Origin: Arcobacteraceae bacterium | GTDB taxonomy: Bacteria > Campylobacterota > Campylobacteria > Campylobacterales > Arcobacteraceae | Direction of reading: 5' to 3' | NCBI GenBank assembly: GCA_021107755.1 | Contig: JAIOSF010000026.1 | Location: 62,001-126,000 of the forward strand | DNA length: 64,000 bases | In this document: in pieces, positions 1-64,000 of the stretch | Layout: each line of letters begins with the position of its first letter | How positions within the stretch are numbered: the first letter of the stretch is position 1 | Made by a program: the position numbers and the translations under genes | Notes under the pieces: generated by a model | The model's input: only the letters and a program-made list of their open reading frames with translations | Database searches by the model: none | What the model was told of the DNA's origin: nothing

Positions 1-1
1 A

Positions 2-874
2 GTTATAAACATCTATAAAAAACATAAAATAAATGTTGACAATTTTATATCAATTGTTATAAAAACATTACCTAAAGATTATATCAAAAACTCGAAATAT
101 ATTTTGGATAATAATAGATATATTCAGTTACTGTATAGTGTAGATGATAACTATAAACAAAGTAGTCCAGTGATTTGTAGAAAAGATACAGATGATATGA
201 ATATTAATAGTGATAAAAGTCATTATTTTATGAAATTAGACTTAGATGAAGATAATTTATATATATCTAATCCTTACATTCATTACAAAACAGGGAAAGC
301 TAGCTTATCAGTTGTCAAAAAACAAGGTGATCATTACTTTATCTTTGATTTTGATTTGATATTTTTACTTGAAGAGTTAAAACTTATTGACTATAATACT
401 ACCTATGACAGATTAAAAAGAATGGTTTATATCCTTGGTTCTGTGATGTTAGGTATCATAGCTATAGTACTTATTGGTCATGGTGGATATACTTTTTTAA
501 CTATGTCAATAGGTACAAATGAGTTTGATTTTTTTGAAGCAACATTTAAGGCTATTATATCAGTTACACTTGGTATTGCTATTTTTGATTTGGCAAAACA
601 GATATTTGAACATGAAGTTATCTTTCACTCATTTAGCCATGGAAACGATAGACAATATAAAGTTTTAGGAAAATTCTTAATCTCAATTATTATTGCATTA
701 TCAATTGAGACTTTAATGGTTGTTTTTAAAATTACTTTAGACGATTATAAAAATATGGATTCTGCATTCTATTTATTATTTGGTACAACAATTATGTTTA
801 TAGGATTGGCGTATTTTTATAAAAGTATTACTCAAAGTGCAATTTTAGACGAGAAACAATCACATAAACTATAA
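2..874 (+). CDS. Cache/PDC-like membrane protein, 5'-truncated by window edge
   Basis: The ORF track starts this gene at a TTG (104), but the same frame is open, with protein-like sequence, back to the first base of the window. The real start therefore lies outside and the 5' end is missing. The visible N-terminal half ends in a stretch resembling the last strands of a Cache/PDC sensor domain (NPYIHYKTGKASLSVV, then FIFDFDL). About four hydrophobic segments follow, after a short charged helix, and a short hydrophilic tail ends the protein. No kinase, GGDEF or methyl-accepting domain follows, so the signal output is unclear. A membrane sensor is inferred from the Cache-like piece only. A strong stem-loop follows the stop codon. 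Confidence 0.6.
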   Translation, partial: VINIYKKHKINVDNFISIVIKTLPKDYIKNSKYILDNNRYIQLLYSVDDNYKQSSPVICRKDTDDMNINSDKSHYFMKLDLDEDNLYISNPYIHYKTGKASLSVVKKQGDHYFIFDFDLIFLLEELKLIDYNTTYDRLKRMVYILGSVMLGIIAIVLIGHGGYTFLTMSIGTNEFDFFEATFKAIISVTLGIAIFDLAKQIFEHEVIFHSFSHGNDRQYKVLGKFLISIIIALSIETLMVVFKITLDDYKNMDSAFYLLFGTTIMFIGLAYFYKSITQSAILDEKQSHKL

Positions 875-879
875 ACTAG

Positions 880-911
880 ATGTAGCTTATCAAATTTTGG
901 ATAAGCTACAT
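880..911 (+). terminator. 12-bp stem-loop after the first gene
   Basis: ATGTAGCTTATC and GATAAGCTACAT form a perfect 12-bp stem with an 8-nt loop, starting 5 nt after the stop codon. There is no clear T-run after it, so it may be a weak intrinsic terminator, an mRNA-stabilising hairpin, or an attenuator ahead of the patatin gene. Confidence 0.55.
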
Positions 912-996
912 TATGGTTACAACATAATTCTTGATTGATATAAAATCTTATGATAAAATAAAGCCACAAATAAAATACTTTAAAAGGCTTAAAAGC

Positions 997-1896
997 ATGA
1001 AAAAATTCTTTCTTTTTCTTCTTATCATTATTGCAGTGCTTTTTGTAGTTAATAATTATGCCTCAAAAAATCAATATGATGATTTAAATGCTATTACATT
1101 AGAAAATATTGAAAAATTAGAGATATCAAACAATAAAACTTTAGGAATTGCTTTTGGTGGTGGTGGTGTGAGAGGTTTTATGCATCTGGGTGTTATAAAA
1201 GCTTTAGAGGATGCTGGTATAAAACCTGATATTGTTACTGGAAGTTCAGCTGGCTCTATAGCTGCTTCATTGTACGCAACTGGTATGAGCTATAAAGAGA
1301 TTGAAAGAATCGTAACATCACTTCAGGAGAAAGATTTAGCAGATATAAATATATTTTCATATGGTGGACTTATAGGTGGTAAAAAACTCTCAACTTGGAT
1401 ACAAAATAATACAAATAATATAGCTATAGAAAACACCCCTATAAAACTAGGTATTGCAGTTACAGATTTAACTCATGGAAAACCTTTACTGATAACAAGG
1501 GGTGATATGGGGAAAGCTGTACAGACCTCTTCAACTGTACCCGTGGCTTTTGTACCAATAAATTCAAATGGGAATATCTATATAGATGGTGGAATCTTAT
1601 CTCTGATCCCTATACGATTTACAAGAGCTATGGGGGCAGATATAGTAATAGGTGTTGATATCTATTGTGGTAAAAAGAACAAACCAAAAGAGGAGATGCT
1701 CAATATTGCCATGGCAACCCTTCGTTTACAAAGTTGTGAAATAAGTAAAGAGGAACAAAATGAAGCTGACTTTATTATAAGACCTGATTTTGAACCAAAA
1801 AGTTTTAGTAGTTTTGATTCAAAAGAGGAGTCTATAAAAGCTGGTTATAAAGCTACAAAATCGATGATTGAAGAGTTAAAAAAGAAATTATTATAA
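997..1896 (+). CDS. Patatin-like phospholipase family protein
   Basis: This is a serine acyl hydrolase of the patatin family, expected to cleave acyl esters of phospholipids. The family hallmarks are all visible. The oxyanion-hole loop is GGGGVRG at about residue 53 of the 299-aa form, the nucleophile elbow is GSSAG, and the catalytic Asp is in YIDGG. The first 20 residues from the ATG at 997 form a hydrophobic signal or anchor (KKFFLFLLIIIAVLFVV), so the enzyme probably faces the periplasm. The ORF track start at 931 is a TTG adding 22 charged residues before the signal. The ATG at 997 with upstream AAAGGCTT is preferred. The gene stands alone, with a hairpin upstream and a palindrome downstream. 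Confidence 0.88.
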   Translation: MKKFFLFLLIIIAVLFVVNNYASKNQYDDLNAITLENIEKLEISNNKTLGIAFGGGGVRGFMHLGVIKALEDAGIKPDIVTGSSAGSIAASLYATGMSYKEIERIVTSLQEKDLADINIFSYGGLIGGKKLSTWIQNNTNNIAIENTPIKLGIAVTDLTHGKPLLITRGDMGKAVQTSSTVPVAFVPINSNGNIYIDGGILSLIPIRFTRAMGADIVIGVDIYCGKKNKPKEEMLNIAMATLRLQSCEISKEEQNEADFIIRPDFEPKSFSSFDSKEESIKAGYKATKSMIEELKKKLL

Positions 1897-1930
1897 CTTC
1901 ATACTTAAGGTATACATATTGCATAATAAC

Positions 1931-1950
1931 TCCTATATAATTATATAGGA
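1931..1950 (+). promoter_or_regulatory. Perfect 20-bp palindrome overlapping a ribosome binding site
   Basis: TCCTATATAATTATATAGGA is its own reverse complement. Its last four bases (AGGA) are the Shine-Dalgarno sequence of the small gene that starts at 1960. In RNA it would fold with AGGA paired to TCCT, hiding the ribosome site. As DNA it could be a dimeric repressor operator. The sequence alone does not decide between the two. Confidence 0.5.
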
Positions 1951-1959
1951 AAATACACC

Positions 1960-2148
1960 ATGGGAAAAATTGAAGATAAAATCAAACAAGATTTAATGAG
2001 TGAAATATTTACAGATACTTTTAAAATCTATGAATTTATAGATACAAGATTTAAACTAGAGGAAAAACAAAGAAGTGAAATCATCGCTAAGATTAATAGT
2101 TTAAACAATGATTTAACAGTGATGTTAAAAGAGATAAAACTTTCATAA
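1960..2148 (+). CDS. Small hypothetical protein (62 aa)
   Basis: I do not recognise a family. The product is 62 aa, charged and apparently all helical, with no signal peptide, membrane segment or cysteine. The ATG is preceded by AGGAAAA at a normal distance, which together with the charged composition supports real coding. Its ribosome site lies inside a perfect 20-bp palindrome, suggesting control of translation or transcription. It ends 13 nt from the convergent EAL gene. Confidence 0.6.
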   Translation: MGKIEDKIKQDLMSEIFTDTFKIYEFIDTRFKLEEKQRSEIIAKINSLNNDLTVMLKEIKLS

Positions 2149-2161
2149 CATCTACTATAAT

Positions 2162-3364
2162 TTATATTATATTCTTTTCATCAACTATATCACAACACAA
2201 AATATAATTTGCCTCTTGTAAGTTTATTTTTAAACAGTATGTATTACACATATTACCAGTAGCTTTTGAGATATACTTATCTGTTAAATATTCCTTATTT
2301 TTTGAGTCTTTTGTATATAAATAATACTCTTTAAAACTATGGTCATGTCCATCACTTGTAGGGCTGTATAACAATCTTTGATTTATCTCTTCTATAATTG
2401 TCTCCCCAATTTGTAATCCACTCTCTAAATCAAGAAGGTATATCGCTTCTATGTGATTATCGTTTTTAATTATTTGTGTTATCTGTTTTCTATAATCTTG
2501 TGTATTACTATTTAAAATATCTAATGTTTTTTTAATGATTTTTTTTGATCTTTTTAAAAGTTTTTTCTCTTTTTCGTAATACTCTTTTAGTAATAGTTTA
2601 TATTCTTTGTGAATTATCTCTATTTTATCTACTACTATATCATTTATATTTTTATCAATGCTATTTTGTGCTTTTGAAAAGAAAAAACCTTGATAAATAT
2701 CTATGTCTTTTGTCATACAAGTTACTATTTCATTATTCTTTTCAACACCCTCAGCTAAAACTACAGCACCTATTTTATGACACATATTTGCTATAGAAGT
2801 AAGAATCTCTGAGTTTATGTAGTTTTTATCAATATCATATATTAAAGATCGATCAAGCTTTACAATATCTGGCTTAATTAAAGCAAGCCTATCAAAACTG
2901 GAATAGCCAGTGCCAAAATCATCCACACCAATTAAAAAATCTAACTCTCTGTATTTTACAACAAACTTTTCTAGGGAATAGTTATTTTTAACACTGTCTT
3001 CTTTTATCTCTATAATAATATTTTGATAAGGGATATTGCAGTTATCTACATTGTGTAAAAAACTAGAATCAATATCTTCATCTATCATAGAAGCTTCAAA
3101 ATTCAAAAAGAGTAACAGAGTATTATCTTTATTATAATACTCTGTAAATTTATTTAAAGCCAATTTTCGTACATAATCATCTAACTCTACAGAACGATTT
3201 TCTTTTCGTGCCTGTTCAAAAAGAAAAAGAGGAGATATAAAGTCATTATTTTCATCAAAAGCACGAGTCAGTGCCTCAAATGCAAATATCCTATTCTCTT
3301 TCATAGAGACAATAGGTTGAAAATGTATCTCTATTTTATCTTCATTTATTAATTTGTCTAACAT
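2162..3364 (-). CDS. EAL-domain c-di-GMP phosphodiesterase with C-terminal sensor-like domain
   Basis: The EAL domain hydrolyses the second messenger c-di-GMP. The catalytic and metal-binding signatures are present: FEALTR near the start, FLNFEAS, IIIEIKED, VDDFGTGYSS, KLDRS, AEGVE and QGFFFSKA, so it is probably active. A coiled region then leads to a C-terminal domain of about 120 aa with the pattern GHDHSFKEYY...YISKATGNMCNTYC, resembling small-ligand Cache/EAL-associated sensor domains. The start is uncertain. The ORF track uses TTG at 3445, which adds an AT-rich hydrophobic stretch without a ribosome site. The ATG at 3364 has GCGGGAAAA before it, and the ATG at 3382 is a third choice. 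It lies downstream of the yitT-like gene on the same strand. Confidence 0.85.
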   Translation of the reverse strand: MLDKLINEDKIEIHFQPIVSMKENRIFAFEALTRAFDENNDFISPLFLFEQARKENRSVELDDYVRKLALNKFTEYYNKDNTLLLFLNFEASMIDEDIDSSFLHNVDNCNIPYQNIIIEIKEDSVKNNYSLEKFVVKYRELDFLIGVDDFGTGYSSFDRLALIKPDIVKLDRSLIYDIDKNYINSEILTSIANMCHKIGAVVLAEGVEKNNEIVTCMTKDIDIYQGFFFSKAQNSIDKNINDIVVDKIEIIHKEYKLLLKEYYEKEKKLLKRSKKIIKKTLDILNSNTQDYRKQITQIIKNDNHIEAIYLLDLESGLQIGETIIEEINQRLLYSPTSDGHDHSFKEYYLYTKDSKNKEYLTDKYISKATGNMCNTYCLKINLQEANYILCCDIVDEKNII

Positions 3365-3529
3365 TTTTCCCGCATTTACCATTAATTTTATTTTACCACT
3401 AAACCATATTGTAAAACTAATTAGCAGTATATAAAAAAATAACAAGAAAAAAACTAGTTTTCTATATAAAAAATATACAATTATAAAAAATAAAGATAAA
3501 GAAATAATACAATAATGTATAAAACTTAA

Positions 3530-4372
3530 CTAATAATCTCTCCCATAAAGCTCCGAAGCTTCTTGTATCACAAGAAAAGCTTCAGGGTCATACTCTTTTA
3601 TAATTTCTCTTAAAAGTTGCAGTTGTGAGATATCTACAATTACAAGTATCAATGTTCTTGAATCTTTTTGATTTAAGTTAACCCCTTGCAAAATTGTGCC
3701 ATGTTCCCCTAGCTGACTTAAAATTTGTTTTGATAATATTGCAACATTATTTGCTACGATACTTACAGTTTTTTGAGCTGGTTTCCCTGAAAGTAAAAGA
3801 TCAACTACTCTTGAAGTAACATACACCCCAATAACACTAAATAAAGCTTTCTCAACATCCCCGTAAACAAAAACAGAAGCGAACATAATCACAGCATCTA
3901 TTACCAAAATGATTTGTGATGTTTTGTATTCTGTTTTGGAAGCTATCACTTCAGCTAAGATTGTTGTTCCACCTGTTGAGGAACGCCCAAGCATCACTAA
4001 TCCAACTCCTAAACCTATCAAAAGTCCTCCGAAGATTGAAGCTAGTATAGTTTCATGGGTAGTTGGTGATATTTTCAAGACCTCTTTTAGTATATCTGTA
4101 AACAATGAGATAAGTGCTATAGAGATCAAAGTTTTCACTACAAAACTTTTTCCAAAAAATTTCATACCAATAATTATCAATGGGATACTAATAATAGCTA
4201 TCCAAGCCCCCAGAGAGATATTTGGGAAAAGTGCATAAAAAAGTTGTGCCAATCCCACTCCACCACCAGTGATAATACTATTTGGATTTAAAAAAGCAAC
4301 AGTTGAATATGCTATAAAAAATGATCCAACTGTAACAAAAAAAATATTTTTAATAGTTTGCATATTAATCAT
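3530..4372 (-). CDS. YitT family membrane protein (DUF161/DUF2179)
   Basis: The 280-aa product has the YitT layout: five or so membrane segments in the first 200 residues, including the glycine-rich NPNSIITGGGVGLAQ and GRSSTGGTTILAE motifs. A soluble C-terminal domain of about 80 aa (DUF2179) contains VSIVANNVAILSKQIL. The function of the family is not established; the soluble domain is often suggested to bind a ligand. The first ATG (4372) overlaps the aminotransferase stop codon in an ATGA arrangement. A second in-frame ATG at 4363 has AAGG at ideal spacing and could be the true start. It is probably cotranscribed with the aminotransferase. Confidence 0.87.
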   Translation of the reverse strand: MINMQTIKNIFFVTVGSFFIAYSTVAFLNPNSIITGGGVGLAQLFYALFPNISLGAWIAIISIPLIIIGMKFFGKSFVVKTLISIALISLFTDILKEVLKISPTTHETILASIFGGLLIGLGVGLVMLGRSSTGGTTILAEVIASKTEYKTSQIILVIDAVIMFASVFVYGDVEKALFSVIGVYVTSRVVDLLLSGKPAQKTVSIVANNVAILSKQILSQLGEHGTILQGVNLNQKDSRTLILVIVDISQLQLLREIIKEYDPEAFLVIQEASELYGRDY

Positions 4373-5511
4373 CCTTTTAAAATACTTTTTAATCTTTGTA
4401 AGCCAATGCTTATCTCCTCTTTTGTTGAATGTGTATAGTTAAAGCGTATCTCATCAGATACATTATCATCAAGATAAAATTCAACTCCTGGAACATACAC
4501 AACTTTTTTCTTCAAAGCTTTATATACTAAAGCTTTAGTATCAATACCTTCAAGTTTTCCATATACAAACATTCCACCTTTTGGTTTCTCAAAAACAAAG
4601 TTTGGTAACTCCTCTTGTAAAGATTTTATAAAATACTCCATTTTGTTTTTATACTCATATCTTAAAAGCTCTAAATGTTTTTTATATCTATTCTCATCTT
4701 TTAAATATTCATCTAAGATATATTGGGAGATACCACTACTATGTAAATCTATAGTCTCTTTTATCTGCGTTAGTTGTGCTATTATCTCTTCATTCGCCCG
4801 TACCCATCCTATTCTAAGACTTGGTGAGAGAGTTTTTGAAAATGACCCTAGATGAAAACTATAATTAGGGATTTTAGCACTTATACTTTTTGCTTTTTGT
4901 TCAAAATAGAGTTCACTATAAGGAGCATCTTCTATGATATACCCTTTGTGTTCTAATACTGTTTTTACTATCTCATCTCTTTTTTCTTGTGAGTAAAGTG
5001 AACCTTTTGGATTTTGGAAATCTGGTATTAAGTATGCTAGTTTTATAGAGGGATATATATTATTAAACTCTTTTATATTTATCCCATCATAATCCAAAGC
5101 TACTGGTCTCATAGATAAATTATTCATCTTAAAAATATTTACAGCACCCAAATAAGAAGGTTTTTCTATAACTATCTCTTTGTTTTGAAAATACTTTGCT
5201 ATTATGAAAAGTGCTTGTTGACTTCCTGTAGTTATAAGTATGTTTGAGGGTTTTGTTTCAAAACCCTCATCACTATAAAACTTTGCTATCTTTTCTCGTA
5301 AAGGTGTGATACCGTTACTTATAGTGTATTGGAAATGTTTTTTGTTCTTAAATACTTGTTCACTAGCTTTTGCTAAATCTTCAATAGGAAACAAACTTTC
5401 ATCAGGCAATCCCCCTGCAAATGAGATAGTTTCGTCGTCTATTGATTCTAATATTTGTCTTATAAATGACCGTTTTTCAGTAGGCTTGATTTCATTTTGT
5501 TCCATTATCAT
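4369..5511 (-). CDS. PLP-dependent aminotransferase, class I/II (AraT/LysN-like)
   Basis: This is a fold-type I pyridoxal-phosphate aminotransferase of 380 aa, the usual length. The cofactor lysine lies in GSFSKTLSPSLRIGW. The aspartate/tyrosine region (IPDFQNPKGSLYS) and the late RFNYTHS arginine segment fit the group containing 2-aminoadipate and aromatic aminotransferases. The substrate cannot be read from the sequence. The ATG at 5511 and one two codons later (5505) are both possible; the second has the better distance to AAAAGG. It is divergent from an AraC-type regulator, with a tandem repeat between them, so it is probably under that regulator. Confidence 0.87.
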   Translation of the reverse strand: MIMEQNEIKPTEKRSFIRQILESIDDETISFAGGLPDESLFPIEDLAKASEQVFKNKKHFQYTISNGITPLREKIAKFYSDEGFETKPSNILITTGSQQALFIIAKYFQNKEIVIEKPSYLGAVNIFKMNNLSMRPVALDYDGINIKEFNNIYPSIKLAYLIPDFQNPKGSLYSQEKRDEIVKTVLEHKGYIIEDAPYSELYFEQKAKSISAKIPNYSFHLGSFSKTLSPSLRIGWVRANEEIIAQLTQIKETIDLHSSGISQYILDEYLKDENRYKKHLELLRYEYKNKMEYFIKSLQEELPNFVFEKPKGGMFVYGKLEGIDTKALVYKALKKKVVYVPGVEFYLDDNVSDEIRFNYTHSTKEEISIGLQRLKSILKG

Positions 5512-5534
5512 AAACCTTTTTTTTAATTTTCTTA

Positions 5535-5540
5535 ATTATA
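5535..5540 (-). promoter_or_regulatory. -10 box of the aminotransferase promoter
   Basis: On the minus strand this reads TATAAT, giving a leader of roughly 17 nt. The hexamer 17 bp upstream (AAGAAT) is a poor -35 box, which fits a promoter that needs the activator expected to bind the adjacent tandem repeat. Confidence 0.5.
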
Positions 5541-5564
5541 GAGCAATTAAAAAACTTATTCTTC

Positions 5565-5598
5565 ACTATTTTTGCTAATAAAAGTAACTATTTTTGCT
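5565..5598. promoter_or_regulatory. Tandem 12-bp direct repeat, likely AraC-type operator
   Basis: ACTATTTTTGCT occurs at 5565-5576 and again, without a mismatch, at 5587-5598. The 22-bp period is about two helical turns, the arrangement typical for AraC-family activators. It lies between the -10 boxes of the divergent aminotransferase and AraC-type genes, next to weak -35 regions on both sides. Confidence 0.6.
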
Positions 5599-5633
5599 CA
5601 AAATGTAATTTTTTTTTAGTTATAATAAAAATT

Positions 5634-6506
5634 ATGAAAAAAGATACAATTCAAAAACACAAAAAAATTGCTAATGATATTATGTATTATATCTACAGAC
5701 ATATAGATACAGATATAAATATAGATGAATTAAGTCATGATTTAGATACTAGTAGATTTCATATGCAACGACTTTTTAAAGAAGAATTCGGACAAAATAT
5801 CTATGAAACTATAAAATCCATACGACTACAAAAAGCATCAAATCTACTTCTAACAAATAAAAACTCAACTATAACAGATATAGCAAAAATGTGTGGCTAC
5901 AGTTCACAAGGTGCTTTTATACGAGTATTTAAACAAAAGTTTCATATAACTCCAAAACAGTGGAGAAAAGGGGAATATAAAAAATTCACCAATGATATTT
6001 TGACAACATCTCCTACAGCTTCAAGTGCTACTATTGACTTCTCAAACCTCACACCAAAAATTGTACAGATGTCTACAATGAGAGCCTACTATATAAGACA
6101 CAAAGGCTATAACATATCCATAAAACAAACTTGGCAAAAACTTCAAACTTGGCTTTTATGTAATCATATCAAAGAGTACAAACAACTAGGACTCCACCAC
6201 GATAATCCAACTATCACACCACTTAGCCAGTGTCAATATATCGCTTGTATCATTGTAGATAAAGAGATAAAAGAATCAACACTACCAACACTTATCATAC
6301 CAAGTGGAGTTTATGCAAAATTTGATTTTGAAGGTCAATATGGAGATATATTGAAGTTTATGAACTGGGTTTACTTTAGTTGGCTTTTAAATAGTGGCTA
6401 TGAAACAACAACAAACCCACCTTATGCTATCTATGAAAAAAACCATTTTTTAGAAGACGATGAAAAGTTTATTGTGAGTTATTATATCCCTATAAGTTAC
6501 TCATAA
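5634..6506 (+). CDS. AraC family regulator with GyrI-like ligand-binding domain
   Basis: The first 110 residues carry the two helix-turn-helix motifs of AraC regulators (LSHDLDTSRFHMQRLFKEEFG, then ITDIAKMCGYSSQGAFIRVF). The remaining 150 residues match the GyrI-like/effector-binding fold of the Rob and SoxR-associated kind, with MRAYYIRHKGYN as its opening strand and YISYYIPIS-type ending. It therefore probably senses a small hydrophobic molecule. TATAAT lies at 5621-5626, only 7 nt before the ATG, and no ribosome site is visible, so the mRNA may be leaderless. It likely controls itself and the divergent aminotransferase-yitT genes. Confidence 0.9.
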   Translation: MKKDTIQKHKKIANDIMYYIYRHIDTDINIDELSHDLDTSRFHMQRLFKEEFGQNIYETIKSIRLQKASNLLLTNKNSTITDIAKMCGYSSQGAFIRVFKQKFHITPKQWRKGEYKKFTNDILTTSPTASSATIDFSNLTPKIVQMSTMRAYYIRHKGYNISIKQTWQKLQTWLLCNHIKEYKQLGLHHDNPTITPLSQCQYIACIIVDKEIKESTLPTLIIPSGVYAKFDFEGQYGDILKFMNWVYFSWLLNSGYETTTNPPYAIYEKNHFLEDDEKFIVSYYIPISYS

Positions 6507-6514
6507 ATACAAGT

Positions 6515-8269
6515 TTAATTAAAAATAATTTTTACTTTTGTTCCATTGTTTACATCAATATTAAAACTACCTTGTAATTCATCTTTTACAATATTTTCAA
6601 TGAATGATAATCCAAAAGACTCATTAGGTATTTTTTCATAATCAAATCCTCTGCCATCATCTTCTATAATAAATTCATTTTTATTCTCTTGTTTAGTAAG
6701 TGATATTTTAATTGTTCCAATATTATCTATAAAGGCATATTTAAATATATTTGTTAAAAGTTCATTTAATATAATTCCACAAAAGATTAATTGATTTGAT
6801 GAAAGTGTAGTATTTACAACTAAAGATATTTTTATCTTTGAGGTATCGTAACTGTTTTTAATCTCTTCAAGAAGATTTTCAAAATATACTTGTGTATCTA
6901 AGATATTTAACTCATTATGTTGATACAAAATTTCATGTGTTTTACTAATAGCCTGTATAGAGCACTCTATCTCTTGTAACTTTTTATCTAATTCTTCATT
7001 TTTAATATTTGACAACTTTAAACGATACAATAAAATAATAAACTGCATATTATTTTTTACACGATGATGTAACTCTTTTGTTATTAATTGATTAGTCTTA
7101 AGAGAATTTTCTACCTCTTTAGCTTTGTTGAGTTTTGCTGATAATGCTATAGAAAAAAGTACCGCTTCTAAAAAGCTAGTAAGTTCATAAAAATAAGGAA
7201 AATACTCAATCGGATTAGGTATTGCATATTGATTCAATGCCAATGAGAATATCCCAATAATACTTATTGTCCAACCTGTTAAAATATATTTAGCTAAAGC
7301 AGTTTTTTTATATAAAGTAAAAACTATTAAACAAAGAATATACAACATACATAACAATAAATAGAACATAGAAAATTCAAATAAACTATCTATTTTTATA
7401 CTTATAATCATCAATAAAACAGACCCAATTATGAGTGTAAAATTAATTTTGTGTAAGTATTTAAAACGATCAATATTCAAAATTTTATCAATAAATAAGA
7501 GAGCAAAAACATTCGCGATAGAAAGATAATAAAGTCCTAGATAAGCATCAATATCTAATAACATTTGATTTTGTATAAAGTAAGAGATCATTGCTGAATA
7601 AGAGCAATAATTAATTGTTGCAACAGTTATCAGTAAAATATAATATAAATAAGCAACTTCCCTAGTAAAAATAAATATAAAAATATTGTATAAAATTAAA
7701 GCTATCATTGCACCAAAAAAAAGTGCTTCTATAAGCTGATATGAAAATTCATCTTTATACAACTGTATTTGATCTTTTAATAAAAGTTTAAAATAATTTG
7801 CACTACTTAAAGAGTGTGCTTTTAAATAGAATTCTTTTATTTCACCTACATTGAAATCTATTTTAAACGAGGGATATAATAAATTGTTTTTTTCATATTC
7901 CTCTATATGACACATCCCTTGAGTTTGTTTATAATAACCGCCATCTTGTTGTTTAGTATAAAGTTCTATCGTATCATGCAAAGGATTTGTTACTGTAATG
8001 TATCTTTGGAGTGGTTTTTGAGAACTATTTTTGAGTGAAAATTTAATCCATATTGTTGCATTTGTCATCCCTAGATGAACATAGTTTTTATCACTTTTTT
8101 GAAATTTTTTTGTCTGTATTTGACCAAATGATAATGTTGAGTTAGTATCAATATAAAAAAAACTTTTTTCTAAAATTGATTTTTTTACATCATTTTCATT
8201 GAACTCAATCATTGTAGAGTGTAAAGATGAAAGAAAAAGTAAATATATAGTAATAATTTTTAAACTCAT
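6515..8269 (-). CDS. 7TMR-DISM sensor histidine kinase (HisKA_2 type)
   Basis: A signal peptide leads into a periplasmic beta-rich domain (7TMR-DISMED2; MTNATIWIKFSLKN and SLSSANYF are typical), then seven membrane segments between about residues 180 and 375. The kinase core follows: ELHHRVKNNMQFI is the HisKA_2 phospho-acceptor box, and NELLTNIFKYAF and DDGRGFD are the N and G1 boxes of the ATPase. All key residues are present. It diverges from the response regulator gene only 60 bp away, which is very probably its partner. The periplasmic domain may bind carbohydrate-like ligands, judging from the family only. Confidence 0.9.
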   Translation of the reverse strand: MSLKIITIYLLFLSSLHSTMIEFNENDVKKSILEKSFFYIDTNSTLSFGQIQTKKFQKSDKNYVHLGMTNATIWIKFSLKNSSQKPLQRYITVTNPLHDTIELYTKQQDGGYYKQTQGMCHIEEYEKNNLLYPSFKIDFNVGEIKEFYLKAHSLSSANYFKLLLKDQIQLYKDEFSYQLIEALFFGAMIALILYNIFIFIFTREVAYLYYILLITVATINYCSYSAMISYFIQNQMLLDIDAYLGLYYLSIANVFALLFIDKILNIDRFKYLHKINFTLIIGSVLLMIISIKIDSLFEFSMFYLLLCMLYILCLIVFTLYKKTALAKYILTGWTISIIGIFSLALNQYAIPNPIEYFPYFYELTSFLEAVLFSIALSAKLNKAKEVENSLKTNQLITKELHHRVKNNMQFIILLYRLKLSNIKNEELDKKLQEIECSIQAISKTHEILYQHNELNILDTQVYFENLLEEIKNSYDTSKIKISLVVNTTLSSNQLIFCGIILNELLTNIFKYAFIDNIGTIKISLTKQENKNEFIIEDDGRGFDYEKIPNESFGLSFIENIVKDELQGSFNIDVNNGTKVKIIFN

Positions 8270-8329
8270 AGAAGAAATATAGCATAGTTTAAATAAAATG
8301 ATAAATATAATTTTTGAAAAGAGGAGATT

Positions 8330-9028
8330 ATGGAAAATTTAAATGTATTGATTATTGAAGATGAAATTATTATTTATATGCACATTACAAAAACTCTCAA
8401 ACAATTAGGTTTTAAAAATATTCAAGTTGCTAAAGATGCTCAAACAGCACTTGAAATTGCAAAAAAATCCAAGATTGATTTAGTGTTTTCTGATATAAAA
8501 ATAAGAGGGGAAATTGATGGCATAGAAACTTCTAAAATATTACAAACTCTTTATGGTGTTCCTATTATATTTATCACAGCTTATAAAGATGAAGAAACAT
8601 TGTTACGAGCAAGTAATGTTGATTTTGTTGGCTATTTACTAAAGCCTTATCGACAAGATGAACTAGAGGCATTAATAAAAATAGCTATCATAAAAAATGA
8701 CCTTTCTTTATCTCAAAACAATACCATAACTATCAATAAATATACCTACAATAAAATAACAAAAGAATTATTGTATGGAAATGAGATAATAAATCTTACT
8801 AAAAAAGAACATCTTTTTATCGCTTTATTTACTACAAATTTAAACACTATTATACCTTATAATATAATAGATCAAACAGTTTGGTATAAAGATTTTGTAA
8901 CAGAAAATACCCGTCGAACTTTTATCTACAGAATAAAAAACAAACTCAAAGGTTTAGACTTTAGAATAGAAAAAAACATTGGTATTGGTCTTTTTGAAAA
9001 TATACCAAATAAAACAATAGAGGAATAA
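8330..9028 (+). CDS. Response regulator, REC plus winged-helix-like output
   Basis: The receiver domain (1-120) has the acidic pair IIEDE, the phospho-acceptor Asp in LVFSDIKI, the Thr of FITAY and the Lys of LLKPY. The C-terminal 95 residues (about 135-230) resemble a winged-helix DNA-binding domain of the OmpR kind, with LTKKEHLFIALF followed by NTRRTFIYRIKNKL as the likely recognition helix, though the match is looser than in classical OmpR members. The ATG follows AGAGGAG. It is divergent from the 7TMR kinase at 6515-8269, its likely partner. It meets the secreted-protein gene tail to tail across a shared terminator. Confidence 0.87.
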   Translation: MENLNVLIIEDEIIIYMHITKTLKQLGFKNIQVAKDAQTALEIAKKSKIDLVFSDIKIRGEIDGIETSKILQTLYGVPIIFITAYKDEETLLRASNVDFVGYLLKPYRQDELEALIKIAIIKNDLSLSQNNTITINKYTYNKITKELLYGNEIINLTKKEHLFIALFTTNLNTIIPYNIIDQTVWYKDFVTENTRRTFIYRIKNKLKGLDFRIEKNIGIGLFENIPNKTIEE

Positions 9029-9039
9029 AAACCTCTATT
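9016..9039. terminator. Bidirectional intrinsic terminator
   Basis: AATAGAGG and CCTCTATT form an 8-bp stem around an 8-nt A-rich loop, followed by a T-run on the plus strand. The hairpin overlaps the ends of both convergent genes and can serve both. Confidence 0.65.
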
Positions 9040-9970
9040 TTGAACTATAACTTATATCTTTTTTAGCTATTTTGTATTTACCATTTTTATAATACACATA
9101 AACACCCTCTTTGCCAGGATGAACATGGTGTTCTACTAAATGAATATCTTTGCCGTCTTTTTTAATTCTTGCTTTAACAGTATAACTATTTCCAGCTAAT
9201 TTATAACTAGTTAAAATATTTTTATCACCAGCTTTAAGCCAATTGTTTCCAGGAAGATGAACATCTGTACTATTGTTAACTACTACTTGAAAATCTACTT
9301 TATGATTTTCCAAATGATTTTCTATAGCAATCATAGGTTTATGGTGAAATTCTTTTTTACCGATATGATAATGTCCATTTTTATGGTATACATATACTCT
9401 ATCTTGATTTGGTACAACTTTATGAATCTCTAAATGAATATCTTTTTTTAAACCTCTTTTTATTCTAGCTTTTACAGTATAATGTTTTCCATCTAGTTCA
9501 TTACTTGCTAAAACGCCAGTACTGTCTCCTTCAAGCCAATTATTACCATGCATATGAATATCATTCCCAGCTTTAACTATTACTTTAAAATCCACTTGAT
9601 GCTCTTTTAAATGATTTTCTATAAAAATATATGGTGCTGTATCAGGATACACCACATCGCAAATATTTTTTCCAATATTTTCTGCATTCTTTTTTACATA
9701 TTTTTTACCAAAAAATTTACAATTAAATCCTAAAACACCTGACCCTATTGTACAAGGAACTGTACTAGTAGCACCTGTCTCTGCAGCTGTTGCAGAAACA
9801 CAAGCCCCTTCAAATTCAGCGGCAACATAACCACAACCTTTGTCAATTGCTTTATTTACTGCTTTTACAGTATATTTTTTTATCTTTTCACAACCATCAT
9901 TAGCATATGTGACATTTAAACTTGTCATCATTATTACTAAAACTAGTAAACCTTTTTTTAACGTATTCAT
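9035..9970 (-). CDS. Secreted protein: six-Cys N-terminal domain plus duplicated 96-aa histidine-rich domain
   Basis: I do not recognise the family. A clear signal peptide (about 1-23, ending TYA-ND) is followed by a glycine-rich region with six cysteines (residues about 27, 46, 57, 73, 84 and 104), an even number suited to disulfides. Two homologous domains follow, at about 112-208 and 211-307. Shared blocks are IENHL..H.VDF, then D.H..GNNWL, YTVKARIK and VYVY.KNG.Y.I.KK. Both repeats are rich in histidine and lysine, so metal or polyanion binding is conceivable but unproven. AGGAG precedes the ATG. The neighbouring lipoprotein gene lies 68 nt upstream on the same strand and may be cotranscribed. 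Confidence 0.75.
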   Translation of the reverse strand: MNTLKKGLLVLVIMMTSLNVTYANDGCEKIKKYTVKAVNKAIDKGCGYVAAEFEGACVSATAAETGATSTVPCTIGSGVLGFNCKFFGKKYVKKNAENIGKNICDVVYPDTAPYIFIENHLKEHQVDFKVIVKAGNDIHMHGNNWLEGDSTGVLASNELDGKHYTVKARIKRGLKKDIHLEIHKVVPNQDRVYVYHKNGHYHIGKKEFHHKPMIAIENHLENHKVDFQVVVNNSTDVHLPGNNWLKAGDKNILTSYKLAGNSYTVKARIKKDGKDIHLVEHHVHPGKEGVYVYYKNGKYKIAKKDISYSSK

Positions 9971-10038
9971 AATTTTCTCCTACTTTTAATATATTATTCT
10001 CACTTAAGAATCACCCTTATTACATATATCTCTATTTA

Positions 10039-10641
10039 TTAGTCCTCATCTCCTTCATTATCATTGTCTTCCTCCTCATTTTCTTCATTATCACTCTCTT
10101 CTTTATCTTCTAAAGAAGTATTATCACTACTATTTTTAACAGAAGTACTTATATTCATAGCTTGTGAAACTGCCGTTGAAGAACCTTTATCATGTTCATT
10201 TTTTATAAGTTTATTCGTATATTCAAAAAACATTTTATATATTTCAATAGTTTTTTCACTATCTAAATTTAAATTCAATGACAATTCACACGCTCGAAAC
10301 ATCATCTCTCTTGTAATAAGAACAGCAGGACTTCTACCTCCCAATGCAACTGCACCAGTTCCCTCACCACCTGATATACTTTCTTGAACTCCTCCTGTTG
10401 ATAAACCAAGACCTAAACCTTCATTAAAAGTTTCTGTTGTATCTATCTCTCTTGACGCACAAAACCTTTCAAGAGTTGTAGTGTCTTTCAAATAAGTAAC
10501 TTTACTACCCTCTTCCATTACTATTAAATCAATACCACTTCGTTTTATCTCTTTTGTAAAAAGATCACTTTTTACAGAACAGCCCGTAATATTTAATATA
10601 ATAAAAATAATCAAACTACTTTTGAGTATATTTTGTTTCAT
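10039..10641 (-). CDS. Putative lipoprotein with acidic C-terminal tail
   Basis: The N-terminus is a lipoprotein signal with lipobox ITGC near residue 20 of the form starting at the ATG at 10641. The ORF track starts three codons earlier at a GTG. The ATG is better spaced from AAAGGT. The body contains a glycine-rich stretch (GLGLGLSTGG) and a conserved-looking block ALGGRSPAVLITREMMFRAC followed by a helix. The last 25 residues are nearly all Glu, Asp and Asn, a strongly acidic tail that could bind cations or basic partners. The function is unknown. The basic, His/Lys-rich secreted protein encoded just downstream is a possible partner, by inference from charge and neighbourhood only. Confidence 0.72.
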   Translation of the reverse strand: MKQNILKSSLIIFIILNITGCSVKSDLFTKEIKRSGIDLIVMEEGSKVTYLKDTTTLERFCASREIDTTETFNEGLGLGLSTGGVQESISGGEGTGAVALGGRSPAVLITREMMFRACELSLNLNLDSEKTIEIYKMFFEYTNKLIKNEHDKGSSTAVSQAMNISTSVKNSSDNTSLEDKEESDNEENEEEDNDNEGDED

Positions 10642-10749
10642 TTTAAGCACCTTTTTTTAACTATACTAGTATTTTAAAATATTAACATCACATTTCATAT
10701 CACATTTTAAAAAAATAAAAATAGATGGTATAAAAAATGCAATGTATTC

Positions 10750-10768
10750 TCCTAAATTATATTTAGGA
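10750..10768 (+). promoter_or_regulatory. Inverted repeat containing the AAA-ATPase ribosome site
   Basis: TCCTAAAT and ATTTAGGA form an 8-bp stem with a 3-nt loop. The AGGA in the 3' arm is the Shine-Dalgarno sequence of the ATG at 10779. The layout copies the palindrome at 1931-1950 (TCCT...AGGA), so an RNA switch or operator is possible. Confidence 0.5.
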
Positions 10769-10778
10769 AAAGCATATT

Positions 10779-11786
10779 ATGATAACACCTGCTATTGGTA
10801 CAGCTGAACTATACAATCAACTTGATATCTTACTTCAAACAGATACACCAGTCTTTATTCATGGAAGTCCAGGGATTGGAAAATCATATATAGTTAATGA
10901 CATAGCACATAAAAATGACTTAGAGATTATAGATGTACGACTGTCACAACTTGATGCTGTAGATTTAAGAGGTATTCCAACTATTCAAAACAACCAAACA
11001 ATCTGGATGCCACCAGTGTTTTTACCTGCCGATGAAAACTCAAAAGGGATACTTTTTTTAGACGAGCTGAACTCTGCTCCACTTTCAGTTCAAGCAGCTA
11101 TCTATCAACTAGTACTTGATAGAAAAATAGGTGAATACACTATGCCAAAAAATTGGAGAATAGTATGTGCAGGAAATAAGATAGATGACAAAGGGATTGT
11201 ATTTAAACTTCCTTCGCCACTAATCAATAGAATGGTGCATATCGTTTTAGAAGCAAAATTTGATGACTTTAAAGCTTGGGCTATAAAAAATGAAATCCAT
11301 CCTTTTATTATAGGATTTTTAGGATTTCGTCCAGATTTACTTTCAAGTGAAGTACCAAGTAGTAGTGAAACTAATCCAGCATTTTGTACCCCAAGAGCTT
11401 GGGATATGCTTTCAAACATACTAAAAAATAGTAATGATATAACTAAAATATCTCCAATAGTCTATGGAACTGTTGGTTATGGTGCAGGGATTGAGTTTAC
11501 ATCATTTGTAAAAGTGTATAAAACACTTCCAGATATAGATGCCATCCTTGCTGGAGTTTCCCAAGATGTACCAACTGAACCTAGCAGTCTTTATGCCCTA
11601 ACAGCAGCTCTCATAGAAAAGTATAACAATACAAATCAAGCAAAAAATCTTTTTGCATACTCAAAAAAACTTCCAGTGGAATTTTCTGTGATGTTAATAA
11701 AAGATTTAATCATAAAAGATGAAGATATAGCTGAACTAGAAGAATTTGAGGAGTGGTTGGAGAAATATGGCGAATATATCATATGA
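10779..11786 (+). CDS. MoxR-like AAA+ ATPase (AAA_5)
   Basis: This is a AAA+ ATPase of 335 aa in the MoxR/CbbQ group. The Walker A motif is GSPGIGKS, Walker B is ILFLDELN, and the sensor-1 region is IVCAGNK, followed by the arginine-finger segment PLINRMVHI. Such ATPases act as chaperones that load or remodel a partner complex, usually together with a VWA-domain protein. Here that partner is encoded immediately downstream with a 20-nt overlap. The ribosome site sits inside an inverted repeat. It is a pair of the RavA/ViaA kind in organisation, though not clearly orthologous. Confidence 0.87.
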   Translation: MITPAIGTAELYNQLDILLQTDTPVFIHGSPGIGKSYIVNDIAHKNDLEIIDVRLSQLDAVDLRGIPTIQNNQTIWMPPVFLPADENSKGILFLDELNSAPLSVQAAIYQLVLDRKIGEYTMPKNWRIVCAGNKIDDKGIVFKLPSPLINRMVHIVLEAKFDDFKAWAIKNEIHPFIIGFLGFRPDLLSSEVPSSSETNPAFCTPRAWDMLSNILKNSNDITKISPIVYGTVGYGAGIEFTSFVKVYKTLPDIDAILAGVSQDVPTEPSSLYALTAALIEKYNNTNQAKNLFAYSKKLPVEFSVMLIKDLIIKDEDIAELEEFEEWLEKYGEYII

Positions 11787-12993
11787 TGAATTATTTGCAA
11801 AATTAAGGGTAAATTTTTTATTCAATCATCCTTTTTTATCTGTACTAGCTCTCTCAATTCCAACTACTTTTGAAGTCAATAACAATAGTGCTTTTCAAAC
11901 CAATGGGGCAAAAATATCTATTGATTTAGAAAAGTTAGAAAAATATAGTGATGAAAATATCACTTATTTGTATGCACATACTTTACTTCATATTGTTCTG
12001 AAACATCCTTATAGACAAAAAACTCGCGATACATATATCTGGAATCAAGCATGTGATTTGGTTATTAATAATATTCTTGATACATTTGACAATGTCGGTT
12101 CAAAACCCGATGATGAGATAGTAGATTTAGAACTTAAAGAAAAATGTGTGGAAGAAGTCTATGAAATACTCTATAAAGAAAATGAAGAGGAGCAAAATCA
12201 AGACTCACAAAGTGATAAGACACAAGAGGCACAAACAAAAGTAAATCCTGATCCTAAAAGTGATAAAGAGGCATATATCTATGATGAGTCAAAACGAGAT
12301 TTAGAAGAGGTAGCCGATGAAAAGACAAATCAAGGTGACCAAGAAAAACTAGATGGTATCATCATACAAGCACTTACCATAGCTAAAAAAACATCTCATA
12401 AATATGGTGGTTTACAAATAGAGATAGATACACTAATACGACCTGATATTAGTTTACAAGATGTACTTAAAGAGTATCTTACTGCATCCTTATTTGAAAA
12501 ACAAACCACATTTTCAAGACCAAACAAGAGATATATTCATACAGGACTATATCTGCCTGGGACTAAAAAAAGTGATGAGCTTATTGAAGTATATATTGCA
12601 CTAGATAGTAGTAGTTCTGTAAGCCTTGAGGAGTACAAAAAGTTTTTAGGGATTATTCAAGATGTTTGTGAGGGATTTTATGAATACAAAGTAACTATAA
12701 TGCCTTTTGATAGATTTGTAAAAAGTGAACATATCATAAGTTTTGATAGTTTTAATCCTTTAAAAGAGAAAGACTTATATATTCCTAAAAGTGATGGTGG
12801 GACTAATTTTGATGAAGTGTTACGATACCTTAAAAATACAGAGATAAGAGCTGAAAATATTTTGATGGTTTTAAGTGATGGAGAGTTTGATATAACACAA
12901 TCACTTGTATCAAAAACACTTTTTATAATCAGTGATAAGAAAAATATAAAGAAATTTGAATCCTATGGGAGAGTTATAGAGTTTTCATTGTAA
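11767..12993 (+). CDS. VWA-like protein (DUF2201 family), partner of the AAA ATPase
   Basis: The N-terminal 130 residues match the metallopeptidase-like DUF2201 domain, with AHTLLHIVLKHP where related proteins have an HExxH-type site. The Glu is replaced by Thr, so peptidase activity is doubtful. A charged low-complexity linker (about 150-200) precedes a VWA-type domain with the metal-ion site DSSSSVS and later SDGGTNFDEVL and LSDGEFD. The start chosen is the ATG at 11767, preceded by TTGGAG. The ORF track start at 11746 is a TTG without a ribosome site. It overlaps the ATPase gene by 20 nt, so the two are translationally coupled and presumably form one complex. Confidence 0.85.
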   Translation: MANISYDELFAKLRVNFLFNHPFLSVLALSIPTTFEVNNNSAFQTNGAKISIDLEKLEKYSDENITYLYAHTLLHIVLKHPYRQKTRDTYIWNQACDLVINNILDTFDNVGSKPDDEIVDLELKEKCVEEVYEILYKENEEEQNQDSQSDKTQEAQTKVNPDPKSDKEAYIYDESKRDLEEVADEKTNQGDQEKLDGIIIQALTIAKKTSHKYGGLQIEIDTLIRPDISLQDVLKEYLTASLFEKQTTFSRPNKRYIHTGLYLPGTKKSDELIEVYIALDSSSSVSLEEYKKFLGIIQDVCEGFYEYKVTIMPFDRFVKSEHIISFDSFNPLKEKDLYIPKSDGGTNFDEVLRYLKNTEIRAENILMVLSDGEFDITQSLVSKTLFIISDKKNIKKFESYGRVIEFSL

Positions 12994-13031
12994 TATACTT
13001 GATTTTTTAGCTATAATTCCGCCAAAGGATT

Positions 13032-13373
13032 ATGATGAAAAAAAGATTTGTATTAACAGATACAAAAAAAGCTCCAGAGCGTGTTCTAGAAGCAATTAAA
13101 AACGATATACGAAAATATATCAAAAGAGAAAAAAGAAAACCACTACCTGCTGATACAAACTTTTGGAGAATTGATTGTAAATTTGCAAAAAATGACAATG
13201 AATTAGAAGATATAAAGTTTGAAGATATTATGAAAAACATCAATGAAGCATCTGCACAAAATTGTGAAAGTTTTATGATAGAACTAACTGCAGTTGCAAT
13301 ACAAAAAACACCTAAAGAAATTCAAAAAGAAAATATCCAAGAAGATTTAGAAGATGCATTCACAACCAAATAA
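13032..13373 (+). CDS. DUF6172 family protein
   Basis: The 113-aa product begins [19 protein letters not shown] and continues with a very basic helix ([16 protein letters not shown]) and FWRIDCKF, which I recognise as the DUF6172 pattern common in small bacterial proteins of unknown function. The basic helix suggests nucleic-acid contact, but that is a guess. Two ATG codons occur in tandem (13032 and 13035), both within reach of AAAGGA. A TATAAT box lies just upstream, so it may start its own transcript. The 3' end overlaps the VF530-like gene by 20 nt. Confidence 0.8.
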
Positions 13374-13596
13374 TCCCTTACATGGTATAACCCTAGAAAA
13401 GATGGTAACAGACTTAAGTGAACACTATGGCTGGGAAGAGTTGGGGAATCTTATAAAAATAAGATGTTTTACTTACGATCCTTCAGTAAAATCTAGTTTA
13501 AAATTTATACGAAAAACATATTGGGCTAGATTAAAAGTTGAGAAGTTATATATAAAAACTTTTGTTACAACAGCAGATAAAAAAGAAGAGGAATAA
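13354..13596 (+). CDS. VF530 family DNA-binding protein
   Basis: The 80-aa protein carries nearly every conserved block of the VF530/DUF2132 family: [42 protein letters not shown] and WARLKVE. The founding Vibrio protein is described as a small helical DNA-binding protein. The biological target is not known. The gene starts inside the end of the DUF6172 gene (20-nt overlap) and is followed 2 nt later by a further small gene, so the three are probably one operon. Confidence 0.88.
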
Positions 13597-13598
13597 CA

Positions 13599-14030
13599 AT
13601 GGCAAAAGGGAAAAAAACAGCAATCAAAGAGATCAAAAGATTAAATAAGAATGAAGTTTTAGTAAATAGTAGAACTTATGTAATTGTAGAAGATACTCCA
13701 GATATAGAAAAAGCTATCACTATGAAGATAACATCTCATGGGAATAGAATATTACGATTTGAAGATTTAAGTAAAAAAGCAACTATTGATGTAAAAAGAA
13801 CTATCAATATTTTAAAATATACTTTTAAAGATGCTCATCGTGCCAAAAGATTTAGAATAAGTTTTGAAAAAAGTATTTTAACAAATGAGGATAAATTTGA
13901 AATAGTTGCCATTGCCACTTCATATATCAATGCGAGACAAATAATTGCAAGTTATGTCACCAAAGATACTCCAAATTATGATAGAGAATCTCAAACAACA
14001 ACTGTCTATGTTAGCCAAGAAGAAAAATAA
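13599..14030 (+). CDS. Hypothetical protein (143 aa), basic
   Basis: I do not recognise a family. The protein begins with a lysine-rich stretch (AKGKKTAIKEIKRLNKNE) and appears to be a mixed alpha/beta soluble domain, with TFKDAHRAKRFRISFEKS as another basic patch. There is no signal peptide, membrane segment or cysteine. It starts 2 nt after the VF530-like gene with GAGGAA as ribosome site, and rlmF follows 13 nt later. The basic composition and neighbours (a DNA-binding protein, an rRNA methyltransferase) make nucleic-acid binding a reasonable but untested idea. Confidence 0.68.
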   Translation: MAKGKKTAIKEIKRLNKNEVLVNSRTYVIVEDTPDIEKAITMKITSHGNRILRFEDLSKKATIDVKRTINILKYTFKDAHRAKRFRISFEKSILTNEDKFEIVAIATSYINARQIIASYVTKDTPNYDRESQTTTVYVSQEEK

Positions 14031-14043
14031 TTACAACTAATAT

Positions 14044-14958
14044 ATGATAAATAAACAACAAATAAAAACACTTCATCCTAGAAATCTTCATAATACAAGA
14101 TATGACTTTGAGGCACTTTGCCAAACAAATCAAGAGCTCAAGCAATATGTAGCTTTAAATAAATATGATGATTTATCTATAGATTTTGCCAATCCAAAAG
14201 CAGTATTGTGTTTAAATAAAACACTTTTACAACACCATTATAATATACAAAACTGGGCCATTCCACAAGACTATCTTTGTCCACCAATTCCTGGACGGGC
14301 TGATTATATACACTATATTGCTGATTTATTAGGAAAAAAAGAGAATATCCATGGTCTTGATATAGGGGTAGGGGCTAATTGTATCTATCCTATTATTGGA
14401 GTGTCGGTTTATAATTGGAAGTTTACAGTATCAGATATAGACCCAGTTGCTATTGAAAATATAAAAGAGATTTTAAGTTCAAATAAAAAGATTGTAGATA
14501 ACATCACTGTCAAATTACAACAAAACAAAAACTATATCTTTGATGGTATTATTGATAAAAGTGATAAATTTGATTTTACGATGTGTAATCCCCCTTTTCA
14601 TAAATCAAGTATTGATGCTCAAAATGGAAGCAATAGAAAAGTATCAAATCTTACAAAGAAAAAAACTAATAATGCCACACTCAACTTCGCTGGACAATCA
14701 AATGAACTTTGGTGTCAAGGTGGAGAGTTGGCGTTTATAAAAAAAATGATAACTCAGAGTGCAAAATACAGAGAGAACTGTTTATGGTTTACAACCCTTG
14801 TATCAAAAGTAGATCATTTAAAAGAGATTTATAGAGCTTTAAAAAAAATAAACTCTGTAGAAGTAAAAACTATAGAGATGAAACAAGGGCAAAAAACTAC
14901 ACGATTTGTAGCTTGGAGCTTTATACCAAAAGAGTCAAGAGATAATTGGAATAGCTAA
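14044..14958 (+). CDS. rlmF: 23S rRNA (adenine(1618)-N6)-methyltransferase RlmF
   Basis: RlmF methylates N6 of A1618 in 23S rRNA using S-adenosylmethionine. The N-terminal family signature LHPRNLHNTRYDF is present, then the conserved IPGRADYIHYIADLL. The SAM-binding motif I is LDIGVGANCIYP, followed by SDIDP. The catalytic motif is NPPFHKS, the NPPF form expected of adenine-N6 methyltransferases, and GQKTTRFVAWSF closes the fold. The length of 304 aa is normal. No strong ribosome site is seen before the ATG. It is the last gene of a closely spaced plus-strand group and ends exactly where a convergent small membrane gene ends. Confidence 0.93.
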   Translation: MINKQQIKTLHPRNLHNTRYDFEALCQTNQELKQYVALNKYDDLSIDFANPKAVLCLNKTLLQHHYNIQNWAIPQDYLCPPIPGRADYIHYIADLLGKKENIHGLDIGVGANCIYPIIGVSVYNWKFTVSDIDPVAIENIKEILSSNKKIVDNITVKLQQNKNYIFDGIIDKSDKFDFTMCNPPFHKSSIDAQNGSNRKVSNLTKKKTNNATLNFAGQSNELWCQGGELAFIKKMITQSAKYRENCLWFTTLVSKVDHLKEIYRALKKINSVEVKTIEMKQGQKTTRFVAWSFIPKESRDNWNS

Positions 14959-15162
14959 TTATCTAAAGACATTTTTTGGATAAAACATCCTAAAAACTAT
15001 AAATAAAGCAAAGAGTATATTTAAACTAAAAAATGAAAACTCTAAACCAAAAACTAAAACAACTCCACTATAACAAAGAGCAATCAAAAAATACCAAAAA
15101 AAGATAAGTGAAAAAAATATCATAACTACTCTTGCAACTGTACCTATACTATTTTGACTCAT
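14959..15162 (-). CDS. Small hypothetical membrane protein (67 aa)
   Basis: The 67-aa product has two hydrophobic segments (VVMIFFSLIFFWYFLIALCY and LNILFALFIVFRMF) with short polar ends, so it is probably an inner-membrane protein. I do not recognise the family. The start is well supported by AAGGAG at good spacing. The gene overlaps the end of the upstream DinB-like gene by 14 nt, indicating coupled translation. Its stop codon abuts the rlmF stop on the other strand. Confidence 0.65.
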   Translation of the reverse strand: MSQNSIGTVARVVMIFFSLIFFWYFLIALCYSGVVLVFGLEFSFFSLNILFALFIVFRMFYPKNVFR

Positions 15163-15724
15163 TGTTCAACTCCTTGATAATAGCTTGGATTTGTCGTCTA
15201 TGAATAAAGGTATGCATATAGATAAACACACTCCAATCAAAGTTATTAAACTCTATAAACCAAGGGTGTTTTTTCTTTGATTTAGATTGTTTTTTTGGTA
15301 AGTTATGAATAAAATCAAAGTAGCTATTGTAAAAATTCAAAAATTCATCCAGCTGATTTGATTTGTTTTCATGTGGTTTTACATTTTCTATTTTGATTTC
15401 TACTTCAAACTGTTGTTCTTTTGAAAGTGTATCTATAACCATCATTATGGCATTTCCTGCAATTGTGAGATGTTCAAGTACCATATTTATTGAAAATTGT
15501 CTTGTATCATCTTCTATTGCAAAGGTTCTCTCTATTAATACTTTGTGTTGTAGTTTTGAACTATCCACACCACTTACTAATTTTTTGATAATACTTATTT
15601 CCCTTTTGAGAAAAAACAAAGCTATATCCCAAGTAAAAACTATTCTAACTGATGGAACTAAAATATTTTTTATAAATAATCTTTCAAAATTTGGTAATCC
15701 AGCACCTGGTGGTTGCAGTTTCAT
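15149..15724 (-). CDS. DinB-like / DUF1569 family protein
   Basis: The ORF track begins at 15871, but the first 49 residues are AT-rich translation of the divergent promoter region. The ATG at 15724 is preceded by AAAGGATAAAG and begins KLQPPGAGLPNFER. The 191-aa protein looks like a four-helix DinB fold. MVLEHLTIAGN and HTFIHRRQIQAIIKEL provide three histidines in the usual metal-binding places. Members of the superfamily include thiol transferases and many proteins of unknown role, so the reaction is not assigned. It is divergent from a TetR-type regulator with a perfect palindrome between them. Confidence 0.72.
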   Translation of the reverse strand: MKLQPPGAGLPNFERLFIKNILVPSVRIVFTWDIALFFLKREISIIKKLVSGVDSSKLQHKVLIERTFAIEDDTRQFSINMVLEHLTIAGNAIMMVIDTLSKEQQFEVEIKIENVKPHENKSNQLDEFLNFYNSYFDFIHNLPKKQSKSKKKHPWFIEFNNFDWSVFIYMHTFIHRRQIQAIIKELNNESK

Positions 15725-15786
15725 CTTTATCCTTTCAGAAGTTATTTTAAAATTGTAATAGTTTAATAATAAAATAAAGCTTAAAT

Positions 15787-15804
15787 TTAGAGTAATTACT
15801 CTAA
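15787..15804. promoter_or_regulatory. Perfect 18-bp palindrome, likely TetR-type operator
   Basis: TTAGAGTAATTACTCTAA is its own reverse complement and sits in the divergent gap between the DinB-like gene and the TetR-type regulator gene. Size and symmetry fit a dimeric TetR-family repressor controlling both directions. Confidence 0.6.
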
Positions 15805-15841
15805 TAATTAAAATACAAGCTCTAAATATGTACAATATCAT

Positions 15842-16477
15842 ATGAAAAAAAAGCTCTCTCTTACAAAACAAAAGATAAAAAATAGTGCTATTACTCTCTT
15901 TAATGAAGGGGACACTCTAAGTATAACTACAAATCACATTGCAGCAAAAGCTGGTATCTCTTCTGGAAACTTGTATTATCACTATAAAAATAAAGAAGAT
16001 ATTTTAGTTGATATTTATCTAGATATGTCAGAAAAATTTGAAAGTTTTGAGAGCTTTGATACTATTCTAACAAGTGAAAATCCACTAAAAAGTTTATATG
16101 AGATGTATGATGTTTATGGGGAACTTTTTTGGGAGTTTAGATTTCTTATGAGAGATTCTGTTGTACTTATGAGACTCAATCCTAAACTTAAAGAGATGTT
16201 TTTAGAAAGACAAACGAAAAGAATTTTTCAAATTGAATCTCTTATAAATTATTTTATCTCTAAAGAGATATTCACTGATATCCCAAAACAAGAGATTTCT
16301 TTAAGAGCAAAACTTAATTGGTTCATCTCTGCATATTGGCAAACTTTTGTTTCTAATGGTGAAGAAATTACAAAAGAATCCATAAAAGAGATAAAAGATA
16401 TAGTATTTACAATCAATATTTATCCTTTTTTAACAGACAAAGGGAAACTTCTAGCAAAAGAGTTCAAAAAAGAATAA
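15842..16477 (+). CDS. TetR/AcrR family transcriptional regulator
   Basis: The N-terminal helix-turn-helix is plain: LSITTNHIAAKAGISSGNLYYHYKNKEDIL. The C-terminal part (about 60-211) is an all-helical ligand-binding domain whose specificity I cannot tell. The length of 211 aa is typical. It probably represses itself and the divergent DinB-like gene through the palindrome at 15787-15804. An unknown gene follows 27 nt later on the same strand and may be cotranscribed. Confidence 0.9.
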   Translation: MKKKLSLTKQKIKNSAITLFNEGDTLSITTNHIAAKAGISSGNLYYHYKNKEDILVDIYLDMSEKFESFESFDTILTSENPLKSLYEMYDVYGELFWEFRFLMRDSVVLMRLNPKLKEMFLERQTKRIFQIESLINYFISKEIFTDIPKQEISLRAKLNWFISAYWQTFVSNGEEITKESIKEIKDIVFTINIYPFLTDKGKLLAKEFKKE

Positions 16478-16504
16478 AGGCATACATTATGCATATGAGT
16501 TTGT

Positions 16505-17218
16505 ATGGAAGAGCTATTTAATTTAACCTACAAAGATGAAGTTGAAGCTATCAAAGATGAAGAAAACTTTGAAGCACTTGGTGATGAAAAATATATTTTC
16601 CATGAGGATATGGAAGCACGACTCTATTGGGCGTTTTGCCGCCCTTCAGGTTCCCATCCAAATCAGATAAAAGACCCACATCCACTTGTATCAATTATGG
16701 CTTTTAATCACTCGCGACTAGGAGCATTGGAACGATTTAAGATTATCAATCCGGAAGTTATAAAAGATGATGAATTACGAAAAAAAATACGAAATAGAAT
16801 AAGAATGTTATTTCGCGATTTGATTGATAATGATTTTACAGAATTAAATCAAGTATTAGAAATAGTACCTGTCTTTTTAAGTGTTGCAATTGACCAATTA
16901 ATAAATGGTCGACTTTGGAATGATATAGTAGCTTCTGAAATAGAAGCTAGTAAATTTTTAAAAAGAATCTATAAAAGTGAAGAAAATATAAATGATGAAT
17001 TTCTAGAGGCTCTTCATAGAAAACTAGCAGACTTTAGTGAGTTTGATAGTGGAGAATTAAAAGAGTACTTAAATAATTTACTTGTGCAAAAAGAACAGAT
17101 AGATAAAATCATTTTAGAATATTACAAAGAAAAAACTTTTGAATATACACAAGAGTGTGATTTACACATACTTCAAAAAAAAGGGCTAGAAAAACTAGCT
17201 TCTAATTTACTTTCATAA
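16505..17218 (+). CDS. Hypothetical protein (237 aa)
   Basis: I do not recognise a family. The product is soluble, charged and appears mostly helical. The block YWAFCRPSGSHPNQIKDPHP is unusual and may be a conserved loop, and the C-terminal third looks like a helical bundle. There is no signal peptide or membrane segment. The ATG at 16505 has no clear ribosome site. It lies between the TetR-type regulator and mqo on the same strand. Confidence 0.65.
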   Translation: MEELFNLTYKDEVEAIKDEENFEALGDEKYIFHEDMEARLYWAFCRPSGSHPNQIKDPHPLVSIMAFNHSRLGALERFKIINPEVIKDDELRKKIRNRIRMLFRDLIDNDFTELNQVLEIVPVFLSVAIDQLINGRLWNDIVASEIEASKFLKRIYKSEENINDEFLEALHRKLADFSEFDSGELKEYLNNLLVQKEQIDKIILEYYKEKTFEYTQECDLHILQKKGLEKLASNLLS

Positions 17219-17264
17219 TTTACTTTTAGATACAATAATTATATAAAATATATAAGGTGTAATT

Positions 17265-18782
17265 GTGAGTAAAAAATATGAAGTTGTAATAGTAGGTGCA
17301 GGAATTTCAGGAGCAGCATTAGCGTATGAATTAGCTAGATATACAGATATAAAGTCTATTTGTATCTTAGAGAAGTATGAGGGTGTTGGTACTTTAAATA
17401 CTCTAGGTAAAGCCAACTCTCAAACAATTCACTTTGGAGATATAGAAACAAATTATACTCTTGCAAAAGCATCTATCACAAAACAAACAGCAAAAATGGT
17501 TGAAAAATATTGTTTACAATACAACTTAGAAAATGAAGTTATTTTCTCTCATCAAAAGATGGCTTTGGGTGTTGGAGATAAAGAGGTTGAATTTATGCTT
17601 GAAAGATACGAAGAGTTCAAAGAACTTTTTCCAAATCTTCAAGTATGGGATAAAGAGCATCTAAAAACAATTGAACCAAGACTTGTATTTGATGAGAATG
17701 GAGACGAGCGACCTGAAACAATTGTAGGGGTTGGTTCACAAGGGGAGTGGACAACCGTTGATTATAAGAAGCTGGCAGACCATATGATTGAAAATGCAAA
17801 AAAACAAGATGATACTACAGTTGATCTGTTTTTAAATTCACAAGTGACAGATATTGAGAAAGTTGAAAATGGATTTGTAATAAAAACTAAAGATAAAACT
17901 ATTGAAGCTGACTTTGTAGTTGTAAATGCTGGTGCACACTCACTCTATCTTGCACATCAAATGGGATACGGGCATGAGTATAGTTGTTTACCAGTTGCAG
18001 GAAGTTTTTATATGACAAACCAAAAAATACTAAATGGTAAAGTGTATATGGTTCAAAATCCAAAACTCCCATTTGCAGCACTTCATGGTGATCCAGATAT
18101 TTTGGAAAATGGTCTTACACGATTTGGACCAACTGCTTTAGTTTTGCCAAAACTGGAAAGATTTAAATCTGGTACTTATAAAGACTTTTGGACAACATTA
18201 CGATTTGATAAAAAGATTGTAAAGATATTTATAGATTTACTGAAAGATAGTGATATAAGAAACTATATATTTAGAAACTTCTTATTTGAGATACCTTTTA
18301 TAAACAAAAAACTTTTTGTAAGAGATGCTAAAAAAATCATACCAGCTCTTAGGGCTGATGAGATAGAGTATGCGCAAGGGTTTGGAGGTGTTAGACCACA
18401 GGTTTTAAATAAAAAAGAGGAAAAACTGATGCTAGGAGAAGCTTCTATTAACACAGGTGAAGGGATAGTATTTAATATGACCCCATCACCGGGGGCTACT
18501 AGCTGTTTGGGAAATGCAAAAAGGGATGTAATAAATGTAACAAAATACTTAAATAAAAACTTTGATATTAAAAAGTTTGAAGATGAGTTAGTTGAAGAAA
18601 ATATCTCTCAAAGTGCTATTGATGCAAATGAACAAAAACAATATGTTAGTAAAATAAGAGAAGAGATAAAAGCTCACGAAGAGGAATATTATCAAAATAT
18701 AAATGATGGACAAGAGTTACCTAGCTATTGGAATAAACCTTACAGTCCATGGAGAAATAAGAGAGACCATTGGGCTTTTTAA
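17265..18782 (+). CDS. mqo: Malate:quinone oxidoreductase, epsilonproteobacterial type
   Basis: This FAD-dependent membrane-associated enzyme oxidises malate to oxaloacetate and passes electrons to quinone in the citric acid cycle. The dinucleotide-binding motif is VVIVGAGISGAALAYELA. The blocks KANSQTIHFGDIETNYT, VINGAG-type VVNAGAHSLYLAHQMGYG, PVAGSFYM, VQNPKLPFAALHGDPD, GPTALVLPKLER and NMTPSPGATSCL agree with the Helicobacter/Campylobacter Mqo lineage, which is distant from E. coli Mqo. The start is a GTG with AAGGTG upstream. The length of 505 aa is larger than the Helicobacter enzyme by a C-terminal extension rich in charged residues that ends WNKPYSPWRNKRDHWAF. Confidence 0.9.
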   Translation: MSKKYEVVIVGAGISGAALAYELARYTDIKSICILEKYEGVGTLNTLGKANSQTIHFGDIETNYTLAKASITKQTAKMVEKYCLQYNLENEVIFSHQKMALGVGDKEVEFMLERYEEFKELFPNLQVWDKEHLKTIEPRLVFDENGDERPETIVGVGSQGEWTTVDYKKLADHMIENAKKQDDTTVDLFLNSQVTDIEKVENGFVIKTKDKTIEADFVVVNAGAHSLYLAHQMGYGHEYSCLPVAGSFYMTNQKILNGKVYMVQNPKLPFAALHGDPDILENGLTRFGPTALVLPKLERFKSGTYKDFWTTLRFDKKIVKIFIDLLKDSDIRNYIFRNFLFEIPFINKKLFVRDAKKIIPALRADEIEYAQGFGGVRPQVLNKKEEKLMLGEASINTGEGIVFNMTPSPGATSCLGNAKRDVINVTKYLNKNFDIKKFEDELVEENISQSAIDANEQKQYVSKIREEIKAHEEEYYQNINDGQELPSYWNKPYSPWRNKRDHWAF

Positions 18783-18868
18783 AAGTTATATTTTCAAAAC
18801 CTTGAAGCTCTCAATTAATATTTTAGAGTTTCGTTAGTTTCTTCAAGAACAAAAAATCTCGATAAAAT

Positions 18869-20743
18869 CTAAGGTATAGTTACTTGAAGAGGCAATACTA
18901 TTTTTATTTCTGTCCCTCTGTATTTTTTATGTTCATATTCAAACTCTTTATTGTGAACTGCAATTGTTCCATCCATACCATCAACAATAAATTTGTATGT
19001 CATACTAAGACCAAGTCCAGTACCTTTTGATTTATGTTTAGTGGTAAAGTAAGGTTCAAATACTTTATCTGTAATATTTTCAGGTATACCTCCACCATTG
19101 TCTAGCATCTCTATTACAGCATGATTATTTTGAGAATAAGTGGTTACTTTTATCATTCTATCGTGTGTAGTATGCTCTTTTAGAGCATCTTTTGCATTAT
19201 TAAAGATATTTATAAAACATTGTATAAGTTCATTATTATAACCATTTATTTTGATATCCTTTTCTAGCTTTAAAGTAAGTTTGATATCGTTTGTTTTTAT
19301 TGCACCTTCTACTAGATGAATAAATGAGTTTATATTTTCTTCTAAACTGAAAATCTCTTTTACCCTATCACCTTTTATAAAATTTCTAAAATCATCTATT
19401 GTTTCTGATAGATATTGTGCATTTTCATTAATAGCATCACATATTGTAATAAACTCTTCATCACTTAAAACTCCATACTCTTTTTGTACTTTCATACCTG
19501 TAGCCCCTGTAGATATAATAGAAAGAGGTTGTCTCCATTGATGAGCAATATTTCCTATCATCTCTCCCATAGCTGCCATTTTGGATTGTTCAAGTATCAT
19601 TTTATCTTTTTTGCAAGCTTTTCTTTTATAGCTTTCAAATCTTTTTTGAATTGTATAAGATAAAGATAATGATAGAATGATAATTAAAATTATAATTATA
19701 ATAGAGATTAAAATAATACTATTCATCTGCTTTTGGTTTTGTGTTCTTAGTTCCTTTTTTTTATTCTCAATGAGTGCATTTAAATCATTGGTATAAAATC
19801 CTGAACCTATTACCCAGTCCCAATCTTTTATTGGTACTACATAGGAAATTTTATTTAGTCCTTTTTCTGGTAGTACATACTCAATAAAACCACCATCATT
19901 TTGTGCTGTTTTTAAAATCTCTTTTGTAATGTGCTTTAATTCTAATTTATTTTTACCTATCATATCTTTATCTTTATGTGCTAAGATGATACCATCTTTA
20001 TTAAAAATAAAAATGTAAGAATCTTTTTTATAAGTGTACACAGATAATCTTTTTGTAATAAATTCTTTTACAATCTCTTCATAATCTTCTACATACTCTC
20101 CTGTACCAATAAACCAATCAAGTGGTTCAAAATATTTGTTGAAACCTATCTTTTCATATTGTTTTACCATATCGTCTGGTTTATGATACCACCAAGTTAA
20201 AAACCCCTCTTTTTGTTCTTTAAGTTGTTTGATGATCTCTCTTGTAAGATACATACCTTTACCATCTTTAAAGTTATAAAAACTTGTTCCCTCCAACTGT
20301 CTAGATAAGGGTAATAATATACATTCATAGTCCATAGAATAGATGAAGAAATAACCTCTTCCATCATTGAATCTAATATTAACAAGAGCATTTTTAATCA
20401 TCTCTTTTATCTCATTTTTACTTTTTGTATCTTTGTATTTGTTATAGATATTTGTAGTGATACTGTATGCCATATAAACTTTTTCTTTTATATTTTCTTT
20501 GAGTTGTTCTTTAGTTAATTGTTTTTCACTAAAGATATTCTTTCTTATTTTTAAAATTTCTTGTTTTAAAGTTTCTTTTTCTTGTTTTAAATAGAGTTCT
20601 TTAACACTTTTTATTTCGTTATTAAAATTTATATTGTTTATATATAAAGCAACAATTATCCCTACAGTAGCAAGAGCTGTAACAATAATAAGTGGAATTA
20701 TCTTGATAGATAATAATAGTTTTTTTTCATCTTTGTTTGTCAT
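18869..20743 (-). CDS. Cache-domain sensor histidine kinase
   Basis: A membrane segment at about 10-32 is followed by a long periplasmic region with two Cache modules. The first contains IRFNDGRGYFFIYSMD and WYHKPDD, the second KDSYIFIFNKDGIILAHKD and WDWVIGSGFYTNDL. A second membrane segment is at about 345-368. The phospho-acceptor box is GNIAHQWRQPLSII, followed by the N box (NIFNNAKDAL) and G boxes (DNGGGIP, GTGLGLSM). All kinase motifs are intact. No response regulator is adjacent, so it is an orphan. The kinase core is closely similar to that of the kinase at 36265-38130. Confidence 0.9.
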   Translation of the reverse strand: MTNKDEKKLLLSIKIIPLIIVTALATVGIIVALYINNINFNNEIKSVKELYLKQEKETLKQEILKIRKNIFSEKQLTKEQLKENIKEKVYMAYSITTNIYNKYKDTKSKNEIKEMIKNALVNIRFNDGRGYFFIYSMDYECILLPLSRQLEGTSFYNFKDGKGMYLTREIIKQLKEQKEGFLTWWYHKPDDMVKQYEKIGFNKYFEPLDWFIGTGEYVEDYEEIVKEFITKRLSVYTYKKDSYIFIFNKDGIILAHKDKDMIGKNKLELKHITKEILKTAQNDGGFIEYVLPEKGLNKISYVVPIKDWDWVIGSGFYTNDLNALIENKKKELRTQNQKQMNSIILISIIIIILIIILSLSLSYTIQKRFESYKRKACKKDKMILEQSKMAAMGEMIGNIAHQWRQPLSIISTGATGMKVQKEYGVLSDEEFITICDAINENAQYLSETIDDFRNFIKGDRVKEIFSLEENINSFIHLVEGAIKTNDIKLTLKLEKDIKINGYNNELIQCFINIFNNAKDALKEHTTHDRMIKVTTYSQNNHAVIEMLDNGGGIPENITDKVFEPYFTTKHKSKGTGLGLSMTYKFIVDGMDGTIAVHNKEFEYEHKKYRGTEIKIVLPLQVTIP

Positions 20744-20883
20744 TATATATTACTTTTTTCTTTTTGTTTATATTGTTATATAATAATTTTAACCTATTAA
20801 TACTTATATCTGTAATGAGAGCTAGTTTTTTCATCTAATCTTATGTTTTTGTTTTATTTTGATTTAAGTGTATAAATTTATTT

Positions 20884-20916
20884 TGTGACAGTTTTGTGAC
20901 ATCTTTTTGTTATGAT
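20884..20916 (+). promoter_or_regulatory. Pho-box-like tandem repeat (TGTGACA-N4-TGTGACA) with -10 box
   Basis: TGTGACA occurs at 20884-20890 and 20895-20901, an 11-bp period, within the longer repeat TTTTGTGACA. TATGAT at 20911-20916 is a plausible -10 box placed about 9 bp after the repeats, and no good -35 box is present. This is the geometry of an OmpR/PhoB-type activator site. Confidence 0.5.
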
Positions 20917-20953
20917 TTTAATTATATGATTGTTATTTATTCAAGGGAAAAGG

Positions 20954-21730
20954 ATGAAAATAAATTTAAATCAAACTACTGTAAAACCTTCTAATGAATC
21001 AGGTAAAGATTATTCTCATAACTTTACTAATGCAGATAAAATTAACAATAATAGAAAAGCCAAAGAAAAACCCTCTTTTATCAAATTATACAAAAAAAAG
21101 CGAAAACCTAGAGAGATAACATACGATGAATATAAAGAGTTAACAAAAGATGATATCAATATTTTGTACCCAAAAGATTCAATGATAGAGTTAAATAATG
21201 AAGCAGTATCTTTATATATTAAAGTAAAGATAACAAGTGATGAAATTTTAAATAAAGTTTTGTTTGAAAAAGAGTTAAAGTTACTTCAATCAATTGACAT
21301 GAAATACTTAATACCTCTTAATAAAGCTATTAATAAATTGTTTGATATTCAAATCTCTCTAGTTATTAATCGTATACTTATAGATGATAAATTTATGAAT
21401 AGTGACACAATAGAAAGTTATTACTTCAAAATTTCTAAAAAAATAGATAAACTGTTTAAAGTCACTAAGATAGTAGAATATAAATATGATAGTGAGCGGA
21501 GGGTATCATTACTGTTATATACTTTTAATTATATGATTGAACAATTTAAAACAGAAATAACAAAAGGTAATCATGATAAAGATTCACATTTTTACAAAGG
21601 TTTAAAAGCGATTATATTATATTGTGAGAATATAAATAGTGAGTACTATAAAAGAAAAAAAGAGAATAGTGCACTTCTGTTTTTTCATAGAAAAATATTA
21701 AAATTTGGTCATCAAACTATAATAGGATAA
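20954..21730 (+). CDS. Hypothetical protein (258 aa)
   Basis: I do not recognise a family. The ORF track starts at a TTG (20930), but the ATG at 20954 follows AAGGGAAAAGG and is preferred. The first 60 residues are polar, Asn/Lys-rich and probably disordered. They contain FIKLYKKKRKPREITYDEYKELT, a basic patch. The rest is a helical, soluble region with no signal peptide or membrane segment. A tandem repeat of the type bound by OmpR-family regulators lies in its promoter, so expression is probably controlled by a two-component system. Confidence 0.65.
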   Translation: MKINLNQTTVKPSNESGKDYSHNFTNADKINNNRKAKEKPSFIKLYKKKRKPREITYDEYKELTKDDINILYPKDSMIELNNEAVSLYIKVKITSDEILNKVLFEKELKLLQSIDMKYLIPLNKAINKLFDIQISLVINRILIDDKFMNSDTIESYYFKISKKIDKLFKVTKIVEYKYDSERRVSLLLYTFNYMIEQFKTEITKGNHDKDSHFYKGLKAIILYCENINSEYYKRKKENSALLFFHRKILKFGHQTIIG

Positions 21731-21772
21731 AAACTTCGCTATACTGTAAACATATTAAAAAGAGGATTACGA

Positions 21773-21934
21773 ATGGCTAAAACAAACTATGGTTATGAAA
21801 AACATATAAAAGAGATAGAAAAACAGAAAAAAAAAGAGGAAAAGCTTAAAAAAAAGTTAGCAAAAAAGAATGATGAAACAGCCCAAGAAGATACACAAAC
21901 ACCTCCAGATACATCAATTACTGAAGAAAAATAG
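21773..21934 (+). CDS. Small lysine-rich protein (53 aa), below ORF-track cutoff
   Basis: An ORF of 53 codons beginning MAKTNYGYEK and containing EKQKKKEEKLKKKLAKK follows AGAGGA at normal spacing. It is a single very basic helix with a Thr/Pro/Glu tail. The opening resembles short MAK(S/T)NY-type proteins I have seen in related bacteria, all of unknown function; this is from memory. It is followed 19 nt later by the RNase H-like gene and may be in the same transcript. Confidence 0.6.
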   Translation: MAKTNYGYEKHIKEIEKQKKKEEKLKKKLAKKNDETAQEDTQTPPDTSITEEK

Positions 21935-21953
21935 ATAATAACTTGCGAATAAA

Positions 21954-22436
21954 ATGAAATCAAATATCTTTTTATTTGTAGATGGAAGTGTCCATCCTCA
22001 AAGAGGTATTGGTTTTGGTGGGTATTTACTCCTAAATGAATCTGAATTATCTTCATCTGCATTAGAAAGAAAAGTAAAAACTAAAAAGTTTGAAAACACC
22101 TCCTCAACAAAACTGGAGTTGGAGACACTTTTATGGGCTTTGGATGATACAAATTTAAAAAACTTTAAAATAGTAGTTTATACAGATTGCCAAAATATTA
22201 TAGGGTTACAAGATAGACGAGAAGGTTTTGAGAAAAAAAACTATATCACCCCTAAAAACAAACAGATAAAAAATCATGAGTTATATAAAGAATTTTTTAA
22301 GATGCTAGATATTTTAGATTGTGAGTTTGTGAAAGTAAAAGGGCATAAAAAAACAGCTATAAAAAATGAGATAGATGAGATTTTTACCCTTGTAGATAGA
22401 GCTACAAGAAAGGCTTTGAGGGAAACTATTGTATAG
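21954..22436 (+). CDS. RNase H-like fold protein
   Basis: The 160-aa protein has the acidic residues of the RNase H family in order: FVDGSVHPQ (first Asp), TKLELETLLWAL (Glu), VVYTDCQNI (second Asp) and FTLVDRATRKAL (last Asp). This suggests a metal-dependent nuclease acting on RNA in RNA-DNA hybrids, though the sequence is divergent from classical RnhA and carries an insertion between the second and last Asp. The surrounding genes give no pathway context. Confidence 0.8.
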   Translation: MKSNIFLFVDGSVHPQRGIGFGGYLLLNESELSSSALERKVKTKKFENTSSTKLELETLLWALDDTNLKNFKIVVYTDCQNIIGLQDRREGFEKKNYITPKNKQIKNHELYKEFFKMLDILDCEFVKVKGHKKTAIKNEIDEIFTLVDRATRKALRETIV

Positions 22437-22600
22437 TTTATGATTTTGCTTTTTTTTGATAACTGTTTAAAAGTCTAAAGAGTTCCACTCTTTTAAGTTT
22501 GAAACCGTAAGTGATGCCCTTGTACCACGGAAGGATAATTAGATTAATTAGTATCTTGTCACCGGATTTTTTTATAATTATAAAGTTTTATTTTTATATA
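22437..22600. other. Intergenic region with hairpin, no gene seen
   Basis: This gap has a 7-bp inverted repeat (AAAGAGT-N3-ACTCTTT) and a less AT-rich stretch (GTGATGCCCTTGTACCACGG) that is out of character with the neighbouring spacers. No ORF with a ribosome site is visible. A small RNA or relic of a gene is possible, but neither is supported further. Confidence 0.3.
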
Positions 22601-22939
22601 ATGAAAGCTACTAATAAATTATATGGAGAATTAGTATTGGCAAGACATAGAAAAGGTGATAGATACCTCTCAGAGGAAGAATATGAAAAAGAAAATGATT
22701 TTAATTGGATTTTTATACTTTTCATTTTAGGTTCGATAGTTACAGGATATTATACAAAATTATTTATAAGTGATTTCGAAATTGAAAAATGGATTAAATT
22801 TACTTTAATAATTCTATCTGGTTTTATAGGAGGAAGTATTCTTTCTAGTCTATATAAACAAATACAAATTTTAATTGGCATTATAATAATTATTTCATTA
22901 ATATACTTTTTTGGGAATTTATTGTGGTCAAATATTTAA
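22601..22939 (+). CDS. Hypothetical membrane protein (112 aa)
   Basis: The ORF track starts at 22511, but the first 30 residues there look like translated leader. The ATG at 22601 is the likely start even though no ribosome site precedes it. The first 40 residues are polar (KATNKLYGELVLARHRKGDRYLS region), then three membrane segments fill the rest (about 44-62, 72-92 and 95-110). I do not recognise a family. Confidence 0.5.
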   Translation: MKATNKLYGELVLARHRKGDRYLSEEEYEKENDFNWIFILFILGSIVTGYYTKLFISDFEIEKWIKFTLIILSGFIGGSILSSLYKQIQILIGIIIIISLIYFFGNLLWSNI

Positions 22940-23107
22940 ATTTTTTGGTAGTTATTTAAGTATTGCAGATTTTTATAATTATATATTCTATTCCCTAAAT
23001 AATAAAGGGGTCAAGTGATAATAATAATTTCTTTATTCAAATTAATTTAATAAACTATATTTTAAAAGATTGTTTAGAAAGTTGATTTATTTTTGAAAAA
23101 AATGAAA
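22940..23107. other. Intergenic region without visible gene
   Basis: This 168-base AT-rich spacer lies between the small membrane gene and the 3' end of tRNA-Asn. I see no ORF. The T-rich stretch that follows the tRNA on the minus strand (around 23090-23100) may end its transcription, without a clear hairpin. Confidence 0.4.
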
Positions 23108-23182
23108 TGGCTCCGGCACCTGGGATCGAACCAGGGACCAAATGATTAACAGTCATCTACTCTACCGCTGAGCTATGCCGGA
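23108..23182 (-). tRNA. tRNA-Asn (anticodon GTT)
   Basis: Read on the minus strand, the 7-bp acceptor stem is TCCGGCA/TGCCGGA, the D arm has AGCTCAGCGGTAGAG, the anticodon loop is CTGTTAA with GTT, and the T arm has GGTTCGATCC. The discriminator is G and a CCA end is encoded in the DNA. It has an excellent promoter upstream. Confidence 0.95.
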
Positions 23183-23225
23183 ACTTGTGTTAGTTTAAAA
23201 AGAATGTTTCCTTTTAAGTGGCGAA

Positions 23226-23254
23226 ATTATAGTTAAATATTTCAATTTTGTCAA
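23226..23254 (-). promoter_or_regulatory. Consensus sigma-70 promoter of tRNA-Asn
   Basis: On the minus strand TTGACA (23249-23254) and TATAAT (23226-23231) are separated by exactly 17 bp, a perfect consensus. It points to tRNA-Asn about 40 bp downstream. Confidence 0.85.
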
Positions 23255-23270
23255 TTAAATTTAGCTTAAA

Positions 23271-24179
23271 TTATGATATTTTATAAAACTTCACATTGTT
23301 GTTGATAACTTCATAGACTTTTTTACTTTCTAGTAGAGTTTTCAGTATCTCTTGAGAGTTTTTTGTGAAGATATTTTCTATATCATCTTGGGTTAGAGGG
23401 CGACGTAAAAGGAGTCTTAGTATCTCATCTTCGTTGTATTCCTCTTTTGTGATATTTTTATCTCTATGGGCTATGGTAACTGGAAGATTTTTAAAACTAT
23501 CTGCTATAGAAAGTAGGGCTTCATAAGTTACAGGCTTCACATCATACGCTGGTGGTCTATCTATGGTACCTATATCTACTCTATTTGGCTTGATAAGCTG
23601 TAGAGCTTCATATATCTTAGTTATCTCCTCTTGGCTATCGTTGAGAGTTTTTACAAAAAGAGTTTCAGTGATGAGTTGTTTTTTATGTATTTTTCTAAAA
23701 GCTATCATCCCATCTACTATTTTACTACAATCTATACTATCATCTACCCTATCAAGTTTTTTAAAACATTTTTTACTTACACAATCAAGTGAAAGCTTTA
23801 CTATATCTATTTTACTTAGGGTTTGTTGTATCTCTGGTTCATAGATATTAGCACCATTACTTAGGATGAGTGTTTTTATATTGCCTTTTATCTTATCTAC
23901 TTCATCTATAAGAGTTGAGAGTTTTGGATATAAAGTTGGTTCACCATTTGCTGTGAAGGTTATCACATCTATGTTTTTATGATTTGCAAGGGCAGTTTTC
24001 AGTTGGGAGATGATATCTTCAACTTCTAATATTTGGGTTTGTTTTGATACAGTTTCTGCTTTGTCTAATTCACAATATAAACAATCAAAGTTACATTGCT
24101 TTGAGGCAGGGGAGAGGTCTATTCCTAGACTCATCCCAAATCTTCTTGATGGGATGGGTCCAAAAATGATATTATCCAT
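23271..24179 (-). CDS. Radical SAM protein
   Basis: The cysteine motif CNFDCLYC binds the 4Fe-4S cluster used to cleave S-adenosylmethionine. It is preceded by FGPIPSRRFGMSLGIDL, typical of a radical SAM group annotated as MoaA-like oxidoreductases of unknown substrate. FTANGEPTLYP follows. The C-terminal 60 residues look like a small winged helix (RRPLTQDDIENIF). The ORF track begins at a GTG inside hemE (24209). The ATG at 24179, 2 nt after the hemE stop codon and with AGCGGAAA upstream, is preferred. It is probably cotranscribed with hemE. Confidence 0.87.
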   Translation of the reverse strand: MDNIIFGPIPSRRFGMSLGIDLSPASKQCNFDCLYCELDKAETVSKQTQILEVEDIISQLKTALANHKNIDVITFTANGEPTLYPKLSTLIDEVDKIKGNIKTLILSNGANIYEPEIQQTLSKIDIVKLSLDCVSKKCFKKLDRVDDSIDCSKIVDGMIAFRKIHKKQLITETLFVKTLNDSQEEITKIYEALQLIKPNRVDIGTIDRPPAYDVKPVTYEALLSIADSFKNLPVTIAHRDKNITKEEYNEDEILRLLLRRPLTQDDIENIFTKNSQEILKTLLESKKVYEVINNNVKFYKIS

Positions 24180-24181
24180 AT

Positions 24182-25231
24182 CTATTTTTTTCCGCTCACT
24201 CTTTGACACTCTCTTACGAAGTGAATTGCATTTTCTACTGGAACATCTGGTAAAATACCATGACCTAGGTTAAAGATATGTCTTTTCCCTTCCATAATTT
24301 TTTGGATACCCTCTACACATTGTGTAGTTGCCTCTTTTGAGTAGAGTCTACATGGCTCCATATTCCCTTGAAGAACATATCTATCTCCAAGCTTTTCTTT
24401 AGCTAGTGCCATTGGAGTTCCCCAATCTACACCAAATACATCGAAGTTTCCATATACAAGTCCTGATGATATAAAAGCACTTACACCTTTAGGAAACATA
24501 ATAATTGGAGTTTCTGGGTATTTAGATTTTAGATAATCTGCAATTTCAACCATATATTGCCAAGAGAATTCATTGTATTTTGATGGCTCAATCGCTGCTG
24601 CCCATGAATCAAAAATTTGAACAACATCAATACCTGATTGAATCTGTTTTTCCATATAGAGTTTTACAACTTCTGTTACTTTTCTCAATATTTTGTGTAA
24701 AAGTTCTGGATTTGAGTACATCATTTTTTTACATAAATTATATGTTTTAGTCCCTTGCCCCTCAATCATATAAGTTGCAAGTGTCCAAGGTGCTCCTGTA
24801 AAACCAATAAGTGCTTTATCATCACCTCTTGCATCTAACTGTTCTCTTAAAAGTTTGATAGTGTCATATACATAAGTAAGTTTACTAGAAGCTTCTTTTC
24901 CACCAATAAGTCTATCAACATCAGCTTCGTTAACGATTGGGTCACTAAATTTTGGACCTTCACCTTTTACAAAAGATAAATCCATACCCATCTCATCAGG
25001 TATTACTAAAATATCTGAAAATAATATAGCAGCATCAACACCAACGATATCAAGTGGTTGGATAGTAACTTCTGCTGCTTTTTTGGGATCATGACAAAGA
25101 TTTAAAAAGTTTCCAGCTTCTGCTCGAACTGCCATATACTCTGGAAGGTATCTTCCCGCTTGTCTCATCATCCATACTGGTGTATAAGGTGTCTCTTTTC
25201 CAAGACACGCATCAACAAATATTTTTCCCAT
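24182..25231 (-). CDS. hemE: Uroporphyrinogen decarboxylase HemE
   Basis: HemE removes four carboxyl groups from uroporphyrinogen III to give coproporphyrinogen III in haem synthesis. The N-terminal signature [15 protein letters not shown] is complete, including the Arg residues that bind substrate. The catalytic Asp is in [11 protein letters not shown]. Later blocks [23 protein letters not shown] and [12 protein letters not shown] also fit. The length of 349 aa is normal. AAGGAAAATAT precedes the ATG. Confidence 0.96.
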
Positions 25232-25314
25232 ATATTTTCCTTTTTTATTCTCTATTTTTAAATGAATTTCTTATGTTATATTAGTTTGGAGTAGGTTATA
25301 GATTTAAAAATCTA

Positions 25315-25824
25315 TTATTTTCCTACTTTTCCTAAAAAGTACAATCCAACTGAAAGTGCAGTGATTGAAAGTGCAAAATACAACATCTCTAATGGTGTTG
25401 CAAAATCTGTATGTAAAACTCTTTGAAAAAAGCTTACGACAAGTACCATAACAATAACTTTTGCTATTTTATCTTTAAGTTGGTCAAGTGAGTGAATTGC
25501 AAGTATTTTATTTGCATTTTCTTTCTCCATAGCTTCATCAATCTCAGATACAAATAGTTCATATAAACCAAATGCAAAGATAAAAAGTACAACTGCAATT
25601 AAGTATAAATCAACAGCTCCAATAATACCTGCAACTATATCTTCATGAAAATGTTCAGGGTGTGCACCTGCCATTATAGTTTTAAAACTATATACAGTAA
25701 CTCCCCAAATATCAAGTGATGCAACAATAAATAGTACAATCGCCCCCAAAAGTCCAAAGACTACAGCAAGTACAATTATAAATCTACTTCTCCAAATAGC
25801 ACCTTCAAATAGTTTTTCTATCAT
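25315..25824 (-). CDS. UPF0114 (YqhA-like) membrane protein
   Basis: The 169-aa product begins EKLFEGAIWRSRFIIVLAVVFGLLG, the UPF0114 signature, and has four membrane segments. The block AVDLYLIAVVLFIFAFGLYELFVS and the late VLHTDFATPLEML also fit. The function of the family is unknown. It starts 3 nt after the asd stop codon and so belongs to the gyrA-asd transcript. A short inverted repeat (ATAGATTT/AAATCTAT) overlaps its stop codon. Confidence 0.88.
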   Translation of the reverse strand: MIEKLFEGAIWRSRFIIVLAVVFGLLGAIVLFIVASLDIWGVTVYSFKTIMAGAHPEHFHEDIVAGIIGAVDLYLIAVVLFIFAFGLYELFVSEIDEAMEKENANKILAIHSLDQLKDKIAKVIVMVLVVSFFQRVLHTDFATPLEMLYFALSITALSVGLYFLGKVGK

Positions 25825-25827
25825 ATA

Positions 25828-26871
25828 TTAAAGTTCCTCTTCTTGTAAAGCTATCCATTTTAAACCAATTCTTACAGCATTTGTAGCAGCACCAACTCTT
25901 ACTTGATCCGCTGCATTAAAAAGATGTACAACATTTGGTTCATAGATATCTTTTCTAATTCTTCCCACAAAAGTTGTATCTGTATCTGTTGACATAATTG
26001 GCATTGGATAGATATTGTTTGCTGTATCATCTGCAACTTCTACATTTTCAAAGTTATCTAAAGCACTTCTTACAGCAGCCACATCTACATCTACACCATC
26101 TTCAAATCTTATAGTTATAGATTCGCTATGGCTTCTTAAAACTGGAACTCTTACACAAGTAGCAGCAACTGCTATTTTCTTTTTCATGATTTTTTGAGTT
26201 TCATTTACCATCTTCATCTCTTCTTTAGTAAAACCATTTTCTTGAAAAACATCAATATGAGGTATTACATTGAGAGCAATTTGATGTGCAAATGCTTCTT
26301 TTTGTGTCTCATCAAGTTTAAAAGCAAAAAAGTCTTGCATCTGTTTTACTAACTCTTCCATCCCTTTTTTACCAGCCCCACTTGTTGCTTGGTAAGTAGA
26401 TACATCAACTCTTTTAATACCATAAAGTTCATCAAGAGGTTTAAGTGCTTGTACCATTTGGATTGTTGAACAATTTGGGTTTGCTATAATCCCTGTCTCT
26501 CTCCATAAAGCTATATCTTCAGGATTTACTTCAGGAACTACTAAAGGTACATTTTCATTCATTCTAAAGTGACTTGTGTTATCAATTACAACAGCTCCAC
26601 CCTCAACAGCAAAGTGAGCAAATTTTTCAGAGATACTTCCACCAGCACTAAAAAATGCAATATCAACTTCATGCTCTTCAAATACACTGTCTGTAAGTTC
26701 TACTACTGGATACTCTTTTCCAGCATAAGTTATATTTGTACCAACACTATTTGCACTTGCTAGTGGTAAAAGGTTACCAACTGGGAAGTTCATCTCTTCC
26801 ATAACTCTAAATAACTCTTCACCCACTGCACCAGTAGCACCAACTACTGCTACATTATATTTCAAACTCAT
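25828..26871 (-). CDS. asd: Aspartate-semialdehyde dehydrogenase
   Basis: This enzyme reduces aspartyl phosphate to aspartate semialdehyde, the branch point to lysine, diaminopimelate, threonine and methionine. The NADP-binding motif is VVGATGAVGEE, the catalytic cysteine is in NPNCSTIQMV, and the histidine region is RVPVLRSHSESI. The ORF track start (26895) lies inside gyrA. The ATG at 26871, just after the gyrA stop codon and with GGAGAAG upstream, gives a 347-aa protein of normal length beginning SLKYNVAVVG. It is cotranscribed with gyrA and the UPF0114 gene. Confidence 0.95.
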   Translation of the reverse strand: MSLKYNVAVVGATGAVGEELFRVMEEMNFPVGNLLPLASANSVGTNITYAGKEYPVVELTDSVFEEHEVDIAFFSAGGSISEKFAHFAVEGGAVVIDNTSHFRMNENVPLVVPEVNPEDIALWRETGIIANPNCSTIQMVQALKPLDELYGIKRVDVSTYQATSGAGKKGMEELVKQMQDFFAFKLDETQKEAFAHQIALNVIPHIDVFQENGFTKEEMKMVNETQKIMKKKIAVAATCVRVPVLRSHSESITIRFEDGVDVDVAAVRSALDNFENVEVADDTANNIYPMPIMSTDTDTTFVGRIRKDIYEPNVVHLFNAADQVRVGAATNAVRIGLKWIALQEEEL

Positions 26872-26872
26872 A

Positions 26873-29428
26873 TTATTTATCTTCTCCATTATCATCTGTA
26901 TTTAATAGATTTCTTTCCTCTAAATCAATCCCTGCCATATCATCAGCATTTTGAATATCTAGCTCATCATCTTTTTCTTTTGGACATTTTGCAATACTTA
27001 CAACTCTATCCTCTTTGTCAACATTTACTATAGTTACACCACTTGTATTTCTACCAGCTTTTCTAATAGTTTGCATATCAACTCTTATCATTTTACCAAT
27101 TGATGTTAATGCCATTAAGTCTTGGTCTTCATCAACAATAACATTTCCAACTACAGTTTTACCAGTCTTTGGTGAGAGTTTCATAGAAATTACACCACTT
27201 CCAGCTCTATTTGTAAGTCTGTATGCTTCAACCTCTGTTCTTTTACCAACACCATTTTCACTTACTGTTAAAAGTTCTTGTTGTTCATCTTCAATAACAT
27301 CTGCATCTACTACATAATCTTTAGGGTCTTTAAACTTAATACCTCTAACACCTCTAGTAGTTCTACCTTGATTTCTTGTTTTATCAATCTCAAATCTTAT
27401 AACTTGACCAAGAGCTGTAAATATCATTAGATATTTTGATTCAGGGAAAGTAATAGAAGCTGTTACAATCTCATCTATAACATTTCCATCTTCATCTGTA
27501 TCAAGAACTATAGCTCTAACACCATTACTTCTTATATTACTAAAGTCACTTAATGCTGTTCTTTTTACAACACCATTTTTAGTAAAGAATGCTAAAGATT
27601 TAGAATCGTCAAAATCTGTTGTAGGGATAATTGCCATAATTTTTTCATCTTCTCTTAAATTAATAAGATTTACAACAGCTTTTCCTTTTGCAGTTCTTCC
27701 ACCTTCTGGGATTCTATAAACTTTTAACCAGTAAAGTTGACCAAGATTTGTAACAAACATAAGTGTATCATGTGTATTTGATACAAAGAATCTTTCAATA
27801 AAGTCATCATCATGTGTGGTTACAGCAACTTTACCTTTACCTCCACGACGCTGCATTTCGTATGCTTTGATTGGAACTCTTTTTACATAACCATTATGTG
27901 TAATAGTTACTACCATTGGTTCATTTGGTATTAAATCTTCAATATCTATATCATCATAACTATCTTCTATCTCAGTTCTTCTTGGTTCATCATATTTTTC
28001 TTTTGTCTCAATAAGTTCATCTCTAATGATAATATTAAGTTTCTCTTCAGATTTTAAAATAGATTCTAGTTCAGCAATAAGTTCTAATAAACCTCTTAAT
28101 TCCTCTTCTAGTTTTTCTATTTGAAGACCAGTAAGTCTTCCTAGTCTCATATCTAAAATAGCTTTTGCTTGAATTTCGCTCAAATCAAATCTAGCGATTA
28201 ATCTTTCACTTGCATCTGCATCATTTGAACTTGCTCGGATAATTTTAACCACTTCATCAATATTATCAACAGCAATTTTTAAACCTTCTAAGATATGAGC
28301 TCTTGCTTTTGCTTTCTCTAATTCAAATATTGTTCTTCTGATAATCACAGTTTTTCTGTGATTTAAGAAGATATTTAAAATTTGTGGAAGATTAAATATT
28401 TTTGGTTCTTTATTATGAACTGCAAGAAGGATAATACCAAATGTAGTTTGCATTGGTGTTTGTTTATAAAGGTTATTTAAAACAATCTCACCCATAGCAT
28501 CTTTTTTAAGTTCAATTACAACTCTTGTACCTTCTCTATCTGACTCATCTCTTACTTCACTAACACCCTCTATCATCTTATCTTTTGATAGATTTGCTAT
28601 TTGCTCTACAAGTCTCGCTTTGTTTACTTGATAAGGAAGCTCATCGATTACGATAATCTCTTTTTTACCTCTTGTTTCTATATGGTGTTTTGCTCTTATT
28701 CTTACTTTTCCACGACCTGTTTTATAAGCTTCAGTAAAACCTTGTCTTCCAAAGATTGTAGCCCCAGTAGGGAAGTCTGGTCCATGGATAAACTCCATAA
28801 GTTCAACCGCATCAGCAGTTGGATTATCTATAAGGTGGATAAGTGCATTCATAACTTCTGTTGGGTTATGTGGTGGTATTTTTGTAGCCATACCAACAGC
28901 AATACCCTCACTACCATTTACAAGTAGTGTAGGCATTCTTGTAGGAAGAACTGATGGTTCTTTTCCTGTATCATCATATGTTGGTACATAATTTACAGTA
29001 TCTTTATCTATATCTCGTAAAAGATCTTCACTAAGCTTTGTCATTCTAGCTTCTGTATATCTCATAGCAGCAGCACTATCACCATCAACAGATCCAAAGT
29101 TACCTTGACCATCTACAAGAGGCATTCTCATTGCAAAGTTTTGAGCCATTCTTACAAGGGCATCATATACAGATGAGTCACCATGTGGATGGTACTTACC
29201 TATAACATCACCAACAATTCTCGCAGATTTTTTATACGGTGTTCTTGAACTCATATTAAGATCATGCATAGCATAAAGAATTCTTCTATGAACTGGTTTT
29301 AAACCATCCCTAGCATCAGGTAAAGCTCTTCCTATAATAACACTCATTGAGTAGTCTAGGTATGAAGCTTTTATACTGTCTTCTATTTTAATGTCAACTA
29401 TATCTTGTGATTCGAAAAGATTTTCCAT
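26873..29428 (-). CDS. gyrA: DNA gyrase subunit A
   Basis: GyrA is the breakage-reunion subunit of DNA gyrase. The active tyrosine lies in [11 protein letters not shown]. The N-terminal block [20 protein letters not shown] is complete. In the quinolone-determining region, [19 protein letters not shown] keeps Ser and Asp at the two positions (E. coli 83 and 87) where changes give resistance. The C-terminal half has the beta-pinwheel repeats, including the GyrA box QRRGGKGK, needed for DNA wrapping. The length of 851 aa is normal. Confidence 0.97.
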
Positions 29429-29488
29429 AAGTTATTTATACCTTTTTGTAAAATTGAATTATTGTATCTAAACTATACTTAAATAATA

Positions 29489-29525
29489 AAAAAGGTCAAG
29501 CTAAAAAACTTGACCTTTTTAAATT
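29489..29525. terminator. Intrinsic terminator between ydcH-like gene and gyrA
   Basis: AAAAAGGTCAAG and CTTGACCTTTTT form a perfect 12-bp stem with an 8-nt loop, flanked by A-runs and T-runs on both sides. It ends transcription of the ydcH-like gene before gyrA. Confidence 0.8.
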
Positions 29526-29542
29526 TTTGTAGGAAGTAGAAA

Positions 29543-29764
29543 CTACTTGTTTTTATGTTCCATAATCATAGCATATGCTTGATCTTTTAATCTTAGTTTC
29601 TCTTTTTTCATTTTTTCAATTTCCATAGGGTCGATATGGTCAACTCCACCTTCTTCTGCTTTGTCTAGTTGGTCATGTAATTCGTTGTGTTCATCAAAAA
29701 TCTTTTTGAAGTGTGCGTTTGTTGTTTTTAATTCTGTAACTATATCTCTATATTCGTGAAACAT
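29543..29764 (-). CDS. YdcH family protein (DUF465)
   Basis: The 73-aa protein is a short antiparallel helical hairpin of the DUF465/YdcH family: FHEYRDIVTELK, then FKKIFDEHNELHDQLDKAE, and the closing block EIEKMKKEKLRLKDQAYAMI. Members are common, small and of unknown function. It is a single-gene transcript with the terminator 20 nt downstream. Confidence 0.88.
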   Translation of the reverse strand: MFHEYRDIVTELKTTNAHFKKIFDEHNELHDQLDKAEEGGVDHIDPMEIEKMKKEKLRLKDQAYAMIMEHKNK

Positions 29765-29820
29765 ATTTATCCCTTTAGTTTTAATTTGTGCAATTGTATC
29801 TAAAAAATCCTAAGGGAATA

Positions 29821-29847
29821 TTTATAGAAAATAGATTATTCTATAAA
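29821..29847. promoter_or_regulatory. 9-bp inverted repeat upstream of REC/PilZ gene
   Basis: TTTATAGAA and TTCTATAAA are separated by 9 nt, in the divergent gap between the ydcH-like and REC/PilZ-like genes, 22 nt before the latter's ATG. It may be an operator or 5' UTR hairpin. Confidence 0.4.
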
Positions 29848-29869
29848 CATCAATAAAAAGAGTACAATA

Positions 29870-31246
29870 ATGGGTAGTTTAGAAAAATTAAAAAATGTTG
29901 CAGCCGATAAAACAATATTATATATAGAAAGTGACAAGGTATTACAAAAAAACTTTGGAATATATTTACAAAAAATATTTAAAAAATTTTACCAAGCATA
30001 TGATGGAGAAGAGGGATTTGAACTTTTTTTAAAAATAAAACCTAATATAGTTCTTATGGATTTAAAATTAGATAAAAAAGATGCAATAGAATTAATAGCT
30101 GATATTAAAGATATTGATGAAGAGGTTATTATACTTACTTTAAGTGCTAGTGATGAAAATTACAATCTTTTACAATCATTGGATATGGGATTAGCAGGTA
30201 TGTTACTAAAACCAGTAACTTTTTCTCAACTTGTAGAGAAGCTTATTAGAATTCTCCCTCCCGTAAAAAAAGTTATATCACAAAAAGTAGAAAAACAAAA
30301 AATAGCAGCTACACCAATAGTCCCTAAATCCAAAGAAGTTGCGAAAAAACAAATAGAGAAAAAAGTTGAAACAAAAACAACAGTAGATTTAAAAAATTCT
30401 AAAAATTCAAAAGTTCAAGAACCGATAAAACAAAAAACTATTGAGAAAACACAAATAGTTGAAAAAGAGAAACAACCTTTAAAAGAAAAACTTACAGTAG
30501 CACCAAAAGAAGCAGTAAAAAAAGAGATTAAAACTGAACCAAAACTAGAGATTAAAGTACCTAAAACTTGTATGGAAGATGTAAAAGAATATGCAAAAAA
30601 TGAAGAGAGTATATTGCTAATAAATACATATAAAGGTATAACAATTCATAATCAAGGGGAGCTTTTAAACTGTGAAGAAAATAGTTTTGAAGTAAAGGCC
30701 TCAACTGCACAAATTGTAGCTGCAAAATATGAAAAACATGTAATATTAAAAGTTGAAATGAAAAATAAATATATATTTGCAAATATTATTAATATTGATT
30801 TAAAAAATAATAAATTAAGATTGGTAAAACCTTACTATATAAGTTATCAACAAAGAGATAAAAGTGTATTAAGATTAACAGCTGATAGTAGTTTTAAAGC
30901 AACAATGTTTTTTAACAATACACATATTGATTTTAAAGCTAAACAACTTTCATCTCAGTATGTATTATTAACTACAGATACCTTAGAGCTGAATATAAAG
31001 CCAAATATGCAACTTGATTTAACATTTGGATTTGATATATCTTCACCAAGTGTTTTAATTAAAGAGAAAAAGTTTACAAAAACATTTGCAAAAGGTACAG
31101 TTATCAGAGTAGATAAAACAAGTAGTGGTATACAAATAGCAATGGCAATCGAGGTACAAAAATCAGGTCAAAGTAATTTCTCAAAATATTTAAAACAAAG
31201 AGAAAATGAAACCATAGAAGAGTTAAAACAAATAATGAAAAGATAA
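29870..31246 (+). CDS. Response regulator: REC, charged linker, PilZ-like C-terminus
   Basis: The receiver domain occupies about residues 15-130. The acceptor Asp is in IVLMDLKLD, and LLKPV gives the Lys. Residues about 135-225 are a Lys/Glu-rich repetitive linker. The C-terminal 230 residues are beta-rich. The segment QQRDKSVLRLTADSSFKATM resembles the start of a PilZ domain, where Arg residues bind c-di-GMP, but the later D/NxSxxG motif is not clear, so binding is uncertain. It is followed 4 nt later by a DUF58 gene. It lacks an adjacent kinase. Confidence 0.72.
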   Translation: MGSLEKLKNVAADKTILYIESDKVLQKNFGIYLQKIFKKFYQAYDGEEGFELFLKIKPNIVLMDLKLDKKDAIELIADIKDIDEEVIILTLSASDENYNLLQSLDMGLAGMLLKPVTFSQLVEKLIRILPPVKKVISQKVEKQKIAATPIVPKSKEVAKKQIEKKVETKTTVDLKNSKNSKVQEPIKQKTIEKTQIVEKEKQPLKEKLTVAPKEAVKKEIKTEPKLEIKVPKTCMEDVKEYAKNEESILLINTYKGITIHNQGELLNCEENSFEVKASTAQIVAAKYEKHVILKVEMKNKYIFANIINIDLKNNKLRLVKPYYISYQQRDKSVLRLTADSSFKATMFFNNTHIDFKAKQLSSQYVLLTTDTLELNIKPNMQLDLTFGFDISSPSVLIKEKKFTKTFAKGTVIRVDKTSSGIQIAMAIEVQKSGQSNFSKYLKQRENETIEELKQIMKR

Positions 31247-31250
31247 AGCC

Positions 31251-32084
31251 TTGAATAAAGTTTTAAAAAAAATATTAATCAAAACAAAAAAAGCAATTTT
31301 TTCACAAAAAATAGGGAATAACACCTCAAAGTTTAAAGGTGAGGGATATGACTTTGTTGAGCTGAGAGAATATGAAGATGGTGAAGATATTCGAAAAATA
31401 GATTGGGTAATAAGTGCAAAGATGCAAAAGCCTTTTGTGAAAGTTTTTTTAGCCCAAAGAGAGTTGGATATAAATATAGTTCCAATATTAGGGGGAAGTG
31501 TTCATTTTGGAACATCACGACTTAAACAAGAGGTTATCTCTGAGGTGTGTGCAATTATAGGCTATAGCTCGTGTGCACAAGGGGATACTTATAGCTCTTT
31601 TATAGGAAATGAATCTGTAGAATTACAAACTAAAAAAACAAAAAAACTTATCACTGTAGATGCAATGGTGGAAAATATATTTAACTATAAAGTTATAGGA
31701 AAAAGAGTCGATTATACAGCTATTACTAATCAATTGTTTCAAAAAATAAGAACAAAATCAATTATATTTCTTATTGGAGATTTTTTTAATACAGAAGATT
31801 TAAATTTAAAGTTGTTAGCAAAAAAACATGAAGTTATAGCTGTGATAATAAGAGATAGATTTGAAGAACATCCATCTGCTATGGGTAGTGTTAACTTTAC
31901 AGACCCACAAACATTTCAAAAATATGATGGGGTATTAAATAGTACACTTATTAAAAAATATGAAGCAAATATTTATAAAAACGATGAAAAACTTTACGAA
32001 AATTTTAAAAGTAGTGGAGTAGAGTTTATTAAAATATATACTGATGAGAATATTTTGGTAAAAATGATAAAACTATTTCAATAA
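31251..32084 (+). CDS. DUF58 domain-containing protein
   Basis: The product has the DUF58 core: FVELREYEDGEDIRKIDWVISAKMQKPFVKVF is the signature, though quoted here it spans the conserved DxRxIdWxxxA block. The rest is a VWA-like fold without membrane segments. DUF58 proteins are often encoded with MoxR ATPases. Here the MoxR-like gene is far away (10.8 kb) and the neighbour is a response regulator. The start is a TTG at 31251, 4 nt after the upstream stop codon, so the two genes are one unit. Confidence 0.82.
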   Translation: MNKVLKKILIKTKKAIFSQKIGNNTSKFKGEGYDFVELREYEDGEDIRKIDWVISAKMQKPFVKVFLAQRELDINIVPILGGSVHFGTSRLKQEVISEVCAIIGYSSCAQGDTYSSFIGNESVELQTKKTKKLITVDAMVENIFNYKVIGKRVDYTAITNQLFQKIRTKSIIFLIGDFFNTEDLNLKLLAKKHEVIAVIIRDRFEEHPSAMGSVNFTDPQTFQKYDGVLNSTLIKKYEANIYKNDEKLYENFKSSGVEFIKIYTDENILVKMIKLFQ

Positions 32085-32129
32085 TTTAACCTAATCTATG
32101 TTAAAGTAACTAATAAATAAGAAGAGGTT

Positions 32130-33371
32130 ATGTTGAAAAGTAAAGTTTTAGTCATTGATGATGTTATTAAAAACCTACAGTTAGTGGGTGAAACTTTAAA
32201 TAGTGAATCAGTAGAGGTGGTGGCTTCATCAAATGGTGAAAATGGATATCTTTTAGCAAAAAAGCATCGTCCAGACTTGATTTTATTAGATGTAATGATG
32301 CCAAATATTACAGGCTTTGAGGTGTGTAGACAAATAAAAGCAGATAAAGAGTTAGTGGATATTCCTGTGATTTTCTTAACAGCAAAAGCTGAAACAGATG
32401 ATATCTTAGAAGCCTTTGAAGTTGGAGCTGTTGATTATATTACGAAACCTTTTTTTCAAAAAGAACTCATTTCTCGAGTCTCTTCCCATCTTGAATTAAC
32501 TTTAAAAAAAGAGAAACTGCAATCTTATGTAGATATTGTGGATAAATATGTACTTACCTCTATTACTGATAGTGAGGGGGTTATAAAATATGCAAGTGAA
32601 GCATTTTTAAAAAGAACTGGATATACAAAAGAGGAACTATATGGAAATACACATAGGGTTCTTAAAAATAATAAATTTGATAAAAAAGTCTATAAAGAGT
32701 TAAAAGAATCACTCCTAAAAAACAATTATTGGGAGGGTGAGATTCTTAATATTGATAAGGATGGAAATGACTATTGGGTTTCTGTAGTGATTGATGCTCA
32801 ACGCTCTAAAACAGGTGAGTTAAAAGGGTATCAAGCAATAATGGAAGATATAACAGATAAAAAAATGGTTGAGTATCTTTCAATAACTGATAATCTTACA
32901 AAAATATACAATAGAAGAAAAATAGAGTATCTTTTAGATTATTCTATAAAACAGTTACCTAGAGATAATAATAGTTTATCAGTCTTATTAATTGATATTG
33001 ATGATTTTAAGTTGGTAAATGATACTCATGGACATGAAGTTGGAGATGATGTTTTAGAAAAATTTTCAAAAATTATCAAAGACTCAGTGAGACAAAATGA
33101 TCTCTTTGGAAGATGGGGTGGTGAAGAATTTGTAGTGGTGTTACCATTAACAAATCAAGAGGGTGCTTTTATTGTTGCTGAAAAGATTCGAACAACTTTA
33201 GCCCAATATAAATTTCCAGTTGTTGGTATAAAAACTTGTAGTATTGGATTGTATGAGATTAAAATAGGTGACGATATTAAAAACACCATCTCAAGAGCTG
33301 ATAAAGCTATGTATGAAGCTAAAAAAAGTGGTAAAAATAAAACAGTAGTTTATAAAGAGGAGTTACAATGA
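32130..33371 (+). CDS. Diguanylate cyclase: REC-PAS-GGDEF
   Basis: The receiver domain (about 1-120) has the acceptor Asp in LILLDVMMP and Lys in ITKPF. A PAS domain (about 130-245) ends with MEDITDKK. The GGDEF domain (about 255-410) has the active motif GGEEF and, five residues upstream, RQND, which fits the RxxD inhibitory site. It should make c-di-GMP under phosphorylation control and be inhibited by product. GAAGAGG precedes the ATG. Its last codons overlap the next gene (PhnD-like) by 4 nt and the hybrid kinase follows, so the three form one operon. The hybrid kinase is the natural phosphate donor. Confidence 0.92.
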   Translation: MLKSKVLVIDDVIKNLQLVGETLNSESVEVVASSNGENGYLLAKKHRPDLILLDVMMPNITGFEVCRQIKADKELVDIPVIFLTAKAETDDILEAFEVGAVDYITKPFFQKELISRVSSHLELTLKKEKLQSYVDIVDKYVLTSITDSEGVIKYASEAFLKRTGYTKEELYGNTHRVLKNNKFDKKVYKELKESLLKNNYWEGEILNIDKDGNDYWVSVVIDAQRSKTGELKGYQAIMEDITDKKMVEYLSITDNLTKIYNRRKIEYLLDYSIKQLPRDNNSLSVLLIDIDDFKLVNDTHGHEVGDDVLEKFSKIIKDSVRQNDLFGRWGGEEFVVVLPLTNQEGAFIVAEKIRTTLAQYKFPVVGIKTCSIGLYEIKIGDDIKNTISRADKAMYEAKKSGKNKTVVYKEELQ

Positions 33372-34213
33372 AAAAGTTTTTGTTAGCTGTGATAAGTATA
33401 GTATGTTTAAATACCGTAGCTTATAGTGCTCATATCTCAAAAAGTGATATTATATTGGGATTTATGCCTTATATGTCACCTAGTAAAATAATAGAAAAAT
33501 ACACTCCATTAGCTGAATATTTATCAACAAAATTACATACAAAAGTTTCAATTCAGATTGCAAAAAACTATACTGATCATTTAGAAAATGTAAAAAAGGA
33601 TAAGTATGATATAGCTTTTTTAGGCGGGAGTCCTTATGTCTATATTGCTGATAATTTTAATAAAAAAAATCTTTTAGTACGATATGAGTTCAATAATCAA
33701 CCAACATTTAGATCTGTAATTTTTGTAAATAAAAACTCTAAAATAGAAACAATAAAAGATTTAGATGGAAAAAAAATAGCACTAGGGAATAAAAAATCAA
33801 CTCTAAGTTCACAAGTACCCATGTATATGATTATGAAAGCAGGAATTAATATTGATAAAACTCAATTTACTTTTTTAGACAATCATGAAAATGTATTTTT
33901 AGGGGTACTTTTTGGTGAGTTTGATGGGGGTGCAATTACTGAAGAGATTTTTTTAGAACAAGAAAAACGAGGTTTAAAAGCTGTTGGATATTCAGTTGAT
34001 GTTTCAACTCATGTCTTTAGTGCGAGTGATAAGTTGAGAGAAAGTGATAAAAAAAAGATACAAAAAGCATTGTTATCATTAAAACAAACTGATGATAATA
34101 TTTTAAAAAGTATTAGTAAAAACTTAACTGGATTTGTTAAAGTTAAAAATAGTGATTATGACCTATTAAGAGAGATTTTAGAAGTAACAGTACCAGTATT
34201 GGATAAAAAGTGA
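33368..34213 (+). CDS. PhnD-like periplasmic binding protein
   Basis: A signal peptide (about 1-20, ending AYSA) leads to a type 2 periplasmic binding protein of the PhnD/phosphonate family: LGFMPYMSPSKIIEKYTPLAEYL is the opening signature, with FLGGSPYVYI, FRSVIFVNKNS and DLDGKKIALGN. No ABC permease or ATPase is nearby, so it is probably a sensory subunit for the hybrid kinase downstream and not a transport protein. Ligand could be phosphate, phosphonate or another oxyanion. It overlaps both neighbours by 4 nt. Confidence 0.87.
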   Translation: MKKFLLAVISIVCLNTVAYSAHISKSDIILGFMPYMSPSKIIEKYTPLAEYLSTKLHTKVSIQIAKNYTDHLENVKKDKYDIAFLGGSPYVYIADNFNKKNLLVRYEFNNQPTFRSVIFVNKNSKIETIKDLDGKKIALGNKKSTLSSQVPMYMIMKAGINIDKTQFTFLDNHENVFLGVLFGEFDGGAITEEIFLEQEKRGLKAVGYSVDVSTHVFSASDKLRESDKKKIQKALLSLKQTDDNILKSISKNLTGFVKVKNSDYDLLREILEVTVPVLDKK

Positions 34214-36282
34214 GTATCTCATCACGATATCATAAAACACAACTTAAGCTTTTAGGGTTAGTTTTATTAATAATTAGTGTTTTTATGTCAGTGATATTTT
34301 ATATTACAATTACACAAGAGGAGAAAAAACTTCTTCAAGAGGAGAAGAATAAACTTCATTTAGAGGTTGACTTAATTAGTGGGTTTATCCATGAATCTAT
34401 GCTAAGACATGATTATGTTGAGGTTAAAAACTTTTTAGAAGAGTGGTCTATGGGGAAAGAGTATATAATTTCTTTACAAGCTACTTTAAAAAATGGATTT
34501 TTATTAGTAGATTATAAAAGTAAAGATATGAATCAAGGAAAAATACTCAAAGTTCAAAGAGATATTTCTTTTAAAAATAATAATATTCAAATATTAATTA
34601 TAAAAGATATTTCAGTTATTAAAAATTTAGTAAATAGATTGCAGTCGAATATGATTTATATATCGATTTTTATAGTTATTTCTCTTGGTTTTTTATTGTG
34701 GTTGATATTAACTAAAATTGCTATAAAACCTATGAATGATGAGATAGAGATGCAAACATTAGAGTTAAAAAAGCTGAATGTATCCCTTGAAATTGCAAAA
34801 AACAACGCACAAAATGCAGCAAAAATTGCAGAAGATGCAAATAAAGCAAAATCAGAGTTTTTGGCAAATATGTCTCATGAAATAAGAACGCCAATGAATG
34901 CTGTTTTAGGTTTTGCAGAACTATTATTTAATCATCCTTTAAATGAAAAACAAACAGAGTATGTAAAAGGTATTCAATTAGCTGGGAAAAACCTTTTAAA
35001 TATTATCAATGATATTTTAGATTTATCAAAGATTGAATCAGGGAATATGAGTATCTCAATGGACTCTGTAAATATTTATGAACTAGTTGATGAATTACAA
35101 GCTCTATTTGCAATAAAAGCAAAAGAGAAAAATATCGATTTTATACTTGAAGTAGATTCAAATATCCCTAAAGGATTACTATTAGACGAGCTAAAAATTA
35201 AACAAATCATGTTTAATCTTCTTGGAAATGCAATAAAATTTACATCAAATGGATATGTAAAATTAAAGTGTTATTTAACCAATTCACCAACCGATGAATC
35301 TATTGTTGAATTAAACATCGTTGTGAAAGATACAGGTATAGGAATTCCACAAAATCAGCAAGATATTATTTTTGAACCATTTAGACAACAAAATGGACAA
35401 AACACAAGACAATATGGTGGAACAGGATTAGGACTTTCTATTACACATAAAATAGTACAATTACTAAGTGGAAAAATATCATTAAACAGTGTACAAGATA
35501 AAGGAAGTAGTTTTAGTATTGTAATCCCATCAGTAAGTGTAGCTGCACTCAAAGTAGAAAAAGGTAAAAATAGTAATAAACAATATAAGTATAGTATTAA
35601 AAAGTCTACAGTACTACTTGTAGAAGATGTAGTAACAAATAGAGAGATTGTAAAAGGATATTTGGAAGATCAAAGTATCACCATATTAGAGGCTCAAAAT
35701 GGTCAGGAGGGTGTTGATTTAGCTATTTCATTGCATCCAGATTTGATTTTAATGGATATTCAAATGCCTATAATGGATGGATATACAGCGATTGATATTC
35801 TAAAATATAATCCAACAACAAAAAATATACCAATTGTTGCTCTTACAGCGTCTACTATGACTAGTGATGAAGCAAAGATTCGCTCCATTTGTGATGGTTA
35901 TTTACGAAAACCTGTATCACGAGATGAGTTAATAGATGAGATAATTCTTCATCTTCCTTATACAAAAAAGAAACTTGAACAAAGTGAAACTGAATTATCA
36001 AATATAAAAGAAAAAATAGATGATGAAGAGTTAAAAGTAAGTGAGTCTTTTAGAGAAAATATTTTAGAAAGTTTTAAAGCTGAATATTTTGAGATAAAAG
36101 AGTTGATGACTAATAGTGATATTGAAAATTTTTGTGAAAAATTACTAGTTATTGCTAAAGAATATAATGAAAATGGGCTAGTTATAAATCTTAAAAATAT
36201 TATCTCTCTTGCAAGTTCTTTTAAACTGGAAGAGATGGAAGTAGAGTTTTCTAAACTACAGGTATTATTTTATTTTAGGTAA
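34210..36282 (+). CDS. Hybrid sensor histidine kinase with receiver domain
   Basis: The GTG start overlaps the end of the PhnD-like gene. Two membrane segments (about 12-32 and 148-168) flank a periplasmic loop of about 115 aa, too short for its own ligand-binding fold of usual size, so it may read the bound PhnD-like protein. The kinase has MSHEIRTPMNAVLGFAELL (H box), NLLGNAIKFT, DTGIGIP and GTGLGLSI. A receiver domain follows with DLILMDIQMP. The C-terminal 90 residues are helical, without a clear Hpt histidine. It overlaps the convergent kinase gene by 18 nt. Confidence 0.9.
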   Translation: MSISSRYHKTQLKLLGLVLLIISVFMSVIFYITITQEEKKLLQEEKNKLHLEVDLISGFIHESMLRHDYVEVKNFLEEWSMGKEYIISLQATLKNGFLLVDYKSKDMNQGKILKVQRDISFKNNNIQILIIKDISVIKNLVNRLQSNMIYISIFIVISLGFLLWLILTKIAIKPMNDEIEMQTLELKKLNVSLEIAKNNAQNAAKIAEDANKAKSEFLANMSHEIRTPMNAVLGFAELLFNHPLNEKQTEYVKGIQLAGKNLLNIINDILDLSKIESGNMSISMDSVNIYELVDELQALFAIKAKEKNIDFILEVDSNIPKGLLLDELKIKQIMFNLLGNAIKFTSNGYVKLKCYLTNSPTDESIVELNIVVKDTGIGIPQNQQDIIFEPFRQQNGQNTRQYGGTGLGLSITHKIVQLLSGKISLNSVQDKGSSFSIVIPSVSVAALKVEKGKNSNKQYKYSIKKSTVLLVEDVVTNREIVKGYLEDQSITILEAQNGQEGVDLAISLHPDLILMDIQMPIMDGYTAIDILKYNPTTKNIPIVALTASTMTSDEAKIRSICDGYLRKPVSRDELIDEIILHLPYTKKKLEQSETELSNIKEKIDDEELKVSESFRENILESFKAEYFEIKELMTNSDIENFCEKLLVIAKEYNENGLVINLKNIISLASSFKLEEMEVEFSKLQVLFYFR

Positions 36283-38130
36283 ATGAATAGTAAACTTCGC
36301 ACCGGTATAGTTGTTTGCATTATAGTTAAAAGTTGTGTTTTTAGCTTCTATAGAGCCATTCATACCATTTGTAATAAGATTGTATGTCATGTGAAGTCCA
36401 AGGCCTGTTCCTTGACTTTTATGTTTTGTTGTAAAGTAGGGTTCAAATATTTTAGGTAATATTTTAGGAGGGATTCCTCCAGCGTTATCTTTAAATATTA
36501 TAATAACAAATTCATTAGTCTCTTCTATAGATATAAAAATATATCTTTTTTCTATCTCCAAAGTTTTAAGTATATCTCGTGAATTATTATAAATATTAAT
36601 AAAACATTGTATTAGTTCATTTGGATGATTTTGAAGTTCGATATCTCTCTTGTTATCAATAATTACAGAGATATTGTGGTTTTTCATTGATGGTTCTACA
36701 AGATGTAAAAAGCTTTCAATAGTATCTTGAATATTGAATTTTATAGATTTCTTATCCCCTTTAATAAAATCTCTAAAATCATCAATTGTTTTTGATAAAT
36801 ATTGGGTGTTCTCATCAATAATTTTACAGTTTTGGATAATCACTTCATCTTTAAGCTTTCCAAATTGTTTTTGCACAAGCATCCCTGTAGCCGCTGTTGA
36901 GATTATAGAGAGTGGTTGTCTCCATTGGTGTGCTATATTTCCTATCATCTCACCCATTGAGGCTAGTTTTTCTGATTTAAAAAGTTGCTGTTGTGTTTGT
37001 TTATTTCTTTCTACTTCATGTGCTATTTTTTTCTCAAGGTTATTATTAATATGTTTTAACTCTTTAGTTTTCTTTTTTACTTTTCTTTTTAAAATCTCTT
37101 TTTGAGAGAGGTTATAATAGATAAAAAAAGATAAAAAAATAAATAACATGAAAGCTAATACTCTTATATAAGTGGTATTTGTGAGAGTTTCATTTATAAA
37201 TGAGTTTTTTTGATAAGCAACAAGCCAAGCAACAGTTTGATTATCTTTAATATTTTTAATTGGATAAAATGAGATTATGTGAGATTCATTCTCGTAAGGT
37301 TCATAAAAACTAAACTTTTTACCTTGAACAAGGGCTTTTGAGATAAACTTTTTATGCTGTTTGAGCATATCTTTGTAGTGGTCAAAATGTTCTGCTATAG
37401 TATGATCTTTCATTTGTGCCATCATGAAGTTTTGATTTTCATCACTTGGTCTATATGCCGAAACAAAATCACTACTTTTCCAAGCTCTTGCATCTATAAC
37501 TTTTTTGTTCACAATAAAGTGTGTGTGTATTTTACTAACATCTGTTAACATTTGTTGAATAAGGTCACTAGAATAAGATATTTCTACTGCACACAGATAG
37601 TTTTTATTTTCATCAAAAATTGGATATACATTTCTAAATCCATGGGTAGTTTTCCCTTGTTCTAATCCTCTGATTATTTTATGGTATTTATTCACATAGT
37701 TGTAACTATATCTTATATTTGTTAAGTCATCATCAAACTTAGATGGTTTGTGGAGTCGTAAAAAAGCGGTATTATCTTTAAGGTTAAACTGATATTGTAA
37801 AACACCTTGAATTTTTAAAGGGATATACTCTTCAAGAAGTAAATCGTAAAGTTCTTTTCGTAAAGTCTCTTTCTCTTTTTTTGAGGCTGTTTGAACTTTC
37901 TTTAAAATATCAATAACACCTTTTTTCATAATAGTGGCTTTATACGCAGCATCTGCTGTAATAGTTTGATGATATATTTGTAGTTCATAATGTGTTTGAA
38001 GTTGATTTGAAATACTTTCTAAAGTAACATTAATTCTTTGTTGTTGATTGATGGCAGTTATATTATAAATAATATAATTTGCTAAAAGAAACAATGAAAA
38101 TATAAAGAGTATAATTAATTTATTTTTCAT
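36265..38130 (-). CDS. Cache-domain sensor histidine kinase (orphan)
   Basis: A membrane segment at about 5-23 is followed by a large periplasmic sensor of about 290 residues, with blocks such as TTHGFRNVYPIFDENKNYLCA and ISYSSDLIQQML that fit a double Cache (dCache_3-like) domain. A second membrane segment is at about 325-345, then a coiled coil. The kinase has GNIAHQWRQPLSIIST, NIYNNSRDIL, DNAGGIPP and GTGLGLHM. No response regulator is adjacent. The kinase core is a close paralogue of the one at 18869-20743. The 3' end overlaps the hybrid kinase gene on the other strand. Confidence 0.88.
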   Translation of the reverse strand: MKNKLIILFIFSLFLLANYIIYNITAINQQQRINVTLESISNQLQTHYELQIYHQTITADAAYKATIMKKGVIDILKKVQTASKKEKETLRKELYDLLLEEYIPLKIQGVLQYQFNLKDNTAFLRLHKPSKFDDDLTNIRYSYNYVNKYHKIIRGLEQGKTTHGFRNVYPIFDENKNYLCAVEISYSSDLIQQMLTDVSKIHTHFIVNKKVIDARAWKSSDFVSAYRPSDENQNFMMAQMKDHTIAEHFDHYKDMLKQHKKFISKALVQGKKFSFYEPYENESHIISFYPIKNIKDNQTVAWLVAYQKNSFINETLTNTTYIRVLAFMLFIFLSFFIYYNLSQKEILKRKVKKKTKELKHINNNLEKKIAHEVERNKQTQQQLFKSEKLASMGEMIGNIAHQWRQPLSIISTAATGMLVQKQFGKLKDEVIIQNCKIIDENTQYLSKTIDDFRDFIKGDKKSIKFNIQDTIESFLHLVEPSMKNHNISVIIDNKRDIELQNHPNELIQCFINIYNNSRDILKTLEIEKRYIFISIEETNEFVIIIFKDNAGGIPPKILPKIFEPYFTTKHKSQGTGLGLHMTYNLITNGMNGSIEAKNTTFNYNANNYTGAKFTIHLPKIK

Positions 38131-38188
38131 AGAATAATAATACCATAAAGGGGGATAATCTTACAATGTTTTTGTGTTATAATAAGAG

Positions 38189-39763
38189 ATGATTAGATTA
38201 TTTAAAAATAAAAGTATTAACCAGGTTACTAAGATTACCGTTGTTTTTACTGCTATTATAACATTATTTATAACCTTGGTACTGTTTATTAATACTTATA
38301 ATGAACATCAAAAAGAGCTCAAAATAATTGAAAGCGATTATATTAAGTCTCAAAAAAGTCTTATTAAAAACGAGACATTAAGAGCCAAACGATTTATAGA
38401 GTATAAATACAATAAGTATAAAAATAACTTATCATTAGAGGTAATCAAAAATCAAATAGTAGAAACTATTGAGAATATGAGAGATATTCGAGATGGAAGT
38501 GGTTATATATTTATATATACTTTTGATGGAATAAATATAGCAGATCCAATTTTAAAACAAAACTCTGGAAAAAATTTAATTAATTTTAAGGACCCAAATG
38601 GGAAGCTGGTGATTAAAGAGTTAATTGATATTTCAAAACAAAAAGAGGGTGGTTTTGTAAACTATGTATGGAATAAACCAACTACAAATAGAGTAGCAAA
38701 TAAAATATCTTATGCAATATCTTATGAACCTTTCCAGTGGATGATAGGAAGTGGAGTATATCTTGATGATATACAGAGTGTTCTTTGGGAGAAAAAAAGG
38801 GAGTATAAACAAAAAGTATTTGAATATATTATACAGATACTTTTATTTGCTGCGGCACTATTTTTAACAAGTATGTCAATATCTCGATATTTTACTTTTT
38901 TAATTCAAAATGATATTGATAATATTAAAGATACACTAAAAAATGTATCGATAAATTATGATAATATTAATTTAGATAAGTTAACTTTTAAAGAGTTTGA
39001 ACATATATCTTTTAATGTAAATTTAATGATAAATGAACTCAAAGAGTTAAATATGAATTTAGAAAAAAAAGTTCAAAATAGAACTCAAAAACTACAAAAG
39101 TCAGAACAGTTTGCACATTCACTTGTAGAAAAACAAGATAAATTTATAAAAAATGCAATTCATGAGATAAATACCCCTTTGAGTATTATTATTACTAATA
39201 TTGATCTTTTTAAACTCAAAAATGGTGAAAATAGATATCTCTCCAAGATTGAAGCGGGTTCTAAAATTATACATAATATTTATAATGACCTCTCTTATTT
39301 AGTAAAAAAAGATAGAATAGAATATAAACCGACAAATATTAATTTTTCAGATTTTTTAAAATATAGAGTAGATTTTTTTGATGAGATAGCCTTGGGAAAT
39401 AATTTACAATTTGATATTCAAATAGAGGATAATCTTTATATATATTTTAATGATACTCAATTGCAAAGAGTGTGTGATAATAGTTTATCAAATGCTATTA
39501 AGTATAGTTATGAAAAGGGGGTTATCTTTATATCATTGATAAAACAAAATGATGTTATAATCTTTTCTATAAAAAATGAGGGTAATTCAATAGATAATCC
39601 TTTGAAATTGTTTGAAAGATATTATAGAGAAAATGATGCTAGAGGTGGATTTGGTTTGGGGTTAAATATAATAAAAGAGATTTGTGATAATAACAATGTG
39701 CATATAGATGTAAAATCAGAAAATAATATAACACAATTTGTTTATAGTTTTCAATTAAAATAG
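38189..39763 (+). CDS. Cache-domain sensor histidine kinase, partner of downstream regulator
   Basis: The layout is a membrane segment (about 15-35), a periplasmic single Cache domain (RDGSGYIFIYTFDG, then WNKPTTNRV and FQWMIGSGVYLDD), a second membrane segment (about 210-230), a coiled coil, and a kinase core. The phospho-acceptor box is NAIHEINTPLSIII. The N box is CDNSLSNAIKYS and the G box FGLGLNI. A TATAAT hexamer lies only 5 nt before the ATG, so either the mRNA is leaderless or the promoter is elsewhere. The OmpR-type regulator gene starts 11 nt after the stop codon. Confidence 0.88.
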   Translation: MIRLFKNKSINQVTKITVVFTAIITLFITLVLFINTYNEHQKELKIIESDYIKSQKSLIKNETLRAKRFIEYKYNKYKNNLSLEVIKNQIVETIENMRDIRDGSGYIFIYTFDGINIADPILKQNSGKNLINFKDPNGKLVIKELIDISKQKEGGFVNYVWNKPTTNRVANKISYAISYEPFQWMIGSGVYLDDIQSVLWEKKREYKQKVFEYIIQILLFAAALFLTSMSISRYFTFLIQNDIDNIKDTLKNVSINYDNINLDKLTFKEFEHISFNVNLMINELKELNMNLEKKVQNRTQKLQKSEQFAHSLVEKQDKFIKNAIHEINTPLSIIITNIDLFKLKNGENRYLSKIEAGSKIIHNIYNDLSYLVKKDRIEYKPTNINFSDFLKYRVDFFDEIALGNNLQFDIQIEDNLYIYFNDTQLQRVCDNSLSNAIKYSYEKGVIFISLIKQNDVIIFSIKNEGNSIDNPLKLFERYYRENDARGGFGLGLNIIKEICDNNNVHIDVKSENNITQFVYSFQLK

Positions 39764-39774
39764 AAAGTGATTAT

Positions 39775-40449
39775 ATGAAGATTTTACTCCTTGAAGATGA
39801 ATTAATGTTACAAAGTTCTATTTTAGAATATTTAGAGGCTTTAGGACATAAGTGTATAGCTTATGGTGATGGACTTGATGTAGAAAATGATTTAAAAACA
39901 ACACAGTATGATCTTTTACTTTTAGATATTAATGTACCTAATATTAATGGGATTGATTTAGTTAAAAATATAAAAAAGAAAAACTGCAATACTCCTGTTA
40001 TATTTATAAGTGCGTTAATTGATATAGAAACAATAGCACAAGCTTTTGACCTAGGTGCAAGTGACTATATAAAAAAGCCTTTTCATCTTAAAGAATTGGC
40101 AATAAGAGTACAAAAAATATCTGAGCAGATGGATAATAGTAAAAGGGAACATATCCTCCTTAGCTCAAATTATAGTTATCTAAAAAAAGATAATACTCTT
40201 TTATATAATAATGAAATACAAATACTAACAAAAAAACAACAAAGTATCATAGAATGTTTATGTAAAAATATTGGAACAATAATAGATTTTGATATTTTTA
40301 GGGAATATGCTTGGGGTTCTGATCTTGTTAGTGATGCTACTATTAGAGCAGAAATTAGCCGATTAAGAAGAGTATTAAAAGAAGACTTTATCCAAAACCA
40401 TAAAGGGGTTGGTTATAAAGTTGATAGATATGTTATCTCCCCTAACTAA
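39775..40449 (+). CDS. OmpR family response regulator
   Basis: The receiver domain (1-120) shows LLEDE, the acceptor Asp in LLLLDINVP, the Ser of FISAL and the Lys of IKKPF. The winged-helix domain (about 130-222) has ILTKKQQSIIECL, then WGSDLVSDATIRAEISRLRRVLKE as recognition helix region, and GVGYKVD at the wing. It is the partner of the kinase encoded 11 nt upstream. OmpR-family proteins bind tandem repeats with a period of 10 to 11 bp. Such repeats occur at 20884, 59248 and 63946 in this window, but no link is shown. Confidence 0.9.
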   Translation: MKILLLEDELMLQSSILEYLEALGHKCIAYGDGLDVENDLKTTQYDLLLLDINVPNINGIDLVKNIKKKNCNTPVIFISALIDIETIAQAFDLGASDYIKKPFHLKELAIRVQKISEQMDNSKREHILLSSNYSYLKKDNTLLYNNEIQILTKKQQSIIECLCKNIGTIIDFDIFREYAWGSDLVSDATIRAEISRLRRVLKEDFIQNHKGVGYKVDRYVISPN

Positions 40450-40500
40450 ATTATACAAAACTATATTTAATAATTATCTTTTCTTTAAGTGATTAAAGTA

Positions 40501-40506
40501 TATAAT
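40501..40506 (+). promoter_or_regulatory. -10 box of the TetR-tolC-pldA operon
   Basis: TATAAT lies directly upstream of the operator at 40511-40535, placing the operator over the transcription start, a good position for autorepression. Confidence 0.55.
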
Positions 40507-40510
40507 TTTT

Positions 40511-40535
40511 AAAATGAACACGGGTCATTCATTTT
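40511..40535. promoter_or_regulatory. TetR-type operator, left copy
   Basis: AAAATGAA and TTCATTTT form an 8-bp inverted repeat around 9 nt. Read on the minus strand, the inner 21 bp fit ATGAATGAC-N6-TCATTT, which recurs at 52375-52395 before the RND/Mla operon. Confidence 0.7.
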
Positions 40536-40547
40536 AGGAAGGTATTC

Positions 40548-41144
40548 ATGGCAATAATTGTAGACAAGGTACAAAAAAGAAAAGATATCGCACTTTCTTG
40601 TATAGATTTACTTCTAGAAAAAGGTATTAAGAAGTTAACTGTATCTGAAGTAGCAATTCAAGCAGGTGTTTCAAAGGGAAGTATTTATGATTACTTTGAA
40701 AACAAAGAAGATATTGTTTTTGAGATTATTAGAAATGATATAGAAAATTATCAAGATAACCTTTATGAACAGATAACTCCTACTATATCAACAAGAGAAA
40801 AAGTTTTTTTGTTATTTGATTTTTTGTTAAGTGAAAATGATATGTTTCAAAAACATCAAAATATATATAAAGAGTATGTGAGTATAAATTTAGGAACTCA
40901 TAATGATAATATGAGTGAATTTAATAAAGAGTGTTCTGTTTTTTTTAAAACAACTATAGAAAAGCTTATAAAAGAGGGGATAACTAAAGGTGAAATTATT
41001 GAAGATTCTTTAAAGCTAGTAGGTGGTTTTTTAGCTGTTGAAAAAGGTTTTTTAATGATACACTGGACAGAAGGAAAAGATGTGAAGGGTGAACTTAAAG
41101 AGTTTATAAATATGATATTTGATTTAATAGAGGTGAAAAAATGA
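40548..41144 (+). CDS. TetR/AcrR family transcriptional regulator of the envelope island
   Basis: The helix-turn-helix KLTVSEVAIQAGVSKGSIYDYFENKEDI is a clear TetR N-terminus. The C-terminal 130 residues are a helical ligand-binding domain. The ATG follows TTTAGGAAGG. The operator over the promoter indicates autorepression. The same operator is present 12 kb away at the head of the oppositely oriented RND-Mla operon, so this protein is probably the common repressor. Its stop codon overlaps the tolC-like gene start by 4 nt (ATGA). Confidence 0.92.
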   Translation: MAIIVDKVQKRKDIALSCIDLLLEKGIKKLTVSEVAIQAGVSKGSIYDYFENKEDIVFEIIRNDIENYQDNLYEQITPTISTREKVFLLFDFLLSENDMFQKHQNIYKEYVSINLGTHNDNMSEFNKECSVFFKTTIEKLIKEGITKGEIIEDSLKLVGGFLAVEKGFLMIHWTEGKDVKGELKEFINMIFDLIEVKK

Positions 41145-42376
41145 TAAAAAAAATATTTCCATTAGTTGTAATTCCATTTACAATTTATGCACAAGATTTA
41201 AGTAAGTTAGTTGAAGAGTCGTTTCAAAATCAACTTGTTAATTCTTCAAAATATGGTGTGGAGTCGGTGAGAGATCAATATGAAAGTGTAAAAAACAGTT
41301 ACTATCCAACTGTATCAATAGGTGCTAATTATAACAAAACAGATGAAGAGACTGCTTCAACTCCTGACAACTCAACAGCTAGTTGGGCAAATATAAACTA
41401 TGTTGTTTATGATGGAGGGAAAAGAGGAGCTACTAGTGATGCTTTAAGTTTTTCTATTAAAAGTGCAAGTGAAGATTTAACAGCTTTGAAAAATAACATC
41501 GCATTAGAGATTATAAATCATTATTTCAACTATTATGCATTGATATCAAAAAAAGAGGCAAAACTAAGAGAGATAGAGCAACTTAATGCACAATATAAAA
41601 GATTAAAAAGATTTTTGGATGTTGGAACAACCACAAGCGATGAGGTTGATAAAATAGTATCAAGAGTTCAAAGTGCAACAGTTGTATTACATGAGATTGA
41701 ACTTAATATTCAAACAATTATCCATAATTTACAATATCTAACTACAAATGAGATTAGTATTGAAGCTGGTTCAACGATGAAAGATACTTTACTAAAACAG
41801 GAAAGTTTACGAGCAGATATAAAATCTTTGGAGCATGAGATGAATGCTCAATTATTAACTGCAAGAGGGAGTAAAAGCTCAAACTATCCAATTTTAACTT
41901 TAGATGATACCTATACAAATTATGATTTTAATTATGATAATGCAACATATCAAAATAGTGTTACTATGGATGAACAAAATATTTTTAAAGCAAGTTTATC
42001 TTGGAAAATATTTGATTTTGGTGCAACTACAAGAACTTATGAGAGTAATTATAAAAAATATCTTGCTCTAAAATCGCAATATGAATATGAAAAAAACAAA
42101 GCAAGTATAGATTTAAAACTAGCAATCAAATCGTATGAGATAGGGAAACTCAAAATAGAATCAGCTAAATCAGCTTTAAAAGCTGCAAATAGCACTTATA
42201 ATACTATAGAGAAGAAATACCAAAATGGATTAGTAGACAATGTTGCATATCTTGAAGCCTTAAGTGAAAAATATTCAGCAATAAGTGCATTAAAATCATC
42301 GCAATATGATTTAGAGATAAAAAAAGCAAATATTATTTACCATAGTGGTAAAAACTTAGAAGATTATATTCAATGA
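41141..42376 (+). CDS. TolC family outer membrane efflux protein
   Basis: A signal peptide (about 1-16, ending IYA-Q) precedes a 390-aa body with the duplicated helical-barrel pattern of the outer membrane efflux family: ESVRDQYESVKNSYYPTVSIGANYNK in the first half and LSWKIFDFGATTRTYESNYKKYLALKSQYEYEK in the second, each shown as the typical strand-helix junction. TolC proteins form the outer-membrane exit duct. No RND pump is in this operon; the one at 48077-52330, under the same operator, is the likely client. Overlaps of 4 nt link it to both neighbours. Confidence 0.88.
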   Translation: MIKKIFPLVVIPFTIYAQDLSKLVEESFQNQLVNSSKYGVESVRDQYESVKNSYYPTVSIGANYNKTDEETASTPDNSTASWANINYVVYDGGKRGATSDALSFSIKSASEDLTALKNNIALEIINHYFNYYALISKKEAKLREIEQLNAQYKRLKRFLDVGTTTSDEVDKIVSRVQSATVVLHEIELNIQTIIHNLQYLTTNEISIEAGSTMKDTLLKQESLRADIKSLEHEMNAQLLTARGSKSSNYPILTLDDTYTNYDFNYDNATYQNSVTMDEQNIFKASLSWKIFDFGATTRTYESNYKKYLALKSQYEYEKNKASIDLKLAIKSYEIGKLKIESAKSALKAANSTYNTIEKKYQNGLVDNVAYLEALSEKYSAISALKSSQYDLEIKKANIIYHSGKNLEDYIQ

Positions 42377-43077
42377 CAAAATTTCTAATCTTCTTTTTTC
42401 TTTGCTTTTCAGCTGTAAATGCACAAGAGGTTTATGCAACATTTCAAGTAGTTGCAAAACAAAGTGCAAATTTAGCTTTTAATAGTAGTGGAATAGTAGA
42501 TGAAGTTTTTATTGATGTTGGAAGTGTAGTTAATCAAAATGATCAATTAGCAATTTTAAAAAATAAAGATATAAAAGCTATGTTACATATTTATGAAACA
42601 TCTTTAAAATATGCAAAAAAAGATTATGAAAGACAATCACAAGTACAAGACCTAATAGATAAGGCAAAGTTTGACAACTATGAGATGGCTTATGAAGAAG
42701 CAAAAGCTCAAGTTGAGTATCAACAATCATTGTTAGATAAAACTACTTTAAGAGCACCTTTTGATGGTATGATTATCTCTAAAGAGATAGAAAGTGGTGA
42801 TGTTGTAAGTGGACAAGTTATCAAAACAGCTTTTACAATACAAAGTAGTGTATCTCGTAAACTTATCTTAGAATTTGATCAAAAGTATCATTCTGTAGTA
42901 AAAGTTGGAGATATATTTAAATACAAATTAGATGGAGATGATACAATACATAGCCAGAAGATATCCAAAGTATATCCTTATTCAAATACCTCTACAAGAA
43001 AAATAAAAGCAGAAGTTATTACAAAAGATTTGATGGTTGGATTATTTGGTGATGGATATATTCAAGTGAAGAAATAG
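42373..43077 (+). CDS. Short periplasmic adaptor (HlyD/RND type)
   Basis: After a signal peptide (to about residue 17), the protein has a biotinyl-lipoyl-like half (SGIVDEVFIDVGSVVNQNDQLAIL), a short helical hairpin, the second lipoyl half (TTLRAPFDGMIISKEIESGDVV) and a beta-barrel. At 234 aa it is much shorter than normal RND adaptors (350-400 aa) since the membrane-proximal domain is small or missing. Pump partner is unclear. It overlaps tolC by 4 nt and pldA follows after 1 nt. Confidence 0.85.
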   Translation: MTKFLIFFFLCFSAVNAQEVYATFQVVAKQSANLAFNSSGIVDEVFIDVGSVVNQNDQLAILKNKDIKAMLHIYETSLKYAKKDYERQSQVQDLIDKAKFDNYEMAYEEAKAQVEYQQSLLDKTTLRAPFDGMIISKEIESGDVVSGQVIKTAFTIQSSVSRKLILEFDQKYHSVVKVGDIFKYKLDGDDTIHSQKISKVYPYSNTSTRKIKAEVITKDLMVGLFGDGYIQVKK

Positions 43078-43078
43078 G

Positions 43079-44296
43079 ATGTTTAAAGCTTATTATCTCA
43101 TAATATTATTATACTCATTACTCCTAGCTAATGATATGTCTAATTATACTCAAGGTTTAGAGTTCTATAAAACAAAGCAATATGAAAAAGCTTATCCTAT
43201 AATACTTCAAGAAGCACAAAGGGGAAACAAAGAAGCTCAATACTTATTAGCTTTATTTTATGAAAATGGATTAGGGGTCAAAAAAGATTTAATAGAATCT
43301 ATCTCTTGGTATAAACAAGCGTCTTCAACTTATGCTTATATTACTCAAACCCAAGAAAATAATACTACACAAACTATCACAACAGCAGATGTTGTAGATG
43401 ATGAAAATAATCAAGAGCAAAAAGGTTTACAATTTATATTTAGTAAAATGGATTTAAGTTCCCCAAATGTAAAAGATGAAGTTGGAAAAATAGTGAATAA
43501 AAATTTTGGTATTTTACCGTATCACTCTAATTATATTTTACCAATTTCATACAATAAAAATAGCTATACAAAAAAATATTCAACAACACAAATAAGTGAT
43601 GAAAAATATGATAGCAATACAGAAGCTGAGTTTCAACTAAGTCTTCAAAAGAATCTAAGTTATAATCTTTTTGGCTTTAATGAATATATCTCATTAGGGT
43701 ATACACAACATGTTTGGTGGCAACTATACACTGATTCAGCACCTTTTAGAGAGACAAACTATACACCTGAGTTTTTTGTTACAGTTCCAACCTCTTATCA
43801 TATTGATAAACTTAATAATCTTAAAGCTATAAGGTTTGGGTATCGTCATCAATCAAATGGACAAGATGGATATAGGTCTCGTTCTTGGGATAGATTATTT
43901 TTAGCTACATTTTGGCAGTGGGATAACTTATTTGTAAAAGTTGAAGGATGGTATAGAATACCAGAAGATAGAAAAGGACAAGAGTTTTATAATGGAGTAG
44001 ATATTAATGCTAAAGGGGATGATAATCCCGATATTTTGGATTATTATGGGTATGGAGATATTGATATAAAATATTTATATGGAAAACATCAATTTGGATT
44101 GATGTTACGAAATAATCTTAAATCAGATAATAATAAAGGTGCAGTACAACTAGATTGGTCTGTACCAGTGAGTGATTCTAAAAATACCTATTGGTATGTA
44201 AAAGTTTTTAATGGATATGGGGAAAGTTTGATAGATTATGATAAAAGCAATACTAAAATAAGTTTTGGTTTTTCATTTTTTAGAAGTTTATTTTAA
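43079..44296 (+). CDS. pldA: Outer membrane phospholipase A (OMPLA) with N-terminal Sel1-like repeat
   Basis: OMPLA degrades phospholipids that reach the outer leaflet of the outer membrane. A signal peptide (about 1-17) is followed by a Sel1-like repeat (about 20-85; AQYLLALFYENGLGVKKD), a linker, and the 12-stranded barrel (about 140-405). The active-site block is HQSNGQDGYRSRSWDR. His and Ser match residues 142 and 144 of the E. coli enzyme, while the position of Asn156 is Asp. The closing block GYGESLIDYD is nearly identical to E. coli. The Sel1 part is not in the E. coli protein. It is the fourth gene of the TetR operon. Confidence 0.92.
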   Translation: MFKAYYLIILLYSLLLANDMSNYTQGLEFYKTKQYEKAYPIILQEAQRGNKEAQYLLALFYENGLGVKKDLIESISWYKQASSTYAYITQTQENNTTQTITTADVVDDENNQEQKGLQFIFSKMDLSSPNVKDEVGKIVNKNFGILPYHSNYILPISYNKNSYTKKYSTTQISDEKYDSNTEAEFQLSLQKNLSYNLFGFNEYISLGYTQHVWWQLYTDSAPFRETNYTPEFFVTVPTSYHIDKLNNLKAIRFGYRHQSNGQDGYRSRSWDRLFLATFWQWDNLFVKVEGWYRIPEDRKGQEFYNGVDINAKGDDNPDILDYYGYGDIDIKYLYGKHQFGLMLRNNLKSDNNKGAVQLDWSVPVSDSKNTYWYVKVFNGYGESLIDYDKSNTKISFGFSFFRSLF

Positions 44297-44396
44297 AATA
44301 TTTTGTAATATGGATTGATAAAGGATTCTTCATTGTTTAACCATATTAGAATTGAATATAGAATATAATAACAAAATTAATAAAACAAGGTAAATG

Positions 44397-44624
44397 ATGG
44401 GAAGAGCAAACAACTCAAGTGTTGATACAACAAAAGGTGATAGAATTGCACAGAAAATGAATGTTTATAAAAATAATTTAAAAGCAGGATTTAACCCTGA
44501 TGCAGCAGAACAAAAAGAACAAGTTGTTAATGCTAGAAAAGGTGTCAACTTAGAAGCCCAAAAAGCAAAGAAAAAGAAAAATGCAAAACTAGCAAAAGCT
44601 GCAAAGAGAAAAAATAAAAAGTAA
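44397..44624 (+). CDS. Small basic protein (75 aa)
   Basis: The product is 75 aa, begins GRANNSSVDTTKGDRIAQ and ends in a Lys/Ala-rich helix (KKKKNAKLAKAAKRKNKK). I do not recognise a family. There are two tandem ATGs (44394 and 44397). The second has better spacing from CAAGG. It is 100 nt after pldA and may have its own promoter. It meets the lipoprotein gene of the Mla operon tail to tail with 16 nt between. Confidence 0.62.
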   Translation: MGRANNSSVDTTKGDRIAQKMNVYKNNLKAGFNPDAAEQKEQVVNARKGVNLEAQKAKKKKNAKLAKAAKRKNKK

Positions 44625-44640
44625 TAATAGTTTATAATGT

Positions 44641-45237
44641 TTAACAAATGGAAACAATCCATTTATCAATCTCTTCTAGTACTTTTGTAAATGCTTTATT
44701 GAAAGCTTTAACTCCACCATAAGCATCTTGTGTTGCACTATTTATAACAGATGAAAAAGTTTTTGAATGGATGACGGTATTTGAGTTATAGTCTATTAGT
44801 GAGATATTGATTATAACTTTTACATATGATGATTTTGAATCTTCACTAAAATATTGTTTAAAATCTATTATGTTACTTTGAATTATGTAGTCATCTTTTG
44901 TGATGGATTTGTAGTTTTGTACACTTTTAAAAACATCTAATTGACTTAACATATTAGTGAGATTTATGGTGACCATTTGATTAACTGGAATACTCCACTG
45001 TGACTTGGTAAAAGAGTATTGTTTATATTTGCCTAAAATATAATTCATATTGGTACTCATAAGAGTATTATCACTAAAAGCTTGGAGTACTTTTAATGTT
45101 TTATTATTACATTTTTTTGATATTTCATTTTTTGGAAACTCTTTTATCTTCATGTTGTATTCTGTAATATAGGGTTGTTTTACACTACAACCTGTCACTA
45201 TTGTAATTAGGATAAATAAACTTATACTTTTTAACAT
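44641..45237 (-). CDS. Lipoprotein, ABC-transport auxiliary (PqiC-like) component
   Basis: A lipoprotein signal with lipobox VTGC (Cys about residue 17) starts the protein. The remaining 180 residues resemble the ABC-type transport auxiliary lipoproteins (PqiC/DUF330 kind) that accompany MCE proteins: LQAFSDNTLMST, IPVNQMVTINL, DDYIIQSNIIDFKQYF and SKTFSSVINSATQDAYGGVKAFNKA. It is the last gene of the operon, 3 nt after mlaD, and probably works with MlaD at the outer membrane. Confidence 0.78.
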   Translation of the reverse strand: MLKSISLFILITIVTGCSVKQPYITEYNMKIKEFPKNEISKKCNNKTLKVLQAFSDNTLMSTNMNYILGKYKQYSFTKSQWSIPVNQMVTINLTNMLSQLDVFKSVQNYKSITKDDYIIQSNIIDFKQYFSEDSKSSYVKVIINISLIDYNSNTVIHSKTFSSVINSATQDAYGGVKAFNKAFTKVLEEIDKWIVSIC

Positions 45238-45240
45238 TTT

Positions 45241-46200
45241 TTACTCCCCTGGACCTTTTTTAATCTCTTCTGTTTTAAATATAATATCAGCTGGACTTCT
45301 ATTATAATTTTTAATAGAATCTTCAAGTTTTATCATAAGAGTTTCCATCTGAATCAGAGTATTATTAAGATTTGGAATAGTATCTTTTGTTATATCTTTA
45401 AAATTAAAGTCACCCTTTGAAATAGCTTTTTCTATTTCATTCATAGTAGCTCTTACCGATAAATAACTTTTTGTAATAGAATTTATATTTTGAATTAATG
45501 TATTTTCAAAATCAGTAGTATTTGTTACTAATGTATCAATTTTTGGTACTAAATTATCAACTTTATTGGTAATATTATCTGAGTTTTCTAAAATATTATT
45601 AAAATGCTTTATGGTTTTTTCATCAACTAATCGATCCATTTTATTCATAAAACTCGTAGTTTGTTTTAAAAGAAGTGAAACTTGCTCTTGATTCTCTTCA
45701 TTAAGTAATTGTTCTATGTTTGATAATACTTTTGAAACCTTATTGGATACAGTATCCATAGATTTTTCAATATTCTCAAAAAGAGAAGGGGTAGTTTTAA
45801 TTACTGGATATTGTTCACCCTCTTGAGCTTTTAAAAATGGTGCGTTATTATCTCCTAAATTAAGATTAATATAGCTCAGTCCTGTTATCCCTTGAGATGT
45901 TAATTTTGCTACAGTTTTTTCTTTTATGGGAGTTGTTTTTAAAATAGTTATGAGTACTTCTACTTGTTCGGTGTTTTTTGGATTTATTTTAATGCTGGTA
46001 ACTTTTCCTACATCTATTCCTCGATATTTAACTACTGAATCAACATTTAAACCTAAAACTGATTCATCAAAACGAATAAGGTATTTTTTTGTTTCATTCT
46101 CTTGTTCAGGTTTTAATAACCAGTAAGAAAAAGTTAACATCAAAAAGAATCCAATAATTACTAAAAATCCAACTAAAGTATAATTAACTCTATTATTCAT
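45241..46200 (-). CDS. mlaD: MlaD-like MCE domain protein
   Basis: An N-terminal membrane anchor (about 7-28) is followed by one MCE domain (about 40-120) with the signature VKYRGIDVGKVTSIKI and LTSQGITGLSYINLNLG. The last 190 residues form a long, mostly helical coiled region containing the pattern NITNKVDNLVPKIDTLV. MlaD rings bind phospholipid and sit between the inner-membrane transporter and periplasmic partners. E. coli MlaD has no such long C-terminal extension. The gene overlaps mlaF by 1 nt. Confidence 0.9.
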   Translation of the reverse strand: MNNRVNYTLVGFLVIIGFFLMLTFSYWLLKPEQENETKKYLIRFDESVLGLNVDSVVKYRGIDVGKVTSIKINPKNTEQVEVLITILKTTPIKEKTVAKLTSQGITGLSYINLNLGDNNAPFLKAQEGEQYPVIKTTPSLFENIEKSMDTVSNKVSKVLSNIEQLLNEENQEQVSLLLKQTTSFMNKMDRLVDEKTIKHFNNILENSDNITNKVDNLVPKIDTLVTNTTDFENTLIQNINSITKSYLSVRATMNEIEKAISKGDFNFKDITKDTIPNLNNTLIQMETLMIKLEDSIKNYNRSPADIIFKTEEIKKGPGE

Positions 46201-46937
46201 TAAGTATTACCTCCAAAAAATGTATTAATAAATTCACTTTGTATTGAACTTATATTATCTAAAGTACCCTCATAAATAATTTTTTTATCATCAATGACAG
46301 CAAATCTATCCATAGTGTTATGGATTGATTTTAAATCATGGGAAACCATGACAATAGTTAGTTTTAATAAATCTCTTAAGTTTACAATAAGTTTATCAAA
46401 ATCTCTTGCTGAAATAGGGTCTAAGCCACTTGTTGGTTCATCTAAAAAAAGAAGTTTCGGATCAAGTGCTAAAGCCCTTGCTAGTGCTGCTTTTTTTTTC
46501 ATTCCACCACTTATTTGAGATGGATAAAGTGTAGCATCTGAGAGTTTTAATCCTACAATATTTAATTTAAAAGCTACTATTTCATTTACCATCTTATCAT
46601 TTAAATCTGTATATTCTTGAAGAGGTAAAGCGATATTTTGTGCGAGCGTAAGTGAAGAAAATAGGGCGCCAAATTGAAATAAAACTCCCCATTGTTGTCG
46701 TAAATTTTGAGCTTCATTAACACTAATATGATTTAAGTCTTTTCCTAGAATATGAACTGTACCACTATGAATTTTGTCAAGCATAACAATCTCTCTAAGA
46801 AGTGTCGTTTTTCCACACCCACTGGGACCTAAAAGTCCATATATTTCTCCATTATTGATACTAAGATTCAATCCATCATGTACAACTTTATCTCCAAAAA
46901 TTGTTTTGAGTTCTTTTACATTTATTATCTTTTTCAT
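46200..46937 (-). CDS. mlaF: MlaF-like ABC ATPase
   Basis: This is the ATPase of the Mla lipid transporter. Walker A is GPSGCGKTT, the Q-loop is LFQFGALF, the signature is SGGMKKKAALARA (the form typical of MlaF/Mkl ATPases), Walker B is LLFLDEPTSGLDP and the switch His is in VSHD. The length of 245 aa is normal. Stop and start codons overlap by 1 nt with mlaE upstream and mlaD downstream, so the three subunits are translationally coupled. Confidence 0.94.
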   Translation of the reverse strand: MKKIINVKELKTIFGDKVVHDGLNLSINNGEIYGLLGPSGCGKTTLLREIVMLDKIHSGTVHILGKDLNHISVNEAQNLRQQWGVLFQFGALFSSLTLAQNIALPLQEYTDLNDKMVNEIVAFKLNIVGLKLSDATLYPSQISGGMKKKAALARALALDPKLLFLDEPTSGLDPISARDFDKLIVNLRDLLKLTIVMVSHDLKSIHNTMDRFAVIDDKKIIYEGTLDNISSIQSEFINTFFGGNT

Positions 46938-48052
46938 TAAATGCCTAAATTTGTAAATATGATAGAAAAAATTGCATCACAAATAATAACTGCAAAGATA
47001 GATTCAACAACACTTTTTGTTGTATTATATCCTATACTTTGAGTATCATCTTTTACCATAAGTCCTCTATATATCGCAATAGAAGCAATAAGTATGGCAA
47101 AAAAAGGTCCTTTTGCAATACCAACTAAAAAATGTCGTATCTCAATAACATTGCTAAATCTGTCTAAGAATAAATCAAAACTAATCCCTAAATCTAAATT
47201 TGCGATTATCATACCACCAAAAACAGCCATGATATCAGATACAAAGATTAGTATAGGCATCATAATGATAAGTGCAATAACACGAGGTAAAACTAAAAAT
47301 CTATAAGGGTCAAAGCCCATCGTTCTCATAGCATCTAACTCTTGTGTAATTTTCATAGCACCAATTTGTGCAGTGTATGAAGAGCCACTTCTTCCAGCAA
47401 TTATAACAGCTGTAATAACAGGAGATAGTTCTCTTAGCATAGAAAGCCCTATCATATCCACTATAAATATATTTGCACCATATAAGCTTAATTGATTAGC
47501 AGATTGATAGGCTATAACAACTCCTATAAGAAAACTACTTAATGCAATTATAAAAAAAGCTTTTATTGCACTTTCATTCATCTCAAATAAAATCTCTTTG
47601 TATCTTATTGTTTTTGGTGATTTTAATAAATAAATTAAATTGATAAAAAGTTCACCGAAAAAATCTAAAAAATGTAAGAAACCAAGATAGTATTTGTGTG
47701 CTTTTTGACCTATATATTTTATGATATTATTTTGTTTGTTATAAAGAGATAGAGTATTTTTTTGTTTTTTTGTTTTTACGAGTTCTAAAGTATCGAGAAT
47801 ATTTTTATTTGTAGTATTAATAGTTACAGTTATATTTTGTGAAGAGTATTTATCATATAAATTTATTAGATATATGGCTGAAGCTGTATCTATAAAAGTA
47901 AGTTCAGATAAGTCAATAATGATTGCTTTAAAATTTGAAACATTAATAGCATCAATTAAAACTTGGTATTTTGAAATACTGTACAAAGTAAACTCTTCTT
48001 TAAAAATAAGGGAGAGTTTTTCATTGTCATATTTGAAAAATAAATTATCCAT
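46937..48052 (-). CDS. mlaE: MlaE-like permease with N-terminal STAS domain
   Basis: The first 110 residues form a STAS domain (IIIDLSELTFIDTASAIYLINL). The rest is the MlaE permease with about five membrane segments, including SFLIGVVIAYQSANQL, LSMLRELSPVITAVIIAGRSGSSYTAQIGAMK and ELDAMRTMGFDP. In E. coli the STAS protein (MlaB) is separate, here it is fused. The ATG is 24 nt after the RND pump gene and its ribosome site is in a small hairpin (48059-48072). Confidence 0.93.
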   Translation of the reverse strand: MDNLFFKYDNEKLSLIFKEEFTLYSISKYQVLIDAINVSNFKAIIIDLSELTFIDTASAIYLINLYDKYSSQNITVTINTTNKNILDTLELVKTKKQKNTLSLYNKQNNIIKYIGQKAHKYYLGFLHFLDFFGELFINLIYLLKSPKTIRYKEILFEMNESAIKAFFIIALSSFLIGVVIAYQSANQLSLYGANIFIVDMIGLSMLRELSPVITAVIIAGRSGSSYTAQIGAMKITQELDAMRTMGFDPYRFLVLPRVIALIIMMPILIFVSDIMAVFGGMIIANLDLGISFDLFLDRFSNVIEIRHFLVGIAKGPFFAILIASIAIYRGLMVKDDTQSIGYNTTKSVVESIFAVIICDAIFSIIFTNLGI

Positions 48053-48058
48053 AATAAA

Positions 48059-48072
48059 ACCTCTTTTGAGGT
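48059..48072 (-). promoter_or_regulatory. Small hairpin between RND pump and mlaE, over the mlaE ribosome site
   Basis: On the minus strand ACCTC-AAAA-GAGGT is followed by TTTATT. It may act as a weak terminator or attenuator between pump and Mla genes, and it also pairs the GAGG ribosome site of mlaE. Confidence 0.5.
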
Positions 48073-48076
48073 AGAG

Positions 48077-51000
48077 TTATTTACCTATTTCTTTTGTTTT
48101 ACTAAATTTTTGTTTTACTCTTACAACCAGATAGAAAAATAATGGTATAAACAATACCCCTATAACCATAGCAGCAATCATACCACCAACAACAGTTGTC
48201 CCAATGATATGACGGCTAGCACTTCCAGCACCACTACTTAATGCTAGTGGTAAAGTCCCCACGATAAAAGCTAATGAAGTCATAATAATAGGACGAAATC
48301 TTAATCGTGCGGCTTCAATAGTTGCATCTAGTAAACTCATACCATCTCTTAGTTTATCCATAGCAAATTCAACGATTAAAATAGCATTCTTTGCGCTAAG
48401 TCCCACTAGGGTTACAAGTCCAACTTGAAAATATATATCAGCTTCTAATCCTCTTAAATATACAGCAACAGCCGCTCCAAATATAGCAAATGGTATAGAG
48501 ATAATAACAGCCATAGGGATACTCCAGCTTTCATAAAGTGCAGCAAGGATTAAGAATACAAATATCGCTGCATATAATGATGTATAACTCCCTTCATTAG
48601 CTAGTTTTTTCTCTTGAAAAGATGTTCCAGCCCAAGCAATTGTATACCCTTCAGGAAGAACACTAGTAGCAATCTCTTCTATAGCTTCTAGAGCATCACT
48701 TGAAGCATAACCAGCACCTGGATTCCCTGTGACATTTGCTGATTGAAACATATTAAATCTTTGTATTACACTTGCATTTACTTTTCGTTCAAGTTTTACA
48801 AGTTCACTTACAGGTACAAGTTCTCCATCATTTGAACGAACATAGATATTTTTAAATTGCTCTTGAGTTGCTCTATATTGAGACATGGATTGGATATTAA
48901 CATGGAAAGTTCTTCCATATAAATTAAAATCATTAATATACCCTTTTCCAAATGTATTTTGAATATTTGCAAAAATAGAATCTATTGTAATATTCATAGA
49001 CTTTGCTTTTTGTCTATCAACTGTTAATAAGTATTGTGGAATATTTGTATTTAATGTTGTTCTCATCCCTGCAAGCCTTGGGTCTTGAGATGCTTTGGCA
49101 ATAATTTCTTGTGTATAAGTATTTAGAGTAGATAACTCTCCACCTGTTCTATCTTGTATCCACATCTCAAATCCGCCAGTTGCACTCATACCCATAATAG
49201 GAGGTGGATTTACAGGGATAACAAAAGCATCTTTCCCTTGCATAAATTGTCCCATAAGTTGCCCTGCAAGTACTTGAGAGTTTTGATTTGCATCTGGTCT
49301 TTCATCCCAAGGTTTTAACATAGCAAACATAATAGCTGCATCTGTTCTATAAGCAAATGTTGCAAGGTCAATACCTGTAATTGCTCCAACACCAATGATA
49401 TTTGGATTTGCTAAAAGTTGTTTTTCTATATCTTTTGTGATTATAGATGATTCACCAAGTGAAGTTGATGGCATAAGGTATGTAAGTACTAATAGTACCC
49501 CTTTATCTTCTGTTGGTACAAGTCCTGCTGGTGTTTGTTTCATAATACCATAAGTTGAAAATAAAAGTCCACCAAATAAAAAAAGTGAAAATACCCATTT
49601 TTTTATAGTGAATTTCGTAATTCCTAAAAATCTAATTGTAAGCCAGTCAAAAAAGTCATTAAACTTTTTAATAGGATATATTGGTTCAGATTCATGTTCT
49701 TTTAAAAATATTGCACATAAAGCGGGAGTAAGAGTAAGTGCTACAAGTCCAGAGATAACAACAGCCATAACAATAGTAATAGCAAATTGTTTATACATAA
49801 CTCCACTAAATCCACCACTTAAAGCTGCTGGAATAAATACAGCAGATAAAACAAGTACAATAGCTACAAGTGGAGTAGTAAGCTCTTTCATAGCTTCTAT
49901 AGTTGCATCTTTTACACTAATTGTTTTAGTTCGTAAGATTCTCTCAACATTTTCTATAACAATAATAGCATCATCAACAACCAGTCCAATAGCCAAAATC
50001 ATACCAAAAAGTGTAAGCAAGTTTATAGAAAAACCAGCAGCATAAAGTCCAGCAAATGTTCCTATAACAGATACAGGAATTGCTAGAACTGGGATAATAG
50101 TAGCTCTAAAGTTTCCTAAAAATAGATATATTAAAATTGTAACAAATACAATAGCTTCAAGTAAAGTTTTAATAACCTCTTTGATTGATTCATTTACAAA
50201 TAGTGTTGCATCGTACGGTACTTTATATTCTAAGTCTTCAGGAAATTTTGTTTTTAATTCTTTTAAAGTATCATCAAGTGCTTGTGAAACATCTAAAGCG
50301 TTTGCACCTGGTGATAAAAATATACCAACTGGCATCATTGGTTCACTATTGTATCTTCCCATTGTATTAAGAGCATCAGCCCCAAGTTTAACTTGTGCAA
50401 TATCTTTTAGTTTTAGTGTTGAACCATCAGTGTTTGAACGGATAATAATATTTTCAAACGCCTCAACATTTTTAAGGCGACCTTCTGTTGCTATAGAGTA
50501 AGTAAAAGGTGTAACCTCTTTTATTGGTTCTGCACCTACTGTTCCTGTTGAATATTGATTGTTTTGGCTTTGAATTAACTTGTTTACTTCACTAGGAACA
50601 AGATTGTAAAATGCCAACTTATCTGGGTCTATCCAAATTCTTATAGCATAATCTTTAGCCCCAAATACTACTACATCACCCACACCTTTAATTCTTTTTA
50701 AATCATCAAGTACATTGATTGTTAAGTAGTTTGAGATAAATGTTGTATCATGAACATTATCTTTTGATGTAAAAGCCAAAACTTTTAACATATCAGGAGA
50801 TCTCTCTTTTACTGTAATCCCTTGTCTTTGTACCTCAGGAGGTAATTTATTTAGTGCTAGTTGTACACGGTTGTTAACATCTACTTTTGCTTGTGCTACA
50901 TCTGTTCCAACTTCAAAAATAATACTAATTGAAAGTGTACCACTTGGACTTGCAGTAGAAGTCATATATGTCATATCTTCTACACCATTGATTGCATTTT

Positions 51001-51199
51001 CTAGAGTAGTTGCTACAGTTGCAGAGAGTGTTGCAGCATCGGCACCTGGATATACAGCTTGTACATTTATCTGAGGTGGTGTAACAGCAGGATACTCTTT
51101 TACTGGGAGGATATTTATAGAAATAATACCTGCAAGTATTATCAATACTGATATTACAGTTGCAAATATAGGTCTATTTATGAAAAACTTTGAGAACAT
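48077..51199 (-). CDS. RND efflux pump, HAE1 type (AcrB-like)
   Basis: The 1040-aa protein is a full-length hydrophobe/amphiphile efflux pump with twelve membrane segments. FFINRPIFATVISVLIILAG opens it. The proton-relay residues are present: the Asp pair in VVDDAIIVIENVER (segment 4) and Lys in GLSAKNAILIVEFA (segment 10). The porter-domain block DVNNRVQLALNKLP also fits. It works with the adaptor encoded just upstream and needs a TolC duct, for which the gene at 41141-42376 is the obvious candidate. Confidence 0.95.
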   Translation of the reverse strand: MFSKFFINRPIFATVISVLIILAGIISINILPVKEYPAVTPPQINVQAVYPGADAATLSATVATTLENAINGVEDMTYMTSTASPSGTLSISIIFEVGTDVAQAKVDVNNRVQLALNKLPPEVQRQGITVKERSPDMLKVLAFTSKDNVHDTTFISNYLTINVLDDLKRIKGVGDVVVFGAKDYAIRIWIDPDKLAFYNLVPSEVNKLIQSQNNQYSTGTVGAEPIKEVTPFTYSIATEGRLKNVEAFENIIIRSNTDGSTLKLKDIAQVKLGADALNTMGRYNSEPMMPVGIFLSPGANALDVSQALDDTLKELKTKFPEDLEYKVPYDATLFVNESIKEVIKTLLEAIVFVTILIYLFLGNFRATIIPVLAIPVSVIGTFAGLYAAGFSINLLTLFGMILAIGLVVDDAIIVIENVERILRTKTISVKDATIEAMKELTTPLVAIVLVLSAVFIPAALSGGFSGVMYKQFAITIVMAVVISGLVALTLTPALCAIFLKEHESEPIYPIKKFNDFFDWLTIRFLGITKFTIKKWVFSLFLFGGLLFSTYGIMKQTPAGLVPTEDKGVLLVLTYLMPSTSLGESSIITKDIEKQLLANPNIIGVGAITGIDLATFAYRTDAAIMFAMLKPWDERPDANQNSQVLAGQLMGQFMQGKDAFVIPVNPPPIMGMSATGGFEMWIQDRTGGELSTLNTYTQEIIAKASQDPRLAGMRTTLNTNIPQYLLTVDRQKAKSMNITIDSIFANIQNTFGKGYINDFNLYGRTFHVNIQSMSQYRATQEQFKNIYVRSNDGELVPVSELVKLERKVNASVIQRFNMFQSANVTGNPGAGYASSDALEAIEEIATSVLPEGYTIAWAGTSFQEKKLANEGSYTSLYAAIFVFLILAALYESWSIPMAVIISIPFAIFGAAVAVYLRGLEADIYFQVGLVTLVGLSAKNAILIVEFAMDKLRDGMSLLDATIEAARLRFRPIIMTSLAFIVGTLPLALSSGAGSASRHIIGTTVVGGMIAAMVIGVLFIPLFFYLVVRVKQKFSKTKEIGK

Positions 51200-52330
51200 C
51201 TAGTTTCCTTGTTCGTTAATTATCTTATCTACAACAACATCTGCACCTGGTTTTACTCTAAAGAAATTATTTACAATTACTCTATCTCCACTTTGAAGTG
51301 GACCACCAGCTACAACATATTTATCACCTGTTTCTTTTCCTATCATTACAGGTTTCACTCCAACTTTTCCACCATTTTCTATAAATACAATTGTTCCCAT
51401 AGGATTTTGTAAAACAGCTTTTTGTGGTATAGTGATAACATCTTTTTGTACAATATCATTAAGTATAACTCTTATAAAATTTCCTGGCATTAAAAAGCTA
51501 GCACTATTATTAACTATTGCTCTCATTTTTACTGTTGATGTATTTTGATTTATATTTACATCAATAAAGTCTATTATACCTGTATAAGTAGTAGGTTTTT
51601 CATTGATTTCTATATTTACTTTTACTTTTTTATCCTCTGGTAATGACCATAAATTATTCTTAATATTTTTATAATCACTTAATGGCATAGAAAAATCTAT
51701 ATAAACTTGCTCATTTTGAGTTATAGAAGTTAGTTCTTGTGGTGGATTATTCGTAACTAAATCTCCAATATCAACTTTTTTTAAACCAACAATACCACTA
51801 ATTGGTGCTTTTACATTTGTAAAATTTAAATCAATTTTTGCTTGAGTTAATTTTGCCTTAGCTAAAGCATATGATGCAGTTGCTTGTTCATATTCTGATA
51901 ATGCATCATCTCTTTTTTCAACACTTACTGATTTTGTTTTATAAAGTCTTTTTATTCTTTCCCAGTTTCTTGAAGCATTATTCATTGAAGCTTCATTCAT
52001 TTGTACAGATGCAGTTGCCTCAGCAACTCTTGCTTTATAAATATCATCTTCTATTTTATATAATAAATCACCTTGGTTTACTTTTTGACCCTCAGTGAAA
52101 TGTTTACTTTCTAACACTCCTAAAACTCTTGAAAACACTTTTATATTTTGAAATGATTTAATTTGCGCTGGATATTTTAAAATGATTGGTAAGTTTTGTG
52201 GCTGCGGTACAACATATATATCTGCTTTAGGTGCTGGCATTTTTTTTGCTGGTTGGGCTGAGAAGCTCATAGTTGGTATTACAAGTAGTGTAGCTACTGT
52301 TACAATAATTGATTTTGTGAACTTTTGCAT
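51200..52330 (-). CDS. RND efflux periplasmic adaptor (AcrA-like)
   Basis: A signal peptide (about 1-26, ending SFS-AQ) is followed by the lipoyl halves (FSRVLGVLESKHFTEGQKVN and FTNVKAPISGIVGLKKVDIGD), a helical hairpin (EATASVQMNEASMNNASRNW), the beta-barrel and the membrane-proximal domain. There is no lipobox Cys, unlike AcrA. The length of 376 aa is normal. The pump gene begins directly after its stop codon. AAGGAAAACT precedes the ATG. Transcription probably starts near the operator at 52375-52395. Confidence 0.94.
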   Translation of the reverse strand: MQKFTKSIIVTVATLLVIPTMSFSAQPAKKMPAPKADIYVVPQPQNLPIILKYPAQIKSFQNIKVFSRVLGVLESKHFTEGQKVNQGDLLYKIEDDIYKARVAEATASVQMNEASMNNASRNWERIKRLYKTKSVSVEKRDDALSEYEQATASYALAKAKLTQAKIDLNFTNVKAPISGIVGLKKVDIGDLVTNNPPQELTSITQNEQVYIDFSMPLSDYKNIKNNLWSLPEDKKVKVNIEINEKPTTYTGIIDFIDVNINQNTSTVKMRAIVNNSASFLMPGNFIRVILNDIVQKDVITIPQKAVLQNPMGTIVFIENGGKVGVKPVMIGKETGDKYVVAGGPLQSGDRVIVNNFFRVKPGADVVVDKIINEQGN

Positions 52331-52374
52331 AGTTTTCCTTGACTCTTTAATTTTATTTATTCTTGGTTATAATT

Positions 52375-52395
52375 ATGAATGACTCAGAGTCATTT
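52375..52395. promoter_or_regulatory. TetR-type operator, right copy
   Basis: ATGAATGAC-N6-TCATTT, which contains the perfect 15-bp palindrome ATGACTCAGAGTCAT. It lies about 45 bp upstream of the RND adaptor ATG, within the expected promoter, and matches the operator of the TetR gene at 40512-40532 in 15 fixed positions at identical spacing. Confidence 0.72.
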
Positions 52396-52540
52396 ACGGG
52401 AATAATAGTATCAATTTGCTGATTAATAGCTTAAAGTATTAAACTATAAAGACTCATACACATTTAATTATTATGGAGTATAATCAAGATGGAAAATTGA
52501 TTTTAATGGCGTCTTATTCAATAAAAAGGGAGTAGTTAAA

Positions 52541-53152
52541 GTGTTAGAGCAAAATAAAACAAAATATTATCCTTATGGATTGGCTTGTTTAATTATAATG
52601 ATTTTTGTAATTTTGTCTATACAACCAAGTGATAGATCAGTTTGGGTTATTGAAGTTATACCTGTAGTTAGTATTTTTTTATTGTTGCTATTTACCTTTG
52701 ATAGATTTAGGTTTAGTAATTTATCATACACTTTGATTAGTATTGGATTGATTTGGCATACTATAGGTGCTCATTATACTTTTGCAAATGTTCCTTTTGA
52801 TTTTATTACACAGCAATTTGATTTTCAAAGAAATCATTATGACAGAATAGGGCATTTTTTAGTTGGTTTATATGCTTATCCAATAGCAGAATTTATGGAA
52901 AAAAAAAGATATACAAATTATGTGGTAGCAGTATTATTTGCACTTTTTTTTATCATGAGTATCGCTTGTGGTTATGAGATAGTTGAGTGGATATATGCTG
53001 ATATTGAGAGTGGAAATAGAGGTATAGAGTTTTTAGGCTCTCAAGGTGATAGCTGGGATGCTCAAAAAGATATGTTGGCTAATACACTTGGTGCTGTTGT
53101 TTCATTGTGTTTGTTTTGGTACATTAGACCTGATGAAGCAAGTAAGTATTAA
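52541..53152 (+). CDS. DUF2238 (YjdF-like) inner membrane protein
   Basis: The product has six membrane segments and the DUF2238 blocks: IGAHYTFANVPF, NHYDRIGHFLVGLYAYPIAEF, CGYEIVEWIYA and GSQGDSWDAQKDMLANTLGA. The conserved His, Asp and Glu residues in the membrane are reminiscent of the VanZ-like superfamily. The function is unknown. The start is a GTG with AAAAAGGGAG upstream. A TATAAT box at 52479-52484 may be its promoter. The next gene starts 18 nt later. Confidence 0.88.
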   Translation: MLEQNKTKYYPYGLACLIIMIFVILSIQPSDRSVWVIEVIPVVSIFLLLLFTFDRFRFSNLSYTLISIGLIWHTIGAHYTFANVPFDFITQQFDFQRNHYDRIGHFLVGLYAYPIAEFMEKKRYTNYVVAVLFALFFIMSIACGYEIVEWIYADIESGNRGIEFLGSQGDSWDAQKDMLANTLGAVVSLCLFWYIRPDEASKY

Positions 53153-53170
53153 TGATAAAAAAGGAAAAAA

Positions 53171-53797
53171 ATGGAAAATAAAAGAATAGATGAGATTGTT
53201 TTACAGATAAAAGAACTTGAAGATGAGCTTCTTGAGGAGTTTAAGAAAAAAGAGGAGCAGTTTTTTTACAGAATAGAAAATGAAAAAGTGAAATTTCAAG
53301 AAAGAGTTATTAAAGAGGGAAAATCTAAAATAATAAGTTCTATAAAATATCTTTCATCTTTTCCATTGGGGGTTATTCTTACCATTCCTTTTATTTGGGC
53401 TATGATTATTCCTATAGTTATGACAGATATATTTGTAAGTATCTATCAAGCTATTTGTTTCCCTATTTATAAGATACCAAAAGTAAAACGAAAAGAGTAT
53501 GTGATAATTGATAGATATAATCTCTTTTATCTTGACAGGGTACAAAAAATAAATTGTTGGTATTGTGAATATTTTAATGGTGTTGTTGCATATGTAAGAG
53601 AGATAGCTGCCCGAACAGAACAGTTTTGGTGTCCCATAAAACATTCAAAATCATTAAAAGAGAAACACTCACGATATGATAATTTTTTTGATTTTGGTGA
53701 CTATATAAAATATCGAGATGAAATAGAAAATCAAAGGTTGAATTTTGATGATTTATTAGAGAAGAAAGAAGAGCAAAAAAAGGAGACAGATGTATAA
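53171..53797 (+). CDS. Hypothetical membrane protein with cysteine motif (208 aa)
   Basis: I do not recognise a named family. The first 50 residues form a charged coiled coil, then one long or two short membrane segments (about 62-100), then a soluble part with NCWYCEYFNGVVAYVREIAA and QFWCPIKHSK. Three Cys and a His in this block could bind a metal. The ribosome site is AAAAGGAAAAA. It overlaps the RND pump start by 8 nt, so it is translationally coupled to the pump and possibly an accessory subunit. Confidence 0.7.
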   Translation: MENKRIDEIVLQIKELEDELLEEFKKKEEQFFYRIENEKVKFQERVIKEGKSKIISSIKYLSSFPLGVILTIPFIWAMIIPIVMTDIFVSIYQAICFPIYKIPKVKRKEYVIIDRYNLFYLDRVQKINCWYCEYFNGVVAYVREIAARTEQFWCPIKHSKSLKEKHSRYDNFFDFGDYIKYRDEIENQRLNFDDLLEKKEEQKKETDV

Positions 53798-56700
53798 ATT
53801 TGCCATAAATAGACCCATTACAACACTTATGGGTGTATTGACTTTTATAGTTTTTGGACTTATGTCATATAAAACTATGCCTATAAATCTTTTCCCAAAT
53901 GTGGATTTTCCTGTTGTTACAATTCAAACAGCATATAATGGTGCAGATGCAAGTACTGTTGAGACTAAAATTACTGATAAAATTGAAGAGGTAGTCAGTG
54001 GAATTGATGGTATAGATAAGCTGATGTCAAGTAGTTACGATGGCTTAAGTGTAGTGACTATTCAGTTTGAACTTTTTAAAGACTTAGATATAGCAACAAA
54101 TGATGTAAGAGATAAAATAGGCTCTCTTATATTGCCAGATGAAGCAGAAAAATCAGTTGTTAAGAAGCTAGGAGCTACAGGGGCTGTTATCTCACTTTTT
54201 GTATCTACAAAAAAAGGGGATGCAACAGCTTTGATGCGATTAGCAGATGAGAAACTAAAGCCAAAACTTCAAAGAATACAAGGAGTAGGAGAGGTAAATA
54301 TTGTAGGGTATCAAGATAGAGAGATACGAATATACATTAATCCTTTTTTACTCAATAAATACAATTTAACCCCTTATGAACTCCAGCAAATAATAAGTAG
54401 CCAAAATATTTCACAAGGGGCAGGAAAACTTATCAATGATGATAAAGAGATAATCATAAAAGTACAAGCAGATGCCCTTAGTGTGGAAGCATTATCCAAT
54501 ATATTTATAAAACAAGGTATCAAGTTAAAAGATATTGCTAAGATTGAAGATGGGTTAAGTGATACGAGTAGTTTCTCTTCATACAATGGAAATCAAGGTG
54601 TAATGCTTGAGGTGAAAAAAATATCTGGTGAAAATGTACTCAATATTATCAAAGGTGTTAAAGAAGTTTTACCAAGACTTGAAACAATAGCAGGGGAAGA
54701 TTACCAAATACAGTTATTACAAGATCAAAGTGATAAGATAATGGTAAATATAAATAATGTAACTTTTGACCTTATTTATGGTTCTATTTTGGCTATTATA
54801 ATTGTATTTTTCTTTTTACGAAATTTTACTGCAACTTTTGTTTCTGCTCTTGCAATTCCTACTTCTATTATAGGTACCTTTGCTATTATTGATTGGTTGG
54901 GGTATGATTTAAATCGTTTGACACTTATTGGTCTTACATTAGCTATTGGGATATTTATCGATGATGCTATTGTTGTTATTGAAAATATTACCAAAAAACT
55001 AGAGCAGGGACTTGAGCCATTTAAAGCTTCAGTTGAAGGGATCAAAGAGGTTGCTTTCTCTATCTTAGCTATCTCTTCTGTTTTACTTGCTGTTTTTATA
55101 CCAGTTGCTTTTATGGATGGGATTGTGGGGATGTTTTTTAACTCTTTTGCCATGACTGTTGCTGCTGGTATTATATTGTCTTATCTAGTAGCTGTTATGT
55201 TTATTCCTACTGTTGGTGCTAGAGTTTTAAATGCAAGTGAAAGTAAGTTTTACCATTTTACAGAGCCTTTTTTTGTGAAGTTAGATAAAACTTATGTTGC
55301 TATATTAAAACAGCTTTTGAGATTTAAAACATTAACTATAGTTTTAACTATTGGATTACTTATAGCTTCTACAAAACTTACTGTTGGTATGGATTTTATG
55401 CCTATGGAAGATAATAGTGAGTTTCAAGTATTTATTAAAGCACCAGTTGGTACAAATCTAGAAAATATGAAACAAAAAATACAATCATTAGTTGATAAAA
55501 TAGAAAAAGACAGTGTTGTTGAATATAGTGTAATCTCTATAGGATACAATAGTGCAAAAGAGATAAACAAAGCGAAAATTTATGTAAAGATGAAACCAAA
55601 AGAGCAGAGAGCGGGTATCTCTCAAGAGGATATGGTAGTAAAATATACCAATGAGTTTAAATCAATTAAAGATATGACAATTACAGTTGAAGACTTACCA
55701 CCTTTTGATACAGGAAGTTCTAATGCCCCAGTTCAAATTGTAATAACAGGAGATAGCCTAGATGTACTGGAAAAAACCACAACAAAAGTTATGGAGATGT
55801 TGCAAAATACAAAAGGGCTAGTAAATATAGATAGAGACTATGAGAGTGGAAAACCACAAATTAAAATCAATATCAAAAGACAAAATACTCAAGTAGCAGG
55901 GGTGAGTGCAAACGAGATAGCAGGGGTATTAGCAAGTGCATATAGTAGTGATAGAGCAATCTCTTTTTATGAAGAGAAAGGGAGACAGTTTGATATAACA
56001 CTTCGATTTGAAGATCAGTATAGAAAATCAATTGATGATATGAAAAGATTACAGGTGCGAGCTAGTAATGGGGAGTTTGTATCTTTAGAAGGGCTTGTAA
56101 CTTTCCAAGAAGATACAACAACTGCTTCTATAAATAGATTTGATAGGGAGAGAAAAGTTCTCGTAACTGCTGGGTTGTTTGGCGATAGTTTAAACAATGT
56201 TGTAACAACAATAGATACAAATATAAAAGAATTGTTACCACAAGGGTATAACTATAGATATACAGGGGATATAGAAAATATGGCAGATACAGCAGCTGCA
56301 TTTGGTGGTGCTGTACTTTTAGCTGTTATATTGATATATCTTATTTTAGCAGCACTGTATGAATCTTTTTTACAACCTTTGATTATTATGGTTTCTATGC
56401 CTCTATCTTTTACTGGGGTTATGGTAGCTTTATATTTAAGTGGAAATAGTTTTAGTTTATTTGTGATGATTGGTATAATCTTACTTTTAGGTATGGTTGG
56501 GAAAAATGCGATTTTAGTTGTTGATTTTGCAAATAAGGCAGTGGAAGATGGAAAAAGTGTAGATGATGCACTTTTAGAAGCTGGTGAGAAACGGCTTCGA
56601 CCAATTTTGATGACAACATTTGCTATGATTGGTGCTATGGCACCACTTGCATTTGGAACAGGTGCAGGGAGTGAGTCAAATGCACCTATGGCATTAGCTA

Positions 56701-56822
56701 TTATTGGGGGACTTGTAAGTTCTACAGTGCTGACACTCCTTGTTGTACCTGCAATGTATAAGTTTATCTATCCTGTGGATAGATTTTTAAGAAAATTTTA
56801 TGAGAAGGGGAAAGTTGTATGA
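53790..56822 (+). CDS. RND efflux pump (second), without adjacent adaptor
   Basis: The 1010-aa protein is a full-length RND pump: FAINRPITTLMGVLTFIVFG opens it, and twelve membrane segments are expected. The proton-relay Asp pair is in IFIDDAIVVIENITKK and the Lys in GMVGKNAILVVDFA. The two large periplasmic loops are present. There is no adaptor or TolC gene in this operon, unlike usual HAE1 pumps. Either it borrows the adaptors at 42373 or 51200, or the gene at 53171 replaces the adaptor. The 3' end overlaps the DUF2798 gene by 4 nt. Confidence 0.93.
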   Translation: MYKFAINRPITTLMGVLTFIVFGLMSYKTMPINLFPNVDFPVVTIQTAYNGADASTVETKITDKIEEVVSGIDGIDKLMSSSYDGLSVVTIQFELFKDLDIATNDVRDKIGSLILPDEAEKSVVKKLGATGAVISLFVSTKKGDATALMRLADEKLKPKLQRIQGVGEVNIVGYQDREIRIYINPFLLNKYNLTPYELQQIISSQNISQGAGKLINDDKEIIIKVQADALSVEALSNIFIKQGIKLKDIAKIEDGLSDTSSFSSYNGNQGVMLEVKKISGENVLNIIKGVKEVLPRLETIAGEDYQIQLLQDQSDKIMVNINNVTFDLIYGSILAIIIVFFFLRNFTATFVSALAIPTSIIGTFAIIDWLGYDLNRLTLIGLTLAIGIFIDDAIVVIENITKKLEQGLEPFKASVEGIKEVAFSILAISSVLLAVFIPVAFMDGIVGMFFNSFAMTVAAGIILSYLVAVMFIPTVGARVLNASESKFYHFTEPFFVKLDKTYVAILKQLLRFKTLTIVLTIGLLIASTKLTVGMDFMPMEDNSEFQVFIKAPVGTNLENMKQKIQSLVDKIEKDSVVEYSVISIGYNSAKEINKAKIYVKMKPKEQRAGISQEDMVVKYTNEFKSIKDMTITVEDLPPFDTGSSNAPVQIVITGDSLDVLEKTTTKVMEMLQNTKGLVNIDRDYESGKPQIKINIKRQNTQVAGVSANEIAGVLASAYSSDRAISFYEEKGRQFDITLRFEDQYRKSIDDMKRLQVRASNGEFVSLEGLVTFQEDTTTASINRFDRERKVLVTAGLFGDSLNNVVTTIDTNIKELLPQGYNYRYTGDIENMADTAAAFGGAVLLAVILIYLILAALYESFLQPLIIMVSMPLSFTGVMVALYLSGNSFSLFVMIGIILLLGMVGKNAILVVDFANKAVEDGKSVDDALLEAGEKRLRPILMTTFAMIGAMAPLAFGTGAGSESNAPMALAIIGGLVSSTVLTLLVVPAMYKFIYPVDRFLRKFYEKGKVV

Positions 56823-57043
56823 TAAATAAAAAGTATGAGTTTATATTATTTGCATTTTTAATGGCCGCTTTTATGGCTGGTTTTATGAGTTTTATTGTAA
56901 CTCTAATAAATATTGGATTTGTTGATGGAATTTTGTGGTTTTGGTTAGAGGCATATTGGAAAGCATTTTTAGTAGCGTTTCCAACTATTTTTGTAGTTGT
57001 ACCACAAGTGCGAAGAGTTGTAGCACGACTTATTAAAGATTAA
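56819..57043 (+). CDS. DUF2798 small membrane protein
   Basis: The 74-aa protein has two membrane segments (FILFAFLMAAFMAGFMSFIV and WKAFLVAFPTIFVVVPQV) and the DUF2798 pattern, including the WFWLEAYWKAFLVAFP block and the basic VRRVVARL end. The function is unknown. The start overlaps the pump stop codon by 4 nt, so it is coupled to the pump and may be a small accessory subunit. The last codons form one arm of a terminator shared with the convergent soxZ. Confidence 0.85.
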   Translation: MINKKYEFILFAFLMAAFMAGFMSFIVTLINIGFVDGILWFWLEAYWKAFLVAFPTIFVVVPQVRRVVARLIKD

Positions 57044-57066
57044 ATAGTACTCACTATTTAATCTTT
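57035..57066. terminator. Bidirectional terminator embedded in both gene ends
   Basis: AAAGATTAAATAGT and ACTATTTAATCTTT form a perfect 14-bp stem with a 4-nt loop. The two arms contain the last codons and stop codons of the convergent DUF2798 and soxZ genes. Confidence 0.7.
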
Positions 57067-57347
57067 GCTGTGTCTACTTTTTCATTTCCTAAAAGGTCTT
57101 TCCATACCATTTTTAAAGTATCACCTTTTTTAGCCCCTTTAAAATAGTATTTTACATATGGGTCTCTTGATAAAGTTTGACTTGTAGTTGCTTCAAATAC
57201 AATTGTGTCTCCAACGGTACCTATCATATTTGTAATATAGTTTGCAGTTTTCCCTTGTCTCTTTGCTTCTGCTTTACTTAGCATAATGTGTTTAGCCATC
57301 ATTTTTACTACAACAATCCCATTTTTTAATTTTGCTTTTATTCTCAT
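57054..57347 (-). CDS. soxZ: SoxZ-like sulfur-carrier subunit, solo
   Basis: SoxZ partners SoxY, which carries thiosulfate intermediates in the periplasmic Sox pathway. The 97-aa protein begins MRIKAKLKNGIVVVKMMAKH, matches the beta-sandwich pattern with NYITNMIGTVGDTIVFEATTSQTLSRDPYVKYYFKGAK, and has the usual length. No soxY is next to it, and no other sox gene is in the window. It may pair with a SoxY encoded elsewhere. No signal peptide is visible, as is normal for SoxZ, which is exported with SoxY. Confidence 0.85.
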   Translation of the reverse strand: MRIKAKLKNGIVVVKMMAKHIMLSKAEAKRQGKTANYITNMIGTVGDTIVFEATTSQTLSRDPYVKYYFKGAKKGDTLKMVWKDLLGNEKVDTAKIK

Positions 57348-57466
57348 AGTATCTATCCTTTTTTATAATAAAATATTATATCAGAAAAAATAGTAATTTT
57401 CATTTATATTTGGTTAAACATTGATTAATTTTGATTATCTATAATTTTAAAAAATAAGGGAATAAT

Positions 57467-57949
57467 ATGAATAAAATTTTTACAAAAGATATGGCAACAT
57501 CCTTAACTACATTAGTATTTGTTGTTATGGGGATTAGTGGTGTTATGATGTATTTTCATCTTATGGATAATTATGTCAAAGAGATGCATGAGGTACTAGG
57601 ATTAGTATTTGTAGCAGTTGTGTTTTTTCATGTTTTTTTCAATTGGAAAAGTATGAAAAAATATTTTTCAAAAAAAGTTTTTTTATTTTCAACAATAATT
57701 ATTATTGCTGTAACAATTGGATTTGTCACAAATGCCCCAAGTGGAACTAATCCAAAGGGTGCAATAATAAAAGCTGTATTATCAGCACCAATTGAAGATT
57801 CTGTAGTTGTGTTAGGATTAGATATGGAAACATTAGAATTAAAATTAAAAAATGCAAATATACTGTTTAATGATGAATCAACAATCTCACAAATAGCAAA
57901 AGCAAATAATATATCACCTTTTAAAGTAGTAGCAATAATAAATGAATAA
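57467..57949 (+). CDS. DUF4405 membrane protein, possible b-type cytochrome
   Basis: The protein has three membrane segments: about 12-30, 45-62 and 73-90. Histidines in MYFHLMD, KEMHEVLG and FFHVFFNW sit where haem ligands occur in DUF4405 proteins. The C-terminal 60 residues are soluble and end with ISQIAKANNISPFKVVAIIN. Haem binding is inferred from family and His placement. The start has AAGGGA upstream and TATAAT at 57440-57445. The MFS gene follows after 44 nt. Confidence 0.83.
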   Translation: MNKIFTKDMATSLTTLVFVVMGISGVMMYFHLMDNYVKEMHEVLGLVFVAVVFFHVFFNWKSMKKYFSKKVFLFSTIIIIAVTIGFVTNAPSGTNPKGAIIKAVLSAPIEDSVVVLGLDMETLELKLKNANILFNDESTISQIAKANNISPFKVVAIINE

Positions 57950-58003
57950 CTTGATTCACATTATAATTAATAAACTATAAGTTATAATTTCAAATGAATC
58001 AAG
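57950..58003 (+). promoter_or_regulatory. Long nested inverted repeat at the start of the MFS gene
   Basis: CTTGATTCA (57950-57958) pairs with TGAATCAAG (57995-58003), and inside it ATTATAA (57960-57966) pairs with TTATAAT (57982-57988). The outer arm covers the start codon of the MFS gene, the inner arm its TATAAT box. It may be a hairpin terminator for the upstream gene or an operator. Confidence 0.5.
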
Positions 58004-59178
58004 AAATCAAACAAACTTTACCAAAAGGTTTTGTAGTTATTTTAGCTATGCTTACATCCATATCCCCAATGGCAATGGATGTTTATCTTCCCTCTTTTAC
58101 ACAAATATCAAAATATTTTTATACCTCAATTGATCAAATTGAGGTAACTTTGAGTATCTATCTTATTGGTTTTGCATTAGGACAACTTGTAGGTGGTCCA
58201 TTTTCTGATAGATATGGGAGAAAATTGTTTATATTTATTGGTTTAAGTATTTATATACTATTTTCTTTTATGATTAGTATTGCCTCTAGTGTTGAGCAAT
58301 TATGGGTATTTAGATTTTTTCAAGCTATTGGTGGTGGATTTGCTGTTGTAAATACAAGTGCAATTGTAAGAGATATGTTCCATGGAAAAGAGGGTGCAAA
58401 AGTGTTCTCAATGATCTCTATGGTTATGATGATAGCACCAATGGTTGCACCAGTTGTTGGTGCAACTATTTTACACTTTTCTTCTTGGCAGTTTATATTT
58501 ATTTTTTTGTCTTTTTATGCTATTTTACTGTTGTTTTTTATAACAAAATTACCAGAAACTTCCCCTAAAAATAAAACTAAAAATATGTTTACAAACTATA
58601 TAATTATACTAAAAAATAAAAATGCAGTATTGTTGATGTTAGCAGGTGGATTTGGAATTGCCGCTTTATTTATTTTTATTACTAAATCCTCTTTTATATA
58701 TATGGAGTATTATAAATTAGATACTATGCATTTTTCATTGCTTTTTGGATTAAATGCAGCTGGATTAATAGTAGCGACAAAACTTAATATAATATTGCTT
58801 GAAAAATACTCCTCTTTAAAGCTATTTTTATTTGCAATTATTGCACAAATTTGTTTTGCTATGGGATTGTATTTTATCTCATCATTGAATATCTTGCCTC
58901 TGATGATAATTGGATTTGTACTGTATGTATCAACATTAGGATTAATTTTTGCAAATGTGTTATCTTTACTTCTTGAACATTTTAAAACAATTAGTGCCAC
59001 GGCAACTGCTTTAAATGGTGTTATAGGTTTTTCAATTTCAGCTTTTATTGGTTTTGTGGCTAGTTTACTCCATGATGGTACTCTTGATAACATATTTTAT
59101 CTTATGATAATCACCTCTTTTACATCATTAGTAATATTACTAATTCTAATACAAAAGAAGAAAAAAGTTTCTCAATAA
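57994..59178 (+). CDS. MFS drug transporter, Bcr/CflA type
   Basis: A 12-segment major facilitator of the Bcr/CflA group: MAMDVYLPSFTQISKYF in the first loop with the conserved Asp, then LVGGPFSDRYGRKLFIF (motif A) and RFFQAIGGGFAVVNTSAIVRDMF. The length of 394 aa is normal. Substrates in this group include bicyclomycin, chloramphenicol and sulfonamides, but this one is not assignable. TATAAT lies 5 nt before the ATG and no ribosome site is visible. The start codon is inside a hairpin (57950-58003). Confidence 0.92.
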   Translation: MNQEIKQTLPKGFVVILAMLTSISPMAMDVYLPSFTQISKYFYTSIDQIEVTLSIYLIGFALGQLVGGPFSDRYGRKLFIFIGLSIYILFSFMISIASSVEQLWVFRFFQAIGGGFAVVNTSAIVRDMFHGKEGAKVFSMISMVMMIAPMVAPVVGATILHFSSWQFIFIFLSFYAILLLFFITKLPETSPKNKTKNMFTNYIIILKNKNAVLLMLAGGFGIAALFIFITKSSFIYMEYYKLDTMHFSLLFGLNAAGLIVATKLNIILLEKYSSLKLFLFAIIAQICFAMGLYFISSLNILPLMIIGFVLYVSTLGLIFANVLSLLLEHFKTISATATALNGVIGFSISAFIGFVASLLHDGTLDNIFYLMIITSFTSLVILLILIQKKKKVSQ

Positions 59179-59247
59179 TTTCTAAAATATGTTTACTATT
59201 GTAACATGTGATAAAGTTTTATACACAAAAAGTTACAAAAATGTACA

Positions 59248-59282
59248 AATGCTACTTTAATGCTACATAGTACACATACAAT
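59248..59282 (+). promoter_or_regulatory. Acetate-cluster promoter: AATGCTA-N4-AATGCTA and -10 box
   Basis: AATGCTA occurs at 59248-59254 and 59259-59265 (11-bp period), followed by CATAGTA, and TACAAT (59277-59282) as -10. The second repeat lies over the -35 region. The same element, at the same distances, occurs at 63946-63980. No other site of this kind was noticed in the window. Confidence 0.65.
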
Positions 59283-59311
59283 CACTTTGATATTAAAAAA
59301 AGGAGAATATT

Positions 59312-59629
59312 GTGGATAAAACTATGATTGACAAAATCAAAGCGAATCCCTCTTATCAGAAATTGATTACTGAAAGAGGTGCTTTTGCTTGGAAATTAAC
59401 AATTACAATTTTAGTGGTTTACTATGCATTTATTTTATTTATTGCATTTAGCCCTGAAACACTTGGTGCTAGTATTAGTGGAGGACTTACAACATGGGGT
59501 ATTCCAATTGGTATGGCTATTATTGTTTTTGCATTTGCGTTAACAGGAATTTATGTTAAAAGAGCAAACAGTGAATTTGATGATCTGTTACAACAAGTTA
59601 AAGATGATATTGCAAAGGAGATGAAGTAA
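59312..59629 (+). CDS. DUF485 membrane protein, ActP partner
   Basis: The 105-aa protein has two membrane segments and the DUF485 signature: [32 protein letters not shown] in part, and the block [26 protein letters not shown]485 proteins (YjcH in E. coli) accompany acetate permeases of the ActP type. The GTG start is preceded by AAAAAAGGAGAA, a strong ribosome site. The last base overlaps the first of actP. Confidence 0.92.
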
Positions 59630-61293
59630 TGGTAAAAATTTTATCTGCTTTAATGTTAAGTGCAGTTGCAGTTTTTGCAGCAGGTGCTGATCTAGGTGCT
59701 GGTACAAAACAAGATTTAAATGTACCTGCTATTATTATGTTCTTTATGTTCGTTTTTGCAACTCTTGGTATTACATACTGGGCTTCTAAAAAAACAAAAA
59801 GTGCAAGTGACTTTTATACTGCAGGTGGTGGTATAACAGGTACTCAAAATGGTATGGCGATTGCTGGAGATTATATGTCAGCAGCATCATTTTTAGGTAT
59901 TACTGGTATGGTATATTTAAAAGGATATGATGGACTTATTTTCTCTATTGGATTTTTAGTTGGTTGGCCAGTAATTTTATTTATGATCTCTGAGCAACTT
60001 AGAAACTTAGGTAAATATACATTTGCAGATGTTACAGCTTATAGATTAAGACAAAAACCTGTTAGAATTTTAGCAGCACTTGGTTCTATTGCAGTTGTTA
60101 TTTTATACCTAATTGCTCAAATGGTTGGTTCTGGAAAACTAATTGAGATATTATTTGGACTTGATTATGAGTTTGCCGTTGTTTTAGTTGGTGCACTAAT
60201 GGTAATGTATGTGGCTTTCGGTGGTATGCTTGCAACTACTTGGGTACAAATTATTAAAGCTGTTTTATTATTAGCTGGTACAACATTTATGTCAATTATG
60301 GTTATGGCACAATTTGGATTTAGTTTTGAAGAGTTATTTAAAACTGCAACAGAGATTCACTCTCAAGGTGTTGCAATTATGAGCCCAGGTGGACTTGTAA
60401 GTGATCCTGTTTCTGCAATCTCTTTAGGTATTGCTTTAATGTTTGGTACAGCTGGTCTTCCTCATATTCTTATGAGATTCTTTACTGTTGCTGATGCAAA
60501 AGAGGCTAGAAAGTCTGTATTTGTTGCAACTGGTTTAATTGGTTATTTCTATATCCTTACATTTATTATGGGATTTGGTGCTATTGTACTTGTTCTTGGT
60601 GCTGAGGGTAACATCTATTGGGATGACGCTACAAACACATTAAGAGGTATGAATAATATGGCAGCTATTTGGCTAGCACATGCTGTTGGTGGTGATTACT
60701 TCCTTGGATTTATCTCTGCTGTTGCATTTGCTACTATTTTAGCAGTTGTTTCTGGACTTACATTAGCTGGTGCATCTGCTATATCACATGACCTTTATGC
60801 AAATGCTTTTGCTAAAGAGGGTGAAAAGGTAGATGAGTTACAAGAGATGAGAGTTTCTAAATATGCTACTTTAGCTATTGGTGTTGTTGCGATTATTTTT
60901 GGTATTGCATTTGAGAAACAAAACATTGCGTTTGTTGTTGCACTTGCATTTACAATCGCTGCAAGTGCAAACTTCCCAGTATTATTTATGTCAATTTTCT
61001 GGAAAGGTTTAACAACTAGAGGTGCAGTACTTGGTGGATATATTGGTCTTGCATCTGCACTTATCCTTGTTATCTTAGGTCCAGTTGTATGGACAAGTAT
61101 TTTAGGAAATGCTGAGGCAATTGTACCTTACAAATTCCCAGCTGTATTTAGTGTGCCTATTGCATTTATTGCAATTTGGTTCTTCTCTATAACTGATAGC
61201 AGTGATGATGCAGCTAGATGTCAAGAAGAATTTGAAGCTCAAAATATCAGATGTCAAACTGGTATTGGTGCAGATGGTGCAGTTAATCACTAA
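59629..61293 (+). CDS. actP: Cation/acetate symporter ActP
   Basis: A sodium:solute symporter family protein of 554 aa with 13 or so membrane segments. A signal-like N-terminus (ending VFAAGADLG) is typical of ActP. Family blocks are [48 protein letters not shown] and [30 protein letters not shown]. It imports acetate and related short carboxylates. It overlaps the DUF485 gene by 1 nt. A strong terminator follows. Confidence 0.93.
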
Positions 61294-61336
61294 AAAGTAA
61301 ATGAGACAAAGTTTAGTTAGAATTTAAAATCAAATT

Positions 61337-61365
61337 AAAGCCCCTTATTTAAAGGGGCTTTTTTT
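61337..61365 (+). terminator. Intrinsic terminator after actP
   Basis: AAAGCCCCTT and AAGGGGCTTT form a 10-bp GC-containing stem with a 5-nt loop, followed by a T-run. It separates actP from the DUF294 gene. Confidence 0.9.
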
Positions 61366-61410
61366 ATGTAATTTGTATTATGATTATATAAGAAAAGTAA
61401 AGGAAAATAT

Positions 61411-63246
61411 ATGAGTCTTTTAGAGATAAAAAGTTTTATTAAAAATATAAAACCTTTTGATAATTTATTAAATAATGAGCTTGAAGAGGTTTGTAGTCAC
61501 TTAGATATATTATATTTTAAAGACAATGAAGAGATTTTATCTCCTGCTAAAAATGCTGAATATCTTTATTTTATTATTAAAGGTGTGGTGCAAGAAAAAC
61601 TAGAAGAGGAGGTGGTATCTGTATATTCTGCTAATGAGTATTTTGATCCTATAACACTCATTGAAAATAAAATAAAAAATACTTTTGTCACTGTACAAGA
61701 GTCAATTTTATATGCACTACCAAAAGAGATATTTCTAAAATATATGTATCAAAATGACGCCTTAGAGAGTTATTTTTTTTCAACTATTTCACAAAAATTA
61801 AATAGTAGTATGCAAAATGAACAAAAGAAAAAGTTATTAGATTTTGCTATGTCAAAGGTTGAAGATGCCTATTTACAAAAACCGATCTATATAGATGAAA
61901 CTGAAACTATCTATAGTACAGTTGTACAACTCACTACTAATAATATTCAATCAATTTTAGTTAAAAGAGCAGATGGTGAGATTGGTATTGTAACAGACTC
62001 AAGTTTTGTAAAAAAAGTACTTCTTAAAAGGATGGATGTAGATGGACCTATTAGTCAAATTACAACTTACGGTTTAAAATATATAGAAGCTACAGACTTT
62101 TTATTTAATGCCCAACTACAAATGGCAAAATACAATATTAAAAGACTTGTGGTAAGAAAAGAGGGTGAGATTGTAGGTATATTAGATATTGTGAGTCTTA
62201 GTAGCTTTTTTGCTTCTCATACACACTCAACTAGCATGTTAATAGAAGAGGCTAAAACTGTTGAAGAGTTAAAAGAAGCTAGTAGTAAGTTTATACGAAC
62301 TATTCGAGTACTGTATGAAAAAGGGGTAAAAGTGAGATATATCTCTAAATTAATATCTCAATTAAATAATAAACTATTTCAAAAGCTCTTTGAACTTACT
62401 GCACCAGAGGAATTGAAAACAAAATCAGCTTTAATAATTATGGGAAGTGAAGGGAGATCTGAACAAATACTACGAACAGATCAGGATAATGCATTGATTT
62501 TAGCAGATGATTGTAGTATGGAGTATGATGAGATTCTGAAATATACCCAAACTTTTACAAAACATCTTGTAGAGTTTGGGTATCCCCTTTGTGATGGGAA
62601 TATTATGGTATCAAATCCTTTTTGGGTACAAAATAGTACAAAGTTTAAAGAGACCATTTTTAATTGGATACATAAACCAAGTGAAGAGAACTATATGTAT
62701 TTAGCGATTTTCTATGATGCTGTTGCAATTACAGGAGATAATAAGTTATTGACTGATTTAAAAGAGTATATGTATACAATATGTGAAAATGCACCATCTT
62801 TTTATCCATATTTTGCGAAGCCTATTGTCTCATTTGAAACACCATTAGGATTATTTAGTGATTTTGTTGTGGATAAAGATTTACATAAAGATGAATTAGA
62901 TATTAAAAAAGGTGGAATTTTCCCTATTGTTCATGGGGTGAGAACTTTAGCTATAGAAAAAAAACTACATGAAACAAACACTGTAGATCGTTTAAAAGAA
63001 CTTCATGAGTTAGATATAATAGATGAAGAGTTTATGAATGAATTGACTGAAGCATTTAACTTTTTATTGACATTACGATTACGATTTAGGCTTGAAAAAA
63101 TAGATAAAAGAGAAGAGTTGGATAATTATATAAATCCATCTAGATTAACTATTTTAGAAAAAGATTTATTAAAAGATAGTTTAAAAATAGTGAATAAATT
63201 TAAAAAATTTATCACATATCATTGTAAAATAAATATGATAAGTTAA
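61411..63246 (+). CDS. DUF294 nucleotidyltransferase-like protein with cNMP and CBS domains
   Basis: The order is a cyclic-nucleotide-binding-like domain (about 1-135), a pair of CBS domains (about 145-270), the DUF294 nucleotidyltransferase-like domain with MGSEGRSEQILRTDQDNALI (about 340-370), and the DUF294 C-terminal helical domain (about 450-605). The family is signal-transducing in look, and in other bacteria is found next to actP, acs and CrbS/CrbR-type two-component genes. The adenine nucleotide bound by CBS domains may report energy state. The ATG is preceded by AAAGGAAAA. The exonuclease gene starts 4 nt later. Confidence 0.9.
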   Translation: MSLLEIKSFIKNIKPFDNLLNNELEEVCSHLDILYFKDNEEILSPAKNAEYLYFIIKGVVQEKLEEEVVSVYSANEYFDPITLIENKIKNTFVTVQESILYALPKEIFLKYMYQNDALESYFFSTISQKLNSSMQNEQKKKLLDFAMSKVEDAYLQKPIYIDETETIYSTVVQLTTNNIQSILVKRADGEIGIVTDSSFVKKVLLKRMDVDGPISQITTYGLKYIEATDFLFNAQLQMAKYNIKRLVVRKEGEIVGILDIVSLSSFFASHTHSTSMLIEEAKTVEELKEASSKFIRTIRVLYEKGVKVRYISKLISQLNNKLFQKLFELTAPEELKTKSALIIMGSEGRSEQILRTDQDNALILADDCSMEYDEILKYTQTFTKHLVEFGYPLCDGNIMVSNPFWVQNSTKFKETIFNWIHKPSEENYMYLAIFYDAVAITGDNKLLTDLKEYMYTICENAPSFYPYFAKPIVSFETPLGLFSDFVVDKDLHKDELDIKKGGIFPIVHGVRTLAIEKKLHETNTVDRLKELHELDIIDEEFMNELTEAFNFLLTLRLRFRLEKIDKREELDNYINPSRLTILEKDLLKDSLKIVNKFKKFITYHCKINMIS

Positions 63247-63250
63247 CGAT

Positions 63251-63847
63251 ATGTTCCTAAAAATAAAACAATATTTTAATCAAAAGAATTTAAAAGATAG
63301 TAATTATAATTATCTTTTTGAACCTTATGAGGGTGATGAATATGTATGTTTTGATTGTGAAACTACAGGTTTAAATCCTAAAACTGCTGAGATAATCTCA
63401 ATAGGTGCAATAATTATAAAAGATAATAAGATAGTACACAGTAAAAAATTTGAACGCTTCGCAAAAACTACTAATCCACTTTGTAGTGAAAGTATAAAAA
63501 TACACCATATTCGAGAGTGTGATATTCAAAATGCACTTGATATTGATGATGTAATAGATGACTTTTTAGACTTTATAGGTAATCGTCCCCTTGTAGGATA
63601 TTTTTTAGAATTTGATTGTGCAATGATAGATAAATATATTAAGCCAAAATTAGGAATTACACTTCCAAATCCAAAAATTGAAGTCTCATCTTTATACTAT
63701 GATATGATGATAAAAAAATATCCACAAGGAAATATTGATCTTCGATTTGATGTAATTATGAATAAATTATCTCTTCCAAGGCTAGGAAAACATGATGCTA
63801 TAAATGATGTAATTATGACCTCTATGATTTTTTTAAAATTAAAATAA
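63251..63847 (+). CDS. DnaQ-like 3'-5' exonuclease (DEDDh)
   Basis: The protein has the DEDDh motifs: VCFDCETTGLNP (Exo I with Asp and Glu), VGYFLEFDCAMID (Exo II with Asp) and GKHDAINDVIM (Exo III with His and Asp). It is 198 aa, so a stand-alone exonuclease. In DUF294-linked clusters the second gene is typically such an exonuclease, as here, 4 nt after DUF294. The substrate in this setting is not known. Confidence 0.92.
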   Translation: MFLKIKQYFNQKNLKDSNYNYLFEPYEGDEYVCFDCETTGLNPKTAEIISIGAIIIKDNKIVHSKKFERFAKTTNPLCSESIKIHHIRECDIQNALDIDDVIDDFLDFIGNRPLVGYFLEFDCAMIDKYIKPKLGITLPNPKIEVSSLYYDMMIKKYPQGNIDLRFDVIMNKLSLPRLGKHDAINDVIMTSMIFLKLK

Positions 63848-63945
63848 ATTGACTGATAAGTGCAATTTAAGATTAGAAGGTTACATTTTTGTTACATTAG
63901 GTAACGAAATTTTTTTTTTCAACTCTATAATGGGTTATATTTTAA

Positions 63946-63980
63946 AATGCTATTAAAATGCTATATAATAAATTTATAAT
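63946..63980 (+). promoter_or_regulatory. Second acetate-type promoter element at window end
   Basis: AATGCTA at 63946-63952 and 63957-63963, followed by TATAATA, and TATAAT at 63975-63980. Repeat period (11 bp) and distance from repeats to -10 (4 bp after the 25-bp motif) are the same as at 59248. It points to a gene just outside the window. Confidence 0.65.
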
Positions 63981-64000
63981 AAAATGATATAAAATTTAGG

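Follow-up and report, generated by a model that had tools for sequence, protein, structure and literature searches.

An Arcobacteraceae locus in which two facing gene units for RND efflux and envelope lipid functions carry copies of one predicted TetR operator

The window, by which we mean the whole stretch of 64,000 nucleotides analysed here (Arcobacteraceae bacterium, assembly GCA_021107755.1, contig JAIOSF010000026.1, positions 62,001 to 126,000), contains two gene units which run towards each other. The unit on the plus strand, tetR-tolC-MFP1-pldA (40548-44296; spacing -4, -4 and +1 bases), begins with the gene for a TetR-family repressor of 198 aa (40548..41144; PF00440, E 1.7e-12), which overlaps by 4 bases that for a TolC-type outer-membrane efflux channel (41141..42376; PF02321). 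These are followed by the gene for a periplasmic adaptor, MFP1 (42373..43077; PF16576/PF13437), and 1 base later by pldA (43079..44296), whose product PldA (OMPLA) has a phospholipase A1 beta-barrel domain (PF02253, E 1.4e-83, profile positions 13-257) preceded by an N-terminal Sel1 repeat (PF08238); the latter is retained in a 69% identical ortholog in genome G002. The unit on the minus strand, MFP2-RND1-mlaE-mlaF-mlaD-lipoprotein (52330-44641; spacing 0, 24, -1, -1 and 3 bases), encodes a second adaptor, MFP2 (51200..52330; TIGR01730 over cutoff), its partner RND1, a pump of the AcrB family (48077..51199; PF00873), an MlaE-type permease with an N-terminal STAS domain (46937..48052; PF02405, PF01740), an MlaF-type ATPase (46200..46937; PF00005), a 319-aa MlaD-type MCE protein with a long C-terminal part (45241..46200; PF02470; TIGR00996, 10-287) and an ABC_trans_aux (PqiC-type) lipoprotein (44641..45237; PF03886, E 1.3e-6; lipobox TGC by eye). 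The 24-base gap between RND1 and mlaE holds a weak hairpin with a T-rich tail on the minus strand (48059..48072), which is a possible attenuator and may lower read-through and mla expression. The two units converge on a gap of 344 bases (44297-44640), so that the facing arrangement described in the initial annotation, with TetR, TolC, one adaptor and PldA on the plus strand and the other genes on the minus strand, is confirmed. All of the genes which it named are present, but it omitted the gene for a further pump, RND2 (53790-56822), and the divergent plus-strand unit to which this gene belongs. This third unit (52541-56822) starts across a 210-base gap from MFP2 and consists of genes for a DUF2238 membrane protein (52541..53152; PF09997; also a neighbour of MlaEFD genes at loci L163 and L164), a 208-aa protein with no Pfam match (53171..53797) and RND2 (53790..56822; PF00873).

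Two copies of one palindromic motif are found at the starts of the facing units. The copy over the tetR promoter, O1, lies at 40512-40532 on the minus strand (ATGAATGACCCGTGTTCATTT) and reads AATGAACACGGGTCATTCAT along tetR (40513..40532, plus strand), while the copy before MFP2, O2, is placed in the 210-base gap at 52375-52395 on the plus strand (ATGAATGACTCAGAGTCATTT) and reads AATGACTCTGAGTCATTCAT along the gene (52375..52394, minus strand). Both copies, claimed earlier at these positions, are exact (0 mismatches), and in the refined 20-mer form, AATGAM-N5-GTCATTCAT, they have the same orientation relative to the gene which follows. O2 is a perfect 17-bp palindrome, AATGACTCTGAGTCATT, and O1 is a better palindrome in a 21-bp form, because of which the affinities of the two sites may differ. 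In the genome of 2.62 Mb (33 contigs), the exact long motif has only these two copies, compared to 0.03 expected per genome and 2.5e-6 expected in the 210-base gap before MFP2 (first-order model based on the dinucleotide composition of the window). When up to 2 mismatches are allowed, 14 rows are obtained from the whole genome, both strands counted, and the sole copy with one mismatch is located within an ORF. The short form AATGA-N7-TCATT shows no enrichment in the whole genome (18 sites vs about 17 expected), and 16 of these 18 sites are inside ORFs, the two intergenic ones being O1 and O2. Thus, the many random copies of the motif which, according to the initial annotation, would speak against its proposal were not found, as the exact count is two and the other sites either carry mismatches or lie within ORFs. 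Judged from its sequence and distribution, the 20-mer form is a conserved predicted operator rather than a chance pair.

Further, the site is kept upstream of tetR orthologs in related organisms. The 20-mer AATGAM-N5-GTCATTCAT is present with 0 mismatches before the TetR gene in five other genomes (G002, G003, G127, G044 and G430) and, at this stringency, at no further place in the 1.78 Mb of loci examined. Among the relatives examined, the site in the tetR promoter is of the type TTGACCGACGGTCAGTCAA, which in the closest relatives takes the form AATGAACGACGGTCATTCATT. The MFP2-RND1 pair of a Sulfurimonas MAG has no TetR gene directly upstream, yet TGACTGACAGTCGGTCA, a site of the same class, is found just before its start. 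A scan of genome contigs for MFP2 yielded one locus only. With a family-wide operator matrix built from 41 relatives, O2 comes only fourth among the sites of the window, and its score is one that random maxima also reach; this matrix was dropped as a detector of O2, being too broad to single it out. A candidate third site, AGTGACTAAGAGTCATT (C25:6978-6994, L237:6978-6994), was observed 33 bases before the genes for a YbhG-type adaptor and an ABC exporter, with no TetR gene nearby. It was rejected as a further target, as it is absent in 13 orthologs from the family, the upstream sequence in G111 being too short to judge.

The origin of these units becomes clearer when the pump genes are compared with their relatives. 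In seven Arcobacteraceae genomes (loci L066 and L094-L099), TetR-TolC-MFP2-RND1 forms an unbroken operon, in which MFP2 and RND1 are 60-64% and 78-81% identical, respectively, to the proteins of the window, and each of these operons has one operator of the same class before TetR. More distant genomes of the order retain the TolC-MFP2-RND1 trio, accompanied by TetR or by other regulators. From the single operon with one operator in the seven relatives, the locus looks like a rearranged form of a known TetR-repressed efflux operon, in which each half has kept an operator. The adaptor MFP1 has a different history. It adjoins RND2 and not RND1 in all 19 relatives from the order in which this was checked (two small genes intervene in 2 of the 19), due to which the pairing of MFP1 with RND1 was abandoned; its probable partner is RND2, whose gene in the window is found 10.7 kb further downstream, likewise on the plus strand. 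Hence, what was initially described as an efflux system comprises parts of two pumps, and one of these has its RND component outside the range to which that description referred. In G430, a member of another family, the two systems are found side by side, viz. TolC-MFP2-RND1 followed by operator-TetR-TolC-MFP1-RND2 (RND2 70% identical). Based on this arrangement and on the adjacency of MFP1 and RND2, the window looks like two neighbouring efflux operons which have become mixed and partly inverted. Direct control of the RND2 unit from O2 was considered as a further, conceivable link, but the best promoter-like match of this unit is about 90 bases away.

The TetR protein is encoded by a resident gene. 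The histidine kinase and the response regulator that precede it in the window do so in G002 too, and in G003 the response regulator does; the tetR ortholog there leads an unrelated pump. Its nearest solved relatives are MtrR and FadR of B. subtilis, both of which bind hydrophobic ligands. The protein misses the curated equivalog cut-offs for both (FadR 51 of 200 bits, MtrR 49 of 280 bits), and since these scores are far under the cut-offs, a hydrophobic or membrane-active inducer is proposed here only as a guess. The earlier suggestion that the regulon answers to a membrane-active compound or lipid is not supported beyond a weak resemblance to MtrR and FadR. The genome contains a second TetR protein (C10:123467), 33% identical to the first, with a site TGACC-N3-GGTCA (ATTGACCAATGGTCAAA / TGACCAATGGTCA) at C10:123427-123443 which is of the same class as the operators in the window. 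This gene heads a TolC-adaptor-RND-like operon, in which the reading frame of the transporter is apparently split in two.

Concerning the lipid genes, the MlaE, MlaF and MlaD families (PF02405, PF00005, PF02470) are present in the window, but the proteins miss the curated cut-offs for MlaD (TIGR04430, 59.5 of 135 bits), MlaF (PRK11831, 178 of 441) and MlaE (perm_MlaE_1, 159 of 315). PRK11831 (MlaF) is nevertheless the best NCBIfam match of the ATPase, and the cut-off of the general family TIGR00056 is passed. The genome has two MlaEFD sets, the second of which is on contig C10. No MlaA or MlaC is present in the cluster of the window; one gene for each is located on contig C29, and these could serve the window set, the C10 set or neither. 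Thus, the description of this cluster as MlaE-F-D with a lipoprotein holds, with the qualification that the genome has a second copy and that MlaA and MlaC are not beside it; the role in clearing phospholipid from the outer leaflet, which had been assigned to it, is only putative. PldA is single-copy in this genome and in most genomes of the family. The closest MlaEFD-lipoprotein sets (70-79% identity for MlaE/F) are those of G020, G127 and G001, and in the first two of these the neighbours are a DUF2238 gene, an AI-2E-type permease and a patatin phospholipase. In G020, the Mla set is followed by an RND2-like remnant and then by LpxR. In this remnant (L163:11972-12553), a Bcr/CflA-like N-terminus is fused to the C-terminal 45 residues of an RND2-like pump; it looks like a deletion scar, from which it follows that an RND2 gene once adjoined the Mla set there too.

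The exact fusion of efflux, PldA and Mla genes is found in the window genome only, as judged from 1.5 kb flanks at 29 further loci for each of MlaE and PldA. A related linkage is seen in G131, from another genus of the family, where an adaptor-RND-TolC-PldA operon faces, at a distance of 71 bases, a unit encoding PqiA-PqiA and a protein in which the MCE domain is present six times (L266:3414-13589). The pump in this case is from a different lineage than that of the window, and this RND-PldA-MCE linkage arose separately. In G046 and G103, which belong to two genera, MlaEFD-lipoprotein genes lie beside a YbhGFSR-type ABC exporter on opposite strands (L267:2730-11083 and L268:3328-11706), a patatin phospholipase adjoins RND1, RND2 or Mla genes at six loci (L163, L164, L219, L220, L223 and L246), and LpxR adjoins RND1 in L249. 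This recurrence of pump-phospholipase-MCE neighbourhoods, observed as a set of single cases, is suggestive.

The locus has the features of a TetR-repressed RND regulon, viz. a TetR gene accompanying pump genes, a conserved palindrome over its own promoter and the same operator at a pump promoter. The earlier proposal of one regulon is upheld to the extent that shared TetR control of both units is likely, given the conservation of the tetR operator, the presence of the MFP2 and RND1 orthologs in TetR operons of seven genomes and the operator before the lone pair in Sulfurimonas. Because of the last two observations, control of MFP2-RND1 through O2 is the natural reading, and binding of O2 by the TetR protein of the window is predicted from the similarity of the sites. 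The best explanation, which we consider probable, is that of a rearranged TetR-repressed multidrug-efflux regulon into which envelope-lipid genes have been taken. According to this explanation, TetR bound at O1 would shut down its own operon, tetR-tolC-MFP1-pldA, and at O2 the facing operon, MFP2-RND1-mlaEFD-lipoprotein. Binding of a hydrophobic or membrane-active inducer to TetR would then turn on both operons, TolC from the plus unit would join MFP2-RND1 from the minus unit to form a working pump, and PldA and the MlaEFD set would be produced alongside it. Transcription continuing from RND1 past the hairpin into the mla genes is presumed in this scheme. The rank of O2 by the matrix, the RND1-mlaE hairpin and the restriction of the fusion to one genome count against this explanation, as does the C10 TetR, which, from the class of its site, could also bind O2.

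It is also conceivable, if doubtful, that efflux alone (tetR-tolC-MFP1 and MFP2-RND1) constitutes the true regulon, and that pldA and mlaEFD are passengers of a chance rearrangement, which are expressed mainly from their own promoters or are cut off by the hairpin at 48059-48072 before mlaE. The Mla orthologs in G020, G127 and G001 (70-74% identity) are indeed without efflux regulators, the 69% identical PldA ortholog in G002 lies amid carbohydrate genes, and, G131 excepted, the fusion is absent at the other loci surveyed. However, pldA is separated from MFP1 by a single base and mlaE from RND1 by 24 bases, and both the separate RND-PldA-MCE linkage in G131 and the patatin genes by pumps or Mla genes at six loci speak against mere passengers. 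These last observations could instead mark the RND pumps of this clade as serving lipid housekeeping and not only drug efflux. The locus would then be a dedicated envelope-damage regulon, in which a TetR protein that senses acyl compounds or amphiphiles induces PldA, the MCE transporter and the RND pumps together. Misplaced phospholipid would be cleaved or retrieved, and the products, or the causing amphiphile, would be exported; we regard this as unlikely.

The remaining alternatives concern O2 itself. Its main ligand could be another TetR-family protein, with the two operons separately controlled, and the C10 protein, having its own TGACC-N3-GGTCA site, is a candidate for this, as O2, being a plain TGAC-N5-GTCA palindrome, is compatible with the C10 class of site as well. 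However, O2 shares an AAT flank and a TCATTCAT extension with O1 and with the operators of the TetR orthologs, whereas the C10 site lacks both, and this possibility is considered quite improbable. That O2 arose by chance and plays no part in regulation could be argued from the near-expected frequency of the short palindrome genome-wide and from the modest matrix score, but the rarity of the long form, both in the genome and in that particular gap, and its position before a pump which is TetR-controlled in relatives make this very improbable.

Several known systems resemble parts of this locus. In systems of the AcrR-AcrAB, MtrR-MtrCDE and CmeR-CmeABC type, as in the window, a local TetR protein acts over its own promoter and is accompanied by an adaptor, an RND pump and a TolC-type channel; the window differs from them in its split, facing operons, each of which has an operator and ends in PldA or MlaEFD genes. 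The Arcobacteraceae operons described above share with it the pump and adaptor orthologs, the operator class and the regulator family; unlike the window, each of them is one undivided operon behind one operator and contains no lipid genes. RamA of Klebsiella pneumoniae raises both RND pumps (AcrAB, OqxAB) and mlaFEDCB (PMC11792452), and hence also places RND pumps and mla under one regulator. However, it is an AraC-type activator of distant loci with no PldA, whereas the window has a TetR repressor and a fused locus. The G131 locus likewise brings together an RND pump, TolC, PldA and an MCE lipid transporter, but it differs in pump lineage (41%) and MCE type and is without TetR or an operator of the same class. 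In Veillonella, an MlaEFD-only system is known (PMC10665443), which is similar in having MlaE, F and D with no MlaA or MlaC in the cluster; the window differs by its PF03886 lipoprotein and by the presence of MlaA and MlaC elsewhere in the genome. In Arcobacter, RND and YbhGFSR pumps have been investigated through inactivation of their genes (PMC8300790, PMC9951867), and in the parts of these studies consulted the arrangement of the window was not found. The literature searched yielded no description of a single locus that combines genes for TetR, PldA, MlaEFD and an RND pump. The earlier statement that no such arrangement had been described thus stands for the operon arrangement, but not for one regulator acting on RND pumps and mla, which is described for RamA. 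The kind of regulon is known, and the combination of genes is new.

On the explanation proposed above, the window is an example of an efflux operon which was broken up and kept its co-regulation through a second operator. As the same predicted TetR site stands before both sets of genes, one chemical signal probably turns on both pumping and membrane repair. If this is true, one repressor couples drug efflux with outer-membrane lipid repair in this organism, and the suspected connection of RND pumps with the lipid asymmetry of the membrane could be tested on this locus in a simple way.

Follow-up and report, generated by a model that had tools for sequence, protein, structure and literature searches.

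The window, i.e., the whole 64,000-nt stretch of an Arcobacteraceae genome that we analyzed, contains a four-gene unit that encodes a TetR regulator, a TolC duct, a short adaptor, and the phospholipase PldA, and it raises two questions: which pump would such a unit serve, and what would a phospholipase do in it?

The four-gene unit and its adaptor family

A sequence-only reading had described the genes at 40548-44296 as tightly joined, and the ORF coordinates bear this out, with two 4-nt overlaps, one 1-nt gap, and Pfam support for each gene. The unit, a probable TetR operator in front of it, and a small ORF behind it are as follows.

40513-40529, no strand: probable TetR operator AATGAACACGGGTCATT, just 5′ of the TetR start codon
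40548-41144, + strand: TetR, 198 aa, first gene of the operon (Pfam TetR_N, 1.7e-12)
41141-42376, + strand: TolC, 411 aa, overlapping TetR by 4 nt, in the HefA/CmeD position (Pfam OEP, 2.5e-38)
42373-43077, + strand: short adaptor, 234 aa, overlapping TolC by 4 nt, HefB/CmeE type (HlyD_D23, 1.4e-11)
43079-44296, + strand: PldA, 405 aa, after a 1-nt gap behind the adaptor (PLA1, 1.4e-83, and a Sel1 repeat)
44397-44624, + strand: small basic ORF, 75 aa, read from the sequence

Promoter and terminator scans were not discriminating. The TetR protein is 37 to 42% identical to the TetR proteins heading TetR-TolC-HefB-RND operons, and its best NCBIfam matches, Bacillus-type FadR and MtrR, are both far below the cut-off. 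A comparable TGAC-type dyad occurs at the same place before the TetR orthologues in six related loci (L094 and L099-L103). The exact pattern of the dyad at 40513-40529 occurs once in the genome, the genome-wide base rates being computed from retrieved stretches of the genome.

The adaptor had been considered two thirds of the usual length, which is right in comparison with AcrA and MexA but not within its own family. By its sequence, it is an adaptor of the HefB/CmeE type, a family of about 230 to 250 aa present in 323 of 397 Campylobacterota genomes, and its orthologues (32 to 59% identity) measure 225 to 249 aa. Its AlphaFold2 model (pLDDT 90), which matches MacA and MexA in Foldseek, shows, together with the HlyD_D23 match, the barrel-sandwich, alpha-hairpin (residues 65-90/97-122), and beta-barrel domains. 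In the model, the last domain is the beta-barrel, which runs to residue 231, and the membrane-proximal domain of full-length adaptors is absent. Since that domain is a feature of full-length adaptors, its absence marks a subtype rather than an exclusion from the adaptor family, and the lengths of the orthologues suggest that the whole HefB/CmeE group lacks it. A PDB search with the adaptor recovered only more distant adaptors, and a plasmid search only distant general ones, at most 29% identical among the matches listed. The TolC protein is 51% identical to that of a TolC-HefB-HefC operon (L097) and 39 to 40% identical to those of L100 and L102, and 23% identical to the TolC of the PldA-linked HAE1 operons L189 and L198.

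A likely partner pump in a second unit

HefB/CmeE-type adaptors are normally found in TetR-TolC-adaptor-RND operons like hefABC of H. pylori, and in about 20 loci examined the adaptor orthologue is followed by an orthologue of one particular pump, with TolC in front in most and TetR in several. The transporter that the earlier reading found missing is indeed absent from the four-gene unit; however, the orthologue of the operon's usual pump, RND2, is encoded on the same strand, 9.5 kb downstream of the unit and noncontiguous with the adaptor, in a second transcription unit.

52541-53152, + strand: DUF2238 membrane protein, first gene of the unit (DUF2238, 6.2e-47)
53171-53797, + strand: P208, a conserved protein with no Pfam match
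53790-56822, + strand: RND2, HefC/CmeF-type RND pump (ACR_tran, 889 bits)

The genes at 52541 and 53171 had been candidates for a TetR regulator and a second short adaptor, and both were rejected when Pfam and sequence identified them as DUF2238 and an unrelated protein. DUF2238 is found with patatin, AI-2E, MCE, or P208 genes in loci L114, L115, and L118.

RND2 is likely, on sequence grounds, to be the partner of the short adaptor. It is 71% identical to the pump of TetR-TolC-HefB-RND operons, and HefB, P208, and RND2 are contiguous in two relatives (G046 and G050), whose P208 and RND2 are 75 to 80% and 80 to 83% identical, respectively, to those of the window. Adaptor and pump identities correlate at 0.74 across 171 pairs, and the window behaves like the two relatives in which the genes are adjacent. 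On the strength of the class-wide orthologues and the downstream pump, we rejected an orphan short adaptor. That idea has to be corrected, the missing membrane-proximal domain being normal for a group that is widespread in the class. The roughly 10 kb between the adaptor and RND2 hold mostly lipid-related genes, i.e., PldA, an MCE/Mla-like transporter joined to a CmeB-type pump, and DUF2238.

With a pump of the HefC/CmeF branch, a short adaptor, and TolC in the operon, the window appears to encode a putative efflux system of the HefABC/CmeDEF type, the branch of RND2 being assigned from its identity to adaptor-linked pumps and to an H. pylori-like HefC. HefABC (H. pylori; pump HefC; bile-salt and ceragenin resistance) shares with the window TolC, an adaptor of about 235 aa, and an RND pump of about 1010 to 1028 aa that belongs to one family. 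An H. pylori-like locus (L109) reads flagellin-like gene, uroporphyrinogen decarboxylase, TolC (478 aa), MFP (235 aa), and RND (1028 aa), with 42% identity between its MFP and the adaptor of the window and 42.5% between its RND and RND2. Unlike HefABC, the operon in the window starts with a TetR gene and has PldA following the adaptor, and its pump gene, preceded by DUF2238 and P208, is 9.5 kb away. HefC and CmeF group together as a separate RND branch, and HefC acts on bile salts (PMC4790245). The likeness to CmeDEF of C. jejuni, drawn from its published description, lies in this branch and in the class-wide adaptor family. CmeDEF is described as a single operon holding all three components (PMC8300790), whereas in the window the genes are separated and accompanied by PldA, which CmeDEF does not have.

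We consider it fairly probable, from the sequence comparisons, that the window contains a split HefABC/CmeDEF-type operon, which is otherwise an ordinary type for drug and detergent efflux in Campylobacterota, and that it forms a TetR-controlled module for amphiphile efflux into which PldA was recruited to deal with lipid stress at the outer membrane.

PldA and its linkage to efflux genes

The PldA protein has a PLA1 barrel domain (PF02253, 280.8 bits; cut-off, 27), and its residues 142-398 align with E. coli OMPLA structures (7ezz and 1fw2). It shares with OMPLA the H-x-S motif, in which the His and Ser of the triad are kept, and differs from it in an N-terminal extension with a Sel1 repeat, in the coupling to an efflux operon, and in an Asp in place of the triad Asn, a replacement seen in 5 of 86 PldA proteins with a recognizable motif. 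In the literature, PldA yields fatty acids and lysophospholipids, which act in outer-membrane homeostasis (PMC5874903, PMC13170283).

Of 92 PldA loci in the order, 9 have PldA directly downstream of a tripartite-efflux component, compared with 2 of 666 control genes, and in two more PldA is one gene away. The suspicion that pldA and tolC might be together only in this strain does not hold, because PldA is encoded immediately 3′ of TolC or RND also in further genera and families, where the pumps differ and include HAE1-type RND and EmrB-like MFS transporters. Genomes of the G056 or G080 type carry the order MFP-RND-TolC-PldA. Mapped on the PldA tree, the label linked or unlinked has to change 9 times, and the junctions overlap by 4 nt in L125, L126, L174, and L195. 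The phospholipase in the operon is the less ordinary part, because PldA is repeatedly coupled to quite different three-part pumps in related bacteria. However, the exact TetR-TolC-HefB-PldA order was seen in this genome only, among about 100 genomes of the family, and a fixed PldA-adaptor synteny unit was rejected. A limited literature search, which is no proof of novelty, returned nothing on short adaptors without the membrane-proximal domain or on split RND genes, and no PldA-efflux gene linkage is described in the literature examined.

With no second example of the exact order, a recent accident could account for PldA at this site: the HefABC/CmeDEF-type operon would be real, and PldA would have come behind the adaptor by a chance rearrangement, sharing a promoter but no functional link with efflux. 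Most PldA genes do lie in unrelated surroundings, and the closest relatives of this PldA, one from the same genus (L002) and one from a different MAG (L004), do not adjoin TolC. We nevertheless regard such an accident as rather unlikely, given the excess of linked loci over controls, their scatter on the PldA tree with different pump types and often 4-nt overlaps, and the accumulation of other lipid genes (patatin, LpxR, and MCE) in efflux clusters. A wider proposal, which we make tentatively and with some doubt, is that PldA is a fourth component of several Campylobacterota tripartite systems, recruited independently to HefBC-, HAE1-, and EmrB-type operons, and that gene order and translation couple outer-membrane phospholipid hydrolysis with removal of its products, often beside an MCE transporter.

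The opposite-strand pump and a possible division of labor

The RND pump on the opposite strand had been suggested as the client of the short adaptor. Its operon, which also carries a run of MCE lipid transporter genes, and a palindrome upstream of it are as follows.

44641-45237, - strand: PqiC-like lipoprotein (ABC_trans_aux, 1.3e-6)
45241-46200, - strand: MlaD (Pfam MlaD, 4.4e-17)
46200-46937, - strand: MlaF, ABC ATPase of an MCE (Mla-like) lipid transporter
46937-48052, - strand: MlaE (Pfam MlaE, 1.1e-72)
48077-51199, - strand: RND1, CmeB/AcrB-type permease (ACR_tran, 1047.9 bits; RND_permease_1 above cut-off)
51200-52330, - strand: MFP1, the full-length adaptor of RND1, 376 aa
52378-52394, no strand: perfect 17-bp palindrome AATGACTCAGAGTCATT, upstream of MFP1-RND1-MCE, a weak candidate for a second TetR site

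MlaE permease, ABC ATPase, and MCE-domain protein thus occur in one run with the PqiC-like lipoprotein, as in Mla/Pqi transporters, and a DUF330 lipoprotein is commonly found downstream of MCE genes (PMC5561183). The run differs from Mla/Pqi in having an adaptor and a CmeB-type RND pump in front of it, and no MlaA or MlaC was identified. The MCE block is 63 to 79% identical in G054 and G083, where it adjoins patatin, DUF2238, and AI-2E genes.

TolC proteins are often common to several pumps, and orthologues of RND1 (78 to 81% identical) stand in TolC-MFP-RND operons with TolC in front, whereas MFP1-RND1 has no TolC gene of its own in the window, so this TolC, at least, may also serve RND1. The palindrome upstream of MFP1 resembles the TetR operator, but the match is weak: although the window's best to the operator of L100-L103, it covers 14 of 17 positions, one such match was found in 3 of 12 random sequences, and matches with up to 2 mismatches numbered 3 against 1.64 expected. 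Co-regulation of MFP1-RND1-MCE through this site was rejected on these grounds. That the short adaptor and TolC serve RND1 is improbable, as RND1 and MFP1 are of the CmeABC/AcrAB type, from which the short adaptor differs in length and its pump in branch. RND1 has its own adaptor of the right type, the short-adaptor orthologues go with HefC/CmeF-type and not CmeB-type pumps, and the TolC of the window is closest to those of HefB-HefC operons. Export of PldA products by TolC and the adaptor along a pump-less route has nothing beyond gene adjacency in its favor and is extremely unlikely, as the cognate pump is present in the genome, TolC ducts require an energized inner-membrane partner, and the products of PldA, an enzyme of the outer leaflet, need not pass the duct.

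In the split-operon module that we favor, TetR would bind the dyad immediately 5′ of its own gene and repress TetR-TolC-HefB-PldA, and TolC and the short adaptor would assemble with RND2. The lipid-related genes would have entered the ancestral operon, leaving RND2 in the unit DUF2238-P208-RND2, where it need not be co-regulated with the four-gene unit. We infer a division of labor in which the RND2 pump would expel detergent-like amphiphiles, the co-produced PldA would hydrolyze phospholipids exposed in the outer leaflet after such amphiphiles have damaged the outer membrane, and lipid transfer between the two membranes would fall to the nearby MCE transporter. Fatty acids and lysophospholipids freed by PldA may also be removed by the pump. 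Export of membrane-derived fatty acids by an RND pump has been reported (PMC3247133).

Natural substrates are, to our knowledge, established for only a minority of RND pumps. The repeated joining of PldA to operons of different tripartite pumps points to products of membrane-lipid breakdown, or to amphiphiles that bring about lipid disorder, as a physiological client, and it offers a direct genetic test.

The TetR-TolC-adaptor-PldA operon and its neighborhood

Pfam and NCBIfam both assigned the four genes of the operon as TetR, TolC, a periplasmic adaptor, and PldA. They lie where the sequence-only reading had placed them, with 4-nt overlaps at the TetR/TolC and TolC/adaptor junctions and a 1-nt gap between the adaptor and PldA. 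The RND pump that this reading had seen on the opposite strand is also present, but in a larger cluster than it described, MFP1-RND1-MlaE-MlaF-MlaD-PqiC, i.e., a pump with its own adaptor and an MCE lipid transporter (Pfam). Beyond this cluster, DUF2238 and P208 lie on the strand of the four genes, together with another RND pump (RND2).

Features of the region
40548-41144, +, TetR
41141-42376, +, TolC
42373-43077, +, 234-aa HefB/CmeE-type adaptor
43079-44296, +, PldA
44641-48052, -, MCE genes MlaE-MlaF-MlaD-PqiC
48077-51199, -, RND1, CmeB/AcrB-type permease
51200-52330, -, MFP1, full-length adaptor of RND1
52541-53152, +, DUF2238 gene
53171-53797, +, P208
53790-56822, +, RND2, HefC/CmeF-type pump

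A very basic, Lys- and Ala-rich small ORF of 75 aa (44397-44624) lies 3′ of PldA, outside the genes first described. From 44641 to 52330, a MlaEFD-PqiC run stands directly behind the CmeB-type pump and its adaptor in a single orientation; relatives of RND1 carry a TolC rather than an MCE run, and the MCE relatives that were read have no pump. P208, which had no Pfam match, is conserved in 15 of 104 genomes of the family, and its location varies (beside RND2, AI-2E, or unrelated genes).

A TGAC-type dyad (40513-40529) lies directly 5′ of the TetR start codon, and comparable dyads precede TetR orthologues in L094 and L099-L103. Because of this conserved placement, and because the exact pattern occurs once in its own genome, TetR is likely autoregulated through the dyad. 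A perfect 17-bp palindrome (52378-52394) 5′ of MFP1-RND1-MCE resembles the L100-L103 operator more closely than any other site in the window, although a 14/17 match is too common to rely on.

The short adaptor and its probable cognate pump

The sequence-only reading took the operon to be without a pump and proposed RND1 as a possible client of the adaptor. Gene orders in relatives point to RND2 instead, and the pump-less reading does not hold. Orthologues are arranged as TetR-TolC-adaptor-RND in L094, L099, L100-L102, L106, and L107, as TolC-adaptor-RND in L093, L097, L098, and L104, and as TetR-adaptor-RND in L103. Adaptor, P208, and RND2 are contiguous in genomes G046 (L090) and G050 (L089), whose P208 and RND2 are 75-80% and 80-83% identical to the window genes at 53171 and 53790; because of this, the window adaptor and RND2 look like the two ends of one ancestral operon, now approximately 10 kb apart. 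Adaptor-pair and pump-pair identities across 19 loci had a correlation of 0.74. The window patterned with L089/L090, where adaptor and pump are adjacent, and the unusual combination of low adaptor and high pump identity towards L100-L103 was common to them. RND1 is of the CmeB/AcrB type, with its nearest relatives (78-81%) in TolC-MFP-RND operons, which speaks against it as the adaptor's client. Its operon here has no TolC of its own, and therefore it may share the TolC at 41141.

In an H. pylori-like genome, genes for uroporphyrinogen decarboxylase, TolC (478 aa), adaptor (235 aa), and RND (1028 aa) follow in this order, with a flagellin-like gene upstream, a locus that we take to be hefABC. 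There, TolC, adaptor, and RND are contiguous, whereas RND2 is ~10 kb from the adaptor in the window. Judged by gene order and identity, the operon thus belongs to a putative split HefABC/CmeDEF-type efflux system. HefC and CmeF form one RND branch, and bile-salt resistance has been linked to HefC (PMC4790245).

The length of the adaptor is ordinary within its own group. Twenty orthologues (225-249 aa) aligned over their full length, and a profile built from them gave hits in 323 of 397 genomes across the class. In an AlphaFold2 model (pLDDT 90), a barrel-sandwich is combined with a hairpin of two helices (~26 residues in each arm) and a beta-barrel that runs to residue 231, and a membrane-proximal domain is absent; Foldseek matches of the model were MacA and MexA.

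Lipid genes and PldA beside efflux pumps

Genes for lipid hydrolysis or transport are recurrently clustered with these pumps, as seen from several gene orders. The window MCE genes match, at 63-79% identity, a block that reads patatin-DUF2238-AI-2E-MlaE-MlaF-MlaD-PqiC in G054 and G083 and that is followed in G083 by an MFS fragment and LpxR. G047 has RND(N half)-RND(C half)-patatin-DUF2238-AI-2E-P208; the MAG contig L003 (6123-12394) has PldA-LpxR (lipid A deacylase)-RND(N)-RND(C)-patatin as a single run, apparently a cluster for lipid remodelling and efflux; and genus g6 (L091, L092, L095, L096) has a small multidrug-resistance gene and a patatin-like phospholipase between the HefB-type adaptor and RND2. 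RND pumps whose gene is divided into two neighboring halves (~520-540 aa and ~550-580 aa) were found in G000 contig C10 (L048 8190-9803, 9754-11493), L108, L003, and L118, some loci also having TolC and a 251-265 aa adaptor. Because the halves are kept at 42-53% identity in several genomes, they probably reflect real gene fission and not a frameshift.

The suspected link between PldA and efflux is supported as one that recurs across pump types. Among 92 PldA loci of the order, picked by similarity or one per genus irrespective of neighborhood, PldA was directly 3′ of a co-oriented tripartite-efflux component in nine, the window included, and one gene away in two more (L003, L012). The arrangements were MFP-RND1-type-TolC-PldA in genera g10, g15, and g18 (L125, L126, L198, L189, and L033), TolC-MFP-RND-PldA in G544 (L195), and MFP-MFS-TolC-PldA in two genera of family f8 (L174, L175). 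In L125, L126, L174, and L195, a 4-nt overlap joins PldA to the gene before it; the upstream neighbors in L125 and L126 are one MCE and two PqiA genes. The RND upstream of PldA in L195 (2709-5819) is split into two open frames, possibly as a pseudogene or through a sequencing error. A later look, not unbiased, added cases in G078, G087, and G089 and showed more of the G077 locus.

Of 666 non-PldA genes from unlinked loci, which served as controls, 2 adjoined a same-strand tripartite-efflux component. At this rate, resting on two events, the binomial probability of 8 in 91 (window excluded) is ~5e-10, and that of about five independent lineages in 60, an estimated number, is ~1e-6, both as orders of magnitude. 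TolC-family domains are abundant (4-34 matches in each genome, with at most two in one protein), which raises the expected adjacency rate, but not to 10%. The linkage was gained or lost many times: the linked label needs nine changes on the PldA tree, all nine forced by well-supported branches, and clusters little more than shuffled labels (40/500 as low). PldA is located elsewhere in the sister genomes G079, G088, G063, and G064, and other genomes have the same pump operon without PldA. We found no description of this linkage in the literature examined.

A proposed role for PldA

The motif SRSWD, with Asp for the triad Asn, occurs in five PldA proteins, among them those of the window and G072; other PldA proteins have SRSWN. 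PldA yields fatty acids and lysophospholipids that have a role in outer-membrane homeostasis (PMC5874903, PMC13170283). Export of membrane-derived fatty acids has been reported for an RND pump (PMC3247133); we consider it rather unlikely that RND2 exports PldA products. Most likely, the TolC-HefB-RND2 pump would expel amphiphiles, and PldA, induced together with TolC and the adaptor, would, during the same stress, clear phospholipids arriving in the outer leaflet.
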